In this document: positions 1-64,000 of the stretch, one piece after another
Layout: each line of letters opens with the position of its first letter
Position numbering within the stretch: the first letter of the stretch is position 1
Assembly (NCBI RefSeq): GCF_001011035.1
Contig: NZ_CP011492.1
Span: 4,757,001 to 4,821,000 of the forward strand
Origin: Streptomyces sp. CNQ-509
GTDB lineage: Bacteria; Actinomycetota; Actinomycetes; Streptomycetales; Streptomycetaceae
Direction: 5' to 3'
Length of the DNA stretch: 64,000 nucleotides
The notes under the pieces: model-generated
Told to the model about the DNA's origin: nothing
The model's database searches: none
Seen by the model: only the letters and a program-made list of their open reading frames with translations
Translations under genes and position numbers: made by a program

Positions 1-1
1 C

Positions 2-688
2 CCCCGCGGCGCCCTGGCCGGCACCGTCGAGAAGCTCCGGGCCCGCGGCACCACCGTCATCTGCTACCTCGACACCGGCGCCTACGAGCACTACCGCCCC
101 GACGCGGCCCGCTTCCCCGGCCACCGCCCCGCCCTCGCCGGCATCCCGGACGACGGGGAAGCGCCCGAGGACGGCTCGGTCATCGGCTGGAACACCGGCT
201 GGGAGGGCGAACGCTGGCTCGACCTCCGCGAGGGGCGGCGCGGCGCGTTCGCCGAGATCATCTGGGCGCGCCTCGACCTCGCCGCGCGCATGGGCTGCGA
301 CGGCGTCGAGCCGGACCAGAACAACCCGCTGGGCAACCGCCCCGGGTTCCCGATCACCCGCGACGACCAGGTCTCGTGGTACCGCGAGGTCGCCGAACAG
401 GCCCACGCACGCGGCCTGTCGGTCGGCATGAAGAACGGCCACGACCAGCCGGGCGCCGTCGCGGAACTCGTCGGCCACTTCGACTGGGCGCTGCCCGAGG
501 AGTGCGCGCAGTACGGCGAATGCGCCCGGCTCCGCCCGTTCGTCGAGGCGGGCAAGGCCGTCTTCGCCGTGGACTACGCACCCGGGGCGGACCGCCGCAC
601 CGCCTGCCGCGCCCACCGCGCCGAGAACTTCGACGGCCTGATCAAGACGGCACCGCCGACGGGCGAGTACCGCAAGCGGTGCGGGTGA
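2..688 (+). CDS. Glycoside hydrolase family 114-like protein (endo-alpha-1,4-polygalactosaminidase type), 5' end missing
   Basis: The gene runs in from the left edge, so signal peptide and start are not visible; 228 codons remain. The visible part matches the GH114/TM1410 TIM-barrel family, known for hydrolysing alpha-1,4-linked galactosamine polymers outside the cell. Recognisable blocks are YLDTGAYEHYRPD near visible residue 22, GWEGERWLDLR near 70, and GCDGVEPDQNN near 97, which carries the acidic residues expected in the active site. Several cysteines (EECAQYGEC, CRAH, KRCG) suggest disulphides and secretion. It is a single gene with no operon partner; the next gene starts 83 bp on. Family assignment is firm, substrate is inferred from the family only. 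Confidence 0.85.
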   Translation, partial: PRGALAGTVEKLRARGTTVICYLDTGAYEHYRPDAARFPGHRPALAGIPDDGEAPEDGSVIGWNTGWEGERWLDLREGRRGAFAEIIWARLDLAARMGCDGVEPDQNNPLGNRPGFPITRDDQVSWYREVAEQAHARGLSVGMKNGHDQPGAVAELVGHFDWALPEECAQYGECARLRPFVEAGKAVFAVDYAPGADRRTACRAHRAENFDGLIKTAPPTGEYRKRCG

Positions 689-770
689 TCGGCCGGGCCC
701 CCTCCCCGGCGGGCGGTGGTAGGACGGTCGGGGGCCGGACGACGGTTTCTGGAGAGGGGAGTGGGCCGCG

Positions 771-1559
771 GTGGCGGAGAACATCGACGAGGTCGTGGAC
801 GGGCTGGCGGGGATCGTACGAGCCGCGGGGCGGGACGGGGACCGGGCCGGGTACTTCGCGGCGCTGTACCGGCAGGTGACCGTCGAGGTCCGCAGGGCCA
901 TCCACGAGGGGCGGTTCGACGACGGGGCCCGGATGGACCGCTTCGACACGCTCTTCGGCAACCGCTACTTCGAGGCGTACGACGCCTGGCGCCGCGACCG
1001 CGGCGGGCCGCGCTGCTGGCGTGAGACGTTCGGGCTGCTGGACGACGACCGCACGGTCGTCGTCCAGCACCTGATCCTCGGGGTGAACGCGCACATCAAC
1101 CTCGACCTGGCCGTCGCCGCCGCGCGGACCTCCCCGGGCGAGGACATCCGGTCGCTGCGGCGCGACTTCCTCCTGATCAACGACATCCTCGCGCGGGTGG
1201 TCCTGGCCGTGGAGGACTCGGTGGGCGCGCTGTCGCCGCTGCTGTCGCTGCTGGACACGATCGGCGCCCGTACGGACGAGCAGATCCTCGACTTCAGCGT
1301 CCGCCAGTCCCGCGAGGAGGCATGGCACAACGCCGTGCTCCTCGCCGCCCAGAACGAGGAGCAGCGCGCGGCGACGATCGACCGCCTCGACATCCGCGCC
1401 GCCGTCCTGGCCCGCCTCATCGCCCACCCGGGCGGCCTCGCCGAGCCGGCCCTGCAACTGATCCGCAGCACGGAGAGCGCCGACATACCGGCGAACATCG
1501 CCCACCTGGACCGAGCCATGGACCAGCCCGCGACGGCACCGGCTCCGACGGCGCGTTGA
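771..1559 (+). CDS. DUF5995 family protein
   Basis: A 262-residue, mostly helical soluble protein that matches the actinobacterial DUF5995 family by its overall pattern (FDTLFGNRYFEAYDAW near residue 58; QHLILGVNAHINLDLA near 100, with a conserved His-Asn-His set). No enzymatic function is established for the family; the HxNxD-type block in the centre could bind a metal, which is inference. The start is GTG at 771, with a GGAGAGGGGAG ribosome-binding stretch at 751-761. No signal peptide or membrane segment is seen. The 3' neighbour is convergent (the merR remnant), so this gene is probably transcribed alone. Confidence 0.75.
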   Translation: MAENIDEVVDGLAGIVRAAGRDGDRAGYFAALYRQVTVEVRRAIHEGRFDDGARMDRFDTLFGNRYFEAYDAWRRDRGGPRCWRETFGLLDDDRTVVVQHLILGVNAHINLDLAVAAARTSPGEDIRSLRRDFLLINDILARVVLAVEDSVGALSPLLSLLDTIGARTDEQILDFSVRQSREEAWHNAVLLAAQNEEQRAATIDRLDIRAAVLARLIAHPGGLAEPALQLIRSTESADIPANIAHLDRAMDQPATAPAPTAR

Positions 1560-1566
1560 CGGCGCG

Positions 1567-1740
1567 TCAGCGGCCCCCGGCGGGGGTGGCGAAGGGGGGG
1601 CAGCGGGGGTGGGACCCCCGGTGGCCGCCGTTGCCGCGCGCGGGCGCGGGGAGGAGGCCGCGGCGCTCGTCGTAGCGCAGCGTCTGTACGTGCACGCCGG
1701 CCGCCGCGGCGACCTGCCCGCTGCGCAGGGTGCCGCTCAC
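1567..1740 (-). pseudogene. MerR-family regulator remnant (DNA-binding half only)
   Basis: From a GTG at 1740 the frame reads a typical MerR recognition helix region: SGQVAAAAGVHVQTLRYDER followed by RGLL and a GGHR motif, then it runs into unrelated Pro/Cys-rich sequence and stops at 57 codons. MerR proteins are normally 110-150 residues, with a dimerisation coiled coil and an effector domain, and both are missing. The usual TLRYYER is TLRYDER here. The GTG overlaps the stop of the upstream gene by four bases, so the remnant was once a translationally coupled second gene. A 57-residue protein might still bind DNA, but a decayed gene is the simpler reading. Confidence 0.7.
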
Positions 1741-2135
1741 CGCGCCGCCACCGCGTCGATCCGCGCGGCGAGGGCGTCGAGGACGGCCGCGTGCGCCGGG
1801 TCCACGGCGATGTCCAGCCACAGCCGCACGGCCGTACAGTCCCCGCCGCGGCCGGCGGCGGTGCCCGTGCCGGTGTCGGCGCCCGTGCCGCTGCCCGTGT
1901 CCGTGCCGGTCGTGAAGGTGAAGAACGAGCAGCAGCCGCTCTCCCGTTCCGCCAAGTCCCGCACCCGCTCGCCGACTTCCGGCCCGCCCGCCAGCACCAG
2001 CCGCAGCCGCAGCGGCTCCGGCCGGGACAGCGAGACCGGCCCCGCCGCGAACAGCGCGTCCCACTCGGCCACCCGCAAGGGGCGTTCGGCGGTGGGGAGG
2101 GTGCAGGACCGCGGCACCCACGCAAGGTCACTCAT
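1737..2135 (-). CDS. Conserved small hypothetical protein with a Cys-Cys motif, partner of a MerR gene
   Basis: A 132-residue soluble protein from ATG at 2135. It begins LAWVPRSCTLPTAERPLR and has an ESGCCSFFTF motif at about residues 65-74. I recognise it as a family that sits next to MerR regulators in actinobacteria, but know of no proven function; three conserved cysteines (RSC and CC) make thiol or metal chemistry possible. Residues about 75-98 are a Thr/Gly/Asp low-complexity stretch from imperfect GGCACNGG-type DNA repeats that looks like a recent expansion inside the domain. It is coupled by GTGA to the merR remnant, so its regulator is probably lost. Confidence 0.6.
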   Translation of the reverse strand: MSDLAWVPRSCTLPTAERPLRVAEWDALFAAGPVSLSRPEPLRLRLVLAGGPEVGERVRDLAERESGCCSFFTFTTGTDTGSGTGADTGTGTAAGRGGDCTAVRLWLDIAVDPAHAAVLDALAARIDAVAAR

Positions 2136-2251
2136 GGCGCTCTCCCGTCGTCGCGTCCCCGATGACGGGGACGCTCTCGACGGTAACCCGTACCCGGGTA
2201 CCGGTTGCAGGCGCGGGCGGCCGACGCGGACTGCCTCGCCGGCCGCGGGGA

Positions 2252-2632
2252 TCACTTCGTGCGCGGGTCGCCGTCCCGCTTGCCGTCGCCGTCGCCGTCC
2301 CCGCCGTCGTCCTTGCCCTCGTCGTCCTTCGCGTTCACGTCGCCGAGCTTCTTCAGGAACTCCGGGTTGTCGTCGGGTGCCACCCAGCCGCCGCGGCCCG
2401 GCCGGCGACCGCCGCCGCCCGCGCCCTCGCCCGCGATCACCGGGCGCCCCCGCGGCCGGCCGCCGATGAACCACGCCAGCGGGCCGAAGAGCACCGAGCC
2501 GAAGAGCACGATGATCGCCACCCAGACCAGCTTGGGCAGGTTCCGTACGTCCCTCTCCGGGGTGTTCAGGCAGTCGATGAACGCATAGATCCACACCGCC
2601 AGGACCAGGAGAAACGGCAGATACCTGAGCAT
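2252..2632 (-). CDS. PLDc_N domain membrane protein with charged tail
   Basis: A 126-residue protein starting at ATG 2632. Residues 3-20 and about 35-58 are hydrophobic segments separated by a short DCLNTPERDVRNLPK loop, which is the phospholipase-D-nuclease N-terminal (PLDc_N) pattern; there is no catalytic HKD domain. The C-terminal ~60 residues are cytoplasmic-looking and rich in Gly, Asp and Lys (DDGGDGDGDGKRDGD). These proteins are widespread in actinobacteria and usually just upstream and divergent of mqnL, as here, but their role is unknown. The start chosen removes a long Arg-rich extension that lacks homology. Confidence 0.7.
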   Translation of the reverse strand: MLRYLPFLLVLAVWIYAFIDCLNTPERDVRNLPKLVWVAIIVLFGSVLFGPLAWFIGGRPRGRPVIAGEGAGGGGRRPGRGGWVAPDDNPEFLKKLGDVNAKDDEGKDDGGDGDGDGKRDGDPRTK

Positions 2633-2822
2633 GTGGGGCCCTTCGACGTGCGGTGCAGCGGCGGCGCGGCGGTCTCCTCGCCGGGTTCGGTGCGGCTCCC
2701 GTACGGACCCCGCGGTTCCGTCCAGGGTAATCCGTGGCGGAGACACCCCCGCGACCCCGCCCGCGCCCCGCCCCCCACCCCCTTCGCGGACCGCGCCCGG
2801 CGCCTGGCGGATACTGGGGCGC

Positions 2823-4268
2823 ATGGCTTACGACGATCTCCGCTCGCTGCTGCGGGCTCTGGAGCGCGACGGCGACCTCAAGCGCATCACGGCCGAGGTC
2901 GATCCGTACCTCGAAGTCGGCGAGATCACCGACCGCGTGAACAAGGCCGGCGGACCCGCGCTGCTCTTCGAGAACGTCAAGGGCTCCGCCATGCCGCTGG
3001 CGATGAACGTCTACGGCACCGACCGCCGGCTCCTCAAGGCCCTCGGCCTCGGCTCGTACGCGGAGATCGGCGAGCGCATCGGCGGGCTGCTCAAGCCCGA
3101 ACTGCCGCAGGGCTTCACGGGCGTACGCGAGGCGTTCGGCAAGCTCGGCACCATGGCGCACGTACCGCCGCGGAAGGCGAAGGACGGGCCGGTCCAGGAG
3201 ACCGTGCTCACCGGCGACGACGTCGACCTCGACACGATCCCCGCGCTCTTCACCTGGCCCCAGGACGGCGGGTCCTTCTACAACTTGGGCCTCACCCACA
3301 CCAAGGACCCCGAGACCGGCGTCCGCAACCTCGGCCTCTACCGCCTCCAGCGCCACGACCGCCGCACCATCGGCATGCACTGGCAGATCCACAAGGACAG
3401 CCGCAACCACTACCAGGTCGCCGCCCGCCGCGGCGAGAAGCTGCCGGTGGCCATCGCCTTCGGCTGCCCGCCCGCCGTGACCTACGCGGCGACCGCGCCG
3501 CTGCCCGGCGACATGGACGAGTACATGCTCGCCGGCTTCATCGGCGGCAAGCGGGTCGAGATGGTCGACTGCAAGACCGTGCCGCTCCAGGTCCCCGCGC
3601 ACGCCGAGGTGGTGCTCGAAGGCTGGCTGGAGCCCGGCAAGGAGCTGCCCGAGGGCCCGTTCGGCGACCACACCGGCTTCTACACCCCGCAGGAGCCGTT
3701 CCCGGCGCTGACCATCGACGCCGTCACGATGCGCCGCCGCCCGCTGCTGCAGTCCATCGTCGTCGGCCGCCCGCCGACCGAGGACGGGCCGCTGGGCCGC
3801 GCCACCGAGCGGTTCTTCCTGCCGCTGCTGAAGGTGATCGTGCCGGACATCGTGGACTACCACCTGCCGGAGGCGGGCGGCTTCCACAACTGCGCGATCG
3901 TCTCGATCGACAAGAAGTACCCGAAGCACGCGCAGAAGGTCATGTCCGCGATCTGGGGTGCGCACATGATGTCGCTCACCAAGCTGATCATCGTGGTCGA
4001 CGCCGACTGCGACGTGCACGACCTCCATGAGGTCGCCTGGCGGGCGCTCGGCAACACCGACTACAGCCGCGACCTGTCCGTCGTCGAGGGCCCGGTCGAC
4101 CACCTCGACCACGCCTCGTACCAGCAGTTCTGGGGCGGCAAGGCGGGCATCGACGCCACCGCGAAGCTGCCCGAGGAGGGCTACACGCGCGGCTGGCCGG
4201 AGATGGTCGTCTCCGATCCGGACACGGCGGCGAAGGTCGACGCCCGGTGGCCGGAGTACGGCCTGTGA
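2823..4268 (+). CDS. mqnL: UbiD-family menaquinone biosynthesis decarboxylase
   Basis: A 481-residue UbiD-type decarboxylase that uses prenylated FMN. In the futalosine route it is the likely enzyme removing the carboxyl group of the (prenylated) dihydroxy-6-naphthoate intermediate. Sequence marks are DVDLDTIPALFTWPQDGG near residue 134, NLGLYRLQRHDRRTIGMHW near 165, which binds the prFMN/metal site, and EGPFGDHTGFYTP near 278, containing the acidic residues expected in the active site. Length is normal for UbiD. It overlaps mqnP by four bases (GTGA), and mqnM, the flavin prenyltransferase that makes its cofactor, is 2.5 kb downstream, which supports the MqnL rather than UbiD assignment. Confidence 0.9.
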   Translation: MAYDDLRSLLRALERDGDLKRITAEVDPYLEVGEITDRVNKAGGPALLFENVKGSAMPLAMNVYGTDRRLLKALGLGSYAEIGERIGGLLKPELPQGFTGVREAFGKLGTMAHVPPRKAKDGPVQETVLTGDDVDLDTIPALFTWPQDGGSFYNLGLTHTKDPETGVRNLGLYRLQRHDRRTIGMHWQIHKDSRNHYQVAARRGEKLPVAIAFGCPPAVTYAATAPLPGDMDEYMLAGFIGGKRVEMVDCKTVPLQVPAHAEVVLEGWLEPGKELPEGPFGDHTGFYTPQEPFPALTIDAVTMRRRPLLQSIVVGRPPTEDGPLGRATERFFLPLLKVIVPDIVDYHLPEAGGFHNCAIVSIDKKYPKHAQKVMSAIWGAHMMSLTKLIIVVDADCDVHDLHEVAWRALGNTDYSRDLSVVEGPVDHLDHASYQQFWGGKAGIDATAKLPEEGYTRGWPEMVVSDPDTAAKVDARWPEYGL

Positions 4269-5185
4269 CGGCCGCGGGGAGCGTCGTCGGGCCCGGCCCC
4301 GCCCGGTCCGGCAGCGGGGTGCGGGCGTTCCTGCGGCTGGTGATGATCGAGCACTCGATCTTCGCGCTGCCGTTCGCGTACATCGCCGCGCTCACGGCCA
4401 TGCTGGTCGACGGCGACGGGGCGATCGAGTGGGGGACGCTGCTGCTCGTCACCGTCGCGATGGTGGCGCTGCGGACGTTCGCGATGGCCGCGAACCGGAT
4501 CATCGACCGCGAGATCGACGGCCGCAACCCGCGCACCGCCCATCGCGAACTGGTCACCGGAGCGGTCTCCGTGCGCTCGGCGTGGACGGGCGCGCTGATC
4601 GCGCTGGCGATCTTCCTGGGCGCCGCGGCGCTGCTGAACCCGCTCTGCCTGGTGCTGGCGCCGGTCGCGGCGGTGCCGATGGTGGTCTATCCGTACGGCA
4701 AGCGGTTCACCACGTACCCGCACGCGATCCTCGGCCTCGCCCAGGCGATCGGCCCCATCGGCGCGTGGCTGGCGGTCACGGGGGAGTGGTCATGGCCGGC
4801 GGTGCTGCTGGGGCTCGCGGTGGGCGTGTGGATCGGCGGCTTCGACCTGATCTACGCCTGCCAGGACGTCGACACCGACCGCGCCCAGGGCATCCGCTCG
4901 GTCCCGGCCCGCTTCGGCATCGCGGGTGCGCTGTACGGGGCGCGGGCGGCGCACGTCGTGACGATGGCGCTCTTCGTCTGGTACGCCCTGGCGACGGACG
5001 CGGGCGCGCCGTTCTGGGCCGGCCTGGCGGTGGTGGCGGGCGTGTTCGCGTACGAGCACAGCATCGTCCGCCCGGACGACCTGAGCCGCCTGAACCGCGC
5101 GTTCTTCACGCTCAACGGCGTGATCGGCATCGTCCTCTTCTGCTGCGCGGCGGCAGACCTCTTCGTCCGCGACCTGAGCCTCTGA
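4265..5185 (+). CDS. mqnP: UbiA-family prenyltransferase of menaquinone synthesis
   Basis: A 306-residue integral membrane protein with about nine hydrophobic segments. It should transfer a polyprenyl chain to 1,4-dihydroxy-6-naphthoate in the futalosine pathway. Both Asp-rich UbiA motifs are present: NRIIDREIDGRNPRTAHREL near residue 79 and QDVDTDRAQGIRSVPARFG near 201, which bind the Mg-diphosphate of the prenyl donor. The GTG at 4265 overlaps the mqnL stop (GTGA), so translation is coupled; an in-frame ATG-type start upstream at 4247 would lie inside mqnL and is less likely. Specific prenyl length cannot be read from the sequence. Confidence 0.9.
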   Translation: MTAAGSVVGPGPARSGSGVRAFLRLVMIEHSIFALPFAYIAALTAMLVDGDGAIEWGTLLLVTVAMVALRTFAMAANRIIDREIDGRNPRTAHRELVTGAVSVRSAWTGALIALAIFLGAAALLNPLCLVLAPVAAVPMVVYPYGKRFTTYPHAILGLAQAIGPIGAWLAVTGEWSWPAVLLGLAVGVWIGGFDLIYACQDVDTDRAQGIRSVPARFGIAGALYGARAAHVVTMALFVWYALATDAGAPFWAGLAVVAGVFAYEHSIVRPDDLSRLNRAFFTLNGVIGIVLFCCAAADLFVRDLSL

Positions 5186-5194
5186 CCCCCGCGC

Positions 5195-5310
5195 TCACGC
5201 CGCCCCGCGGCCGACGTGGGGTACCAGCACGGTGACCCCGCCGTCGTCGATCCGGTAGGTCGCCCGGTAGCGGCCGACCCGCAGGCGGCGCTCGCCGGTG
5301 CCCCGGGGGG
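5195..5310 (-). pseudogene. RelE/ParE-type toxin C-terminal fragment
   Basis: The minus-strand frame ending at 5195 encodes ERRLRVGRYRATYRID, then DDGGVTVLVPHVGR, the last beta strands of a RelE-family toxin (RLRVGDYRVIYRID... is the usual pattern). Upstream of about 5310 the frame is Arg/Pro/Ser-rich with no toxin homology, and no antitoxin gene is adjacent. The N-terminal half is therefore gone and the locus is a relic between mqnP and the DUF4870 gene. Confidence 0.55.
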
Positions 5311-5354
5311 CCCGAGTTCTTCGGGCGCTGCTGGATGCATGTCCTGTCGCCGGC

Positions 5355-6035
5355 TCAGGGCTTGGTGAACGGGAGCGCGACCGGCCGCGGGTACGACCAC
5401 AGCTCACCGGCCTTGGCCCGCCTGCAGCCGATGATCGCGAAGGCGAACGACGTCACCAGGTGCAGCCCCCACGCCGTCATCGGCACCGCCGGCACCCACT
5501 CGGGCCAGCCCTGTTCCTCCGCCAGGTAGATGCTCCCGCCCGTCAGCGCGCCGAAGACGACGACCGCGACGATCTGGGTGATGCCCCAGTTGAGGCCCTC
5601 GGTGCCGTGGTGGCGGACGAACGGGTCCCCGGACTTGCCGCGGATGTTCAGCGGCCCGATCCAGGCGACCAGGAAGCCGATGCAGCAGGCGCCGGTGCCG
5701 GCGATGAAGATGAGCAGCGCGGACAGGTGCGCCCACATCGCCGAGTCGGGCGGCGGCTTGCCGGGCGGGCCGTGCGGGTAGAGCTGCGGCGGGTACGGGA
5801 CGGCGGCACCGGGATGGGGGTGAAGGGCGGGGGCTCCCTGCGGTGCGTACGGCGCCGGGACACCGGGCGGTGCGTGCGGCGGCACCGGCGGTGGCTGCTG
5901 CCCGGCGGGGTGCCGGGGCGGGGGCTGCTGCCCGGCGGGGTTCCGGGGCGGCTGTCCGGCCGGTGGCGGCTGTCCGGCAGGGTGTCCGGGCGGCTCTCCG
6001 GCCGCCCGGTCGTGGCTCGGGTCCTGCTCGGTCAT
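5355..6035 (-). CDS. DUF4870 domain membrane protein with Pro-rich N-terminus
   Basis: A 226-residue protein. Residues 1-95 are a Pro/Gln/Gly-rich cytoplasmic arm with repeated HPAGQQPPP/NPAGQQPPP units; residues about 98-225 hold the DUF4870 (Tic20-like) core, SAMWAHLSALLIFIAG, with the NIRGKSGDPFVRHHGTEGLNW loop and three to four membrane helices. The family has no proven function. The ATG at 6035 is preferred over ATG 6044 because a GGGGGATGGGA ribosome-binding stretch lies just before it. The next gene upstream on the same strand, the rhomboid protease, ends 48 bp away, so the two could share a transcript. Confidence 0.8.
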   Translation of the reverse strand: MTEQDPSHDRAAGEPPGHPAGQPPPAGQPPRNPAGQQPPPRHPAGQQPPPVPPHAPPGVPAPYAPQGAPALHPHPGAAVPYPPQLYPHGPPGKPPPDSAMWAHLSALLIFIAGTGACCIGFLVAWIGPLNIRGKSGDPFVRHHGTEGLNWGITQIVAVVVFGALTGGSIYLAEEQGWPEWVPAVPMTAWGLHLVTSFAFAIIGCRRAKAGELWSYPRPVALPFTKP

Positions 6036-6082
6036 ACGTCCCATCCCCCGCGTGAGCGTCCGTTCCGCTTCGGACGCAGACC

Positions 6083-6733
6083 CTAGCCCCCCTGAAGCGC
6101 GGCCCGCCGCCGGTCGCTGAAGTAGAAGGCCGCCAGCACACCGCCCAGGAGGCCGAAAAGGTGGGCCTGCCAGGATATCGACTGCTCCAGGACCTGGTCC
6201 GTCGGCAGGGCGCCCCACACCATCGAGCCGTAGACCAGGGCCACCACGATGCCGATCAGCACGTCGGACATCCGCCGGTCGACGAAGCCGCGCACCGCCA
6301 CGTACGCGAAGAGGCCGAAGACGACCCCCGACGCGCCCGCCGTGGCCGTGCCCGCGGGCGAGACCAGCCACACGCCGAGCCCGCTCACCAGCACGATCAC
6401 CGCGACCACGCCCACGAATCGCCCGATCCCCCGCATCGCCGCTATGAAGCCCAGCACCAGCAGCGGCCCCGTGTTCGCCGACAGGTGGTCCCAGCCGAAG
6501 TGCATGAACGACGCCGGGACCACGTCCCGCAGCTCGCCGAAGTCGCGCGGCGTGATCGCGTACGTGTCCAGCTTGTTGCCGCCGGCCTGGTCGACCGCCT
6601 CCAGCACCCACAGCAGCGCCACCCACGCGAGCATCACCATCCCGGCGCGCTTCACGTATATGCGCCCGCGCGGCGGCCGGGCCGCCCGTGCGGGCCGCGC
6701 GGCGGGGGTGCCGCGCCCGTAAGGTTCGTACAT
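6083..6733 (-). CDS. Rhomboid-family intramembrane serine protease
   Basis: A 216-residue polytopic membrane protein with six or more hydrophobic segments after an Arg/Pro-rich 28-residue N-terminus. Rhomboids cleave transmembrane helices inside the bilayer. The family motifs are all present: HFGWDHLSANT near residue 83 (the HxxxHxxxN of helix 2), TAGASGVVFG near 132 with the nucleophile Ser of GASG, and SWQAHLFGLLGG near 191 with the catalytic His. The enzyme should be active. It starts 90 bp from the divergent mqnM start, so the two promoters share that gap. The substrate is unknown. Confidence 0.88.
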   Translation of the reverse strand: MYEPYGRGTPAARPARAARPPRGRIYVKRAGMVMLAWVALLWVLEAVDQAGGNKLDTYAITPRDFGELRDVVPASFMHFGWDHLSANTGPLLVLGFIAAMRGIGRFVGVVAVIVLVSGLGVWLVSPAGTATAGASGVVFGLFAYVAVRGFVDRRMSDVLIGIVVALVYGSMVWGALPTDQVLEQSISWQAHLFGLLGGVLAAFYFSDRRRAALQGG

Positions 6734-6823
6734 CACCCGAGCCCCCTTCGGACCAGTGTGTCCTCCCTGAGGGAAACGCAGGCGGCCTGCGCCGCGGTTC
6801 CCGGCGCCGGATAGGCTCGCCGG

Positions 6824-7558
6824 GTGGAGCCGCCTCACCAGACGCCGTACGAGAACCCGGACGGACCGCCGTCCGAGGGGCCGTACGCCGGGCAGCCGGG
6901 CCGCGACCGGCGCCGGCCCTGGGTCGTCGGCGTCTCCGGCGCCTCCGGCACCCCGTACGCGGCCGCCGTGCTGCGCGCGCTGCTGGCGGCCGGGGAGGCC
7001 GTCGACCTCGTCGTCAGCCGGGCCGCGCGGCTGACGGTGCTGGACGAGACGGGCGGCCCGTTCCGCGACGCGCACTGGCGCGACGACCTGCGGCGCTGGC
7101 TCGCCGCGGGCGCCGAAGGACGGCCGGACGCCTTCGGTCCGGTGGACCTCTCCGGCGTACGGCACTGGGCGGCCGGCGATCTGGCGGGCGGCCCCTCCTC
7201 CGGTTCGTACGCCGCGAAGGGCATGATCGTCGTCCCGGCGTCGACCGCCGCGGTGGCCGGCATCGCGCTCGGGCTCTCCAAGGACCTCCTCCAGCGCGCG
7301 GCGAGCGTGACGCTGAAGGAGGGCCGGCCGCTGGTCGTCGTCGTACGGGAGACGCCGCTGCCCGGGCCGACGCTGCGGCAGATGGTCGCCCTGGACGAGG
7401 CGGGCGCCGTGGTCCTCCCGGCCGCACCCGCCTTCTACGCCGGGGCCACCGGCATCCAGGACCTCGTGGACTTCGTCGCCGGCCGCGCCCTTGACGCCGC
7501 GGGCGTGGCGCACAAGCTCTATCGCAGATGGGAAGGGGAGCTGGGGCGCTCCCGCTGA
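6824..7558 (+). CDS. mqnM: UbiX-type flavin prenyltransferase for MqnL
   Basis: A 244-residue flavoprotein of the UbiX/Pad1 family, which joins a dimethylallyl group to FMN to make the prFMN cofactor needed by MqnL. Marks are GVSGASGTPYAAAVLRAL near residue 35 (FMN and prenyl site), VPASTAAVAGIALGLSKDLL near 147, and VVVVRETPLPGPTLRQM near 182. About 30 extra N-terminal residues are Pro/Gly-rich and probably disordered; a shorter start is possible but no better ribosome site was seen. It lies between a divergent rhomboid gene and the AsnC regulator, in the same order as the S. coelicolor futalosine cluster as I recall it. Confidence 0.88.
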   Translation: MEPPHQTPYENPDGPPSEGPYAGQPGRDRRRPWVVGVSGASGTPYAAAVLRALLAAGEAVDLVVSRAARLTVLDETGGPFRDAHWRDDLRRWLAAGAEGRPDAFGPVDLSGVRHWAAGDLAGGPSSGSYAAKGMIVVPASTAAVAGIALGLSKDLLQRAASVTLKEGRPLVVVVRETPLPGPTLRQMVALDEAGAVVLPAAPAFYAGATGIQDLVDFVAGRALDAAGVAHKLYRRWEGELGRSR

Positions 7559-7625
7559 CACAGCAGATGGCACGCAGCAGACAGCCGGCAGCCGGCACAG
7601 CAGCACGGAAGGCTTGAGATCGCAC

Positions 7626-8078
7626 ATGGACGCCGTCGACAGACAGCTCATCCAGGCACTGCGGGAGAACGGCCGGGCCTCGTACGCCGAGCTGGGCCGG
7701 CTCGTGGGGCTCTCCGGGCCCAGCGTCACGGACCGGATCAACCGCCTGGAGGCCGCCGGGGTGATCACCGGCTACCGCGCCACGGTCGACGCCGCCCTGC
7801 TGGGCCGGGGCGTCACCGCGCTCGTCGGGATCTCGCTCTCCGAGGCGGTGGACCACGACGACGTCGCGGACCGGCTGCGGGACCTGCCGGAGATCGAGGA
7901 CTGCTTCTTCATCGCCGGTGCGGATTCGTTCATGCTCAAGGTGCGGGCGCCGGACGTCGACGGGCTGGGGAAGACGGTGCGGCGGATGTCGCGGATCAAG
8001 GGCGTCTCGCACACGGCGACGACGGTGGTGCTCTCCACGATGTGGGAGAGCAGGGTGGGGGAGATCGCGGAGGAGTAG
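7626..8078 (+). CDS. Lrp/AsnC-family transcriptional regulator
   Basis: A 150-residue regulator. Residues 1-60 form the AsnC winged-helix domain (DRQLIQALRENGRASYAELG, then GLSGPSVTDRINRLEAAGVI), and residues about 65-150 the RAM ligand-binding/oligomerisation domain (DCFFIAGADSFMLKVRAPD). Such regulators usually sense amino acids. The ATG at 7626 follows mqnM by 67 bp and the mqnE-like gene follows by 63 bp, so it sits inside the menaquinone gene row and may control it; that is inference from position, not a known regulon. Confidence 0.88.
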   Translation: MDAVDRQLIQALRENGRASYAELGRLVGLSGPSVTDRINRLEAAGVITGYRATVDAALLGRGVTALVGISLSEAVDHDDVADRLRDLPEIEDCFFIAGADSFMLKVRAPDVDGLGKTVRRMSRIKGVSHTATTVVLSTMWESRVGEIAEE

Positions 8079-8141
8079 GCCGCGTAGGCTCGGATACGCG
8101 CAGATGCGCAGGAACGTGACTTACGGGCTGGGAGGCGGCGC

Positions 8142-8759
8142 GTGGACGCAGGGCTCAGGCGCGAGCTGGCGGAGAAGGCGCGCGCGGGCGCACGGCTGAG
8201 CCGGGCGGACGGCGTCGCGCTGTACGGGAGCGACGACCTGGCGTGGCTGGGCGGGCTCGCGCACGAGGCGCGGACGCGGCGGCACGGGGAGCGCGGGTAC
8301 TTCGCGACGGCCGCGGACCCCGCCGAGCCGGTGGCGGAGGTCTCGTACGGCGGGGAGGACCCCGCGCAGACCGTCGACGTGCTCCTGGCGCTCCGGGACC
8401 GGCAGGACGCCGGCGCCGGCCTGCTGGCCGTCGTGCCGCTGGCGGCGGGGCGGGTCACGGGCGCGGCGGCGCTGAAGACGTTCGCGGTGGCGCGGCTGCT
8501 GCTGGACAACGTGCCGCACGTACGGGCCGCGTGGACCGCGTACGGCACGCAGACGGCGCAGCTCGCGCTCCAGCACGGCGCGGACGACTTCGCCCCGGCG
8601 CCGGGCGCGGCCGGCACGCTCCCGGCCGAGGAACTCGTCGAGCTCATCCAGGACGCGGGCCTGCACCCGGTCGAGCGCGACGCGCGCTACGCCGCCGTCC
8701 GCGAGCACGCGGGCCCGGACCCGGAGCGGCGCGAGGCGCCGCAGCCGATGCGCTTCTGA
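8142..8759 (+). CDS. MqnE-like protein with the entire radical-SAM core missing
   Basis: A 205-residue protein at the locus where aminofutalosine synthase MqnE (about 385 residues) is expected. Residues 1-48 match the MqnE N-terminus (SRADGVALYGSDDLAWLGGLAHEARTR in pieces), and residues 108-205 match its C-terminus (ALKTFAVARLLLDNVPHV, GTQTAQLALQHGADD, and the last ERREAPQPMRF). Between them about 180 residues, including the CX3CX2C iron-sulphur motif, are replaced by some 60 Ala/Pro/Gly-rich residues. The protein has no cysteine at all, so it cannot carry a radical-SAM cluster or make aminofutalosine. The frame is open and codon use is normal, so it is either a young in-frame deletion or a repurposed protein. 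GTG start with GGGAGG six bases before. Confidence 0.8.
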   Translation: MDAGLRRELAEKARAGARLSRADGVALYGSDDLAWLGGLAHEARTRRHGERGYFATAADPAEPVAEVSYGGEDPAQTVDVLLALRDRQDAGAGLLAVVPLAAGRVTGAAALKTFAVARLLLDNVPHVRAAWTAYGTQTAQLALQHGADDFAPAPGAAGTLPAEELVELIQDAGLHPVERDARYAAVREHAGPDPERREAPQPMRF

Positions 8760-8766
8760 GGCCGCC

Positions 8767-9291
8767 GTGACCCTGCGCTACGAGCTGGACCCGGCGGTCA
8801 CCCCTGCCCTGCGGGACGGCATATGCACGCTCTGGGCCGACGTCAGCAACGCGGGCGGCGCGGTGGGCTTCGTCCCCCCGGTGACGCCCGCGGACATCCG
8901 CCCGGAGCTGGTCAAGCACCTCGCGGCCATGGCGGAGGGCCGCACCCACCTGATCGCCGGCCTCGACGGGGCCGGCCGCCCGGCCGCCACCGCGTTCCTG
9001 ACGCTCAACACCCACCGCCTGATGCGGCACTGGTGCTGGCTCTACACCGTGATGGTCCACCCCGGCCGGCAGGGCACGGGCGAGGGCCGCCGCCTCATGG
9101 CCGCCGCGGCGGACGCGGCACACGGCCTGGGGATGCGGGGGATCCGGCTGACGTGCCGGGGCGGGACGGGGGCCGACACGTTCTACGCGTCCTGCGGCTA
9201 CAAGGAGGTCGGCCGCGTACCCGACGCGATACGGGTCGCGGACGACGACTACCGCGACGACATCACGATGTGGCTGCCGCTGCATACTTGA
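8767..9291 (+). CDS. GNAT-family N-acetyltransferase
   Basis: A 174-residue single-domain GNAT protein that should transfer acetyl from acetyl-CoA to an amine. The acetyl-CoA loop is VHPGRQGTGEGRRLMAAA near residue 97 (R/Q-x-x-G-x-G/A pattern), preceded by the beta strand WCWLYTVMV and followed by TFYASCGYKEVGR, the usual strand/helix at the fold's end. The GTG start is only 7 bp after the mqnE-like stop, so the two genes are almost certainly co-transcribed. Substrate is unknown. Confidence 0.85.
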   Translation: MTLRYELDPAVTPALRDGICTLWADVSNAGGAVGFVPPVTPADIRPELVKHLAAMAEGRTHLIAGLDGAGRPAATAFLTLNTHRLMRHWCWLYTVMVHPGRQGTGEGRRLMAAAADAAHGLGMRGIRLTCRGGTGADTFYASCGYKEVGRVPDAIRVADDDYRDDITMWLPLHT

Positions 9292-9386
9292 GTACGACTC
9301 GCACGGAGCACCACCGGCACGGAGCACCACCCGCACGCAGCGCCACCCTGACCGACGGAGCAGAGAGCAGAGAGAAGTTGTCAGCC

Positions 9387-9698
9387 GTGACCCCCAAACC
9401 GAACCCCGCCGTCCGCTACACCGCCATGCGCCTCGGCGTCTTCGCCGCGTCGTTCGTGATCCTGGCCGTCCTGGTCCGGGTCGGCGCGCTCCCGGCGGGC
9501 CTGGGCGACTCGAACTACCTGTGGGTCATGCTGCTGTCGATCGTCGTCTCCGCGCCGCTGAGCTTCGTCCTGCTGCGCCGGCAGCGGGACGAGATGTCGG
9601 AGCAGATCGTGGGCCGGGTGCAGAGGTCGAAGGAGCGGCTGGCGGCGAACCGCAGCCGCGAGGACGAGGCGGACGACGAGGCACGCGGCACGGCGTAG
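9387..9698 (+). CDS. DUF4229 membrane protein
   Basis: A 103-residue protein with two hydrophobic helices (about residues 14-34 and 46-66) followed by a charged Arg/Glu/Asp-rich cytoplasmic tail (RRQRDEMSEQIVGRVQ). This is the DUF4229 pattern of actinobacteria; function unknown. GTG at 9387 is chosen because AGAGAAG lies nine bases before it; a TTG at 9378 is the alternative. In streptomycetes this gene is commonly downstream of mqnE, which supports orthology of the locus. Confidence 0.75.
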   Translation: MTPKPNPAVRYTAMRLGVFAASFVILAVLVRVGALPAGLGDSNYLWVMLLSIVVSAPLSFVLLRRQRDEMSEQIVGRVQRSKERLAANRSREDEADDEARGTA

Positions 9699-9839
9699 GT
9701 ACGCCGTAGGGGAGCGCTGTAGCGGAACGGCGTGGAGGGAACGGCTGGGAGGGCCGCACAGGGGGACGTGAGGGGCGTCACCGTCACCCCCAAAGCCGCA
9801 CTATGGGAATGTCAAAGCAGGAGTGTTAGTCTTCTCGTC

Positions 9840-9947
9840 ATGACGACGACGGTGCCTGCGCTTCGCATGCCTACGAGCCCTCTGCTCGTGGCGCGCCTGC
9901 ACGTCGATCTCTGCCGCTGCCTGTCCGCGGCATGTCAGAGCCGCTAG
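9840..9947 (+). CDS. Cys-rich leader peptide (putative attenuator)
   Basis: A 35-codon ORF with ATG at 9840 and TAG at 9945-9947, 123 bp upstream of the symporter start. Its C-terminal part, RLHVDLCRCLSAACQSR, has three cysteines in eight residues and matches the R-x-HVDLCR-x-SAxC signature of actinobacterial leader peptides found in front of sulphur and cysteine genes. In mycobacteria, similar Cys-rich upstream ORFs control translation of downstream genes in response to cysteine (established for that group). A -10-like TAGTCT at 9827-9832 ends seven bases before the ATG, so the mRNA may be leaderless. Coding status is inferred from the signature. Confidence 0.65.
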   Translation: MTTTVPALRMPTSPLLVARLHVDLCRCLSAACQSR

Positions 9948-10070
9948 TCCCCGCGCTCTGACCGGTCACGCACCACATTCCCCAAGTAGCAGACGCGCGC
10001 CCGTCGTCCCGGTCCCGGCACCACCGTGCCCGGACGAGGCGGCCCGGCGCGCCCAGTCACGGAGACGCCC

Positions 10071-11423
10071 GTGTCCACACCCACCCCCGCCCCCACCGCG
10101 CAGCCGCGCAGCGGCTTCCGGATACCCAAGGTGCCCTTCTGGGCCCAGATCCTCGCCGGCCTCGTCCTCGGCGTGCTCCTCGGCTGGGCCGCCCGTACCG
10201 GCGACGTCGCCTGGCTGAAGGACACCCTGGACCAGATCGGCACCATCTTCGTCCAACTGCTCAAGCTGGCGGTCGCCCCGCTGGTGTTCTTCGCCATCCT
10301 GGTGTCGATCACCAACCTGCGGAACGTCAACAACGCCGCCCGCCTCGCGACCCGTACCCTGCTGTGGTTCTTCGCCACCTCGCTGATCGCGGTCGCCATC
10401 GGCCTGGCCATCGGCCTGCTCACCAACCCCGGCGCCGGCACCGACCTGTCCCCGAAGGACGGCGCCGCCCCCGAGGACAGCGGCTCGTGGATCGACTTCC
10501 TCACCGGGATCATCCCGACGGACGTCATCACGCCCTTCACCGAACTGAACGTGCTGCAGATCGTCTTCATGGCCGCCGCCCTCGGCGTCGCCGCCCTGAA
10601 GCTCGGCGAGAAGGCCCAGCCGATCATCGCGTTCAGCGAAACGATTCTGGAACTGCTGCAGAAGGCGCTGTGGTGGGTCATCCGCCTCGCCCCCCTCGGC
10701 ACCGTGGGCCTCATCGGCTTCGCGATCGCCGACTACGGCTGGAACCTGATCAGCAAGTACGCGACCTTCACCGCCGACGTCTACATCGGCTGCGCCCTGG
10801 TCCTCTTCGGCGTCTACCCGCTCCTGCTGGCCACGGTCGCCAAGGTCAGCCCCCTGCAGTTCTTCCGCGGCGCCTGGCCCGCGATCCAGCTCGCCTTCGT
10901 CTCCCGCTCCTCGGTCGGCACCATGCCGGTCACCAAGAAGGTCACCGAACGCCTCGGCGTCCCCAAGGAGTACACCTCCTTCGCGGTCCCCTTCGGCGCG
11001 ACGACGAAGATGGACGGCTGCGCCGCGATCTACCCGGCCCTGGCGGCCATCTTCATCGCCGAGATCTTCGACGTCAGCCTGGGCCTCCAGGACTACATCC
11101 TGATCGCCTTCGTCTCGGTCATCGGCTCCGCCGCCACCGCGGGCCTCACGGGCGCCACCATCATGACCACCCTGACCCTCTCCACCCTGGGCCTCCCCCT
11201 GGAGGGCGTGGGCCTGCTGCTGGCGATCGACCCGATCCTGGACATGGTCCGCACGGCGACGAACGTCGCGGGCCAGGCGGTGATCCCGGTGCTGGTCGCG
11301 TCGCAGGAGAAGATCCTGGACCGCGACATGTACGAGTACGCCACCAGCTTCGACCTCGACGACCCGGACCCGGTGGACTCCCAGCAGCCCGCCCAGAGCC
11401 CTGCGGTCACAGTACCGGCCTGA
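10071..11423 (+). CDS. Dicarboxylate/amino acid:cation symporter (DAACS family)
   Basis: A 450-residue membrane carrier of the DctA/GltP/TcyP family, which couples uptake of C4-dicarboxylates, glutamate or cystine to Na+ or H+. Family marks: QLLKLAVAPLVFFAILVSIT near residue 62, SRSSVGTMPVTKKVTE near 280 (hairpin HP1) and GATTKMDGCAAIYPAL near 309, where the usual NMDGT is KMDGC. The last 55 residues are cytoplasmic. GTG 10071 has GGAG six bases before; GTG 10026 is the alternative. The Cys-rich leader upstream hints at cystine or sulphur-linked control. The 3' end of this gene is the sequence repeated three times downstream. Confidence 0.85.
   Translation: MSTPTPAPTAQPRSGFRIPKVPFWAQILAGLVLGVLLGWAARTGDVAWLKDTLDQIGTIFVQLLKLAVAPLVFFAILVSITNLRNVNNAARLATRTLLWFFATSLIAVAIGLAIGLLTNPGAGTDLSPKDGAAPEDSGSWIDFLTGIIPTDVITPFTELNVLQIVFMAAALGVAALKLGEKAQPIIAFSETILELLQKALWWVIRLAPLGTVGLIGFAIADYGWNLISKYATFTADVYIGCALVLFGVYPLLLATVAKVSPLQFFRGAWPAIQLAFVSRSSVGTMPVTKKVTERLGVPKEYTSFAVPFGATTKMDGCAAIYPALAAIFIAEIFDVSLGLQDYILIAFVSVIGSAATAGLTGATIMTTLTLSTLGLPLEGVGLLLAIDPILDMVRTATNVAGQAVIPVLVASQEKILDRDMYEYATSFDLDDPDPVDSQQPAQSPAVTVPA
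11256..11422 (+). repeat. Parental copy (A) of the symporter 3'-end repeat
   Basis: This is the 3' coding end of the symporter gene. A 103-bp core, 11261-11363, recurs without indels at 13339-13441, 15911-16013 and 16941-17043. By eye the copies differ from this one at about 6, 2 and 5 positions. In all copies the core keeps the protein frame (VIPVLVASQEKILDRDM). The tail after the core is different here from the tail shared by the copies at 13 kb and 17 kb. Confidence 0.9.
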
Positions 11424-11440
11424 CCTGCTCCACAACGCGC

Positions 11441-11479
11441 GTTGCCCGCACCCTCCCGACTGGGCAGGGTGCGGGCAAC
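11441..11479 (+). terminator. Hairpin terminator of the symporter gene
   Basis: A perfect 14-bp inverted repeat (GTTGCCCGCACCCT at 11441-11454 and its complement at 11466-11479) around an 11-base loop, 18 bp after the stop codon. There is no clear T run, as is usual in high-GC actinobacteria. An equivalent hairpin follows repeat copy B. Confidence 0.85.
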
Positions 11480-11527
11480 GGCCTGCTTCAGTGCTTTTGC
11501 GTTCGAGAATGTCCTGTCCAAGTCCTC

Positions 11528-11917
11528 ATGCGGCCGTTCCTCGACGCGGTGCCGTCTCAGCTCCGCCACGTTCTTGTGAGTGCCCTGTCACGTGAAGTCA
11601 CCGTGTTTGGCGAAGAGGAATCAGGGGCGATGCTGGAGGCTCTCGCACGGCAGCACGACCTGTGGGCGAACATCAACGCAACGCCGGTGGAAGACCGGCT
11701 CGGAGCCGACCTGATCTACTACCACGAGGCCACCCAGAGCTTTGTTCTCGTGCAGGTCAAACGACTACCGTCGGCTGCGGGCGACCGGTGGATGTACGTG
11801 GATCAGCGGTTGCTCGGGCAACTCGACCGTCTGGACCGGGTCGCGGCTATGAGCAGGACCCCTCAGGTGCCTGACCAGTGTGGACGTCCCTGCTCGGCCC
11901 GGCCAGATGGCCACTAG
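11528..11917 (+). pseudogene. Fragment of a putative PD-(D/E)xK nuclease-like protein
   Basis: The open frame from ATG 11528 encodes about 95 plausible residues and then unrelated sequence. The block GADLIYYHEATQSFVLVQVK near residue 58, followed by WMYVDQRLLGQLDRLDRV, has the D-x(n)-QxK spacing of PD-(D/E)xK nuclease folds, and I recall similar W-Y-x-D-x-x-L-x-x-QL proteins in streptomycete accessory regions. No complete domain is left and no partner gene lies beside it, so I read it as a truncated gene at the left end of cassette 1. The fold call rests on the one motif. Confidence 0.4.
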
Positions 11918-11918
11918 C

Positions 11919-11985
11919 ATGCCGTCCACCTGGCCGCTGCGTGTCCGTCTAAGTGACCACGAAAGTGCCGTCCATGTGGCCGTTG
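11919..11985 (+). repeat. Two 20-bp imperfect direct repeats before the DUF4143 gene
   Basis: TGCCGTCCACCTGGCCGCTG at 11920-11939 recurs as TGCCGTCCATGTGGCCGTTG at 11966-11985, 17 of 20 bases the same and 46 bp apart. They lie 28-95 bp before the ATPase start and could be binding sites for a regulator or part of a cassette end. Nothing more is supported. Confidence 0.5.
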
Positions 11986-12013
11986 ATGTTGGATGTGTGG
12001 CAGCGTGGGACGT

Positions 12014-13267
12014 ATGTCTACCCCTCGTGACCTCATCCCGCGCCAGGCGGAGCACCTGGTGAGCGATTCCCTGGAGGACACGCGCGTCGTCCTGATCAAT
12101 GGCGCCCGGCAGGCGGGTAAGTCCACTTTGACCCATTTGATCACTGGGGGTCGCCCGGATGCGGTTATTCGGCTGCTCGACGACAGGGCGACATTGCAGG
12201 CTGCCCGGGATGATCCGGTGGGTTTCGTCGAGCATGACGCCTTGATGGTCATCGACGAGATTCAACTGGTGCCTGAGCTGCTGCGCTCGATCAAAGTCGC
12301 GGTCGACCTGGATCCGACTCCCGGCAGGTTCCTGCTCACCGGCTCCTCCCGGATCCTGGCCCTGCGCACGCTGCCGGACGCACTGCCCGGTCGTATGGAG
12401 GTGATCGAGCTGTGGCCGTTCTCGCAAGGCGAGCTGCACGACGGCGCCGACCGGTTCATCGACGCCGCGTTCGCTCACGGTCCTGCCCTCAAGCACACTT
12501 CTGCTCTGCGTAAGCGCGACTACCTGGAGCGAGCCGTCGTCGGCGGCTTCCCGGAGGCGGTTCGGCGCAACTCGCGGCGCCGCTCCGCGTTCTTCAACTC
12601 CTACCTCTCCACCTTGATCGAACGCGATGTGCTGGAGCTGGCGAGCATCGAGCGACACGGCGAGCTGCTCAAGCTCCTCGCTTTGCTCGCGGGGCGGGCA
12701 GGTGGCCTCCTGGTCCCCGGGACGCTCGCCGGCGCATCCGGTATCCCGCGCACCACCCTCGTGCGTTACCTGGAATTGCTTACCTCGGTATTTCTCATCA
12801 AGACCATTCCAGCCTGGTCCTCCGGCGTTTCGCATCGTGCCGTAGCCACCGGCAAACTCGGCTTCGTCGACACCGGAATCGCCTGCCACCTCATCGGCCA
12901 GGACGTGCACCGGCTGGCCGAACCCGATGGCGCGGCGGGTCCCATGCTGGAGAACTTCGCAGTCATGGAAATTGCCCGCCAGTTGACGTGGTCTGAGCAG
13001 CAGGGACGTCTATACCACTACCGCACCAAGGACAAGCTTGAGGTCGATGCCGTCATCGAGACGCCCGATGGCCGGGTGATCGGAGTCGAAGTCAAGGCCG
13101 GCGCCACAGTTCGTACCGACGACCTGGCCGGACTGCGGAATCTGGCCCGTCTCCTGGGCGATCGATTCGTCGCCGGCTACGTCCTCTACACCGGGGCTCA
13201 GACACTCCCGTTCGGCGACCGCATCCGCGCCCTGCCGATGGAGGCGCTGTGGCACCTCGCCCCCTGA
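12014..13267 (+). CDS. ATP-binding protein with C-terminal DUF4143 domain
   Basis: A 417-residue protein with an AAA_14-type ATPase domain (about residues 20-150) and a DUF4143 domain (about 200-380). Walker A is NGARQAGKST near residue 33, Walker B is LMVIDEIQL near 79 and sensor TGSSR near 110. The C-terminal EVDAVIETPDGRVIGVEVKA has the D...ExK spacing of a nuclease-like fold. These proteins are scattered among bacteria and archaea, often in variable regions; a role in DNA or stress defence is suspected but not proven. It is the only intact gene of cassette 1, and ends about 50 bp before repeat copy B. Base composition is milder (less GC-extreme) than in neighbouring core genes. Confidence 0.85.
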   Translation: MSTPRDLIPRQAEHLVSDSLEDTRVVLINGARQAGKSTLTHLITGGRPDAVIRLLDDRATLQAARDDPVGFVEHDALMVIDEIQLVPELLRSIKVAVDLDPTPGRFLLTGSSRILALRTLPDALPGRMEVIELWPFSQGELHDGADRFIDAAFAHGPALKHTSALRKRDYLERAVVGGFPEAVRRNSRRRSAFFNSYLSTLIERDVLELASIERHGELLKLLALLAGRAGGLLVPGTLAGASGIPRTTLVRYLELLTSVFLIKTIPAWSSGVSHRAVATGKLGFVDTGIACHLIGQDVHRLAEPDGAAGPMLENFAVMEIARQLTWSEQQGRLYHYRTKDKLEVDAVIETPDGRVIGVEVKAGATVRTDDLAGLRNLARLLGDRFVAGYVLYTGAQTLPFGDRIRALPMEALWHLAP

Positions 13268-13313
13268 CTCCAGCGTCAGCAGGCCAGAGCACACCGGAGC
13301 GGCCATCGGGCCA

Positions 13314-13548
13314 ACATACCTACATGTGGTCCGGCGACGAACGTCGCGGGCCAGGCGGTGATCCCGGTGCTGGTCGCGTCACAGGAGAAAATCCTGGACC
13401 GCGACATGTGCGCCAACGCCACCAGCTTCGACCTCGACGACCCGGCCCCCCACGGACTCCACCTCCTCCAAGACCCCGTCACAGCAGCGGCCTAACCGCC
13501 TGCCCCGACGCGACGCCCGCACCCCGCAGTCCGAGGGGTGCGGGCGTC
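13314..13548 (+). repeat. Displaced symporter 3'-end, copy B, with its own terminator
   Basis: The copy starts at ACATACCTACATGTGGTCCGG (13314-13334; first part shared with copies C and D), then follows the symporter 3' end in frame to a TAA at 13493-13495. The tail encodes PAPHGLHLLQDPVTAAA, unlike the tail of the intact gene. A 14-bp perfect hairpin, 13512-13525 with 13535-13548, corresponds to the symporter terminator. It has no start codon or upstream part and so is a gene end without a gene. Confidence 0.9.
13512..13548 (+). terminator. Hairpin carried by repeat copy B
   Basis: Perfect inverted repeat GACGCCCGCACCCC (13512-13525) with its complement at 13535-13548 and a nine-base loop. 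It matches the position of the symporter terminator relative to the repeat and shows that the duplicated block reached past the stop codon. Confidence 0.8.
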
Positions 13549-13836
13549 CGCATGCGCACCCTCGTCAGCCCTGCGGTTCTTGGGTAGGTCGGTGTCATTC
13601 CCGGGTTGGTGGCGGTTGCCCACACGCATACGCGCGTCGGCTGATCGCGCGCGACCAGGGGCTGGTACCGGCATGGCGTCAGATGCTGCTTGGGCGTCGC
13701 GGGCAGTCGTCCGCGTCGGCGCGCTCACTCATATGCCGGAGGTGGTACCAGAGAAGGGGCTGCCGAGTGATCAAGGTCGACGTCCAGACTGCCACTTCTG
13801 TCGGTGGTGAGAGGTACATGGGTAGAACGGGAAAGC
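13549..13836. other. Unassigned stretch between copy B and the DUF4276 gene
   Basis: About 290 bp with lower GC than the core genome. Short frames exist on both strands (for example one on the plus strand ending CHFCRW at 13810) but none resembles a known protein or has a ribosome site. It holds the 3' end of the leftward DUF4276 transcript and nothing else that I can support. Confidence 0.5.
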
Positions 13837-14499
13837 CTACCGCATGAGGAGTTGGCGTATCCCGGATACGAAGCTGTTGAAGCTGGTCGACCGATTCACG
13901 TCCGGATTCAAATGAGGACCGATCTTGCGCCCCCATTCTGGTTTCGACGCAATCTTGATGCCATGCGATCGAAGAATTTTCTCGAAAGCATCGGAGCATT
14001 TGCCGGTCACCGAATCAGGATCACCACGGTACGCGCGCGGTACGCTGCTCGTAACTTTAGGAAATCCATGGACAACCGCATCCCAATCGCCGAAGTACCA
14101 ACTCTCCAACTCGCGCACAGCGATTCGGTTCAAGACCTCGAAATTACCCTCTGGCCCTCGCTTGGTTCGAGGTGTCAGGCCAGCGTCCAGGGCTATCGAG
14201 TCCAGTCGTCGTTTCAGATCCCGGCAGTCATCATTATCGCGATCATCAAGGACGGCTACTCGGAAATCCTCGCCCCTCCTGCGGGAGGCCGCGTAACCTT
14301 GTAGTCGATCAGGAAGTTTTTTCAGGAGATCCGGCTTTCCTTGGAACTGGCGGATCCCGATGCGAACGTTGCGGCCTTCAAGGATCTTCGCGAGTAGATG
14401 GCGGAGGGCCACGCCTGCGGACTCTTCCTCCACCAGAACTTCCAGACGGATGGGGGTCGGATGTGCCTTGGGTTTTCCCTTTTTTCCTTTGCTGACCAC
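13837..14499 (-). CDS. DUF4276 protein, likely effector or sensor of an ATPase-linked defence pair
   Basis: A 220-residue protein with the DUF4276 pattern: LEVLVEEESAGVALRHLLAK near residue 20, FRVAVLDDRDNDDC near 78 and the family's RIAVRELESWYFGDWDAV near 125. The acidic EEE/DDRDND positions suggest a metal-binding, Toprim-like fold; that is inference. It begins with GTG three bases after the stop of an AAA ATPase gene, so both are translated from one mRNA. ATPase + DUF4276 pairs are frequent in bacterial defence islands and resemble the PARIS/AbiL-type design of a sensor ATPase with a nuclease-like partner. The DNA is clearly AT-richer than the surroundings, which suggests recent transfer. 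Confidence 0.8.
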   Translation of the reverse strand: MVSKGKKGKPKAHPTPIRLEVLVEEESAGVALRHLLAKILEGRNVRIGIRQFQGKPDLLKKLPDRLQGYAASRRRGEDFRVAVLDDRDNDDCRDLKRRLDSIALDAGLTPRTKRGPEGNFEVLNRIAVRELESWYFGDWDAVVHGFPKVTSSVPRAYRGDPDSVTGKCSDAFEKILRSHGIKIASKPEWGRKIGPHLNPDVNRSTSFNSFVSGIRQLLMR

Positions 14500-14502
14500 G
14501 GT

Positions 14503-15696
14503 TCACTCCCCGAGATCGGCAACGGGAGTGGTCGGTACGGGGACTTCTTCAAAATAGTGTTCCTGCCACAGTGTGCCCAGCAGTGCTCCCTGCTCAAGCA
14601 TGTCCATCACGAGTGGGATGGAGTTCGGGCGGACAACCCGAGTGTACCCGTGAGCGTCTCGGTACAGAGCGATCACTTCATCGGGCCTACAGGAGTTCAC
14701 GAAATCGTGTGAATGGGTTGTCACCAGCACCTGGGACAGTTCGCTGGAATTTCGACACTGATGGGCAAGGCCGGATAGCACTGTGGGGTACAGGTGATTC
14801 TCCGGTTCTTCGATCCCGATAAAGGGTGCCGGGTCGGGATCGTACAGCAGGGTGAGGTAGGAGAGAAGTTTCAGAGTCCCGTCTGAGGCGTTGCTGGCCA
14901 ACACGCCCTCGTCGAATGGCGCATCCTTGATGAAGAGGACTAGTCGCCCGTCAGGTGACGTGTCATAATCTACGCGCTCAAGTGCGGGAACGGTTTCTTG
15001 AAGGGCCTCTATGACTGCTTGCAGGCGTTTCGGGTGATTTTCTTTCAGGTATTGGAGGACGTTGCTCAGGTTGTCGCCGGATCGGGATAGCTGCTCTTGG
15101 GGCCCAGCAATTGGTGACTTTCGTTCCTCTGCGACGGAAAGATATGAGAGATACCATCCAGAGATAAACCGGCGAAGCGCCGCAACGCGCGGGTGTGTCC
15201 GGAACTGCCCCAATGCGTTGACGGCCAGTTTGTCCGAGCCATCCAACTGCTCGGATGTCTTCTTTCCTGTGGTCTCGTCCACTACGTATCCTGATCCGTG
15301 GTGGAAGTCGAGGATATGCTGAGGTCGACCCTGCGCGGGGGCGACGGTCCACCGTAGCCATTCTCGGCTTACCACGGGACGCCCCTTCTCCTCTTCAATC
15401 TCCAGGCGGTAGGTGAGGAGTCTTGTTCCGGGCTGTTCCCGATACGAGATTTGGATGGCGATAGGGCCGTCAGCGCCCCGAGAGCGAAGTTGACGTTGCC
15501 CCCCCCGTTGGTCCCACGCGTTACGCACCCCGAGGGTGAAGCACGTCTCCAGAAATGCGAATACGTCGAATAGCGTGGACTTTCCGCTTCCGTTGGGGCC
15601 CACCAGAACCGTGAATGGTTTCAGTTTCTTGATCTCGACGTTCTGCAGGACACGATAGTTCTCAATCTTGATCGCCTCAATCACAGGTGGTCGCAT
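14503..15696 (-). CDS. AAA/ABC-type ATPase (RecF/OLD-like), partner of DUF4276
   Basis: A 397-residue ATPase of the AAA_15/21 (SMC/RecF-like) group, starting IEAIKIENYRVLQNVEIKKL. Walker A is VGPNGSGKSTLFD near residue 33, the signature helix LSRSGDNLSNVLQYL near 210, Walker B PFIGIEEPENHLYP near 304 and the H-loop VLVTTHSHDFVNS near 332, so ATP hydrolysis should be intact. There is no Toprim domain in the protein itself, unlike OLD nucleases; the DUF4276 partner may supply the effector. Together they form cassette 2, lying between repeat copies B and C, on the strand opposite to the symporter. Function as antiphage defence is likely by context but unproven. Confidence 0.85.
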   Translation of the reverse strand: MRPPVIEAIKIENYRVLQNVEIKKLKPFTVLVGPNGSGKSTLFDVFAFLETCFTLGVRNAWDQRGGQRQLRSRGADGPIAIQISYREQPGTRLLTYRLEIEEEKGRPVVSREWLRWTVAPAQGRPQHILDFHHGSGYVVDETTGKKTSEQLDGSDKLAVNALGQFRTHPRVAALRRFISGWYLSYLSVAEERKSPIAGPQEQLSRSGDNLSNVLQYLKENHPKRLQAVIEALQETVPALERVDYDTSPDGRLVLFIKDAPFDEGVLASNASDGTLKLLSYLTLLYDPDPAPFIGIEEPENHLYPTVLSGLAHQCRNSSELSQVLVTTHSHDFVNSCRPDEVIALYRDAHGYTRVVRPNSIPLVMDMLEQGALLGTLWQEHYFEEVPVPTTPVADLGE

Positions 15697-15885
15697 GGAC
15701 GCTCCTCGTCGAACTCGCGCAGTGCCGTGACCCTGTGGGGCGCACTCTGTCAAGTGTCCCATCCTAGAGTCCCAAATCTGCGCTGAGTGCTGCACCGCGG
15801 CGAGGCTTTCCGATCCGGCTCCTACCGTGGGCGCCATGAGGCCCCTCGCCCCTGAACTCGGGCGAAGCGGGCTGGCGCACGACTG
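15697..15885. other. Upstream region of the ATPase-DUF4276 pair
   Basis: 189 bp between the ATPase start and repeat copy C. It must hold the leftward promoter of the pair. No gene or clear operator was found. Confidence 0.5.
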
Positions 15886-16013
15886 ACATACCTACACGTG
15901 GTCCGGCTGCGAACGTCGCGGGCCAGGCGGTGATCCCGGTGCTGGTCGCGTCGCAGGAGAAGATCCTGGACCGCGACATGTACGACAACGCCACCAGCTT
16001 CGACCTCGACGAC
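15886..16013 (+). repeat. Displaced symporter 3'-end, copy C (tail lost)
   Basis: Begins with ACATACCTACACGTGGTCCGG at 15886-15906 and follows the symporter sequence to 16013, where homology stops abruptly at GACGACC. In the 103-bp core only two bases differ from the intact gene (GAGTAC becomes GACAAC). The terminator and tail seen in copies B and D are absent, so the right junction has been cut by another event. Confidence 0.9.
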
Positions 16014-16137
16014 CGCCGTTCACGACCAGGAAACCGTTGCTATACCGGCCGCGATCGTCTGCATCCCGCTGAGCGAATTCGGTCGGTGGGTCTATCACGC
16101 GTACTGTTTCGCGCGGGCGCGGCAGGGCTTGAGGCGG

Positions 16138-16515
16138 TCAGGAGCTGAGGTCCAGGACTCGTACCTGTTGGCCCTCCCACCGTTCCGGGGCTGTGGTGGC
16201 CAGCACTGCCCCGTCGGGACGGTCCGGGGTGGGCTGGGCCGCGTGGCTGCTGTGGGCTGCGGCCCAGGTCTTCTGTTTCGCCACCGCCAGGGCGGCGGGC
16301 AGATCGAGGTCCAGGACGGTGATGCCGGGCAGGGCCGCGAGGTGCTCGGCCGTTCCCGGTCGGTGGCGGTCGGCTTCCACGAGCGCGCACGCCGGGGCGT
16401 AGAGGAACCACCCTGGTTCGGCATGGGCCCGGTGGATGAGCCGGGAGGTGAGGACGTTGCCTTGTCCGGCCGATGTCATCGCGGTGTCGTCCAGGACGAT
16501 GTGCAGGTCGGTCAC
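16138..16515 (-). CDS. PIN-like toxin of a VapBC-type pair
   Basis: A 125-residue protein starting with GTG at 16515: DLHIVLDDTAMTSAGQGN, then ACALVEADRHRPGTAEHLAA and a C-terminal PDGAVLATTAPERW. The spaced acidic residues (D near 8, E near 57, D near 106) fit a PIN ribonuclease active site, though this streptomycete family is divergent. Its start overlaps the stop of the ribbon-helix-helix gene by four bases (GTGA), the normal antitoxin-toxin order. As a toxin it would cleave RNA when the antitoxin is lost. It is the body of cassette 3. Confidence 0.65.
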   Translation of the reverse strand: MTDLHIVLDDTAMTSAGQGNVLTSRLIHRAHAEPGWFLYAPACALVEADRHRPGTAEHLAALPGITVLDLDLPAALAVAKQKTWAAAHSSHAAQPTPDRPDGAVLATTAPERWEGQQVRVLDLSS

Positions 16516-16769
16516 GAACCGATGACCTGGTCCAGGCGCCGGTCCAGCTCGCTGTCGAGGTTCTGCTGCTCGGCCGCGGTAGGCGCGTATCCGTTCCAGG
16601 CCCTGAGCGCCTCGCGGGCCTTCTCCGCCCGTTCCGCACGCTCGGCCGGAGTGAGCAGGCCCGCGGCGAGGCGGGCCAGGTAAGCGCGCAGGGACATGCC
16701 TTCGGCCGCCGCGACGGCGGCGAGTCGGTCCTTGGCTTCCTCGGGGATGCGAACGTTGGCGTCGGGCAT
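16512..16769 (-). CDS. Ribbon-helix-helix-type antitoxin
   Basis: An 85-residue protein: residues 1-40 (MPDANVRIPEEAKDRLAAVA, then AEGMSLRAYLARLAAGL) form a ribbon-helix-helix DNA-binding domain, followed by a Glu/Ala/Arg-rich helix (TPAERAERAEKAREAL) that would wrap the toxin. ATG 16769 is chosen because GGAAGGAG lies seven bases before it; a GTG at 16787 is less likely. It probably represses its own operon through the palindrome just upstream. Confidence 0.75.
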   Translation of the reverse strand: MPDANVRIPEEAKDRLAAVAAAEGMSLRAYLARLAAGLLTPAERAERAEKAREALRAWNGYAPTAAEQQNLDSELDRRLDQVIGS

Positions 16770-16796
16770 CGGCAGGCTCCTTCCCACCGCCCCAGC

Positions 16797-16816
16797 GTAC
16801 GGGTACGTACCCGTAC
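16797..16816. promoter_or_regulatory. 20-bp perfect palindrome, likely operator of the toxin-antitoxin pair
   Basis: GTACGGGTACGTACCCGTAC is self-complementary over all 20 bases and is followed by a further CCGTACGCC. It is built of GTAC/GGGTAC units and lies 28 bp upstream of the antitoxin start, where a ribbon-helix-helix repressor would bind. Binding is inferred. Confidence 0.7.
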
Positions 16817-16917
16817 CCGTACGCCAAAGAGCCGCTCCAGCGTATGCCCTTGAGCGCGCTTGGCCACCTGACCGACCCGGACGCAGGTACCCACACGCAG
16901 CGGGTTCGCTCCCTGCC

Positions 16918-17132
16918 TGACCTACACGTGGTCCGGCCGCGAACGTCGAGGATCAGGCGGTGATCCCGGTGCTGGTCGCGTCGCAGGAGAAGATCCTGGA
17001 CCGCGACATGTACGACAACGCCACCAGCTTCGACCTCGACGACCCGGCCCCCCCACGGACTCCAACTCCTCCAAGACCCCGGTCACAGCAGCGGCCTGGC
17101 CACCACCGCTCCCCACGCGACGTCCGCACCCT
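16918..17132 (+). repeat. Displaced symporter 3'-end, copy D (frameshifted tail)
   Basis: Begins TGACCTACACGTGGTCCGG at 16918-16936 and carries the 103-bp core (16941-17043) with about five differences from the intact gene, including GAGGATC for GCGGGCC. Its tail is close to that of copy B (CACGGACTCCA...), but a run of C bases at 17045-17053 shifts the frame, and only the left arm of the terminator survives. It marks the outer end of the array. Confidence 0.9.
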
Positions 17133-17385
17133 GTATCCGGCTCTGCGCCGCTTGACCAGCCGACGGCCCGGCTTCGGCCCTCGTTTGAGGAGTGCGGCTT
17201 CCGCGAACTCGTCCAGGGCGGCCTCGATCCGGTCGTACGCGCGGTAACCCTGCCCGGCCCGGTTCTCCGGTCTCCTTCGCGATCTGGCCGGCGATGGAGG
17301 AGGCGCGGCGGTGCGCTTTCAGTAGAGCGTCGGGTAGAAGGGCGTGCCTGTTCCAGGGTCGCGTGCGTGGGGCGGTGTGGCCGGG
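17133..17385 (-). other. Degenerate coding remnant of unknown family
   Basis: The minus strand encodes two plausible helical segments in different frames: ALLKAHRRASSIAGQIAKET, and then YDRIEAALDEFAEAALLKRG with a Lys/Arg-rich tail. A frameshift separates them and neither has a start or a ribosome site. I do not recognise the parent family; it looks like the end of a gene that was broken when the array was formed. Confidence 0.35.
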
Positions 17386-17646
17386 TCAGGTGTGTGGCGG
17401 CTGGGGGCCGTCCGTGCCGTAGTTCGGGTTCGCCTGGTAGATGCCGGTGAGCGCGCCGTCAGGATCCACCTCCCAGGCCCCGATTATTGCGCTCGGCGGC
17501 ACCTCTCCATGGGGATCATCGACCATCGCTTCGTCGATCTCGTACACCCAGCCGCCGGGATGGCGCCGTGCCTCAGCCATCAGCTCGGGCGGCGCTTTCC
17601 GCGAAGACCGAGCCGAGACGGCCCGTCGTCTGAAAAGCCGTCCCAT
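17386..17646 (-). CDS. Small conserved hypothetical protein
   Basis: An 86-residue soluble protein starting at ATG 17646, with an Arg-rich first 17 residues and the blocks EARRHPGGWVYEID and EVPPSAIIGAWEVDPDG. I have seen this PGGWVYEID/AIIGAWEV pattern in small streptomycete proteins of unknown function. There are no cysteines, membrane segments or known motifs. It lies outside the repeat array and transcribes toward the degenerate remnant. Confidence 0.6.
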   Translation of the reverse strand: MGRLFRRRAVSARSSRKAPPELMAEARRHPGGWVYEIDEAMVDDPHGEVPPSAIIGAWEVDPDGALTGIYQANPNYGTDGPQPPHT

Positions 17647-17794
17647 CCCGCTTCCCCTCCTCAGCAGTTGGCCCCCTCAGCCATCCTTCCCGCACGGGCG
17701 GGTGCCGAAAGCACCGGATTGCCCGTGCAGCCGTTCGCTGGGTGGGGCGTCGTACGGGCGTGAGGGGCATCCGTTGGCCGTCGGGGCGCTTTTC

Positions 17795-18159
17795 CGCCTG
17801 CCTTCGTGCTGGGCCCCCCGCTGACCGGGGTGCTGTGCGGGTATCTCGCCGCCTCGCTCATCATGCGCTCGCGTGCCTACGGCGATGCCGGGAACGAGCC
17901 GGGACACCGTTTCGCCCTCATCTTCTTCGACCTCCCCGCTCTCATGCCGGGCTGTGCTCTCGCCACATGGATCGCCTCGGGTTTCCTGTGGTGCCCCGTC
18001 CGGCCCGCTTCCCTGGAAGGCGGCCGTCTTCACCGTGGTGCCGATCTCGCTGGAGGTCGTTCGCGTGCCTCGGCACCCTGGACGGGGTATCCCGGCGACT
18101 CCGGCCTCTGCCCGGCCGACAACATCCCGCCCTGGTGGCCTTCGTGGCTACCCGCGTGA
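17795..18159 (+). pseudogene. Frameshifted small membrane protein gene
   Basis: Three reading frames each carry a piece of one protein. Frame one gives LGPPLTGVLCGYLAASLIM and RFALIFFDLPALMPGCALAT to about 17990; a second frame gives LPWKAAVFTVVPISLEVV at about 18010-18060; a third gives CLGTLDG; and frame one returns with GYPGDSGLCPADNIPPWW. The last piece is a typical ending of a streptomycete hypothetical membrane protein. At least three indels are needed to join them, so the gene is dead unless the sequence has errors here. Confidence 0.6.
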
Positions 18160-18194
18160 GCGGACCGGGGCAGCAGCTCTGCCAGACTTCTCCG

Positions 18195-18667
18195 GTGATC
18201 GTCAGACTTGCTACGGAGCCGGACTTCGGCGGGTTTCTCCGGCTTGCGGGTGGGGTCGAGCAGTGGTTCGGGGCCATGGTCGACGAGCCCGGGTTTCACG
18301 AGGCCGTGCGGGAGCACATGCGGCGGGGGGCTGCCCTCGTCGCCGTTTCCGGGGGGTCCGTTGTCGGGGGTTGCTGTTCGGGGGTGAGGCGCCCGTTTTC
18401 CGGGTGCACTGGCTGGTGGTCGACGAGGACGTGCGGGGGAGCGGTGTCGGGCAGGCACTGATGGAGGAGGCGGAGCGGCGGTTCGTGCGGGGGCGGGGCG
18501 GGTGGGTCGAGGTGGTCACGTTCGGGGCCGATCACCCCGGGGCCGTCGCCAGTGGGGCGCGGGTCTTCTACGAGCGGCTGGGGTTCAGGCCCGCCGAGGC
18601 CGCCCCGCACGGGCCCGAAGGGGGTTCGCGGCAGGTGTTCCGGCGGGCGGTGGGGGAGCCGGGGTAA
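18195..18667 (+). pseudogene. GNAT acetyltransferase split by a one-base frameshift
   Basis: From GTG 18195 the frame gives IVRLATEPDFGGFLRLAGG and GAALVAVSGGSVVGG, and at about 18368, within or next to the GGGGG run of GTCGGGGGTTGCTG, the homology moves to another frame: LLFGGEAPVFRVHWLVVDED, then VRGSGVGQALMEEAERRFV (the acetyl-CoA loop) and ARVFYERLGFRPA, to a TAA at 18667. Together these make a complete GNAT domain of about 157 residues. The homopolymer makes a sequencing error possible; otherwise it is a recent pseudogene. Confidence 0.75.
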
Positions 18668-18750
18668 GTGAGGGGTGCGGGTTCGTACTCAGGCGGGGGT
18701 GAGTACCTTCGCTCTGGTTCGGGCCGCGGGCCGGGCACGAGGGTGGGGGT

Positions 18751-19170
18751 ATGCGTCGTGTGCTGCGGATTCTTCTCTTCCAACTACTCTCCCTCGTCCT
18801 CCTGGCCGGCGCCGCCGCCGGGGCCTGGGCCGTGTGGCTCGGCTGGGACCAGGAGCGCGAGGTGAGCGGTGACACCGGGACCGGGCCGTACGCGGCGTGG
18901 CAGGTCGGCGGGCTGGTGCTGACACTGCTCGTCGCCGTGGCCGTCGTCGCGTACGTGCGGCACTTCGTGCCCGCCGTGCTCGGGTCGACCGCCGGGCTGA
19001 CCTTCGCCTCGTACTACGACTGGTCGGACGACAACACCGGGCTCTTCGCCGTCGGGGTCGCCCTCATCCTCATGGGGACCTTCGTCGGCTCCGCCCTCGT
19101 CGCCGTCGCCGTGGGTGCCGTGCGCGGCGAGCCCGACGCGGGGCAGGGGGCCTTCGCCGTCTGCCGCTGA
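18751..19170 (+). CDS. Hypothetical membrane protein with four segments
   Basis: A 139-residue protein with an N-terminal signal-anchor-like helix (residues 5-30), a segment at about 50-68, one at about 74-88 and a last one at about 100-124, joined by short polar loops (FASYYDWSDDNTG). I do not recognise a family. The ATG at 18751 follows GGGTGGGGGT. It stands alone between the dead GNAT gene and the acyl-CoA ligase, with 159 bp to the latter. Confidence 0.55.
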   Translation: MRRVLRILLFQLLSLVLLAGAAAGAWAVWLGWDQEREVSGDTGTGPYAAWQVGGLVLTLLVAVAVVAYVRHFVPAVLGSTAGLTFASYYDWSDDNTGLFAVGVALILMGTFVGSALVAVAVGAVRGEPDAGQGAFAVCR

Positions 19171-19329
19171 CGCGGCGCCGGCGCGCGCGGGGCGACGCGC
19201 GGGGCAAGCGGAACCGGGAGTACCGGGCAGGGCGTCCTCTGGCGGGGTGGCCTGCCGTTCGCGAGAATGCGGCGTCCGTTGCCGCCCGGCGAGTCGTACG
19301 AAGCCGACGCGAACGTCACGGAGCCACCC

Positions 19330-21309
19330 ATGACGCACTCCGCACCACAGCAGAAGCAGCACCCGGCGCCCGCACCCCCGTCGCAGTACCTCAAGGAGAT
19401 CAACTCCAGACTCCTCCCCGGCACCGCGGTCCCCCCGCTGCTGCCCCCCGCCGTCCGCGCCGACGCCCGCGGCGTCCGCGAAGCGGAGGTGCCCCCCGCC
19501 GCCCCGCACGCCCAGCACGGCTCCCTCGCCGACATCCCCTTCGACAACGCCGCCCACGCCCCCGGCGAACCCGCCCTCGCCCGCCCCCGCGCCGACGGGA
19601 CCTGGGCCGACGTCACCGCCGCCGAGTTCGCCGAGCACGTCCTCGCCGTCGCCAAGGGCCTCATCGTGCACGGGCTGCGCCCCGGCGACCGGCTCGCGAT
19701 CATGTCGCGTACGACGTACGAGTGGACCCTGCTGGACTTCGCCGCCTGGGCCGCGGGACTCATCACCGTCCCCGTCTACCCCACGTCCTCCGCCATCCAG
19801 GCCCGCCACATCCTGCACGACTCCGGCGCCCTCGCCTGCGCCGTCGAGAGCGTCGAGCAGGCCCGCCTCATCAGCGGCCGGCGCCAGGACCTGCCGCACC
19901 TCGCCCACCTCTGGCAGCTCGACACCGGCATCCTCGGCCAGCTCGCCGCCGCCGGCCGCGACGTCCCCGACACCCTCGTCCGCCAGCGCCGCGCCGGTCT
20001 CGGCCCGGCCAGCGTCGCCACCGTCATCTACACCTCCGGCACCACCGGCCTGCCCAAGGGCTGCGTCCTCACCCACGGCAACTTCCTCGCCGAGGTCGAC
20101 AACGCCATCGAGCTGCTCTACCCCCTCTTCACCGCCGTCAGCGAAGACCCTCCCGCCACCCTCCTCTTCCTCCCCCTCTCCCACGTCCTCGGCCGCATGA
20201 CCGCCATCGGCTGCCTCCGCGCCCGCGTCAAGCTCGGCCACGCGCCCAGCATCAAGACCGAGGACCTGCTGCGCGACCTCGCCGCCTTCCGCCCGACGTT
20301 CTTCGTCGGCATCCCGTACGTCCTCGAAAAGGTCTTCAACACCGGCCGCGCCACCGCGGAAGGCATCGGCCGCGCCGCCTCCTTCGACCGCGCCGCGAAG
20401 GTCGCCGTCCGCTACGCCGAGGCCCTGGAGGCCGAGCTGCACGGCGAGGGCCCGGGCCCCGGAGCGCGCCTCAGAGCGCTGCGCAAGCTGTACGACGCGC
20501 TCGTCTACCGCCGCATCCGGGCCGCGCTCGGCGGCCGCGTCAAGTACGCGATCTGCGGCGGCTCCCCGCTCGGCCGCCGCCTCGCCGCCTTCTACGCGGG
20601 CGCCGACGTCATGGTCTTCGAGGGGTACGGGCTCACCGAGACCACCGCCGCCGCCACCGTCACCCCGCCGCTCAAACCCCGCTTCGGCACCGTCGGCTGG
20701 CCGCTGCCGGGCACCGCGATACGCATCGCGCACGACGGCGAGGTGCTGGTCCGCGGCGGCCACCTGTTCTCCGGCTACTGGGACGCCGAGGCCGGCGTCA
20801 CCCGGCTCGACACCGACGACGGCTGGTTCGCCACCGGCGACCTCGGCGAGCTGGACGCCGACGGCTACCTGACGATCACCGGCCGCAAGAAGGACCTCAT
20901 CGTCACCGCCTCCGGCAAGAACCTCGCCCCCGCGCCGCTGGAGGACCGGCTGCGGGCGCACCCGCTGGTCAGCCAGTGCCTCGTCGTCGGCGACGACCGC
21001 CCGTACGTCGCGGCCCTCCTCACCCTCGACCCCGAGGGGCTCCAGCACTGGCGGATGATGCGCAAGCGCGATTACGTCCCGGTCACCGAGCTGGTACGCG
21101 ACCCGCTGCTCCGCGCCGACCTCCAGCGGGCGGTCGACGGGGCGAACGAGCTGGTCTCGCGCGCGGAGTCGATCCGCCGGTTCGCGGTGCTGCCCGCGGA
21201 CTTCACGGAGGAGGCCGGGTATGTGACGCCGTCGATGAAGCTGAAGCGGGCGGCGATCGTACGGGACTTCGGGCACGTCATCGACGAGCTGTACGCGGCC
21301 GAAGGCTGA
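19330..21309 (+). CDS. AMP-dependent long-chain acyl-CoA ligase
   Basis: A 659-residue adenylate-forming enzyme that activates a fatty acid with ATP and CoA. The P-loop is YTSGTTGLPKG near residue 235, with LFLPLSHVLGR near 276, the acyl-adenylate motif VFEGYGLTETTAAAT near 431, the hinge WFATGDLGELDADGYLTITG near 499 and the KDLIVTASGKNLAP catalytic Lys region after it. The long type (FAA1-like) with a 600-plus length fits fatty acids of C12 or more. ATG 19330 has GGAG seven bases before. No lipid genes lie beside it, so substrate and role stay open. Confidence 0.9.
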   Translation: MTHSAPQQKQHPAPAPPSQYLKEINSRLLPGTAVPPLLPPAVRADARGVREAEVPPAAPHAQHGSLADIPFDNAAHAPGEPALARPRADGTWADVTAAEFAEHVLAVAKGLIVHGLRPGDRLAIMSRTTYEWTLLDFAAWAAGLITVPVYPTSSAIQARHILHDSGALACAVESVEQARLISGRRQDLPHLAHLWQLDTGILGQLAAAGRDVPDTLVRQRRAGLGPASVATVIYTSGTTGLPKGCVLTHGNFLAEVDNAIELLYPLFTAVSEDPPATLLFLPLSHVLGRMTAIGCLRARVKLGHAPSIKTEDLLRDLAAFRPTFFVGIPYVLEKVFNTGRATAEGIGRAASFDRAAKVAVRYAEALEAELHGEGPGPGARLRALRKLYDALVYRRIRAALGGRVKYAICGGSPLGRRLAAFYAGADVMVFEGYGLTETTAAATVTPPLKPRFGTVGWPLPGTAIRIAHDGEVLVRGGHLFSGYWDAEAGVTRLDTDDGWFATGDLGELDADGYLTITGRKKDLIVTASGKNLAPAPLEDRLRAHPLVSQCLVVGDDRPYVAALLTLDPEGLQHWRMMRKRDYVPVTELVRDPLLRADLQRAVDGANELVSRAESIRRFAVLPADFTEEAGYVTPSMKLKRAAIVRDFGHVIDELYAAEG

Positions 21310-21316
21310 CCGGGAA

Positions 21317-21332
21317 CGGGCCCCGGGGCCCG
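21317..21332. terminator. GC palindrome between convergent genes
   Basis: CGGGCCCCGGGGCCCG is a perfect 16-bp palindrome eight bases after the ligase stop and 37 bp before the end of the convergent phosphotransferase gene. With no loop it is a poor hairpin by itself, but it may stop transcription from both sides. Confidence 0.35.
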
Positions 21333-21368
21333 GCGGCTTGCGGGACGCGGGCCCGCACCGGGCGCCCC

Positions 21369-22487
21369 CTACCCCCGTTCCGCATCCGCCAGCAACCTCC
21401 GCAGCGACGCCCGCGCCGGCGGGCCCCACGTCGCCTTGCCGCCCTTCCGGCCCCGCACGCCCGCCTCCCCGACGAGCAGCCCGACCAGCGCCCGCATCAC
21501 CGCGACGCCGCGGGCGCGGCGCAGCGTCGCCGCGTCGACGGCCGGTCCGTACGCGGTGAGGAAGCGCTCCGCCGCGGCGTCGTCGGGGAGCAGGATCCAC
21601 GCGGCGGCGAGATCGAGGGCGGGGTCGCCTGCGCACAGGTCGCCGAAGTCGACGACGCCGCAGAGGGTGCCGTCGGCGGTGAGGACGTTCGCGGGGTGCA
21701 GGTCGCCGTGCTGCCACAGCGCCGGGCCGCCCCACGGGGGCGCGGCGGCGGCGTCGTCCCAGACGGCCCGTACGGCGTCCGCGTCCGCGACGAGCCCGAG
21801 GCCGGCGGCCTCCGCGAGCTGCTGCTCGAACCACCCGGACGCGTCGGACAGCGGCCCGCCGCGGCCCCGCCCGGCGGGGGCGCCGCCGGGGGCGGGCCGG
21901 TGCAGCGCGGTGAGGAACGCGGCGAGGGCGTCGGCGGCGGCCGGGCCGCGGGTGACCGGGGCGCGGTCGGCGGGGGTGCCGGGCACCCAGGTGGTCACGA
22001 TCCAGGGGCGCCGGAAGCGCTCGGAGGGCTCGCCGATGCGCTGCGGTAGGGGCACGGGCAGCGGCAGGTGCGCGGCCAGCTCGGGGAGCCAGGCGTGCTC
22101 CTTGCGCAGCAGCTCGTCGGCGGACTCCGTGGCCCATGGGAGGCGGACGGCGAGGTCGTCGCCGAGCCGCCAGAGCTGGTTGTCCCAGCCGCGGGCGCCG
22201 AGGGTGAGGGGGCGGTCGGCGAGGTCGGGGTGCTGCTCGCGCAGCAGCTCGCGGATCAGGTCCGCGGTGATCTCGGGGCCGGTGCCGGCGTCGGAAGCGG
22301 GTTCGGCCGCGGTGCCGTCCCCGGCCCCCCGCCCGGCCTCGCGCCCAGCCCCGTCCCCGGCCTCCCGCTCAGCCTCGCCACCGGTCGCGCCCTCGCCGCC
22401 CGTACCGCCCGCCGCGCTCTCGCCGCCCGTACCGCCCGCCGCGCCTGCCTCGTGCTCGGGCCCCGCGCCCGTCTCCGCGTCGCTCAT
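21369..22487 (-). CDS. APH-family phosphotransferase with repeat-rich N-terminus
   Basis: A 372-residue protein. Residues 1-75 are Gly/Ala/Glu low-complexity with tandem AAGGTGGE units and are probably disordered. The rest is an aminoglycoside-phosphotransferase-like kinase: TLGARGWDNQLWRLGDDLAVRLP (ATP lobe, split here as TLGARGWDNQLWRLG), the Brenner motif WQHGDLHPANVL with the catalytic Asp, and GVVDFGDLCAGDPALDLA with the Mg-binding Asp. Many such enzymes act on sugars, choline or other small molecules rather than antibiotics, so no drug claim is made. It is monocistronic and convergent with the ligase. Confidence 0.8.
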   Translation of the reverse strand: MSDAETGAGPEHEAGAAGGTGGESAAGGTGGEGATGGEAEREAGDGAGREAGRGAGDGTAAEPASDAGTGPEITADLIRELLREQHPDLADRPLTLGARGWDNQLWRLGDDLAVRLPWATESADELLRKEHAWLPELAAHLPLPVPLPQRIGEPSERFRRPWIVTTWVPGTPADRAPVTRGPAAADALAAFLTALHRPAPGGAPAGRGRGGPLSDASGWFEQQLAEAAGLGLVADADAVRAVWDDAAAAPPWGGPALWQHGDLHPANVLTADGTLCGVVDFGDLCAGDPALDLAAAWILLPDDAAAERFLTAYGPAVDAATLRRARGVAVMRALVGLLVGEAGVRGRKGGKATWGPPARASLRRLLADAERG

Positions 22488-22527
22488 ACGACGCCACCGT
22501 ATCCGCCCCCCGCCGGCACCCGGGCAT

Positions 22528-22561
22528 GAGAAAACCCCCGCCAGGAGGACGGGGGTTTCTC
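22528..22561 (-). terminator. Terminator of the cold-shock gene
   Basis: An inverted repeat of GAGAAAACCCCCG (22528-22540) with CGGGGGTTTCTC (22550-22561), one A bulged, around a nine-base loop, 21 bp past the csp stop. On the minus strand the stem is followed by TTTTCTC-like bases, a reasonable intrinsic terminator. Confidence 0.8.
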
Positions 22562-22581
22562 AGGTCAGCCTGGGGCTAGCG

Positions 22582-22785
22582 TCACGACGGGGAGACGTTG
22601 GCCGCCTGCGGACCCTTCGGGCCCTGCTGCACGTCGAAGGTCACCTGCTGGTTCTCCTCGAGCGAGCGGAAGCCTTGGGCGTTGATAGCGGTGTAGTGGA
22701 CGAAGACATCGGGACCGCCGCCGTCCTGGGCGATGAAGCCGAAGCCCTTTTCAGCGTTGAACCACTTGACGGTTCCGGTAGCCAT
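22582..22785 (-). CDS. Cold-shock protein (CspA family)
   Basis: A 67-residue single CSD protein, an OB-fold RNA/DNA chaperone that melts mRNA structure. RNP1 is KGFGFIAQ (residues 14-21) and RNP2 is DVFVHYTAI (27-35); the start [12 protein letters not shown] is diagnostic. The ATG at 22785 has AAGGAGG about seven bases before; an upstream start at 22848 would add non-homologous residues. Its 5' region reaches toward mqnA (divergent), leaving room for the long untranslated leader common in csp genes. Confidence 0.97.
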
Positions 22786-22839
22786 GAGCCCTCCTTGGGC
22801 CAAAGGGTCGCCCTGCCCCAGAGCCTCGAAGAAGCCTGA

Positions 22840-23880
<1,041 letters not shown>

Positions 23881-23941
23881 GCTGGGGCGGCCACGAGGGG
23901 CGTACGGGGGACCGTAGGAGAGGCGGGACCGGGGGGAGTTC

Positions 23942-25723
23942 ATGCAGCCAGTTCAGAGCGGCGATCCCGAGGCCGTCGGGCCGTACCGGGTGCTGGGCAG
24001 GCTCGGCTCCGGCGGCATGGGCCGGGTCTTCCTCGGCCGCAGCCCGGGCGGCGCCACCGTGGCCGTCAAGGTCGTCCACCCGCACTTCGCGCACGACGAC
24101 GAGTTCCGTGCCCGCTTCCGCCGTGAGGTCGAGGCCGCCCGCCGCGTCGGCGGCGCCTGGACCGCGCCCGTGCTCGACGCCGGGCCCGACGACGACGTGC
24201 CGTGGGTCGCCACCGGGTACGTCGCCGGGCCCAGCCTCGGCGACGCGGTCGCCGAGCACGGGCCGCTGCCCGAGGAGACCCTGCGCCCCATGGGCGCCGG
24301 CCTCGCCGAGGCGCTGGCGGCCGTACACGGGCTCGGGCTCGTCCACCGGGACGTCAAGCCCTCCAACGTGCTGCTCACTCTCGACGGCCCCCGGCTCATC
24401 GACTTCGGCATCGCCCGCGCCACCGACGGCACCGCCTCGCTGACCGCCTCCGGCGCCTCGGTCGGCTCGCCCGGCTACATGTCGCCCGAGCAGATTCTCG
24501 GCCGGCCCGTCACCGGCGCGGGCGACGTCTTCAGCCTCGGCGCCGTGCTGGTCTTCGCGGCCACCGGGCGGTCGCCCTTCCCGGGCGACAGCGCGCCGAC
24601 GCTGCTGTACCTGGTGGTGCACGAGGAGCCGCAACTGCACGGTCTCAGCGGGGAGCTGGGGGAGCTGGCCCTCGCGTGCCTGTCGAAGGACCCGGCGGGG
24701 CGGCCGGAGCCGGCGGAGCTGGTGGACCGGCTGACGGCGGGCGGCGAGGCGGCACACCTCGTACGGCCCGGCTGGCTGCCGCCGCCGGTCACGGAGCAGA
24801 TCAGCCGGCGCGCGGTGGAGCTGCTGGCGATGGAGGCGCAGCCGGCGGCCGCGCCGGAGCGGCGGGACGACGGGCTGCCGTCGGGTCCCGTGCCGCTGCA
24901 GCAGGCGGAGTACGGGCCGGGGGCGTTCGGGCCGCCGCCGGTGCTGGACGGCACGGCGGCGGGCGCGACGGCCGGAGCGGGGGCGCCGGGTGCTCCGCAG
25001 GCGGACGGCGCGGCGGCGTGGGCGACGCCGCCCGACGGGGCCGGTGCCGGGGCCGCGGGCGCCGCGCTCGGCGCGGCCGCGGTGACGGCGCCGGAGCGGC
25101 GTGCGGAAGTCGGCCTGCGCTCGCGCCGGTTCAGTTGCACGCTGGTGCTCTCCGTCGCCGGCGCCCTCGCGGCGCTGATGCTCGGCCTCTTCTTCGTACC
25201 CGGACTGCTGGACGGCGGCGCCGACCGCCCGCAGGCCCAGAACCCCACCGGCGGCAACTCCGCGGGCAACGGCAACGACAGGGGCAACGAGGACGGCGCA
25301 GGCGGCAGCGGCGGCGCGGCCACCGACAGCCCGTCCCCCGAGCCCACGAAGGCCGTCGACGGCGTCCCCGAGCGGTTCCTCGGCACCTGGAACGGCGAGG
25401 TCCTCCAGGACGACGGCGTCCCGAACGGCCGCGTCAGCGTCGAGATCGAGGAGGGCGGGAAGGGCGAGTACGTCGCGTACTTCGACTACTCCCTCTACGA
25501 CGTCGCGCACTGCTACAGCCGCGCCAAGCTCACCGCCGCCACCGGCGGATCCCTCGTCCTGCGCGAGGAGGACGACCCGGCGAGGAAGAACAGCGAGGGC
25601 GTGTGCGCCCCCGGCACCTCCGAGGTGACGCTGACGCACAAGGGCGGCGCGACGGTGGAGTACCGCTCCGACGCCGAAGCCTCCGGCAACCCGCGCGCCA
25701 CCCTGCGGAAGGGCGGCGGCTGA
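23942..25723 (+). CDS. Membrane-bound PknB-type Ser/Thr protein kinase
   Basis: A 593-residue kinase. Residues about 15-270 form a Hanks-type domain: GRLGSGGMGRVFLGR (ATP loop), AVKVV with the catalytic Lys, HRDVKPSNVLL (catalytic loop), DFGIAR (Mg) and GSPGYMSPEQ (P+1). A Pro/Ala/Gly linker (about 300-390) leads to one membrane helix at about 400-424, then a Gly/Asn/Ser linker and a beta-rich extracellular domain (FLGTWNGEVLQDDG) of about 100 residues that I do not recognise. It has no PASTA repeats. It lies between mqnA and mqnC, 61 and 93 bp away, so co-transcription with the menaquinone genes is possible. Confidence 0.92.
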   Translation: MQPVQSGDPEAVGPYRVLGRLGSGGMGRVFLGRSPGGATVAVKVVHPHFAHDDEFRARFRREVEAARRVGGAWTAPVLDAGPDDDVPWVATGYVAGPSLGDAVAEHGPLPEETLRPMGAGLAEALAAVHGLGLVHRDVKPSNVLLTLDGPRLIDFGIARATDGTASLTASGASVGSPGYMSPEQILGRPVTGAGDVFSLGAVLVFAATGRSPFPGDSAPTLLYLVVHEEPQLHGLSGELGELALACLSKDPAGRPEPAELVDRLTAGGEAAHLVRPGWLPPPVTEQISRRAVELLAMEAQPAAAPERRDDGLPSGPVPLQQAEYGPGAFGPPPVLDGTAAGATAGAGAPGAPQADGAAAWATPPDGAGAGAAGAALGAAAVTAPERRAEVGLRSRRFSCTLVLSVAGALAALMLGLFFVPGLLDGGADRPQAQNPTGGNSAGNGNDRGNEDGAGGSGGAATDSPSPEPTKAVDGVPERFLGTWNGEVLQDDGVPNGRVSVEIEEGGKGEYVAYFDYSLYDVAHCYSRAKLTAATGGSLVLREEDDPARKNSEGVCAPGTSEVTLTHKGGATVEYRSDAEASGNPRATLRKGGG

Positions 25724-25816
25724 CCCCGGCGCCCGCCCCTGCGCCGGAGCCCGCGGCCTGCTCCGCGTAGGCTGGGGTCCGCTCGTACGCACCACTCGCG
25801 GAAGGGGCCGGTCACC

Positions 25817-27013
25817 GTGACCACCGATCTGCAGGCAGTCCTGGACCGCGCCGCCGCGGGCGGCCGCGTCACCCCCGGCGAGGCCCTCGACCTGTACCGC
25901 TCCGCCCCGCTGCACGCGCTGGGCGCCGCCGCCGACGCCGTGCGCCGCCGGCGCTACGCCGGGACCGAGCACATCGCGACGTACATCATCGAGCGGAACA
26001 TCAACTACACCAACGTCTGCGTGACGGCCTGCAAGTTCTGCGCCTTCTACGCGCCGCCCACCGCGAAGGACAAGGGCTGGATCCGCGGCCTGGACGACAT
26101 CCTGCGCCGCTGCGAGGAGACCGTGCAGCTCGGTGGCACCCAGATCATGTTCCAGGGCGGCCACCACCCCGACTTCGGCGTGGAGTACTACGAAGAGCAC
26201 TTCTCCGCCATCAAGAAGGCGTTCCCGCAGCTCGTCATCCACTCCCTCGGCGCCTCCGAGGTCGAGCACATGGCGCGCATCTCCGGCACCACCGCCGAGG
26301 ACGCCATCCGCCGCATCCACGCCGCGGGGCTGGACTCCTTCGCCGGCGCCGGTGCCGAGCTGCTGCCGGCCCGGCCGCGGCAGGCCATCGCGCCGCTGAA
26401 GGAGAGCGGCGAGCGCTGGCTGGAGATCATGGAGAGCGCGCACGGGCTGGGCGTGGAGTCGACGTCCACGATGCTGATGGGCACGGGCGAGACGAACGCG
26501 GAGCGGATCGAGCACCTGCGGATGATCCGGGACGTGCAGGACCGCACCGGCGGGTTCCGGGCGTTCATCCCGTACACCTACCAGCCGGAGAACAACAAGC
26601 TGAAGGGCCGCACCCAGGCGACCACGCTGGAGTACCTGCGGATGATCGCCATCGCGCGGATCTTCCTCGACAACGTGGCGCACATCCAGGGCTCCTGGCT
26701 CACCACCGGCAAGGACGTCGGCCAGTTGACGCTGCACTACGGCGCGGACGATCTCGGCTCGGTGATGCTGGAGGAGAACGTGGTGTCCTCCGCCGGGGCG
26801 CGGCACCGCTCGAACCTGCGCGAGATCATCGAGATGATCCGCGGCGCCGACCGGGTGCCGGCGCAGCGGGCGACGACATACGAGCATCTCGTGGTGCACG
26901 ACGACCCGGCGGACGACCCCGTGGACGACCGCGTCGTCTCGCACCTGTCGTCCACCGCCCTCGACGGCGGTACGGCGCACCCGGAACTGACGCTGGTGGA
27001 GGCCGACCGGTGA
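25817..27013 (+). CDS. mqnC: Cyclic dehypoxanthinyl futalosine synthase
   Basis: A 398-residue radical-SAM enzyme that cyclises dehypoxanthine futalosine in the menaquinone pathway. The cluster motif is CVTACKFC at residues 68-75 (CX3CX2C), followed by [14 protein letters not shown] near 110, which binds SAM, and [15 protein letters not shown] near 252. The C-terminal ~40 residues after [10 protein letters not shown] are Asp-rich and not part of the fold. GTG start; stop overlaps menG by four bases. It is intact and about twice as long as the coreless MqnE-like protein at 8.1 kb, its paralogue. Confidence 0.95.
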
Positions 27014-27705
27014 CGCGCGCGACCCTGGAGAAGCAGCCGCACGAGGTGGCGGCGATGTTCGACGACGTCGCCGCGAACTACGACCTCACCAACGACGTCC
27101 TCTCCCTCGGCCAGGCGCGGCTGTGGCGCAAGGCGGTCGCCCGCGCGGTCGACGCGCGGCCGGGGCAGCGGGTGCTGGACCTGGCGGCGGGTACGGGCAC
27201 GTCGTCGCTGCCGTTCACGGCGGCGGGCGCGTACGTGGTGCCGTGCGACTTCTCGCTGGGCATGCTGCGCGAGGGCAGGCGGCGCCACCCGCGGCTGCCG
27301 CTGACGGCCGGGGACGCGACGCGGCTGCCGTTCGCGGACGGGGTGTTCGACGCGGTGACGATCTCCTTCGGGCTGCGCAACGTGCAGGAGACGGCCGCGG
27401 CGCTGCGCGAGATGCGGCGGGTGACGCGGCCGGGCGGCCGGCTGGTGATCTGCGAGTTCTCGCACCCGACGTGGGCGCCGTTCCGGACGGTCTACACGGA
27501 GTACCTGATGCGCGCGCTGCCGCCGATCGCGGAGCGGGTGAGCAGCAGCCCGGACGCGTACGTCTACCTCGCGGAGTCCATCCGCGCCTGGCCCGACCAG
27601 CCCGCGCTGGCCGCCGAACTCGGCGCCGCCGGCTGGACCCGCCCCGCATGGCGCAACCTCAGCGGCGGCATCGTCGCCCTCCACCGCGCGTACGCCCCGA
27701 GCTGA
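27010..27705 (+). CDS. menG: Demethylmenaquinone methyltransferase
   Basis: A 231-residue SAM-dependent methyltransferase of the UbiE/MenG family, which makes menaquinone from demethylmenaquinone in the last ring step. Marks: [19 protein letters not shown] at residue 17, [15 protein letters not shown] near 57 (motif I), [14 protein letters not shown] near 116 and [12 protein letters not shown] near 143. The GTG overlaps the mqnC stop (GTGA), tying it to this pathway rather than to ubiquinone. Length and motif order are complete. Confidence 0.93.
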
Positions 27706-27800
27706 GGCCGCCGGGTCCCGGGCACGGCCGGGGCGGACGTGAGGGTGCCGGGGGCGGGACCTAGAATGCGGGGACCGACCCGCGTTCCCTGGGAGCCGCC

Positions 27801-29087
27801 GTGACCGACGCCTCTGAGTCCACTCGCACTGCCGATGTCATCGTCGTCGGGGCCGGGCCGGCCGGCTCGACGACCGCGTACTACCTCGCGAAGGCCGGGC
27901 TCGACGTCCTGCTGCTGGAGAAGACGGCGTTCCCCCGCGAGAAGGTCTGCGGCGACGGGCTCACCCCGAGGGCGACGAAGCAGCTTCTCGCCATGGGCAT
28001 CGACGTCTCGGAAGAGGCCGGCTGGCTGCGGAACAAGGGCCTGCGGATCATCGCCGGGGGCAACAGGCTGCAGCTCGACTGGCCGGAGCTGGCCGCGTAC
28101 CCGGACTACGGGCTGGTGCGCAAGCGCGACGACTTCGACCAGCAGCTCGCCCAGCAGGCGCAGAAGGCGGGCGCCCGGCTCTACGAGCGGTGCAACGTCG
28201 GCCGGCCTGTCATCGACGAGCGCACGGGCCGGATCACCGGCGTGCACGCCAAGCTCGGCGAGGAGAAGACGCCCGTCACCTTCCACGCCCCGCTGGTCAT
28301 CGCCGCCGACGGCAACTCCTCGCGGCTCTCCCTGGCCATGGGCCTGCACCGGAACGAGAAGCGCCCGATGGGCGTGGCCGTGCGGACGTACTTCACCTCC
28401 CCGCGGCACGAGGACGACTATCTGGAGTCCTGGCTGGAGCTGTGGGACAAGCGCGGCGCCGAGGACCGGCTGCTGCCCGGGTACGGCTGGGTCTTCGGCA
28501 TGGGCGACGGCACGTCCAACGTCGGCCTCGGCATCCTCAACTCCTCGTCCGCCTTCAAGGAGCTGGACTGGCGGGACGTGCTCAAGGCGTGGTGCTCCTC
28601 GATGCCGGAGGAGTGGGGCTACACCCCGGACAACATGACGGGCCCCATCCGGGGCGCCGCCCTGCCGATGGCCTTCAACCGCCAGCCGCACTACGACCGC
28701 GGCCTGCTCCTCGTCGGCGACGCCGGCGGCATGGTCAACCCGTTCAACGGCGAGGGCATCGCGTACGCGATGGAATCCGGCCAGATCGTCGCGGACGTCG
28801 TCGTCCAGGCCCACGGCCGCTCGACCCCGGCCCAGCGCGAGCTGGCCCTGCAGCGCTACCCGAAGGTCCTCAAGGACACCTACGGCGGCTACTACCAGCT
28901 CGGCCGCGCCTTCGTCCGCCTCATCGGCAACCCGAAGGTCATGAAGCTCGCCACCGAGCGGGGCCTCACCCACCCGGTCCTGATGCGCTTCACGCTCAAG
29001 CTGCTGGCGAACCTCACGGACCCCCAGGGCGGCGACGCCATGGACCGCATCATCAACGGCCTGGCGAAGGTCGCCCCCCGGGCTTGA
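27801..29087 (+). CDS. FAD-dependent isoprenoid reductase (MenJ / geranylgeranyl-reductase family)
   Basis: A 428-residue flavoprotein. ADVIVVGAGPAGSTTAYYLA near residue 10 is the FAD dinucleotide motif, KVCGDGLTPRATKQLL near 49 is typical for geranylgeranyl reductases and LLLVGDAGGMVNPFNGEGIA near 304 is the second FAD motif. In Mycobacterium a close relative, MenJ, saturates the second isoprene unit of menaquinone, next to menG, so the position 95 bp after menG supports that role here; partial hydrogenation of MK-9 is known in streptomycetes. It has no membrane helix but should bind lipid at the membrane. Confidence 0.85.
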   Translation: MTDASESTRTADVIVVGAGPAGSTTAYYLAKAGLDVLLLEKTAFPREKVCGDGLTPRATKQLLAMGIDVSEEAGWLRNKGLRIIAGGNRLQLDWPELAAYPDYGLVRKRDDFDQQLAQQAQKAGARLYERCNVGRPVIDERTGRITGVHAKLGEEKTPVTFHAPLVIAADGNSSRLSLAMGLHRNEKRPMGVAVRTYFTSPRHEDDYLESWLELWDKRGAEDRLLPGYGWVFGMGDGTSNVGLGILNSSSAFKELDWRDVLKAWCSSMPEEWGYTPDNMTGPIRGAALPMAFNRQPHYDRGLLLVGDAGGMVNPFNGEGIAYAMESGQIVADVVVQAHGRSTPAQRELALQRYPKVLKDTYGGYYQLGRAFVRLIGNPKVMKLATERGLTHPVLMRFTLKLLANLTDPQGGDAMDRIINGLAKVAPRA

Positions 29088-29117
29088 GAATTCGCGCACA
29101 CGCGCCTGGGACGCAGA

Positions 29118-29157
29118 CGCGAGAGCCCCCGCCGGACCGCCGGCGGGGGCTCTCGCG
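29118..29157. terminator. Strong bidirectional hairpin
   Basis: A perfect 18-bp stem, CGCGAGAGCCCCCGCCGG (29118-29135) with its complement at 29140-29157, and a four-base loop. It sits between the convergent menJ-like and NlpC/P60 genes and should stop both. Confidence 0.9.
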
Positions 29158-29178
29158 TAGACGTGCGCGCGGGAGGGC

Positions 29179-30027
29179 TCAGAGGACCCGCACGGCCGAT
29201 GTGGGCATGTAGTACGACATCTCCTGGATGACCACGCCCTTCGACGGGTTGGCCGCGTCCAGGTACTTGCCGTCGCCGATGTAGACGGCCACGTGGTACG
29301 CCGAGCCGGTGCCGCCCCAGAAGACCAGGTCGCCGGGCTGGACGTCGGAGACCGCGACCGGGGTGCCGACCGTGGACTGCTCCGCGGCGGTGCGGGGGAG
29401 CTCCACGCCGACGGTGCGGAACGCGGCCTGGGTCAGGCCCGAGCAGTCGTACGACGCCGGGCCGGTGGCGCCGAGCACGTACGCCTTGCCGACCTGGGCG
29501 TTGAGGAAGTCGAGCACCGTGCCGACGCTGCCCGACGCGGCCGGGGCCGCCGCGGGGGTCTCGGCGGCGGGCGCGGAGTCGGCGGTGGAGGCGTCCGGGG
29601 CCGAGGCCGCGGCCAGTTCCTCGCGCTCCGCCGCGCGGGCCGCTGCGCGCTCCCTGGCGCGCTCCTCGGCGGCGGCGCGGGCCTCCGCCTCCTTCTTGGC
29701 CTTCGCGGCCGCCTTGCGGGCGTCCTCGGCGGCCTCCTGGGCGTTCGTGCGCAGTTCGAGGCGGAGGGCCGCGGTCTGGGTGGCGTCGGCGCTCTGCTCG
29801 ACGCCGGTGGTGAGGGCCGTGCTCACGTCCACGGTGGGGAGTGCGGCGGTCGACTCCGTGGCCGTCGAACCGGTGGTCCTGCTGGTGTCGGCGAGGGCGG
29901 GAGCGGACGCCGCCGTCGCGACCATGGTGCCGAGGGCGCCACCGGCGACTCCGGTGCGGACGACCCACGCGGGGGCCTGCCGGCGCCGGGGCTTCCGGTG
30001 GCTGGGTATGTGCGGTTTACGGGACAT
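29179..30027 (-). CDS. Secreted NlpC/P60 peptidoglycan hydrolase
   Basis: A 282-residue exported cell-wall hydrolase. An Arg-rich start is followed by a hydrophobic stretch, RTGVAGGALGTMVATAASAP (about 25-44), ending in ALA-D, a good signal-peptidase site. Residues about 80-145 are a Lys/Arg/Glu/Ala coiled coil (AAEERARERAAARAAERE), then an Ala/Pro linker and an NlpC/P60 domain from about 175. Its catalytic residues are visible: Cys in SYDCSGLTQAAF near 194 and His in YHVAVYIGDG near 245. It cleaves stem peptides. ATG 30027 has no clear ribosome site, but it is the only start before the signal peptide. Confidence 0.88.
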   Translation of the reverse strand: MSRKPHIPSHRKPRRRQAPAWVVRTGVAGGALGTMVATAASAPALADTSRTTGSTATESTAALPTVDVSTALTTGVEQSADATQTAALRLELRTNAQEAAEDARKAAAKAKKEAEARAAAEERARERAAARAAEREELAAASAPDASTADSAPAAETPAAAPAASGSVGTVLDFLNAQVGKAYVLGATGPASYDCSGLTQAAFRTVGVELPRTAAEQSTVGTPVAVSDVQPGDLVFWGGTGSAYHVAVYIGDGKYLDAANPSKGVVIQEMSYYMPTSAVRVL

Positions 30028-30634
30028 GAACACCAGCGCTATCAGGGGGAAGGACCCTGTTTCAACAGTCGTGGGATGCGCCACACTTGGCTGCCCGGTC
30101 TGTGAAATGAGGCATTTGGGCGGTCCGTTCCCCGGGCGCTCGCCGGCGGCCGGCCTTCCCCGCGTCGTTACCCGCTTGATACGCACGGCATTTGGCCCGC
30201 CCGCCGAACGTTGCCGGACGGTTATCACTTCTGCCGCCGCAAACCAAGCAAGGACGGTTGCCCGGCAACTCGTACTGTGGTCCATATCACTCGGATCCGT
30301 TTCCGCGCCCCCGCTCCCCGCGGAGGCCCTTGCGCGTGTGTGCGTACGGGCCGGGACGGCCGAATAACAATTGAGCGCGACGGCGCTCGAATTCGCCCTC
30401 CGGCCGCGCCACGGTGAAATCGGCCGCCTCTCGAACCTCACCGCTCCCACCTCGCTGACCTGCGGCCGGCCGCCGGTGGCGGCGATCCGGTGATCGTTCC
30501 GTCGCGCCGAGGGGCCTGCTCCGCGGGCATTCGGCCGTCCGATCGATCACCGGGTGGTTAAGATCACAAAGCCGTAGGGGACCCCCGTGTCACAGATCAC
30601 AGAGCGATGGGCATAAGATGCCCATCAGTAGGGC
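30028..30634. other. Long intergenic region between nlpC and nuoA
   Basis: About 600 bp without a supported gene between divergent transcription units. It holds the promoters of the hydrolase gene and of nuo. TCACA half-sites occur at 30564-30569, 30590-30594 and 30597-30601. A perfect 9-bp inverted repeat, GATGGGCAT / ATGCCCATC, lies at 30606-30626, and TAAGAT at 30614-30619 could be a -10 element. The part nearest nlpC contains GC-rich stems but no riboswitch that I can match. Confidence 0.6.
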
Positions 30635-30652
30635 TTGTGAACTGCCTCACAT
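30635..30652. promoter_or_regulatory. Rex-like redox operator before nuo
   Basis: TTGTGAACTGCCTCACAT fits the Rex site TTGTGAA-N4-TTCACAA, with a complete left half and five of seven bases in the right half. Rex represses respiratory genes when NADH is low and is known to act on nuo in Streptomyces. It lies 86 bp upstream of nuoA. A 12-bp palindrome, CTCACATGTGAG (30646-30657), overlaps it. Confidence 0.65.
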
Positions 30653-30737
30653 GTGAGCGATCTTGGTGGGGCAGGAACGCGAGTCCGGTGTGGACTTGCA
30701 GGCAGTCATCGTCGACTGGAGAGGAGCGGGGCCAGCG

Positions 30738-31097
30738 GTGAACGTATACACGCCGATCCTCGTGCTCGGAGCCATTGCGGCGGCCTTCGCGGTGTTCTCC
30801 GTGGTCGCGGCGGCGCTGGTGGGTCCGAAGCGCTACAACCGGGCCAAGCTCGAGGCCTACGAGTGCGGCATCGAGCCGACGCCGATGCCCCCCGGTGGGG
30901 GCCGCTTCCCGGTCAAGTACTACCTGACGGCGATGTTGTTCATCATCTTCGACATCGAGATCGTCTTCCTCTACCCCTGGGCCGTCTCGTTCGACGCCCT
31001 GGGGATCTTTGGGCTCGTGGAGATGCTGCTCTTCGTGCTCACCGTCTTCGTCGCGTACGCCTACGTGTGGCGGCGCGGCGGACTGGAATGGGACTAG
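30738..31097 (+). CDS. nuoA: NADH-quinone oxidoreductase subunit A
   Basis: A 119-residue membrane subunit of complex I with three helices. LEAYECGIEPTPMPPGGGRF near residue 36 carries the conserved Cys loop at the quinone/Q-site junction and IIFDIEIVFLYPWAV near 70 the second helix. The GTG at 30738 gives the length usual for the family; the frame continues upstream but without homology. GGAGAGGAG lies 11 bases before. First gene of a 14-gene operon. Confidence 0.97.
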   Translation: MNVYTPILVLGAIAAAFAVFSVVAAALVGPKRYNRAKLEAYECGIEPTPMPPGGGRFPVKYYLTAMLFIIFDIEIVFLYPWAVSFDALGIFGLVEMLLFVLTVFVAYAYVWRRGGLEWD

Positions 31098-31109
31098 GGG
31101 GTACTACGA

Positions 31110-31660
<551 letters not shown>

Positions 31661-31664
<4 letters not shown>

Positions 31665-32401
31665 GTGGGGAGAGCGCGGACGGGGTCAACCCCGACCAGG
31701 ACGTGAACGCCGAGAACCTGCCCGGCAGGCGCGGCGATCACGGCGAGACCATCCGCGTCCAGCGCGGCATGTTCGGCTCCGAGGGCGACGGCGACACCTC
31801 CGGCTACGGCGGTCTCGTGCGGAGCGTCCGGCTGCCGGGCGAGTCCGCGCGCCCGTACGGCGGCTGGTTCGACGAGGCCGCCGACGAACTGGAGGGCGCC
31901 CTCGAAGAGCAGGGGCTCCTCCCCGCGAACGCCATCGAGAAGGTCGTCGTCGACCGCGGCGAGCTGACCTTCCACGTCGACCGCGCGCACCTGGTCCGCG
32001 TGATGCGGACCCTGCGCGACGACCCCGCGCTCCGCTTCGAGCTCTGTACCGGCGTCTCCGGCGTGCACTACCCCGGCGACAAGGGCCGCGAGCTGCACGC
32101 CGTGTACCACCTGCGCTCGCTCACCCACTCCCGGCTGCTCCGGGTCGAGGTCAGCGTGCCCGACGACGACCCGCACATCCCGTCCGTCGTGGAGGTCTAC
32201 CCCACGAACGACTGGCACGAGCGCGAGACCTACGACTTCTTCGGCATCGTCTTCGACGGCCACCCGGCGCTGACCCGGATCTTCATGCCGGACGACTGGC
32301 AGGGCCATCCGCAGCGCAAGGACTACCCCCTCGGCGGCATCCCCGTCGAGTACAAGGGTGCCCAGATCCCTGCTCCCGACCAGCGGAGGTCGTACCGATG
32401 A
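31661..32401 (+). CDS. nuoC: NADH-quinone oxidoreductase subunit C
   Basis: A 246-residue subunit of the peripheral arm. Residues 1-60 are a Gly/Asp/Glu-rich extension found in actinobacterial NuoC; the core follows, ending with the signature [17 protein letters not shown] near 181 and [16 protein letters not shown] near 221. It contains no cofactor and packs against NuoD. GTG overlaps nuoB; its stop overlaps the nuoD ATG. NuoC and NuoD are separate here, not fused. Confidence 0.96.
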
Positions 32402-33726
32402 GCACCACCCACACGACCGGGGCGGCCCGGGAGACCACCGAGGGCACCGTCTACACCGTCACCGGCGGTGACTGGGACGAGGTCGTCGAGTCGGTCCACC
32501 GCGCCGACGACGAGCGGATCGTCGTCAACATGGGACCGCAGCACCCCTCCACCCACGGCGTGCTGCGGCTCATCCTAGAGATCGACGGCGAGACCGTGAC
32601 GGAGTGCCGTTGCGGAATCGGCTACCTGCACACCGGCATCGAGAAGAACCTCGAATACCGCACGTGGACCCAGGGCTCCACCTTCGTGACCCGCATGGAC
32701 TACCTGACCTCGTTCTTCAACGAGGCCGGGTACTGCATGGCGGTGGAGAAGCTCCTCGGCATCACCGACGACGTGCCCGACCGGGCCACCGTCATCCGGG
32801 TGATGCTGATGGAGCTGAACCGGATCGCCTCCCACCTGGTGGCCATCGCCACCGGCGGCATGGAGCTGGGCGCCACCACGGTCATGATCTACGGCTTCCG
32901 CGACCGGGAGCTGGTCCTCGACCTCTTCGAGCTCATCACGGGACTGCGGATGAACCACGCGTTCATCCGCCCCGGCGGGCTCGCCCAGGACCTGCCCCCC
33001 GGCGCCGTCGACTCCATCCGCGAGACGATCAAGACGCTCCGCAAGAACTTCCCGGAGTACGACGCGCTGGCCACCAACAACCCGGCGTTCAAGGCCCGGA
33101 TGCAGGACGTCGCACATCTGGACCTGGCCGGCTGCATGTCCCTGGGCGTCACCGGCCCGGTGCTGCGCGCCACCGGGCTGCCGCACGACCTGCGCAAGAC
33201 GGACCCGTACTGCGGCTACGAGACGTACGACTTCGACGTCCCGACCGCGGACACCGCCGACGCCTACGGCCGGTTCCTCATCCGGCTGGAGGAGATGCGC
33301 CAGTCGCTGCGGATCGTCGAGCAGTGCGTGGACCGGCTGGAGCCGGGCCCGGTGATGGTCGCCGACAAGAAGATCGCCTGGCCCGCGCAGCTCGCGCTGG
33401 GGCCCGACGGCCTCGGCAACTCGCTGGACCACATCAAGAACATCATGGGGACCTCGATGGAGGCCCTGATCCACCATTTCAAGCTGGTCACCGAGGGCTT
33501 CCGGGTGCCACCGGGGCAGGCGTACGTGGCCCTGGAGTCGCCCAAGGGCGAACTGGGCGTGCACGCCGTCAGCGACGGCGCCACCCGCCCGTTCCGGGTG
33601 CACTTCCGCGAGCCGTCGTTCGTGAACCTGCAGGCCATCGCGGCCATGACCGAGGGCGGCCAGGTCGCCGACGTGATCGTGGCGATCGCGTCCATCGACC
33701 CGGTGCTGGGAGGCGTCGACCGATGA
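32398..33726 (+). CDS. nuoD: NADH-quinone oxidoreductase subunit D
   Basis: A 442-residue 49-kDa-type subunit that forms the quinone pocket with Nuo[16 protein letters not shown] near residue 43 carries the conserved His of the quinone site, [16 protein letters not shown] near 75, and [15 protein letters not shown] near 191; the terminal GGVDR is the usual hydrogenase-like ending. Coupled by ATGA to nuoC and nuoE. Confidence 0.97.
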
Positions 33727-34609
33727 CGACAGCAGAGCAGGGCCAGGCGGCCGTGTCGCTGGGCATGCCCCAGTTGCCGGCCCCGGACTATCCAGCCGAG
33801 GTGCGTGAGCGGCTGGCCGCGGACGCCAGGGAGATCATCGCCCGCTATCCGGACAGCCGGTCCGCGCTGCTGCCGATGCTCCACCTGGTGCAGTCGGAGG
33901 AAGGCCACGTCACGCGCACTGGCATGCAGTTCTGCGCGGAGATGCTGGACCTGACCGCCGCCGAGGTGACGGCGGTCGCCACCTTTTACACCATGTACCG
34001 GCGCAAGCCCTCCGGTGACTACCAGGTCGGAGTCTGCACCAACACGCTCTGCGCGGTGATGGGCGGCGACGCCATCTTCGACGAGCTGAAGGAGTACCTG
34101 GGCGTCGGGAACCAGGAGACCACCGAGGACGGCAAGGTCACGCTGGAGCACATCGAGTGCAACGCCGCCTGCGACTTCGCCCCCGTGGTGATGGTCAACT
34201 GGGAGTTCTTCGACAACCAGACCCCCGAGTCCGCCAAGCGGCTCGTGGACGATCTGCGCGCCGGCGCGGAGGTGCACCCCACCCGCGGCGCGAAGCTGTG
34301 CACGTTCAAGGAGACCGCCCGCATCCTGGCCGGATTCCCCGACGAGCGCCCTGGCGCCGTCGCGGAGTCCGGCGGTGCGGGCCCCGCCTCGCTCATCGGG
34401 CTGCGCATGGCCAAGGGCGAGGAGCCGGCCGCGCGCGTGGTCAGCCAGCGCGCCGAGCCGCACCCGGCCCACCCGCCGGCGGACGCGCTGGAGGACCAGC
34501 CGCCCGCCGGCCACCCCAGTTCGCACGACGCGCCGCAGCAGACCTCCGCGTCCGACCCGGCGCACCCGCCCACCGCGTCCGCGGATGAGCCCACCGAGGA
34601 GGAGGGCGC

Positions 34610-34613
<4 letters not shown>
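33723..34613 (+). CDS. nuoE: NADH-quinone oxidoreductase subunit E with long C-terminal tail
   Basis: A 296-residue 24-kDa-type subunit. The thioredoxin-like domain binds cluster N1a through [11 protein letters not shown] near residue 102 and [14 protein letters not shown] near 144 (four Cys). The domain ends near residue 205; the remaining 90 residues are Pro/Ala/His/Gln-rich ([17 protein letters not shown]) and probably disordered. Bacterial NuoE is usually 160-180 residues, though actinobacterial versions carry tails. Start ATG 33723 and stop both overlap neighbours. Confidence 0.95.
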
Positions 34614-35955
<1,342 letters not shown>

Positions 35956-35959
<4 letters not shown>

Positions 35960-38427
35960 CCGTCACGGAGCCGGAGAAGGCACCGGAGAAGGCCGCCGCT
36001 CCGGAGAACATGGTCACGCTGACCATCGACGGCGCCGAAGTCAGCGTGCCCAAGGGCACCCTGGTCATCCGGGCCGCCGAGCAGCTCGGCATCGAGGTAC
36101 CGCGGTTCTGCGACCACCCGCTGCTCGACCCGGTCGGCGCCTGCCGCCAGTGCATCGTCGAGATCGAGGGCCAGCGCAAGCCGTCGGCGTCCTGCACCAT
36201 CACCTGCACCGACGGGATGGTGGTCAAGACCCAGCTCACCTCGGCCGTCGCCGAGAAGTCGCAGCGCGGCGTGATGGAGCTGCTGCTCATCAACCACCCG
36301 CTGGACTGCCCGGTCTGCGACAAGGGCGGCGAGTGCCCGCTGCAGAACCAGGCGATGTCCGCAGGGCAGGCCGAGAGCCGCTTCGACGGCCAGAAGCGCA
36401 CCTTCGAAAAGCCGGTGCCGATCTCGACCCAGGTGCTGCTCGACCGCGAGCGCTGCGTGCTGTGCGCGCGCTGCACCCGGTTCTCCAACCAGATCGCGGG
36501 CGACCCGATGATCGAGATGCTGGACCGCGGCGCGCTCCAGCAGGTCGGTACGGGCGAGGGCGTGCCCTTCGAGTCGTACTTCTCGGGCAACACCATCCAG
36601 ATCTGCCCGGTCGGCGCGCTCACCTCGAAGATGTACCGCTTCCGCTCGCGCCCCTTCGACCTGATCTCCTCGCCGTCCGTCTGCGAGCACTGCGCCGGCG
36701 GCTGCGCCACCCGCACCGACCACCGCCGCGGCAAGGTCATGCGGCGGCTCGCCGCCAACGACCCGGCGGTCAACGAGGAGTGGATGTGCGACAAGGGCCG
36801 CTTCGGCTTCCGCTACGCCCAGCTCCCCGACCGGCTCACCCAGCCGCTGGTCCGCGACGGCAGCGGTGAACTGCAGCCGGCGAGCTGGCCCGAGGCGCTG
36901 CGCGCCGCGGCCGCGGGGCTCGCGGCGGCCCACGGGCGGGCCGGGGTGCTCACCGGCGGGCGGCTGACGCTGGAGGACTCCTACGCGTACGCGAAGTTCG
37001 CGCGCGCCGCGCTCGGCACCAACGACATCGACTTCCGCGCCCGGGTGCACAGCGCCGAGGAGACCGCGTTCCTGGCCGCGCAGGTCGCGGGGAGCGGCCG
37101 CGGCGTCACGTACGGCGCGCTGGAGAAGGCGCCCGCGGTGCTGCTCGCCGGTCTCGAGGCGGAGGAGGAGGCGCCCGGCGTCTTCCTCCGGCTGCGCAAG
37201 GCGTGGCGGAAGAAGGGCCTGAAGGTCTACTCGATCGCCCCCTTCGCCACCCGCGGCCTGACGAAGGCGGGCGGCACGCTGCTGCCGGCCGCCCCCGGCA
37301 CCGAGCCGAGCTGGCTCGACGCCCTCGGCTCCGGCGCCGGGCTCGGCGAGGACGGCAAGGCCGCGTCCGACGCGCTGCGCCAGGAGGGCGCGGTGATCCT
37401 CGTCGGGGAGCGGCTGGCGGGGGTACGGGGCGCGCTCTCCGCCGTGGTACGTACCGCGGAGGCCACCGGCGCCACCCTCGCGTGGGTCCCGCGCCGCGCG
37501 GGCGAGCGCGGCGCGATCGAGGCCGGCGCGCTGCCCGGGATGCTCCCCGGCGGCCGCTCCGGCACCGACACCGAGGCCCGCCGCGAGACGGCCGCCGCCT
37601 GGGGCCTGGCGGAACTGCCCACCGGGGCGGGCCGCGACACCGGCCGGATCCTCGACGCGGCGGCGGCCGGGGACATCGGCGCGCTGCTCGTCGGCGGCGT
37701 CGAGGTCACCGACCTGCCGGACCCGGAGAAGGCCCGCGAGGCGCTGGACCGGGCCGCGTTCGTGGTCAGCCTGGAGCAGCGGCCCAGCGAGGTCACCGAG
37801 CGGGCCGACGTGGTCTTCCCGGTGGCCGCGGTCGCCGAGAAGCAGGGCACTTATCTCAACTGGGAGGGCCGCGCCCGGCCGTTCGAGGCCGCGCTGAAGC
37901 CGGACCAGATGACCCGCCGGCTCGCCCCCGCCGACCAGCGGGTGCTGCACATGCTCGCCGACGCCCTCGACGTCCACCTGGGCCTGCCGGACGCCCGTAC
38001 GGCACGGGCCGAGCTGGCCCGCCTCGGCGTCCGCACCGAGGGCCCCCGCCCCACCCCGCCGGACGAGCGGGCCGCGCCGCTGCCGCAGCCCGGCGCCGGC
38101 GAGGCGGTGCTCGCGGGCCACCGGCTGCTGCTCGACGAGGGCCGGCTGCAGGAGGGCGACGACGCCCTGGCCGGCACCCGCCACGAGGCGGCGGCCCGGC
38201 TCTCGCCCGCCACCGCGGAGGCCACCGGCGTCGCCGACGGCGACCCGCTCGCGGTCACGGGACCGGCCGGCACGGTGACGCTCCCGCTGCGGGTCACCGC
38301 GGAGCTGCCCGACCAGGTCGTCTGGCTGCCGATGAAGTCGACCGCACCGGGCGTGACGGCGGCCACGGGCGCGAACCCCGGCGACCTGGTCCGGGTGTCC
38401 GCCGTATCCAAGGAGGTCGAAGCGTGA
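35956..38427 (+). CDS. nuoG: NADH-quinone oxidoreductase subunit G
   Basis: An 823-residue subunit with the most iron-sulphur centres. [15 protein letters not shown] near residue 54 gives the 2Fe-2S site, [12 protein letters not shown] near 118 the His/Cys-ligated N5 region, [11 protein letters not shown] near 172 and ICPVGALT near 216 the N4 region. VCEHCAGGC near 243 with the later EWMCDKGRF gives the extra cluster N7, present in E. coli but absent in mitochondria. The C-terminal half is a molybdopterin-oxidoreductase-like domain without a cofactor. GTG overlaps nuoF. Confidence 0.96.
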
Positions 38428-38495
38428 GTGCGATGCGGAAGCGCTGCGCGCGATCGCGCGGCGGAGATGCGTACATGACGGAGGCACGACGGTGA
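38424..38495 (+). CDS. Possible 23-codon coupling ORF between nuoG and nuoH
   Basis: GTG at 38424 overlaps the nuoG stop (GTGA) and its own TGA at 38493-38495 overlaps the nuoH GTG start at 38492 (GTGA). The peptide, [20 protein letters not shown] plus RR, is basic and has no known homologue. It may be translated only to carry ribosomes across the 65-bp gap; whether the peptide has a role is unknown. Confidence 0.4.
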
Positions 38496-39874
38496 TCGCA
38501 AGCGCATCCGCGGCGCAGGGCGCGAGCGTCCTCGCCGCGGAGGATCTCAGCTTCTTCGGGGGCGACCCCTGGTGGCTGATCCTCCTCAAGGCGGTCTTCT
38601 GCTTCGCGTTCCTGATGGTGACGGTCCTCATGGCGATCGTCTTCGAGCGCAAGGTCCTGGGCTGGATGCAGCTCCGCATCGGCCCGAACCGGCACGGTCC
38701 CTGGGGCCTGCTGCAGTCGCTCGCCGACGGCGTGAAGCTGATGTTCAAAGAGGACATCATCGTCAAGGGCGCCGACAAGGTCGTCTATATCCTGGCGCCG
38801 CTGCTCGCCGTGATCCCCGCCTTCATGGCCATCGCGGTCATCCCCTTCGGGCCGGCCGACAACCAGGTGTCGATCTTCGGCGAGCGCACCGCGATGCAGC
38901 TCACCGACCTTCCGGTCGCCATGCTGTACGTGCTGGCCACCGCCTCCATCGCCGCCTACGGCGTCGTGCTCGCGGGCTGGGCGTCCAACTCGACGTACCC
39001 GCTGCTCGGCGGCGTCCGCGCGACGGCCCAGGTGATCTCGTACGAGGTCGCGATGGGCCTCTCCTTCGCCGCGGTGTTCCTCTACTCCGGGTCGCTGTCG
39101 ACGTCGGAGATCGTCGCGGCGCAGGACGACCGCTGGTTCGCGGTGCTGCTGCCGGTCTCGTTCATCGTGTACCTCATCGCGATGGTCGGTGAGGCGCACC
39201 GGCTGCCGTTCGACATGCCGGAGTCCGAGGGCGACCTGGTCGCGGGGTACTCCACCGAGTACTCGTCGATCAAGTTCGCGATGTTCATGCTCTCCGAGTA
39301 CGTGCACATGGTGACGCTGTCGGCCGTGGCCGTCACGCTCTTCCTCGGCGGCTGGCGCGCGCCCGCCCCGGTCAGCACCGTCTGGGAGGGCGCGAACACC
39401 GCCTGGTGGCCGATGCTCTGGTTCACCGGCAAGGTCCTCGTCCTCCTCTTCGTCTTCGTCTGGCTGCGCGGCACGCTCCCACGGGTCCGCTACGACCAGT
39501 TCATGAAGCTGGGCTGGAAGGTCCTCATCCCGGTCTCCATGGTCTGGCTGATGCTGGTCGCCACCGTCCGGGCGCTGCGCAACGAGGACGTGGACTTCAC
39601 CGAGATCGTGCTCTACATCGCCGGCGGGCTGCTGGTGATCCTGCTGCTCTCCTTCGTCGTGGACATCTTCCGCGACCGCAAGGAGAAGGAGGAGGCGGCC
39701 CGCGAGGCGGCCAAGCCCACACCGGAGTTCGACCCGATGGCGGGCGGCTACCCCGTACCGCCGCTGCCCGGTCAGACCCTCCCGCCCGTGCCCCGCCGTC
39801 CCTCGCGCCGCGAGCGCGAGCTGGTGGGCACGAACGGTCCCGGAGGCGACACTGAGGAGGCCGACAATGGCTGA
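38492..39874 (+). CDS. nuoH: NADH-quinone oxidoreductase subunit H
   Basis: A 460-residue membrane subunit with eight helices that joins the quinone site to the proton path. [20 protein letters not shown] near residue 52 and [20 protein letters not shown] near 232 are the signature loops with the conserved acidic funnel residues. The last ~60 residues are Pro/Arg-rich and cytoplasmic. GTG start overlaps the small coupling ORF; the stop overlaps nuoI by eight bases. Confidence 0.96.
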
Positions 39875-40490
39875 TCAGAAGGACGAGAAGAAGGACAAGC
39901 AGGGGTTCGTCAACCCGGTGGCCGGCTTCGGCGTGACCTTCAAGGCCATGTTCAAGAAGCGGCTGACCGAGCAGTACCCCGAGTACAAGAAGCCGACGGC
40001 GCCCCGCTTCCACGGCCGCCACCAGCTCAACCGGCACCCGGACGGGCTGGAGAAGTGCATCGGCTGCGAGCTGTGCGCGTGGGCCTGTCCGGCGGACGCG
40101 ATCTACGTCGAGGGCGCGGACAACACCGAAGAGGAGCGCTACTCGCCCGGTGAGCGCTACGGCCGCGTCTACCAGATCAACTACCTGCGCTGCATCCTGT
40201 GCGGGCTCTGCGTCGAGGCGTGCCCCACCCGGGCGCTGACCATGACGAACGAGTACGAACTGGCCGACCGCAGCCGCGAGTCGCTCATCTACACCAAGGA
40301 CGAGCTGCTCGCCGGTCTCCAGGAGGGCATGGTCGACTCGCCGCACGCGATCTACCCGGGGATGACGGAGAAGGACTACTACAGCGGCCTGGTCACGGAG
40401 GCCGCCCCGGGTACGGAGCGCCAGGTTGCCGTCAGCAAGGGCGAGTCGGCACCGGAGCCGGCGCCGCACTCCGAAGGAGCCCAGGCATGA
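39867..40490 (+). CDS. nuoI: NADH-quinone oxidoreductase subunit I
   Basis: A 207-residue ferredoxin-like subunit with clusters N6a and N6b: [12 protein letters not shown] near residue 66 and [16 protein letters not shown] near 110. These pass electrons from NuoG to N2 in NuoB. An N-terminal Lys/Asp-rich arm and a C-terminal tail (about 180-207) flank the core. Starts inside the end of nuoH; ATGA overlap with nuoJ. Confidence 0.97.
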
Positions 40491-41371
40491 ACGCCCTCGC
40501 CCAGGCCGGCTACACCACGTCCACCGGGGAGGCGACCCAGTTCTGGGTGCTGGCCGTCTTCGCCGTCGCCGGTGCGCTGGGCACCGTGCTGATGAAGAAG
40601 GCGGTGCACTCGGCGCTCTGCCTCGCCGGGACGATGGTGATCCTGGCGGTCTTCTACCTCGCCAACGGCGCCTACTTCCTCGGCGTCGTGCAGATCGTCG
40701 TCTACACCGGCGCGGTCATGATGCTCTTCCTCTTCGTGCTCATGCTCGTCGGCATCAGCGCGGCGGACTCGCTGAAGGAGACCATCAAGGGCCAGCGCTG
40801 GCTGGCGATGGCCTGCGGAGTCGGCTTCGGCATCCTGCTGATCGCCGGCATCGGCAACGCGAGCCTCGACACCTTCGAGGGCCTGGAGGACGCCAACTCC
40901 GGCGGCAACGTCCACGGTCTGGCCGCGCTGATCTTCCGCGACTTCGTCTTCGCCTTCGAGCTGACCGGCGCGCTGCTGATCACCGCCGCGGTGGCGGGCA
41001 TGGTCCTCACCCACCGCGAGAAGACCGAGCGCACCCCGACCCAGCGCGAGCAGGCCGCGCAGCGCGTACGCGACGGCGTCCAGGTGCCGCCGATGCCGGC
41101 GCCCGGCGTCTACGCCCGCCACAACGCGGTGGACCTCCCGGGCCTGCTGCCCGACGGCACGCCGTCCGAGCTGACCGTCAACCGCACGCTGCGCGACCGC
41201 GGCCAGATCCGGGACGTCTCCGCGCAGGCGCTGGCGGATCTCGCCGCCATAGAGCAGCGCACCGCCGACTACCAGGGCAAGGCCCTGGAACCGGACACCG
41301 GCGACGACGACGGTGACGGCTCCGTCGGCGCGAACGCCGGCGGTAAGGCCGGAAAGGGAGAGGGCGAGTGA
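40487..41371 (+). CDS. nuoJ: NADH-quinone oxidoreductase subunit J
   Basis: A 294-residue membrane subunit. Five helices lie in residues about 17-185 ([20 protein letters not shown] near 69 with the key Glu-free TM3 bulge region); the remaining ~110 residues form a charged cytoplasmic tail ([19 protein letters not shown]), longer than in proteobacteria but usual in Streptomyces. Coupled to nuoI and nuoK. Confidence 0.95.
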
Positions 41372-41667
41372 ACCCGGTCAACTACCTGTATCTCTCCGCG
41401 CTGCTGTTCACCATCGGCGCGGCCGGAGTGCTCATCAGGCGGAACGCCATCGTGGTGTTCATGTGCATCGAGCTGATGCTGAACGCCTGCAACCTGGCGC
41501 TGGTCACGTTCTCCCGGATGCACGGGAACCTCGACGGCCAGATCGTCGCGTTCTTCACCATGGTCGTCGCCGCCGCGGAGGTCGTGGTCGGCCTGGCGAT
41601 CATCGTGTCGTTCTACCGCTCCCGCCACTCGGCCTCGGTCGACGACGCCGCTTTGATGAAGCTGTAA
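41368..41667 (+). CDS. nuoK: NADH-quinone oxidoreductase subunit K
   Basis: A 99-residue, three-helix proton-channel subunit, MrpC-like. [20 protein letters not shown] near residue 30 holds the conserved Glu of TM2, and [20 protein letters not shown] near 67 the second Glu. GTG overlaps the nuoJ stop. Length is exactly typical. Confidence 0.97.
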
Positions 41668-41679
41668 GGGGACGCACCA

Positions 41680-43581
41680 GTGGAGTCACTCATCGGATTG
41701 CTCGTCGCGGCGCCGCTGCTCGGCGCGGCGGTGCTGCTCTGCGGCGGGCGGAGGCTGGATCGCACGGGCCATTGGCTCGGCACGGGCCTGGCCTTCACCT
41801 CCTTCGTCCTCGGCCTCGTCCTCTTCGCCGACATGCTCGGCAAGGACGGCGAGGAGCGGGCGCTGCACAGCCACCTCTTCACCTGGATTCCGGTCGAGGG
41901 GTTCCAGGCGGAAGCGGCGTTCCAGCTCGACCAGCTCTCGATGACGTTCGTGCTGCTGATCACCGGCGTCGGCTCGCTCATCCACCTGTACTCCGTGGGC
42001 TACATGGAGCACGACGAGCGCCGCCGCCGGTTCTTCGGCTATCTGAACCTCTTCCTCGCGGCGATGCTGCTGCTGGTCCTCGCGGACAACTTCCTGCTGC
42101 TGTACGTCGGCTGGGAGGGCGTCGGTCTCGCCTCGTACCTGCTGATCGGCTTCTGGCAGCACAAGCCGAGCGCGGCGACGGCGGCCAAGAAGGCGTTCAT
42201 CGTCAACCGCGTCGGCGACGTCGGCCTCTCCATCGCGATCATGCTGATGTTCGTCACCTTCGGCACCTTCGCGTTCGAGCCGGTGATGAACTCGGTCGGC
42301 GAGACCAGCGAGGGCAAACTGACGGCGATCGGCCTGATGCTGCTGCTCGCGGCGTGCGGCAAGTCCGCTCAGGTGCCGCTGCAGTCCTGGCTGGGCGACG
42401 CGATGGAGGGCCCCACGCCGGTCTCCGCGCTGATCCACGCCGCCACGATGGTGACCGCGGGTGTCTACCTGATCGTCCGCTCCGGCGCGATCTTCGACGC
42501 GGCGCCGGACGCGCAGCTCGTCGTCACGATCGTCGGCGCGGTCACGCTCCTCTTCGGTGCGATCGTCGGTTGCGCGAAGGACGACATCAAGAAGGCGCTG
42601 GCCGGCTCGACCATGTCGCAGATCGGCTACATGATCCTGGCCGCCGGGCTCGGCCCGATCGGCTACGCGTTCGCGATCATGCACCTCGTGACCCACGGCT
42701 TCTTCAAGGCCGGGCTCTTCCTCGGCGCGGGCTCCGTCATGCACGGCATGAACGACGAGGTCGACATGCGCAAGTACGGCGGCCTGAGGAAGTACATGCC
42801 GGTCACGTTCATCACGTTCGGCCTCGGCTATCTCGCCATCATCGGATTCCCGGGCCTGTCGGGCTTCTTCTCCAAGGACCTCATCATCGAGGCGGCGTTC
42901 GCCAAGGGCGGTACGCAGGGCTGGATCCTGGGCGGCGCGGCACTGCTGGGCGCGGCGCTCACCGCGTACTACATGACGCGCGTGATGCTCATGACGTTCT
43001 TCGGCGAGAAGCGCTGGGAGCCGGACGCGAACGGCAACGAGCCGCACCCGCACGAGTCGCCGAAGACGATGACGATCCCGATGATCGTGCTGGCGATCGG
43101 CTCGGTCGGCGCGGGCGCGTTCTTCGACATCGGCGAGCGGTTCGTGCACTGGCTGGAGCCGGTCACCGGCTTCGAGCACGGGCACCTGCCGGACGGCCTG
43201 AGCGTCGGCATCGTCACCGGCGCCACCGTCACCTGCATGGTCCTCGGTGTCGTGGTGGCCTGGCTGCAGTACGGCCGCCGCCCGGTCCCCGCCGCCGCAC
43301 CGCGCGGCTCCCTGCTCACCCGCGCCGCCCGGCGCGACCTGCTGCAGGACGACTTCAACCACGTGGCGCTGGTCAAGCCCGGCGAGTACCTGACCCGCGG
43401 CCTGGTCTACCTGGACCACAAGCTGGTCGACGGCATCGTCAACGGAACCGCGGCGGCGTTCGGCGGGCTCTCCGCCAGGACCCGGCGGATCCAGAACGGC
43501 TACGCCCGCAGCTACGCGGTCTCGATGTTCGGGGGCGCGGTGGTCCTCATCGCCGCCACCCTGCTGATGAGGGCGGTCTGA
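41680..43581 (+). CDS. nuoL: NADH-quinone oxidoreductase subunit L
   Basis: A 633-residue antiporter-like subunit at the tip of the membrane arm. [20 protein letters not shown] near residue 145, [20 protein letters not shown] near 231 and the channel Lys/His helices ([18 protein letters not shown] near 305) are present, and the C-terminal lateral helix and anchor are included. GTG start 12 bp after nuoK. Confidence 0.96.
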
Positions 43582-43585
43582 ACCC

Positions 43586-45223
43586 ATGGCTGATTCTTCG
43601 ACGTTCCCGCTGCTGACGATCACCGCGGCGGTCCCGGCCGTGGGCGCGATCGCCACCGCCGCGGTGCCGGCGGCCAAGCGCGAGCTGGCCAAGTGGCTCG
43701 CGCTGGGCGTGTCGCTGGCGACGCTGGTGCTGGCCGCGGTGATCGCGGTCCGGTACGACCCGGACGGCGACCGCTTCCAGCTCACCGAGTCGCGGGCGTG
43801 GATCGCCGACTTCGGGGTGAGATACGAGCTGGGGGTCGACGGCATCGCCGTCGTGCTGGTGGCGCTCACGGCGCTGCTGATCCCGTTCGTCATCCTCGCG
43901 GGCTGGCACGACGCGGACCCGGTCACTGCATCCGATAGCGGCTCCGCCGCGGGCAAGTCGTCCCGCTGGCGCCCCACCCAGGGCTTCTTCGCGCTGATCC
44001 TGGCCGTCGAGGCGATGGTGATCGTCAGCTTCCTGGCCACGGACGTCTTCCTCTTCTACATCTTCTTCGAAGCCATGCTCATCCCGATGTACTTCCTCAT
44101 CGGCGGCTTCGGGGACAAGGCGCACGAACACGGCGAGGAAGAGGCGGCGCGGCAGCGCTCGTACGCGGCCGTGAAGTTCCTGCTGTACAACCTGGCCGGC
44201 GGCCTGATCATGCTGGCCGCGGTGATCGGCCTCTTCGTCGTCACCAACGACCAGCTCGGCGCGGGCACGTTCTCGCTCCAGGAGATCCTCCAGGCGCGCG
44301 CCAACGGCGACCTGGACATCTCGACGAACACCGAGCGGCTGCTCTTCCTCGGCTTCTTCTTCGCCTTCGCGGTGAAGGCGCCGCTGTGGCCGCTGCACAC
44401 CTGGCTGCCCAACGCCATGGGCGAGTCCACCCCGCCGGTCGCCGTCCTCATCACCGCGGTGGTCGACAAGGTCGGCACGTTCGCCATGCTCCGCTTCTGC
44501 CTCGGGCTCTTCCCCGAGGCGAGCGACTGGGCGACGCCGGTGGTGCTGGTGCTCGCGCTGGTGAGCATCCTGTACGGCGCGCTGCTCGCGATCGGGCAGC
44601 GGGACATCAAGCGGCTGATCGCGTACGCCTCGATCTCCCACTTCGGCTTCATCGTGCTGGGCATCTTCGTGATGACCAGCCAGGGCCAGGCCGGGGCGAC
44701 GCTGTACATGGTCAACCACGGCATCTCCACCGCCGTCCTGATGCTGGTGGCCGGGTTCCTCATCACCCGGCGCGGCTCGCGGCTCATCGGCGACTACGGC
44801 GGTGTGCAGAAGGTGGCGCCGGTGCTGGCCGGCACCTTCCTGATCGGCGGCATGGCCACGCTGTCGCTGCCGGGGCTCGCGCCGTTCGTCAGCGAGTTCC
44901 TGGTGCTGGTGGGCACGTTCAGCCGCTACCCGGCGATCGGCATCATCGCCACCGTGGGCATCGTGCTGGCCGCGATCTACGTCCTCGTCCTGTACCAGCG
45001 GACGATGACGGGGCCGGTCACCGAGAAGGTCGCGAAGCTGCCCGACCTGCGGGTGCGCGAGGTGCTGGTGGTCGCGCCGCTGATCGCGCTCCTCATCGGC
45101 CTCGGCGTGTACCCGAAGCCGCTCACCGAGATCGTCAACCCGGCCGTCGAGCACACCATGTCCGACGTGCAGAAGTCCGACCCGGAGCCCGATGTGAACC
45201 CTGTGGAGGCCGCGCATGAGTAG
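43586..45223 (+). CDS. nuoM: NADH-quinone oxidoreductase subunit M
   Basis: A 545-residue antiporter-like subunit. FLFYIFFEAMLIPMYFLIGG near residue 156 has the channel Glu, FAFAVKAPLWPLHTWLPNAM near 258 the conserved Lys, and LIAYASISHFGFIVLGIF near 348 the distal channel. A Ser/Gly-rich loop of about 15 residues (DSGSAAGKSSRWR) lies before TM4. Starts 4 bp after nuoL and overlaps nuoN by eight bases. Confidence 0.96.
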   Translation: MADSSTFPLLTITAAVPAVGAIATAAVPAAKRELAKWLALGVSLATLVLAAVIAVRYDPDGDRFQLTESRAWIADFGVRYELGVDGIAVVLVALTALLIPFVILAGWHDADPVTASDSGSAAGKSSRWRPTQGFFALILAVEAMVIVSFLATDVFLFYIFFEAMLIPMYFLIGGFGDKAHEHGEEEAARQRSYAAVKFLLYNLAGGLIMLAAVIGLFVVTNDQLGAGTFSLQEILQARANGDLDISTNTERLLFLGFFFAFAVKAPLWPLHTWLPNAMGESTPPVAVLITAVVDKVGTFAMLRFCLGLFPEASDWATPVVLVLALVSILYGALLAIGQRDIKRLIAYASISHFGFIVLGIFVMTSQGQAGATLYMVNHGISTAVLMLVAGFLITRRGSRLIGDYGGVQKVAPVLAGTFLIGGMATLSLPGLAPFVSEFLVLVGTFSRYPAIGIIATVGIVLAAIYVLVLYQRTMTGPVTEKVAKLPDLRVREVLVVAPLIALLIGLGVYPKPLTEIVNPAVEHTMSDVQKSDPEPDVNPVEAAHE

Positions 45224-46859
45224 GGGTGTCCACAGCCTGTGGATGGCGCAGGACGGTGTCGACAAGATCAAGGCGCCGCACATCGAGTACGACCTGCTGG
45301 CGCCCACGCTGATCGTCATCGGCGCGGCCGTGCTGGGCATCGCCATCGAGGCGTTCCTGCCCCGGAGGCACCGGTACGCCGTCCAGGTCGGGCTCGCCAC
45401 GCTCGCGATGGCCGGCGCGTTCGGCGCGGTCGTCGCCCTGGCCGCCACCGGCAAGGGCACCGACGAGGCGCAGACCGCCGCGATGGGCGCGCTGGCCGTC
45501 GACGGCCCGACGCTCTTCCTCCAGGGCGTCATCCTGCTGGTCGGCGTGCTCGGGGTGTTCACCTTCGCCGAGCGCCGGCTGGACCCGGTCGCGCACGGCA
45601 ACCGGGTCGACTCCTTCGCCGCCGAGGCCGCCGCCGTACCCGGCGGCAAGGCGGAACAGGCCGCGGTCAAGGCCGGGTTCACCACCACCGAGGTGTTCCC
45701 GCTGCTGCTCTTCGCGACCGGCGGCATGCTCATCTTCCCGGCCGCGAACGATCTGCTGACGCTCTTCATCGCGCTGGAGGTCTTCTCCCTGCCGCTGTAC
45801 CTGCTCTGCGCCGTCGCCCGCCGCAAGCGGCTGATGTCGCAGGAGGCGGCGGTGAAGTACTTCCTGCTGGGCGCCTTCTCGTCGGCGTTCCTGCTCTTCG
45901 GCGTCGCGCTGCTCTACGGCTACGCGGGCAGCGTGCGCTACGCCGAGATCGCCGACGTCGTCGCGGGCAACCCGCAGCACATGACCCCGGCGCTCGCCGA
46001 CACCATGGGCAACGACGCGCTGCTGCTCATCGGCGGCGCGATGGTGCTGCTCGGCCTCCTCTTCAAGGTCGGCGCCGTGCCGTTCCACATGTGGACCCCG
46101 GACGTCTACCAGGGCGCCCCCACCCCCGTCACCGGCTTCATGGCCGCGGCCACCAAGGTCGCCGCGTTCGGCGCGCTGCTGCGGCTGCTGTACGTCGTGC
46201 TGCCGGGCATGAAGTGGGACTGGCGGCCGGTGATGTGGGGCGTCGCGATCGTCACGATGGTCATCGGCGCGATCCTCGCGATCACCCAGACCGACGTGAA
46301 GCGGCTGCTGGCGTACTCGTCCATCGCGCACGCGGGGTTCATCCTCGCGGGTGTCACCGCGGCCAACGAGGAGGGCATCTCCTCGGTGCTGTTCTACCTG
46401 GCCGCGTACGCCTTCGTGACGCTCGGCGCGTTCGCCGTCGTCACGCTGGTGCGGGATGCGGGCGGCGAGGCGACGCACCTGTCCAAGTGGGCGGGGCTCG
46501 GCCGGCGTTCGCCGCTGGTCGCGGCGGTCTTCGCGGTGTTCCTGCTGGCGATGGCGGGCATCCCGCTGACCAGCGGCTTCGCCGGGAAGTTCGCGGTGTT
46601 CAAGGCGGCGGCGGACGGCGGCGCGACGCCGCTGGTCGTCGTCGGTGTCATCGCCTCGGCCATCGCCGCGTTCTTCTACGTCCGCGTCATCGTGCTGATG
46701 TTCTTCAGCGAGCCGCGTCCCGAGGGCCCCGCGGTGACCGTGCCGAGCGCCTTCACCGTCACCGCCATCGCCGTCGGCCTGGCCGCGACGCTGGTGCTGG
46801 GCGTGGCGCCGCAGTACTTCCTGGATCTGGCCGGGGACGCGGGAGTGTTCGTCCGCTGA
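45216..46859 (+). CDS. nuoN: NADH-quinone oxidoreductase subunit N
   Basis: A 547-residue antiporter-like subunit, last gene of the operon. IALEVFSLPLYLLCAVARRK near residue 186, KVGAVPFHMWTPDVYQGAPT near 286 and VKRLLAYSSIAHAGFILAGV near 362 are its channel motifs. A longer first loop (residues about 70-150) is Ala/Gly-rich. A strong hairpin follows the stop by five bases. Confidence 0.96.
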   Translation: MSRGVHSLWMAQDGVDKIKAPHIEYDLLAPTLIVIGAAVLGIAIEAFLPRRHRYAVQVGLATLAMAGAFGAVVALAATGKGTDEAQTAAMGALAVDGPTLFLQGVILLVGVLGVFTFAERRLDPVAHGNRVDSFAAEAAAVPGGKAEQAAVKAGFTTTEVFPLLLFATGGMLIFPAANDLLTLFIALEVFSLPLYLLCAVARRKRLMSQEAAVKYFLLGAFSSAFLLFGVALLYGYAGSVRYAEIADVVAGNPQHMTPALADTMGNDALLLIGGAMVLLGLLFKVGAVPFHMWTPDVYQGAPTPVTGFMAAATKVAAFGALLRLLYVVLPGMKWDWRPVMWGVAIVTMVIGAILAITQTDVKRLLAYSSIAHAGFILAGVTAANEEGISSVLFYLAAYAFVTLGAFAVVTLVRDAGGEATHLSKWAGLGRRSPLVAAVFAVFLLAMAGIPLTSGFAGKFAVFKAAADGGATPLVVVGVIASAIAAFFYVRVIVLMFFSEPRPEGPAVTVPSAFTVTAIAVGLAATLVLGVAPQYFLDLAGDAGVFVR

Positions 46860-46864
46860 GCCGC

Positions 46865-46893
46865 GGGGTCTGGGGGCGCCGCCCCCAGACCCC
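46865..46893. terminator. Terminator of the nuo operon
   Basis: A perfect 13-bp stem, GGGGTCTGGGGGC (46865-46877) with its complement at 46881-46893 and a three-base loop, between convergent nuoN and the fumarylacetoacetase gene. It should act in both directions. Confidence 0.9.
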
Positions 46894-46917
46894 GGAGCCT
46901 GCTGGTCCCGCCGCCCG

Positions 46918-48135
46918 CTAGTCCCGCGGCGGGGTCCAGCCGGTCGGTTTGACCTGGCCGTGGACTCCGCCGAGGGCGATCCGCACGCCGTTCGGTCCCG
47001 GGGCCCAGCCGTCGATGGCGACGGTGTCCCCGTCCTCCAGCCACGGGCCCTCGCCCTTCGTCAGCTCCAGCAGCGAGCCCACCTGACCGGGTTCCGGGCC
47101 GCTGACGGTGCCGGAGGCGTAGAGGTCGCCGGTGCGCACGGAGGCGCCGTTGACGGTCATGTGGGCCAACTGCTGCGCCGCGGTCCAGTACATGGAGGCG
47201 AACGGCGGGCGGGAGACCGGCTCGCCGTTGATCCGTACCTCGAGTCGCAGGTCGTAGCCGTCGACGGAGGCGTCCGGGCCGGTGTCGTCGAGGTACGGCA
47301 GCAGCGGATGCGTGCGCTCCGGCGGGGCGACGCGGGCGGCTTCGAGGGCGTCGAGGGGGGTGATCCAGGTGCCGATGGACGTGGCGAAGGACTTGGCCTG
47401 GTGCGGGCCGAGGGGGCGCTGCTCCCACGGCTGGACGTCGCGCGCGGACCAGTCGTTGACCAGGCAGACGCCGAAGACGTGGTCGCGGAAGGCGGTACGG
47501 GGCACGGGCGTGCCCATCCGCGACGGTACGCCGACGACGAAGCCGACTTCGGCCTCGATGTCGAGGCGGATGCTGGGTCCGAAGACAGGGCCGGAGTCGT
47601 CGGCGGCGCGCTTGCGCTGGCCGGCGGGGCGTACGACGGGGGTGCCGGACGGGACGATCGTGCCGGACCTGCCGTGGTAGCCGATGGGCAGGTGCTTCCA
47701 GTTGGGGGTCAGCGGCTCCTCGCCGGGGCGGAAGATGCGGCCGACGTTGGCGGCGTGGTGCTCGCTGGAGTAGAAGTCGACGTAGTCGCCGACCTCGAAC
47801 GGCATGTGCGGCACGACGCGGTCCACCTCGTGCAGGTGCTGCTCGACGGCGGCGCGGTGCGCCGGGTCGGTGAGCCAGTCGGTCACCTCGGCCCGTACGG
47901 CCTGCCACACCGGCCGGCCCGCGGCCATCAGCGGCGCCAGCGTCCGGGCGGCGAGCAGCGCGGTGTGCGGGGAGCCCAGGGCCGCCGCGACGGCGGCGGT
48001 GTCCAGGACGTGATCGCCGTAGCGCACGCCTACGCGGGGGGTCGTGCCGTCGGGTGTGGAGACGACACCGTACGGAAGGTTGTGCGGCCCGAAGGGATCG
48101 CCTTCTGGCACGTCGAGCGGGCTGTGCTCGGACAT
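46918..48135 (-). CDS. fahA: Fumarylacetoacetase
   Basis: A 405-residue enzyme that splits 4-fumarylacetoacetate to fumarate and acetoacetate in tyrosine breakdown. YVDFYSSEHHAANVGRIF near residue 118 holds the metal Asp and catalytic His, SIRLDIEAEVGFVVG near 190 two metal Glu, VNDWSARDVQPWEQRPLG near 224 the metal Asp, and YASGTVSGPEPGQVGSLLEL near 342 the substrate loop. The ATG at 48135 is preferred over 48153, which lacks a ribosome site. No other tyrosine-pathway gene is nearby. Symbol by family. Confidence 0.92.
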   Translation of the reverse strand: MSEHSPLDVPEGDPFGPHNLPYGVVSTPDGTTPRVGVRYGDHVLDTAAVAAALGSPHTALLAARTLAPLMAAGRPVWQAVRAEVTDWLTDPAHRAAVEQHLHEVDRVVPHMPFEVGDYVDFYSSEHHAANVGRIFRPGEEPLTPNWKHLPIGYHGRSGTIVPSGTPVVRPAGQRKRAADDSGPVFGPSIRLDIEAEVGFVVGVPSRMGTPVPRTAFRDHVFGVCLVNDWSARDVQPWEQRPLGPHQAKSFATSIGTWITPLDALEAARVAPPERTHPLLPYLDDTGPDASVDGYDLRLEVRINGEPVSRPPFASMYWTAAQQLAHMTVNGASVRTGDLYASGTVSGPEPGQVGSLLELTKGEGPWLEDGDTVAIDGWAPGPNGVRIALGGVHGQVKPTGWTPPRD

Positions 48136-48324
48136 CGCGGGATCCTGCCTCATCGTGGTCGGCGGGCTGGGGACCTCAGGCTACGACCCCCAGGTCGGCC
48201 TAGGGGAAGCCGCCCGACGTGATCGTCGCGTGACCGGATACGCTGCGAACGTGGTGCATGGTGGTTGCTAACGACACATCGACAATCTGTTCCACGTGAA
48301 CGTCTGCAGACAGGAGGAGCCCTC

Positions 48325-49335
48325 GTGACCGTGGTCGCGCCCTTGGGGCTCAGCGTTCAGGACCGAGCCTTGGAAGCCGATGTCGAGGCCGGACTGGCGG
48401 CCGTCGAAGAGGGGCTGCTCGAAGCCACGAAGAGCGATGTGCCGTTCATCACCGAGGCCGCGCGGCATCTCGTCCGCGCGGGCGGCAAGAGATTCCGCCC
48501 CCTGCTTGTCATGCTCGCCGCGCAGTTCGGCGACCCGCACGCGCCGGGCGTCGCGCCCTCCGGCGTCGTCGTCGAGCTGACCCACCTGGCCACGCTCTAC
48601 CACGACGACGTGATGGACGAGGCGGCCGTACGCCGCGGCGTCCCCAGCGCCAACAGCCGCTGGGCCAACTCCGTCGCCGTCCTCACCGGCGACTTCCTCT
48701 TCGCGCGCGCCTCGCGGCTCCTCGCCGACCTGGGCCCCGAGATGGTCCGTATCCAGGCCCAGGCGTTCGAGCGGCTGGTCACCGGGCAGATCCTGGAGAC
48801 CGCGGGGCCGACCGAGGGCCGCGACCCGGTCGACCACTACCTGGACGTGCTCGCCGGCAAGACCGGCTCCCTCATCGCCGTCTCCGGCCGCTTCGGCGCG
48901 CTGACGGCGGGCGCGGACGAGTCGGTGGTGGAGGTGCTGACGCAGTACGGCGAGCGCATCGGCATCGCCTTCCAGCTCGCGGACGACCTGCTCGACATCA
49001 CCAGCGACGGCACCGAGTCGGGGAAGACCCCGGGCACCGACCTGCGCGAGGGCGTCGCGACGCTGCCGGTGCTGCACCTGCGTGCCGCCGCCCAGCGCCA
49101 CCGCAAGCCGGCGGACCTGGAGCTGGCGGCGCTGCTCGCCGACGACCTGACGGACGACTCGCGGCACGCGGAGGCCCTGGCCCGGCTCCGGGTCCACCCG
49201 GCGGTGGAGCAGGCCAGGCGGGACACCGTGCGGTACGCGGCGGAGGCGCGGGCGATCCTGACGGCGCTCCCGGCGTGCCCGGCGCGGACGGCCCTGGAGG
49301 GGCTGTGCGACGCGGTGGTGGACCGCGCGGGGTAG
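48325..49335 (+). CDS. Long-chain polyprenyl diphosphate synthase, probably for the menaquinone side chain
   Basis: A 336-residue trans-prenyltransferase. GGKRFRPLLVMLA near residue 53, YHDDVMDEAAVRR near 92 (first Asp-rich motif) and FQLADDLLDITSD near 217 (second) bind the diphosphates; small residues before the first motif fit a long product. In this setting it most likely makes the C40-C45 chain that MqnP attaches, which is inference. GTG 48325 has AGGAGG about eight bases before. It is 1.5 kb after nuo, as in other streptomycetes that I recall. Confidence 0.88.
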   Translation: MTVVAPLGLSVQDRALEADVEAGLAAVEEGLLEATKSDVPFITEAARHLVRAGGKRFRPLLVMLAAQFGDPHAPGVAPSGVVVELTHLATLYHDDVMDEAAVRRGVPSANSRWANSVAVLTGDFLFARASRLLADLGPEMVRIQAQAFERLVTGQILETAGPTEGRDPVDHYLDVLAGKTGSLIAVSGRFGALTAGADESVVEVLTQYGERIGIAFQLADDLLDITSDGTESGKTPGTDLREGVATLPVLHLRAAAQRHRKPADLELAALLADDLTDDSRHAEALARLRVHPAVEQARRDTVRYAAEARAILTALPACPARTALEGLCDAVVDRAG

Positions 49336-49542
49336 GGGTGCCGGCCGCGCTCCGGGGGCGGATGGCCCGTACAAGGGTCAGGGTGATCCCCCTCCCGGGG
49401 CGGATGCCGTCATACGACAGGAGTAATCGAAGCTGCACCCAGGGGCTGACGCCACGGGCCGTCCGGTTTGTTGTGATGGAGGGGAAGCCGTGACGCAGCG
49501 AATGACTTTCCGCGGACCCTCGCGGAGACGGAGGTACATCCC

Positions 49543-50763
49543 ATGGCACTGATCCCACCGGAGCGACCCGCCGACGAGGCCGAGGACCGCGCCGCGGACC
49601 TCGCCGCGGCCCGGCGCAGAAAGGCGGTGCGGTACGGGGTGCCCCTGGGTATCGCCGGGCTTGCCGCCGCCACCATCGGCCTGGTGCCCGCGCTCGCCCA
49701 GGATGAAGGCCCGAGCAAGGACGACGTGACGGCCGGGGAACTGATCGCGAAGGCGCTGGCCTCGGAGGTCGAGTCGGTCGACGGCACGGTGAAGGTCAGC
49801 ACCGACCTGGGCCTGCCCTCGATACCGTTCGGCGGGGGCGGGGGCGGTGGCGAAGGCGCGGACCTCTCGCGGCTGCTCGCCGGGGACACCAAGCTGCACG
49901 TCGCGGCCGACGGCCCGGAGAAGCAGCGGGTCACGCTCACCGGCTCCGACGGCGACCGGACCGTGGTGCGCAACGGCACGGACGTGTGGACGTTCGGCGG
50001 CGGCTCGGACGAGGTGTCCCACTCCACGCTGCCGAAGGACGCGGGGAAGAAGGACGGCAAGGAGCACGGCCTCGGGCTGCCGGAGGACCTGAAGGACGCC
50101 ACCCCGCAGGAGCTGGCGGAGCGGCTGCTGAAGGCCGCGGACGAGACGACGGACGTGGACGTCGCCGGCACGGCGCAGGTGGCCGGACAGGACGCGTACG
50201 AGCTGCGGCTGACGCCGAAGCAGGACGAGTCGACGGTCCGGGACGTCACGATCGCGGTGGACGCCGACAACGGCGTGCCGCTGCGGGTGGCGCTGACGGC
50301 GGACGACGGCAACACGGTCCTGGACGCCGGCTTCACGAAGGTCGACTTCAACAAGCCGGACGCCGGCCTGTTCGCGCCGCCCGCCGGGGCCGACGTGACC
50401 GAGAAGGGCTCGGGCGAGGGCTTCGGCGAAGGCCACGGCGGGGACTTCGGCAAGGGCTTCGGCGGCTTCGGCGGCGCCTGGTCCGGCGGGGACTGGAGCG
50501 GCGGCGACCGGGCCGGGGGCGGCACGCCCGGCGGCCTGGAGGACGTGAAGGTCCACGGCGAGGGCTGGGGCTCGATCGCCGAGATCTCGCTGCCCGGCGG
50601 CACGCTGAGCGAGGACGGGGCCGGGGCCGCCCTCGACTTCTTCACGGACAAGACGGACGCGGGCCGGGTCTTCGAGAGCCGGCTGGTCAACGTGCTGATC
50701 ACGGACGACAAGGTCTACGTCGGCGCCGTCACCCCGGAGGCCCTGGAGGCCGCCGCGGGCTGA
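49543..50763 (+). CDS. Secreted or membrane-anchored LolA-like protein
   Basis: A 406-residue protein with an N-terminal hydrophobic segment at about residues 29-53 (GVPLGIAGLAAATIGLVPAL) followed by ALAQ, either a signal peptide or an anchor. The rest is a LolA/RseB-like beta fold: GTVKVSTDLGLPS near 85, DGDRTVVRNGTDVWTF near 131 and VDADNGVPLRVALTADD near 240. A Gly/Phe-rich insertion (GEGFGEGHGGDFGKGFGG) lies at about 289-330. In Streptomyces such proteins often stand before an ABC transporter, but none follows here. Function unknown; lipid or signal binding is inferred from the fold. Confidence 0.75.
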   Translation: MALIPPERPADEAEDRAADLAAARRRKAVRYGVPLGIAGLAAATIGLVPALAQDEGPSKDDVTAGELIAKALASEVESVDGTVKVSTDLGLPSIPFGGGGGGGEGADLSRLLAGDTKLHVAADGPEKQRVTLTGSDGDRTVVRNGTDVWTFGGGSDEVSHSTLPKDAGKKDGKEHGLGLPEDLKDATPQELAERLLKAADETTDVDVAGTAQVAGQDAYELRLTPKQDESTVRDVTIAVDADNGVPLRVALTADDGNTVLDAGFTKVDFNKPDAGLFAPPAGADVTEKGSGEGFGEGHGGDFGKGFGGFGGAWSGGDWSGGDRAGGGTPGGLEDVKVHGEGWGSIAEISLPGGTLSEDGAGAALDFFTDKTDAGRVFESRLVNVLITDDKVYVGAVTPEALEAAAG

Positions 50764-50780
50764 CCGCAGGACCGCACCGC

Positions 50781-50818
50781 AAGGGCCGCCGCGCGCCTCC
50801 CCGGCACGCGGCGGCCTT
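50781..50818. terminator. Bidirectional hairpin between convergent genes
   Basis: AAGGGCCGCCGCG (50781-50793) pairs with CGCGGCGGCCTT (50807-50818), one G unpaired, between the LolA-like gene and the VOC gene. The AAGG/CCTT base of the stem gives U residues on either strand. Confidence 0.75.
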
Positions 50819-50832
50819 CGCGTGCGCCCGCG

Positions 50833-51288
50833 TCAGTGCACACAGAACTCGTTCCCCTCGGGGTCCGTCATGACGGTCCACTCGCCGCCCTGCTCCTTCA
50901 CGTGCCGTACGACCGCGGCCCCCAGCTCCGCCAGCCGGGCCGTCTCCTCCTCGCGCCGTCCGGACTCGGGGTGGAGGTCGAGGTGGAGGCGGTTCTTGTG
51001 GGCGGGCTTGGGCTCGGGGACCTGGTTGAAGAGCAGCCGGCGGCCGAGTCCGGTGCCGGACGTGGGGTCGTACGGGTCGTCGGGGTGCCGGACGGCGGCG
51101 GCGGTGCGCCAGGCGCGGCGGTCGCGGTGGCGGGTGAGCACGTCCTCGGGGACGGCGCCCGCGGTGAGGAGTTGCTCGATGAGCGGGCTGTTGTCCTCCA
51201 CCTCGTAGCCGAGGGCGGCGGCCCAGAAGTCGGCCTGGGCGTGCGGGTCGGTGGCGTCGATGACGAGCTTCCAGTGCGTGGGAACCAT
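50833..51288 (-). CDS. VOC-family (glyoxalase/bleomycin-resistance fold) protein
   Basis: A 151-residue two-module VOC protein from ATG 51288: WKLVIDATDPHAQADFWAAA starts module 1, LLFNQVPEPKPAHKNRLHLD module 2, and WTVMTDPEGNEFCVH is the typical end with a metal-ligand Glu. These enzymes or binding proteins act on small molecules; the substrate is unknown. The start is 20 bp from the divergent CGNR gene, so the mRNA is probably leaderless. Confidence 0.88.
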   Translation of the reverse strand: MVPTHWKLVIDATDPHAQADFWAAALGYEVEDNSPLIEQLLTAGAVPEDVLTRHRDRRAWRTAAAVRHPDDPYDPTSGTGLGRRLLFNQVPEPKPAHKNRLHLDLHPESGRREEETARLAELGAAVVRHVKEQGGEWTVMTDPEGNEFCVH

Positions 51289-51308
51289 GTGCCGGTTATA
51301 CTGGTTAC
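51289..51308. promoter_or_regulatory. Shared 20-bp divergent promoter with leaderless starts
   Basis: Only 20 bases separate the two ATGs. On the plus strand TATACT (51297-51302) ends six bases before ATG 51309, so transcription would begin at the A of the start codon. On the minus strand TATAAC (complement of 51294-51299) lies six to seven bases before ATG 51288 with the same effect. Both -35 regions must lie inside the opposite gene. Confidence 0.65.
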
Positions 51309-51926
51309 ATGGTGGACGAGGCAAGCGCCCGCGCCCCGGGCGTCGAGATGCGACCCCCGGACGGCCAGGTCTTCCGCTTCGATCCGGGCGCGCTCAGCCT
51401 GGAGTTGCTGACGACCGGTGGCCCGGGCCCCTTCGCGCGGTACGAGGTGCTGCGCACCCCCGCGGACGTCGCCGCGTGGGCAGCGGCGAGCAGGCTGCGC
51501 CCGGTGCCGGAGCTGGCGGTCACCGACGACGACGTACCGGCGGTACGCCACCTGCGCGACGCCCTCTTCCGCCTCACCCAGGCCCGCGCCCGCGCCGAGC
51601 CCCTCCCCGCCGCGGACCTCGCCGTCCTCAACGCCGCCGCGGCCGAACCCCCGCTGGCCCCTCGCCTCACCCCCGACGGCACCCCGTCGTGGGCACCGGG
51701 ACCTGCGACGACGGCCCGGCTCCTGGCGACGGTCGCCCGCGACGCGGTGGACCTCTTCTCCGGCCCGTACGGGTACCGCATCCGCGAGTGCGCGGGCGAG
51801 CGCTGCTACCTCCTCTTCGCCGACACCTCCCGCCCCGGCCGCCGCCGCTGGTGCTCCATGGAGCGCTGCGGCAACCGCCACAAGGTCCGCACCCTGAGAG
51901 CCCGGCGCGAAGCGGACCACTCCTGA
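51309..51926 (+). CDS. CGNR zinc-finger (ABATE domain) regulator-like protein
   Basis: A 205-residue protein. Residues about 20-140 are the helical ABATE domain (FDPGALSLELLTTGG near 24), thought to bind a ligand; residues 155-200 are the CGNR zinc finger with the four Cys of RECAGERCYLLF and WCSMERCGNRHKVR. These are taken to be DNA-binding regulators in actinobacteria. It probably controls itself and the divergent VOC gene. ATG 51309 is a likely transcription start too. Confidence 0.88.
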   Translation: MVDEASARAPGVEMRPPDGQVFRFDPGALSLELLTTGGPGPFARYEVLRTPADVAAWAAASRLRPVPELAVTDDDVPAVRHLRDALFRLTQARARAEPLPAADLAVLNAAAAEPPLAPRLTPDGTPSWAPGPATTARLLATVARDAVDLFSGPYGYRIRECAGERCYLLFADTSRPGRRRWCSMERCGNRHKVRTLRARREADHS

Positions 51927-51930
51927 CAAG

Positions 51931-52395
51931 ATGCGGCACATGAAGCGTGTCGTCGCCCGGGCCTGGAAGCTCCTGCGCGGTCCCGTGCAGTGGCGGATCC
52001 TCTGGCTCACCCAGGCCACGTTCATGATCGGCGTGACGGGTGTGGTGCGGAACGAGCAGGGCCAGGTGCTGCTCCTCAAGCACCGCATGTGGCCCGACTC
52101 CCGCCCCTGGGGGCTGCCGACCGGCTTCGCGGTCAAGGGCGAGGAGTTCCCGCAGACCGTCGTACGCGAGGTCCGGGAGGAGACGGGACTCGACGTCGTG
52201 CCCGGCCGGCTGGTCCAGGTGACCAGCGGCTACCGGCTCCGCGCGGAGATCGCGTACGAGGCGCGGCACGTGGGCGGAACGCTCAAGCTCGACGGCTTCG
52301 AGATCCTGGCGGCGGAGTGGTTCAGCCCGGACGCCCTTCCGGAGGGACTCCAGGAGGCGCACGTCCGGCTCATCAGGGCGGGGACTCCGGCGTGA
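51931..52395 (+). CDS. Nudix hydrolase
   Basis: A 154-residue hydrolase of nucleoside-diphosphate-X compounds. The Nudix box GFAVKGEEFPQTVVREVREE followed by TGL (about residues 65-87) is complete, with the metal-binding REVREE. It starts 4 bp after the CGNR stop, so it is in the same transcript; ATG 51940 is an alternative start. No domain pointing to a specific substrate is seen. Confidence 0.88.
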   Translation: MRHMKRVVARAWKLLRGPVQWRILWLTQATFMIGVTGVVRNEQGQVLLLKHRMWPDSRPWGLPTGFAVKGEEFPQTVVREVREETGLDVVPGRLVQVTSGYRLRAEIAYEARHVGGTLKLDGFEILAAEWFSPDALPEGLQEAHVRLIRAGTPA

Positions 52396-52398
52396 GGG

Positions 52399-53187
52399 TC
52401 AGCCCCAGGTGAGGGGGTCGAGGTGGAGGTAGAAGCGGAGGCGGTCGGGGTCGGGGGCCGTGCCGTAGTGCCCGGCGAACGCCGCGTCCTGGGCGCGGGC
52501 TTCGGCCTCGTCCGGCCAGGTCTCGCGGGAGTTGGCCAGGAGCAGGGCCAAGTCGGCGTGGCGGTCGGCGAGTCCGAGGCGGCCCAGGTCGACGAAGCCC
52601 GCCACGTCCAGGGTTGCGGGGTCGAGGATGATGTTCGGCAGGGTGAGGTCGCCGTGGCAGACGACCGTGTCGGCCGCCTCCTGCGCCCGGCGCCGTGCGA
52701 GCTGCGGTTCGAGGCGGGCCAGCAACTGCGGTGCGGGCGTGGTCTGTTGCTCGACGGGCAGGAAGGCGGGGTTCACCGTGCCGACGGCGACGACGGTGCG
52801 GGCGACCGAGATCATCAGGTCCAGATCCCGGTGGAACGGGCACTCCGCGATCGGCACCTCGTGCAGCGCACGGACCGCGTCCGCGATGCGTTTCCAGCAG
52901 GCCCGCAGGTCGGCCGCGGAGAGTTGGTCGGCGGGCACGCCGGGGACCGCGCCGGTCACCAGGCAGGCGCCGACGTCGTCGGAGCGGAAGTCGAGCACGC
53001 GGGGCCCCGGCACGCCCTGGGTGGCCAGCCAGGCGATACGGTCCCGTTCGCCGGTGAGTTCCGCGGCCACCTCGGCGGGCACACACCTGGCGTAGCGCGT
53101 GCCGTCCGTGCTGCGGAAGACGGCGGCTCCCGACTCGCCCGTGGTGACCGGCGTCCACTCGGTGTCGTCCGGGAGGAGGGGTGTCAC
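52399..53187 (-). CDS. APH(3'')-family aminoglycoside phosphotransferase
   Basis: A 262-residue kinase. [15 protein letters not shown] near residue 183 is the catalytic Brenner motif, [20 protein letters not shown] near 203 the DLG metal motif, and [15 protein letters not shown] near 118 plus the start [17 protein letters not shown] match the streptomycin 3''-kinases (APH(3'')/AphE). It would phosphorylate streptomycin at the 3'' hydroxyl; activity in this host is unproven, as close homologues are common in non-resistant Streptomyces. GTG 53187 overlaps the stop of the upstream gene (GTGA). It converges with the Nudix gene, stop to stop, only 3 bp apart. Confidence 0.8.
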
Positions 53188-54788
53188 GCTTTGCGCTCCA
53201 TTCGGTAGTGCAGGACGAGGAACGGGATGCCGAAGACGGAGAAGGCGTGTTCGGCGCGGAGCCGGCCGTCGCCGCCGACGTGGACGTCGAGCCGCTCGGC
53301 GAAGCCGTGCACGCCGAGCGTGGTCAGCTCGCGGGTCCCGGGGGCGATGTACGTGAGGTAGTGGCCGGGGTGGCCGGTGCCGCCGGCGCCGGCCTCGTCC
53401 GCCGCGTGGCTGGTGAGCGTCAGGCCGCCGCCGGGGCGGGAGCGGGGGAGGAGGGTGGCGGTGAAGCTCGCGTGGGGGAGCGGGAATCCGACGCTGACGT
53501 AGCCGCGGTCGCCGTGCCGGTACGTGGTGTAGATGCCGACGTAGATGGGGTCGTCGGTGTCGGCGAAGGACCGGATCCAGCCGCGGATCGCGGTCTGGCC
53601 GGCGGCCGCCTTGTCCGGTGCGGGGGTGATGGTGTCGATGCGGCTGCGCATGCCGCGCAGCACCTCGCGCTGGTTCATCGGCACGTTGGCCTGGCCGAGG
53701 GGCTGGGCGACGAGGGTGCGGTAGAGGAGGTAGCCGGGGCGGACCCAGAGGCGCCAGCGGGGCTCGATGTCGAGGGTGAAGCGGGCGGTGTGCTCGTAGA
53801 ACTCCCGTACCCGCGGGTCCACTTCCGCGGGGTCGAAGCCGGGCCCGGCGAGGGCGTCGAGCGACTCGACGATGCCGACGTCGGGGGCGTCGGCGGTGTA
53901 CGTACCGCCGAGGACACCCGCGAGTTCGCGTACGTAGGAGGTGCCGACGTACGCGGACCGCGCTTCGAGCGGCACGACGAACGGCAGGTCCTCGGTGGCC
54001 GCCTCCTCGGCGACGAGGCTCACCTGCGCCTCCCGGAACACCAGCGCGGAGACCACCCGGAACGCCACCACGGCCCCCGCCGCCACGGCGGCCCCCCGCG
54101 CGGCGACGGCGCCGGGCCGCGGACGCGCCGCCGCGGTGCGCGCGGGGCCTGTGCGCGCGGGGCCCGGGGAACGGGGGCCACGCCCGACGGAACCGGCCGC
54201 GCCCAGCGTCACGCGGGCGCCGGCCCGGCGCCGCCGCGGGGTGGCCGCGCCGCCCCCTCCGCCCGTTGCGGACCCGAGGGTGCGCAGTGCCGCGTGGCCC
54301 GCGCCGCCGCCGCGGGCCCGCGGCGAAGAGGCGGGGGCGACCGCGCGGTTCCCGCTTCCCGTGATCCTGCTCCTCGCGCCCGCGGCGCCGCCGCGCAGCG
54401 CGTACGCGCCGCCGACCGCCGCGCCCACCACCGGGCCCAGCGCCACCTTGTGCGGCCGTATACCCAGCGCGCCCGCCGCCGCACCGGCCACCGTGCCCAC
54501 CGTCACCGGGCCCGCGCCGGTCAGCCGGGCGCCCGCCCAGCCCGCGGTTGCGGCCAGTGCGCCGCTCGCGGCGATGCGCTGCCACAGCGCCGGGATCTCG
54601 CCCGGCCGCTGCCGTACCCGGGCGACCGCCTCGGCCACCCCGAGGCCGACCGCCCCGGCCGCGGCACCCGCGACCGCCACCCGCGCTCCACGTCCGCCCG
54701 CGAGCGCGGCCCCGGCGAGCGCGCCCATGACCCCCGCGGTCCCCACCTGCTCCCGCAGCTTCGCCGCATCCGCCCGTTCACGCCCCAT
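53184..54788 (-). CDS. Large Gly/Ala-rich hypothetical protein
   Basis: A 534-residue protein with two parts. Residues 1-240 are Gly/Ala/Arg-rich with several hydrophobic stretches ([42 protein letters not shown]), like glycine-zipper membrane segments. Residues about 245-534 are a globular, beta-rich domain: [39 protein letters not shown] and a last [18 protein letters not shown] recognise it as a conserved streptomycete hypothetical without known function. It is coupled by GTGA to the phosphotransferase gene. Confidence 0.7.
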
Positions 54789-54894
54789 CCCCGCACCCTA
54801 CGCGCGGCCCTCACGCCGGCGCCCGGCCACCGTCACGTACACCGCGCACGGGCAGCCGCGCACACCGCCGATCCCCGGCCGGACCGCCGGTGCC

Positions 54895-55935
54895 TCAGGC
54901 GGGACGGCCCGGGTTCACCGCTTCCGGCACGCCGGCCGCGGCCGGCCCCGCCGCACCGCCCGCATCGCCCGCGTCGCCCGCCGCCGCAGCCCGCGCCTCC
55001 GCCTCCGCCCGGCGCAGCTCCAGCCGGCCGCGGCGGGCCGTGCGCAGCGCGTCGTACGTGAGCAGGGCAAGCGCCAGCCATACCAGCAGGAAGCCCGCCC
55101 AGCGCTCCGCCGGCATCGACTCGCGGAAGTACAGGACTCCCAGCGCGAACTGCAGCGTCGGCGCCAGGTACTGCATGAGGCCGATCGTCGACAGCGGCAG
55201 CCGGACCGCCGCCGCGCCGAAGCAGATCAGGGGGAACGCCGTGATCACGCCGCAGCTCGCGAGGAGCAGCGCGTGTCCGGCCCCCTCCGTGTGGAACGTC
55301 GAGTCCCCGCGGGCGCCGAGGACCAGCATGAACACCAGCGCCGGCAGGAACTGCACCGCCGTCTCGGCCGCGAAGGACTCGATGCCCTCCAGCCCGATCC
55401 GCTTCTTGATCAGCCCGTACGTCCCGAACGAGAAGGCCAGCACCAGCGCGATCCACGGCAGCCGCCCGTAGCCCACCGTCAGCACGACCACCGCCGCCGC
55501 GCCCACCGCGACCGCGATCCACTGCAGCGCGCGCAGCCGCTCCCGCAGCAGCAGCACGCCGAAGGCGATGCTCACCAGCGGGTTGATGAAGTAGCCGAGG
55601 GCCGCCTCGACGACGTGGCCCGAGTTGACGGCCCAGATGTAGACGAACCAGTTGACGGTGATCGTCGCCGCCGCGCCCGCGACCAGCGCCAGCCGCCGCG
55701 GCTCGCGCAGCAGCGGCCGGATCCAGGCCCAGCGGCGCAGCACCAGCAGGAGCAGGATGCACGCGACCAGCGACCACACCATCCGGTTGGCCAGGATCTC
55801 CGCCGGGCTCGCGGGTTCCAGCAGCGGCCAGAAGAGCGGGATGACGCCCCAACTGCCGTACGCGGCGAAGCCGTAGAGGAGCCCGAGCCGGGCCTCGCTC
55901 GCCGCGCGCGCCGGTGCCTCACCTGATGACCCCAC
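54895..55935 (-). CDS. rarD: RarD-type EamA-family transporter
   Basis: A 346-residue membrane protein with ten helices and two EamA repeats, of the drug/metabolite exporter superfamily. GLLYGFAAYGSWGVIPLFWP near residue 17, NWFVYIWAVNSGHVVEAALG near 94 and GYFINPLVSIAFGVLLLRER near 113 are diagnostic of RarD. The C-terminal ~45 residues are Ala/Gly-rich and cytoplasmic. Substrate is unknown. ATG 55935 is the only plausible start. Confidence 0.87.
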   Translation of the reverse strand: MGSSGEAPARAASEARLGLLYGFAAYGSWGVIPLFWPLLEPASPAEILANRMVWSLVACILLLLVLRRWAWIRPLLREPRRLALVAGAAATITVNWFVYIWAVNSGHVVEAALGYFINPLVSIAFGVLLLRERLRALQWIAVAVGAAAVVVLTVGYGRLPWIALVLAFSFGTYGLIKKRIGLEGIESFAAETAVQFLPALVFMLVLGARGDSTFHTEGAGHALLLASCGVITAFPLICFGAAAVRLPLSTIGLMQYLAPTLQFALGVLYFRESMPAERWAGFLLVWLALALLTYDALRTARRGRLELRRAEAEARAAAAGDAGDAGGAAGPAAAGVPEAVNPGRPA

Positions 55936-56031
55936 GACCGCCCTCCCGTTCCGCTGCCCGCACGGCGGGCACCGTGCCGACGGTAGCGGGCGCGAGAGCC
56001 TGTTGTCATATCTGTATCAGCATTTGGGTCC

Positions 56032-56910
56032 TTACGGTCGCCCCGTCGCCGAGACCGTCGCGAGACCCGCCGCGACCGCGTCCGCCAGCGGCGTCGTCGG
56101 CCGGCCGATGAGCCGGGACAGCTCGCCGGACGTGCCGGCCAGCAGCCCGCGGGAGACCGCCGCGTCGACGTCGACGAGCATGTCGGCCATCGCCTCCGGC
56201 AGCCCGGCGCCGAGCAGGACCTGCCGGTGCTCGGCGGGCGGCAGGTCGCGGTAGCCGACCCGGGCGCCCGACTGCCGGGCGACCTCCGCCGCGTACTCCG
56301 GAAAGCTCCACGCCGTGTCGCCGCTCAGCTCGTACGCCCGGCCCTCGTGGCCCTCGCCGGTCAGCACCGCGGCGGCCGCGGCGGCGTAGTCGGCGCGGGC
56401 GGCGGAGGCGATCCGGCCGGCGCCCGCGCTGCCGAGGACGGCGCCGTGGTCGAGCACGGTGGCGAGCTGGTCGGTGTGGACCTCGTGATACCAGCCGTTG
56501 CGCAGGAAGACGTACGGCAGGCCGGAGTCGAGGACGAGCTGCTCGGTCGCCTTGTGCTCGTCCCCCAGCAGGAAGTCCGCCTTCGGCCCGCCCAGGATGC
56601 CGGTGTACGCGAGCAGCCCCACCCGCGCCGCCGCGGCGGCGTCGACGACGGCCCGGTGCTGCGGCACCCGCCGCCCGACCGCGTTGCCCGAGACGAAAAG
56701 CACCCGCTCGCCCGCGCGGAAGGCGTCCGCCAGCGTGGCCGGCTCGTCGTAGTCGGCGACCCGCACCTCCACTCCGCGTGCCGCGAGGTCAGCGGCCTTC
56801 TCCCTGCCGCGTACGACGGCGGCCACCCGCTCCGCGGGCACCTGTTCCAGGAGTGCGGCGATGACGTGGCGGCCGAGGTGTCCGGTGGCCCCGGTGACGG
56901 TGATCTTCAT
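56032..56910 (-). CDS. qorB: NAD(P)H quinone oxidoreductase-like / NmrA-type protein
   Basis: A 292-residue Rossmann protein of the atypical SDR family. ITVTGATGHLGRHVIAALL at residue 3 is the NADP motif; LAYTGILGG near 116, LPYVFLRNGWYHE near 150 and AARADYAAAAAAVL near 187 match QorB (YtfG), which reduces quinones with NADPH. The divergent HxlR gene next to it reproduces the E. coli qorB/qorR (ytfG/ytfH) arrangement and supports the call. ATG 56910. Confidence 0.82.
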   Translation of the reverse strand: MKITVTGATGHLGRHVIAALLEQVPAERVAAVVRGREKAADLAARGVEVRVADYDEPATLADAFRAGERVLFVSGNAVGRRVPQHRAVVDAAAAARVGLLAYTGILGGPKADFLLGDEHKATEQLVLDSGLPYVFLRNGWYHEVHTDQLATVLDHGAVLGSAGAGRIASAARADYAAAAAAVLTGEGHEGRAYELSGDTAWSFPEYAAEVARQSGARVGYRDLPPAEHRQVLLGAGLPEAMADMLVDVDAAVSRGLLAGTSGELSRLIGRPTTPLADAVAAGLATVSATGRP

Positions 56911-56932
56911 GTGTGCCACCGTAGGCTGCTCA

Positions 56933-56965
56933 CTTACGGAGAGAAAGTACCCACTTTCACGTAAG
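56933..56965. promoter_or_regulatory. Dyad operator between qorB and hxlR
   Basis: The perfect core GAAAGTACCCACTTTC (56943-56958) is flanked by CTTAC (56933-56937) and GTAAG (56961-56965), giving two nested inverted repeats. It is 23 bp from qorB and 9 bp from the GTG of hxlR, the usual place for an HxlR/QorR dimer that controls both genes. Confidence 0.75.
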
Positions 56966-56973
56966 GTACTGGT

Positions 56974-57381
56974 GTGGAGGTAAGCATGCAGGCAGAGGGA
57001 GAGGCGACACTCCGGCTGCGGGACTTTCCGGACGTGATCACGGCCGACTGCCCCGCCCGGAACATCATGGAGCACGTCGTCAGCCGCTGGGGCGTGCTGG
57101 TGCTGCTCGCGCTGCTGGAGGGCACGATCCGGTTCAGCGCGCTGCGGCGGCGGATCGGCGGCGTGAGCGAGAAGATGCTCGCCCAGACCCTGCAGACGCT
57201 GGAGCGCGACGGCCTCGTGCTGCGCGAGGCGAAGCCCGTCATCCCGCCGCACGTGGAGTATTCGCTCACCCCGCTCGGCGAGCAGGCGGCCCTGCGGGTA
57301 CGGCCGTTGGCGATCTGGGCGTACGACAGCGTGCCGGCGGTGACCGCGGCGCGGGAGGGGTACGACGAGGCCCGGGCCTGA
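56974..57381 (+). CDS. HxlR-family regulator (QorR-like)
   Basis: A 135-residue winged-helix protein: NIMEHVVSRWGVLVLLALLE near residue 30, IRFSALRRRIGGVSEKMLAQ (recognition helix) near 53, then LERDGLVLREAKPVIPPHVE, the wing. The single conserved Cys of the family is at position 26 (TADCPAR), as needed for redox or electrophile sensing. Start is GTG 56974 or ATG 56986; the latter has GGAGGTAAGC before it and is equally good. Likely represses qorB and itself. Confidence 0.88.
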   Translation: MEVSMQAEGEATLRLRDFPDVITADCPARNIMEHVVSRWGVLVLLALLEGTIRFSALRRRIGGVSEKMLAQTLQTLERDGLVLREAKPVIPPHVEYSLTPLGEQAALRVRPLAIWAYDSVPAVTAAREGYDEARA

Positions 57382-57399
57382 GGTGCTCAGGCCCGGGCC
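57369..57399 (+). terminator. Hairpin overlapping the hxlR stop codon
   Basis: GGCCCGGGCCTGAG (57369-57382) is perfectly complementary to 57386-57399 with a three-base loop. The hxlR stop TGA (57379-57381) is inside the left arm, so ribosomes on the last codons would prevent folding. Confidence 0.8.
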
Positions 57400-57463
57400 C
57401 GGGTCGTAGCGGCGGGGGACCGGCGCTCGCGCGACCGTCAGCCCGCCGTGCCGGCGGCGCGGC

Positions 57464-58532
<1,069 letters not shown>

Positions 58533-58540
<8 letters not shown>

Positions 58541-60422
58541 TGTCGATGGCCTCCTTGAGGGCGGTGGCGAGCTGCTCGGCCTTGAACGGCATGCCGTTGA
58601 CCTGGTTGTAGGAGAAGGCGTCCACGAGGTACCTGGCGCGGACCAGGGTCGCGAGCTGGCCGAGGTTCATCTCGGGGACGATGACCTTGTCGTACGCGGC
58701 CAGAACCTCGCCGAGGTTGCCCGGGAACGGGTTGAGGTAGCGCAGATGGGCCTGCGCGATGTGGTCGCCGGCGCGGCGCACGCGGCGTACGGCCGCGGTG
58801 ATCGGCCCGTACGTCGAGCCCCAGCCCAGCACCAGCGTGCGCGCTCGTTCTCCCGAGGGTCCTTCCGGGTCGTCGACCTCGATGTCGGGCACCTCGATGC
58901 CGTCGACCTTCGCCTGGCGGGTGCGCACCATCAGGTCGTGGTTGGACGGCGAGTACGAGATGTTGCCGGAGCCGTCCTCCTTCTCGATGCCGCCGATGCG
59001 GTGCTCCAGGCCCGGCGTGCCGGGGATCGCCCACGGGCGGGCGAGGGTCTGCGGGTCGCGCTTGTACGGCCAGAAGACCTCGGTGCCGTCGGCCAGGGTG
59101 TGGTTCGTCTTGCTCGCGAACTGCACCCGCAGGTCCGGCAGGTCGTCGACCTCCGGGATCCGCCAGGGCTCGGAGCCGTTGGCGAGGTAGCCGTCGGAGA
59201 GCAGCATCACCGGCGTGCGGTACGTCAGCGCGATACGGGCCGCGTCCAGGGCCGCCGTGAAGCAGTCCGACGGCGTGGCCGGCGCGACGATCGGCACCGG
59301 CGCCTCGCCGTTGCGCCCGAACATCGCCTGGAGCAGGTCCGCCTGCTCGGTCTTGGTGGGCAGCCCGGTCGAGGGGCCGCCGCGCTGGATGTCCACGATC
59401 AGCAGCGGCAGCTCCAGCGACACGGCCAGGCCCACGGTCTCGGCCTTCAGCGCGACGCCGGGGCCCGAGGTGGTCGTCACGCCGAGGGCGCCGCCGAAGG
59501 CCGCGCCGAGCGCGGCGCCGATGCCGGCGATCTCGTCCTCGGCCTGGAAGGTGCGCACGCCGAAGTTCTTGTGCCGGCTCAGCTCGTGCAGGATGTCGGA
59601 GGCGGGCGTGATCGGGTACGAGCCGAGGAAGAGCGGCAGGTCCGCCTGCTGCCCCGCGGCGATCAGGCCGTACGCCAGCGCCAGGTTCCCCGAGATCGAG
59701 CGGTACGTGCCGGCGGGGAAGGCGGACTGGGCCGGGGCGACCTCGTACGAGACGGCGAAGTCCTCCGTCGTCTCGCCGAAGTTCCACCCCGCCCGGAAGG
59801 CGGCGATGTTGGCCTCGGCGATGTCCGGCTTCTTGGCGAACTTGGCCCGCAGGAACCCGATCGTGCCCTCGGTGGGGCGGTGGTACATCCAGCTCAGCAG
59901 GCCGAGCGCGAACATGTTCTTGGAGCGGCCGGCGTCCTTGCGGGACAGCCCGTACTCCTTCAGCGCCTCGACCGTGAGCGTGGTCAGCGGCACCTCGTGC
60001 ACGCTGTACCCGTCGAGGGAGCCGTCCTCCAGGGGGCTCGCCTCGTAGCCCACCTTGGCCATCGCGCGCTTGTTGAACTCGTCGGTGTTGACGATCACCT
60101 CGGCGCCGCGCGGGACGTCCCCGATGTTCGCCTTCAGGGCGGCCGGGTTCATCGCCACCAGCACGTTGGGCGCGTCGCCCGGGGTGAGGATGTCGTGGTC
60201 GGCGAAGTGCACCTGGAAGCTGGAAACCCCCGGCAGCGTGCCTGCGGGGGCGCGGATCTCGGCGGGGAAGTTCGGGAGCGTCGACAGGTCGTTGCCGAAC
60301 GACGCGGTCTCCGAGGTGAAGCGGTCGCCGGTCAGTTGCATCCCGTCTCCGGAGTCACCGGCGAACCGGATGATCACCCGGTCCAGGCGCTTGACCTCTT
60401 TGCTGTTGACCTCGCTGGTCAC
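58533..60422 (-). CDS. korA: 2-oxoacid:ferredoxin oxidoreductase, fused gamma-alpha subunit
   Basis: A 629-residue protein. Residues about 12-195 are the gamma domain (VIIRFAGDSGDGMQLTGDRF at 14), and about 215-600 the alpha domain with the pyrimidine-binding part (LGSYPITPASDILHELS near 265, EDEIAGIGAALGAAFGGALG near 291) and transketolase C-like end (LVLGWGSTYGPITAAV near 537). This fusion is typical of the two-subunit KorAB of actinobacteria. GTG 60422 is chosen: GGGAGGT lies eight bases before; the upstream frame is not homologous. Confidence 0.92.
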
Positions 60423-60490
60423 CTTCGTGGACCTCCCTCGCGGCGGCCGCTCGGGAACGGGATTCCGACCGCCTGACCCAGTGAACATCG

Positions 60491-60516
60491 TACGCGGGTT
60501 AGGCATGCCTTCCTGA
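60491..60516. promoter_or_regulatory. Palindrome upstream of korA, possible iron box
   Basis: GTTAGGCATGCCTTCC at 60498-60513 has the perfect 10-bp palindrome AGGCATGCCT (60501-60510) about 80 bp before korA. It partly resembles the DmdR/IdeR iron box (TTAGGTTAGGCT...), but only one half fits well. Control by iron would suit an iron-sulphur enzyme; the claim is weak. Confidence 0.3.
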
Positions 60517-60662
60517 GTCCGTCCGCAAACTGGACGGTGGCGAGACGTCGGGCTATATCCCCTTTTGTTGCTATCTAATGCCCCTCTTGACCCCATCCGC
60601 CAGTGTGACAATCCCTTGTCACCGGAGCGGAGGCCGGGGCGCGGCGCCGGGGCGCGGCCCGG

Positions 60663-61334
60663 TCAGGAGTTGAGGTACGTGAGGACCGCGAGCACCCGAC
60701 GGTGATCTCCCTCACTCGGCGCCAGGCCGAGCTTCATGAAGATGTTGCTGACGTGCTTCTCCACCGCGCCGTCGCTCACCACGAGCTGTCCGGCGATCGC
60801 CGAGTTCGTCCGGCCCTCGGCCATCAGGCCCAGCACCTCGCGCTCCCGCGGGGTGAGCCCGGCCAGCACGTCCTGCTTGCGGCTGCGGCCGAGGAGCTGG
60901 GCGACGACCTCCGGGTCGAGCGCCGTGCCGCCCTCGGCGACGCGCACGACGGCGTCGACGAACTCGCGGACCTCCGCCACCCGGTCCTTCAGCAGATACC
61001 CGACGCCGCGGCTGGAGCCGGCGATCAGCTCGGTGGCGTACTGCTCCTCGACGTACTGCGAGAGGACCAGCACACCGACGTCCGGATGCTCGCGCCGCAG
61101 CTGAACGGCCGCGCGGACGCCCTCGTCGGTGTGCGTCGGGGGCATCCGCACGTCGGCGACGACGACGTCCGGCGCGCTGCCCTCGGCGGCCAGGTCCCCG
61201 ACCGTCTTGACCAGCGCCACGCCGTCGCCGACACCGGCGACGACCTCGTGGCCCCGGTCGGTGAGCAGCCGGGTGAGCCCCTCCCGGAGCAGCACCGAAT
61301 CCTCGGCGATGACCACCCGCACGCTGTCCTCCAC
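60663..61334 (-). CDS. NarL/LuxR-type response regulator
   Basis: A 223-residue regulator. The receiver domain has VVIAEDSVLLREGLTRLLTD near residue 6, the phospho-acceptor Asp in DVVVADVRMPPTH near 57 and the Lys of YLLKDRVAEV near 110. The DNA-binding domain is LTPREREVLGLMAEGRTNSA followed by VVSDGAVEKHVSNIFMKLGL. GTG 61334 is the better start; ATG 61376 adds 14 residues. It lies downstream of two histidine kinases on the same strand, and is the obvious partner of one or both. Confidence 0.92.
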   Translation of the reverse strand: MEDSVRVVIAEDSVLLREGLTRLLTDRGHEVVAGVGDGVALVKTVGDLAAEGSAPDVVVADVRMPPTHTDEGVRAAVQLRREHPDVGVLVLSQYVEEQYATELIAGSSRGVGYLLKDRVAEVREFVDAVVRVAEGGTALDPEVVAQLLGRSRKQDVLAGLTPREREVLGLMAEGRTNSAIAGQLVVSDGAVEKHVSNIFMKLGLAPSEGDHRRVLAVLTYLNS

Positions 61335-61588
61335 CGTTGCCTGCCCCCCATACGAAGATGTGTAGACCTCCAGCATCCCAGGATTCCGCGGCGGGGGAGG
61401 CGCCGGAGGCGGAAAACGGCAGGTAAAGGGTGGAAAACGGCCGTGGCGCCGGGGCGCGCGGGAGCGCCCGGCGGCGGGCCGGGCAGCCGCGCGGGACCGG
61501 GCGGGCTCCCGGGGCCGGGGGTGCCGGGCGGCGGCGGGCGTACGGGGACGGGGCCGCCCGCGGGCCGGCCCTGTCCCCGTAGCGCCGC

Positions 61589-62905
61589 TCACGCCCGCCA
61601 GGGCAGCTCCGCCGTGACCACCGTCGGGCCGCCGGGCGGCGAGTCGACGACCAGCAGCCCGTCCACCGAGCCCAGCCGCTCCGCAAGCCCCGAGAGCCCT
61701 GAGCCCGCGTCCAGCCGCGCGCCGCCGTTGCCGTCGTCCGTCACCTGGATCATCAGCCGTCCCTCCGCGCGCCACAGGTCGACCATGGCCCGGCTCGCGC
61801 CGCTGTGCTTGCTGATGTTCTGCAGCAGCTCGGAGGTCGTGTAGTACGCGATGCCCTCGATCGACTGCGCCGGCCGCTCCAGCAGGTCCACCGTCACCGA
61901 GACGGGCACCGTGCAGCGCGCCGCGACCGCCGACAGCGCGGGGCCCAGGCCGCGGTCGGTGAGGATCGCCGGGTGGATGCCGCGGGCCAGGTCGCGCAGC
62001 TCCTGGAGCGCGAGCTTCACCTCGCCGTGCGCCTCGTCGACCATGGCGGCCGCCGCCTCCGGGTCCTCCAGCAGCTTCTCCTTCGCCAGCCCCAGGTCCA
62101 TCGCCAGCGCCACGAGCCGGGCCTGTGCGCCGTCGTGCAGGTCGCGCTCGATGCGCCGCAGGTCCGCCGCCGCCGTGTCCACCACGACCCCGCGGTCCGT
62201 CTCCAGCTCCTGCACCCGGGTGGCCAGCTTCGACGGTCCCAGCAGCCCGACGACCATCGCCCGGTCCACGTACGACAGGCTGCGCACCACCCACGGCGAG
62301 GCGAGCAGGAACACGGCGCCGACGCCGACCGCGAAGAGCTGCTCCAGCGGCGAGTCCAGGTACCAGCCGTCGCCGTCCGCGTTCCCGTACACCTGGAGCC
62401 CGTCCTGGCCCCAGTGCGCGGGGAAGACCCACTGCCACAGCGGGTACGTGACCATGGACCAGCTCCAGAACATGACGGCCACCGAGAGGGTGAAGGAGCA
62501 CACCGCCCAGAACATGTGCAGCAGCCCGTAGAGCATCGTCCGCCACGACTCGCCGCTGCGGAACAGCGACCCGACCCAGCCCATGAACCCGGAGGCACGG
62601 CGGTGCAGCGGCTCCGGGTCGTCGACGTGCAGGTCCAGCAGCAGCCGGGCGCGGGTCCGCTCGACGTAGCCCATGCCGCGGCAGCCGGCCAGCATCGCGG
62701 CGAGCACCGGGACGCCGAGGAACGTGATCAGCAGACCGAGGCCGAGCGACAGCATCGTGATCGTGTAGACGAAGAACACGATCGACACCGGCAGGCTGAG
62801 CAGGTGGTAGAGGAACTCGCGCCAGGTGCGGGCCTCGAAGGGGGCGCGCAGGGCGAGGGGAAGCCGCGGGCGGCGGGCCTCGGGTGCGTACGCGGTGCTG
62901 TCCAT
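61589..62905 (-). CDS. Membrane sensor histidine kinase (NarX/DesK type)
   Basis: A 438-residue kinase. Residues about 27-235 are a membrane sensor domain with four to five helices (FFVYTITMLSLGLGLLITFL near 44, LLHMFWAVCSFTLSVAVMFW near 127). The HisKA_3 phospho-acceptor is ERDLHDGAQARLVALAM near 263 (His of DLHDG), and the ATPase domain has LLQNISKHSGA (N box) near 355, VTDDGNGGA near 386 and SGLSGLAERLGS near 400. It ends 254 bp before the response regulator, which is its likely target. Its catalytic half is nearly identical to the next kinase. Confidence 0.92.
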   Translation of the reverse strand: MDSTAYAPEARRPRLPLALRAPFEARTWREFLYHLLSLPVSIVFFVYTITMLSLGLGLLITFLGVPVLAAMLAGCRGMGYVERTRARLLLDLHVDDPEPLHRRASGFMGWVGSLFRSGESWRTMLYGLLHMFWAVCSFTLSVAVMFWSWSMVTYPLWQWVFPAHWGQDGLQVYGNADGDGWYLDSPLEQLFAVGVGAVFLLASPWVVRSLSYVDRAMVVGLLGPSKLATRVQELETDRGVVVDTAAADLRRIERDLHDGAQARLVALAMDLGLAKEKLLEDPEAAAAMVDEAHGEVKLALQELRDLARGIHPAILTDRGLGPALSAVAARCTVPVSVTVDLLERPAQSIEGIAYYTTSELLQNISKHSGASRAMVDLWRAEGRLMIQVTDDGNGGARLDAGSGLSGLAERLGSVDGLLVVDSPPGGPTVVTAELPWRA

Positions 62906-63043
62906 CGTCGGAAGTCCTTCTGCCGGAGCGCTGGTGACGGATCTGTCGAGCTTGTGCCTCCAGCCTCCTCGGCGGGGGCGCCGCGAGCCATGGAGCGGGT
63001 CGGTCTCTCGGTACGGGGGAAAACCCCACCTTCGGCGGTGCGG

Positions 63044-64000
63044 CTACGCGTGCGCCGGCGTCTGGGACTCGCGGTTGCGCCAGGGGAGTTCGGCGGTGAC
63101 GACCGTCGGACCGCCGCCCGGCGACTCCACGACCAGCAGCCCGTCCACCGAGCCCAGCCGCTCCGCAAGCCCCGACAGACCCGTGCCGCCGTCCAGCCGG
63201 GCGCCGCCCTTCCCGTCGTCGGTGACCTGCACCATGATGCGCCCCTCCGCCCGCCACACGTCGGCGCTCGCGGTCTTCGCACCGCTGTGCTTGCTGATGT
63301 TCTGCAGCAGCTCGGAGACCGTGTAGTACGCGATGCCCTCGATGGCCTGCGCGGGGCGGTCCTTGAGGTCGACGGTCACCGAGACGGGCACCGTGCAGCG
63401 CGCGGCGACCGCCGACAGGGCCGGGCCGAGGCCGCGGTCGGTGAGGATCGCCGGGTGGATGCCGCGGGCCAGGTCGCGCAGCTCCTCCAGGGCGAGCTTG
63501 ACCTCACCGTGCGCCTCGCCGACCATCTCGGCGGCGGCCTCGGGGTCCTCCAGCAGCTTCTCCTTCGCCAGGCCGAGACCCATGGCCAGGGCCACGAGCC
63601 GGGCCTGTGCGCCGTCGTGCAGGTCGCGCTCGATGCGCCGCAGGTCCGCCGCCGCCGTGTCCACCACGACGCCGCGGTTCTCCTCCAGCTCCTTGATCCG
63701 CCGCTCCAGCGGGTCGGAAGGGCTGAGCAGCCCGCGGACCATCGCCCGGTCGACGTCGCTCAGGCCGCGCGCCAGCCACGGCAGCAGCGGCCACAGGACG
63801 AACAGCGACACGGACATGAGGGCGAACGTGAGGACTCCCCACGGCAGCCGCATCACGCTGTACAGCGTCGTCCGCCACCCGACGGGGTCCTTCAGCGTCG
63901 CCCACAGCCACGGCAGGAAGCCCCCGTACGTGCTGCGCCGGATCGGCGTCGGTGACTCGACGTGCACGCCGAGCAGCGCCCGCGCCCGCGCGCGCTCCCA
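63044..64000 (-). CDS. Second histidine kinase, paralogue of the previous one; 5' end outside the window
   Basis: 319 codons are visible, open to the window edge, where the frame reads ERARARALLGVHVES, matching the same place in the neighbouring kinase (ERTRARLLLDLHVDD). Two membrane helices (LYSVMRLPWGVLTFALMSVS) lead to HisKA_3, IERDLHDGAQARLVALAMGL, and the ATPase motifs LLQNISKHSGA and VTDDGKGGARLDGGTGLSGL. The kinase core is almost the same as in the gene downstream while the sensor parts differ, which points to a tandem duplication. Both precede a single response regulator. Confidence 0.9.
   Translation of the reverse strand, partial: WERARARALLGVHVESPTPIRRSTYGGFLPWLWATLKDPVGWRTTLYSVMRLPWGVLTFALMSVSLFVLWPLLPWLARGLSDVDRAMVRGLLSPSDPLERRIKELEENRGVVVDTAAADLRRIERDLHDGAQARLVALAMGLGLAKEKLLEDPEAAAEMVGEAHGEVKLALEELRDLARGIHPAILTDRGLGPALSAVAARCTVPVSVTVDLKDRPAQAIEGIAYYTVSELLQNISKHSGAKTASADVWRAEGRIMVQVTDDGKGGARLDGGTGLSGLAERLGSVDGLLVVESPGGGPTVVTAELPWRNRESQTPAHA

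Follow-up and report, generated by a model that had tools for sequence, protein, structure and literature searches.

Where would aminofutalosine come from when the gene standing in the place of mqnE has lost the radical-SAM core of aminofutalosine synthase? The question is raised by a stretch of 64,000 nucleotides from Streptomyces sp. CNQ-509 (hereafter the window; its genome, G000, is a single contig of 8.04 Mb). To our knowledge the radical-SAM enzyme MqnE is the only one known to catalyse this step, and a second way to aminofutalosine would be worth knowing, since in Helicobacter and Campylobacter the futalosine route has drawn discussion as a target for antibacterials. The gene in question follows those of UbiX (MqnM) and of an AsnC regulator, which is the usual position of mqnE in Streptomyces, and, as the first-pass annotation had it, the remaining pathway genes of the window are all whole:

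2823 to 4268, forward strand: UbiD-family decarboxylase (mqnL), intact
4319 to 5185, forward strand: prenyltransferase (mqnP), intact
6824 to 7558, forward strand: UbiX-type prenyltransferase (mqnM), intact
7626 to 8078, forward strand: AsnC/Lrp-type regulator, adjoining mqnE in nearly all relatives
8130 to 8139, forward strand: likely ribosome-binding site, GGGAGGCGGC, proposed from its GGAGG-type pattern only
8142 to 8759, forward strand: mqnE-derived gene of a putative pseudoenzyme, 205 codons, GTG start, open frame
8142 to 8303, forward strand: retained N-terminal segment, residues 1-54, from the alignment and dN/dS
8304 to 8456, forward strand: remnant of the radical-SAM core, residues 55-105, CX3CX2C lost, drift mostly near neutral
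8457 to 8756, forward strand: retained C-terminal segment, residues 106-205, with most of the CofH_C match and the PQPMR tail
23014 to 23880, forward strand: chorismate dehydratase (mqnA), intact
25817 to 27013, forward strand: mqnC, intact, CX3CX2C present, above the family cut-off
27010 to 27705, forward strand: menG-type methyltransferase, intact

A GGAGG-type sequence also precedes mqnE in many relatives, whether their gene is dead or intact, and a GNAT protein gene follows the short gene here as it does in many of them. Further downstream, between a DctA-like transporter gene and the next conserved gene (11400-18800), few genes show typical codon use and the region looks like inserted DNA; it contains an ATPase-like open reading frame (11993-13267) and another of 220 residues (13837-14499).

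That a short open gene without the core occupies the normal mqnE locus is borne out by the reading frame, the profile score, the alignment and the total absence of cysteine, hence of the CX3CX2C radical-SAM motif. The G+C content at codon positions 1, 2 and 3 (0.85, 0.54 and 0.98) is normal for a coding gene here. Against the NCBIfam profile of MqnE (TIGR03700) the 205-residue protein scores 111.6 bits, far under the cut-off of 434.55, in two stretches that cover the ends only (profile positions 2-48 and 214-351), and the sole Pfam match is CofH_C (PF19288), at 41.4 bits for a gathering score of 27. Alignment with an intact MqnE of 387 residues shows that about 54 N-terminal and about 100 C-terminal residues of aminofutalosine synthase have been kept, and that some 182 residues, CX3CX2C among them, are missing in several blocks with the frame maintained. 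The protein thus resembles MqnE (SCO4494 of S. coelicolor; closest solved structure, the aminodeoxyfutalosine synthase 6xi9/6xig) in its locus, its N-terminal segment, its C-terminal CofH_C region and its PQPM tail, and differs from it in lacking the motif and most of the barrel. To judge from its sequence it should be unable to act as a radical-SAM enzyme, and aminofutalosine synthase activity is not expected without the cluster. An AlphaFold model of the monomer, built from three sequences, is of low confidence. As for the bridge between the two ends, which had been thought foreign or heavily diverged, VDVLLALRDRQDAGAGLLAVVPL aligns with a 23-residue stretch of MqnE, leaving about 20 residues without a clear counterpart, and relatives grade from near-full-length cysteine-less proteins to the short form; as far as alignment can tell, the bridge is drifted MqnE, not foreign sequence.

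The most trivial explanation of such a gene, the collapse of a normal mqnE during assembly, might find comfort in the fact that some drafts do have a broken mqnE (G119, G164, G338, G755). The same short open frame recurs, however, in independent assemblies: in G047 (94% identity), in G105 (89%), and in the named records Streptomyces aculeolatus DSM 41644 and Streptomyces sp. CNH099 (86% each), as well as in a 91% identical fragment, stopping short of the core, from G050, evidently S. phytophilus. Because of this recurrence, and with graded intermediates present in other species, an assembly fault, as read from the sequences, can be considered excluded for the short gene. Besides these five relatives (one with a fragment), CX3CX2C is also missing from the genes of eight further Streptomyces, which are longer or shortened in another way. 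Among 150 congeners searched, the short gene had matches in G047, G105, G050 and G073, the last with a 58% identical relative.

It was also conceivable that an active mqnE lay elsewhere, as the first-pass annotation had suggested. None was found in the whole genome of CNQ-509, where MqnC and FbiC alone, beyond the short protein, resemble MqnE, nor in the other single-contig genomes, and the suggestion holds for one relative only, G368, in which a dead native mqnE coexists with an intact, acquired MqnE. By the family cut-off, 379 of 393 congeners have an intact MqnE, and further cases of a dead gene accompanied by an intact copy could hide among them. When the others were inspected individually, G002 passed once its pieces were joined, and in three (G119, G164, G338) mqnE proved to be broken by contig ends or frameshifts. 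Eleven of the 393 (G000, G047, G050, G105, G073, G298, G045, G297, G088, G138 and G272) lack an intact MqnE for another reason: in all but the fragmentary G050 the frame is open and CX3CX2C is gone, the gene being near full length (331-339 codons) in G045, G088, G138 and G272 and short in the others. An intact mqnE might still be carried by a plasmid or a region absent from the assemblies, the acquired second copies of MqnE in G368 and G145 showing that such events happen; yet four of the dead-gene genomes are single contigs and others consist of 3-5, and eleven assemblies would all need to have missed the gene, which makes this very improbable. Since almost none of the dead-gene genomes holds another MqnE, another source must make aminofutalosine. 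Two fragmented assemblies have MqnC with no detected piece of MqnE, which may be a gap or a true loss: a Streptomyces draft in 400 contigs (G693, locus L394) and a genome of another family in 560 (G527, L395).

The way in which the core was lost is best seen in an alignment of 13 dead forms with seven intact MqnE. The cysteine segment is absent from all 13, and loss of the barrel is graded, greatest in the 205-residue form, with both ends still recognizable throughout. None displays the disrupted frame of a pseudogene: all 13 are open, with length changes in frame only. Fifty-six residues are invariant among them, nearly all at the ends and including the PQPMR tail. Despite their separate origins, all 13 also share a Phe to Leu change just before DNVPH (residue 121 of the window protein) and an Asn to Asp change at residue 180, which may be due either to the lifting of catalytic constraint or to a new function common to them.

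These separate origins were established with a tree of UbiD, MqnP, UbiX, AsnC and MqnC from 29 genomes, in which the dead forms fall into four groups and well-supported branches force at least three changes. A single ancestral loss, suggested by a smaller tree of UbiX and AsnC, is rejected with five genes (p-AU 0.003 for a single clade of dead forms). There were, then, at least three origins of the dead form, and probably four, with the reservation that the tree may describe the history of the locus or pathway, not strictly that of the species, because its genes belong to the same pathway. We can see in this a natural experiment: on several occasions a radical-SAM enzyme has been whittled down to its two ends, which marks the parts that matter beyond catalysis.

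What happened to these genes afterwards can be followed through dN/dS, estimated in three regions for ten dead-gene pairs, which overlap in membership and so are not independent. For the former core the values are 0.52-1.20 in nine of the ten, and 0.28 in the last (G088/G138). The C-terminal segment gives 0.14-0.54 in every pair, the upper bound exceeding 1 in two of them (G000/G105, 0.51, 0.20-1.90; G088/G298, 0.54, 0.28-1.02), and the N-terminal segment 0.16-0.52 in eight, with 0.89 for G000/aculeolatus and 0.92 for G298/G368 and an upper bound above 1 in five pairs; the intervals are wide throughout. Pairs of intact MqnE remain at 0.03-0.09 in every region. As read from these comparisons, purifying selection acts on the C-terminal end and, for the most part, on the N-terminal one, for which the evidence is weaker. 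The ends thus appear mostly constrained and the core mostly drifting; this, together with the repeated origins, disposes of the idea of a lone strain with relaxed substitution.

Must we then see in these genes the remains of a slow decay, where the step was taken over and the gene is eroding, its ends not yet gone? Whole-gene dN/dS is far higher in the dead genes (0.29-0.74) than in intact MqnE (0.05-0.09), the core drifts nearly neutrally, and the 400-contig draft mentioned above (G693) has no piece of MqnE at all. Such erosion is nonetheless hard to reconcile with frames that stayed open in 13 separately altered genes, with the constraint on the C-terminal segment in all ten pairs and with the invariant residues, and we consider it unlikely. 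Neutrality does not extend over the whole gene, as would befit a pseudogene: the core is mostly near neutral and the C-terminal segment is not, even if some intervals include 1. A middle that drifts, a C-terminus and mostly an N-terminus that are constrained, and frames that remain open better fit a translated protein that works through parts other than the catalytic core than a dying gene. Catalytic residues are lost and the gene appears to be kept by selection, to judge from dN/dS values with wide intervals, as expected of a functional pseudoenzyme. In known pseudoenzymes and prozymes, catalytic residues have been lost while a remnant of the fold is kept under selection. Dead MqnE is alike in this respect and differs in that the catalytic core itself has been cut away, repeatedly, so that the ends alone remain.

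The metabolic context is that of an essential pathway with a single step neatly missing, every other recognized enzyme being kept. With the exception of the drafts G050 and G073, all the dead-gene genomes searched have MqnA and MqnD; MqnB is present in ten of ten, and MqnC in all. Recourse to the classical Men pathway was ruled out by the lack of a MenB above the cut-off, family matches being far below it in dead-gene and control genomes alike. Direct production of futalosine after loss of the deaminase was also discarded: each of the seven dead-gene genomes examined retains the adenosine-deaminase-like group nearest to the deaminase encoded between mqnC and menG in G527, a linkage that makes this group a likely aminofutalosine deaminase. 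Because MqnA to MqnD and the candidate deaminase are kept and MenB is absent, the missing activity is specifically that of aminofutalosine synthase, and the absence of a second active mqnE in G000 leaves, as the first-pass annotation had also contemplated, an alternative enzyme.

This enzyme was looked for among radical-SAM proteins and in mqn neighbourhoods, and not found there. When the PF04055 matches of G000, G272, G088 and G297 (one genome per lineage) were compared with those of a single control genome, G066, no lineage-specific replacement emerged, the proteins of G000 that recur in the other three being also present in G066 with similar identity; a SPASM-like radical-SAM protein is common to G088, G272 and G297 and missing from G000. 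No lineage-specific gene was found beside mqnB or mqnD or in the mqnE-mqnC region. A sigma-factor and FAD-oxidoreductase pair lies beside mqn genes in two dead lineages (L267, 661-2930; L121 of G045, 9876-12110) and not at the control loci examined, and a third lineage (G298) has the oxidoreductase alone near its mqn genes; considered as a replacement, the pair looks like a common, unrelated one. The replacement may be unrelated to radical-SAM enzymes, or a housekeeping enzyme in double duty, or MqnC itself.

The last two possibilities deserve discussion. Pseudoenzyme partners, the prozymes, activate enzymes in trypanosomes, and the boldest alternative is that, by analogy, the dead protein would bind MqnC and enable it to make aminofutalosine too. 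MqnC is its closest remaining homologue, the retained C-terminal segment falls in the region common to CofH and MqnC, and the radical-SAM comparison offered no lineage-specific replacement; still, no substitution of MqnC is common to at least three dead lineages and its evolution shows no relative acceleration, while G368 keeps its dead gene despite an intact MqnE, so that this remains a long shot. A bifunctional MqnC was set aside for the same want of shared substitution and acceleration. MqnC alone, or some other housekeeping radical-SAM enzyme of Streptomyces, might also carry out the reaction of MqnE on the side, which would agree with the genus-wide distribution of all the radical-SAM proteins of G000 common to the four lineages. 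But MqnC bears no trace of shared adaptation, and intact MqnE should then not be so constrained elsewhere (0.05-0.09); we hold this to be quite improbable.

We can therefore return to a non-catalytic protein as the preferred reading, in line with the repurposing that had been proposed at the outset. In at least three, probably four, lineages the cysteine motif was always lost, and in some almost the whole barrel, with the rest of the futalosine route intact. With a probability of roughly 60%, we infer that these are convergent pseudoenzymes derived from MqnE and kept for a non-catalytic role, aminofutalosine being made by another enzyme. The aminofutalosine step would have passed to this enzyme (in G368, plausibly the acquired intact MqnE), the core would then have been free to drift, and the ends would persist because of a second, non-catalytic job that may already exist in intact MqnE; most probably they would form a module that binds or scaffolds a putative partner in the menaquinone pathway. 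That G368 keeps its dead gene open beside an intact MqnE argues for retention for something other than aminofutalosine synthesis. More tentatively, and at clearly worse than even odds, several Streptomyces lineages would independently use an aminofutalosine-forming enzyme that is not recognizably radical-SAM, and the amputated MqnE would assist either this enzyme or MqnC as a partner without catalytic activity. Separate regulation is hinted at by SCO4494, reportedly targeted by the envelope-stress factor sigma-E, with a product that rises under vancomycin (PMC6767563); its sigma-E-like promoter sequence was not found upstream of mqnE in the genomes examined here.

The open full-text literature, where subscription papers are mostly uncovered, yielded nothing on MqnE as a pseudoenzyme or on a different enzyme that makes aminofutalosine, and the relevant passages of Ravcheev and Thiele propose a replacement for MqnD and none for MqnE (PMC4746308). 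A parallel does exist for the acquired genes of G368, which encode MqnA, MqnC, a ferredoxin-like protein and MqnE and could cover the missing step: this set, like that of G145, recalls gonM1-M3 of the PM100117/PM100118 cluster (PMC4763440). In contrast with the remnants discussed here, a set of the gonM type holds an intact MqnE, and neither G000 nor any other of the genomes lacking MqnE has one. Both second mqn sets (L317 in G368, L318 in G145) adjoin a dTDP-glucose-dehydratase-like gene, resembling in this the PM100117 naphthoquinone cluster.
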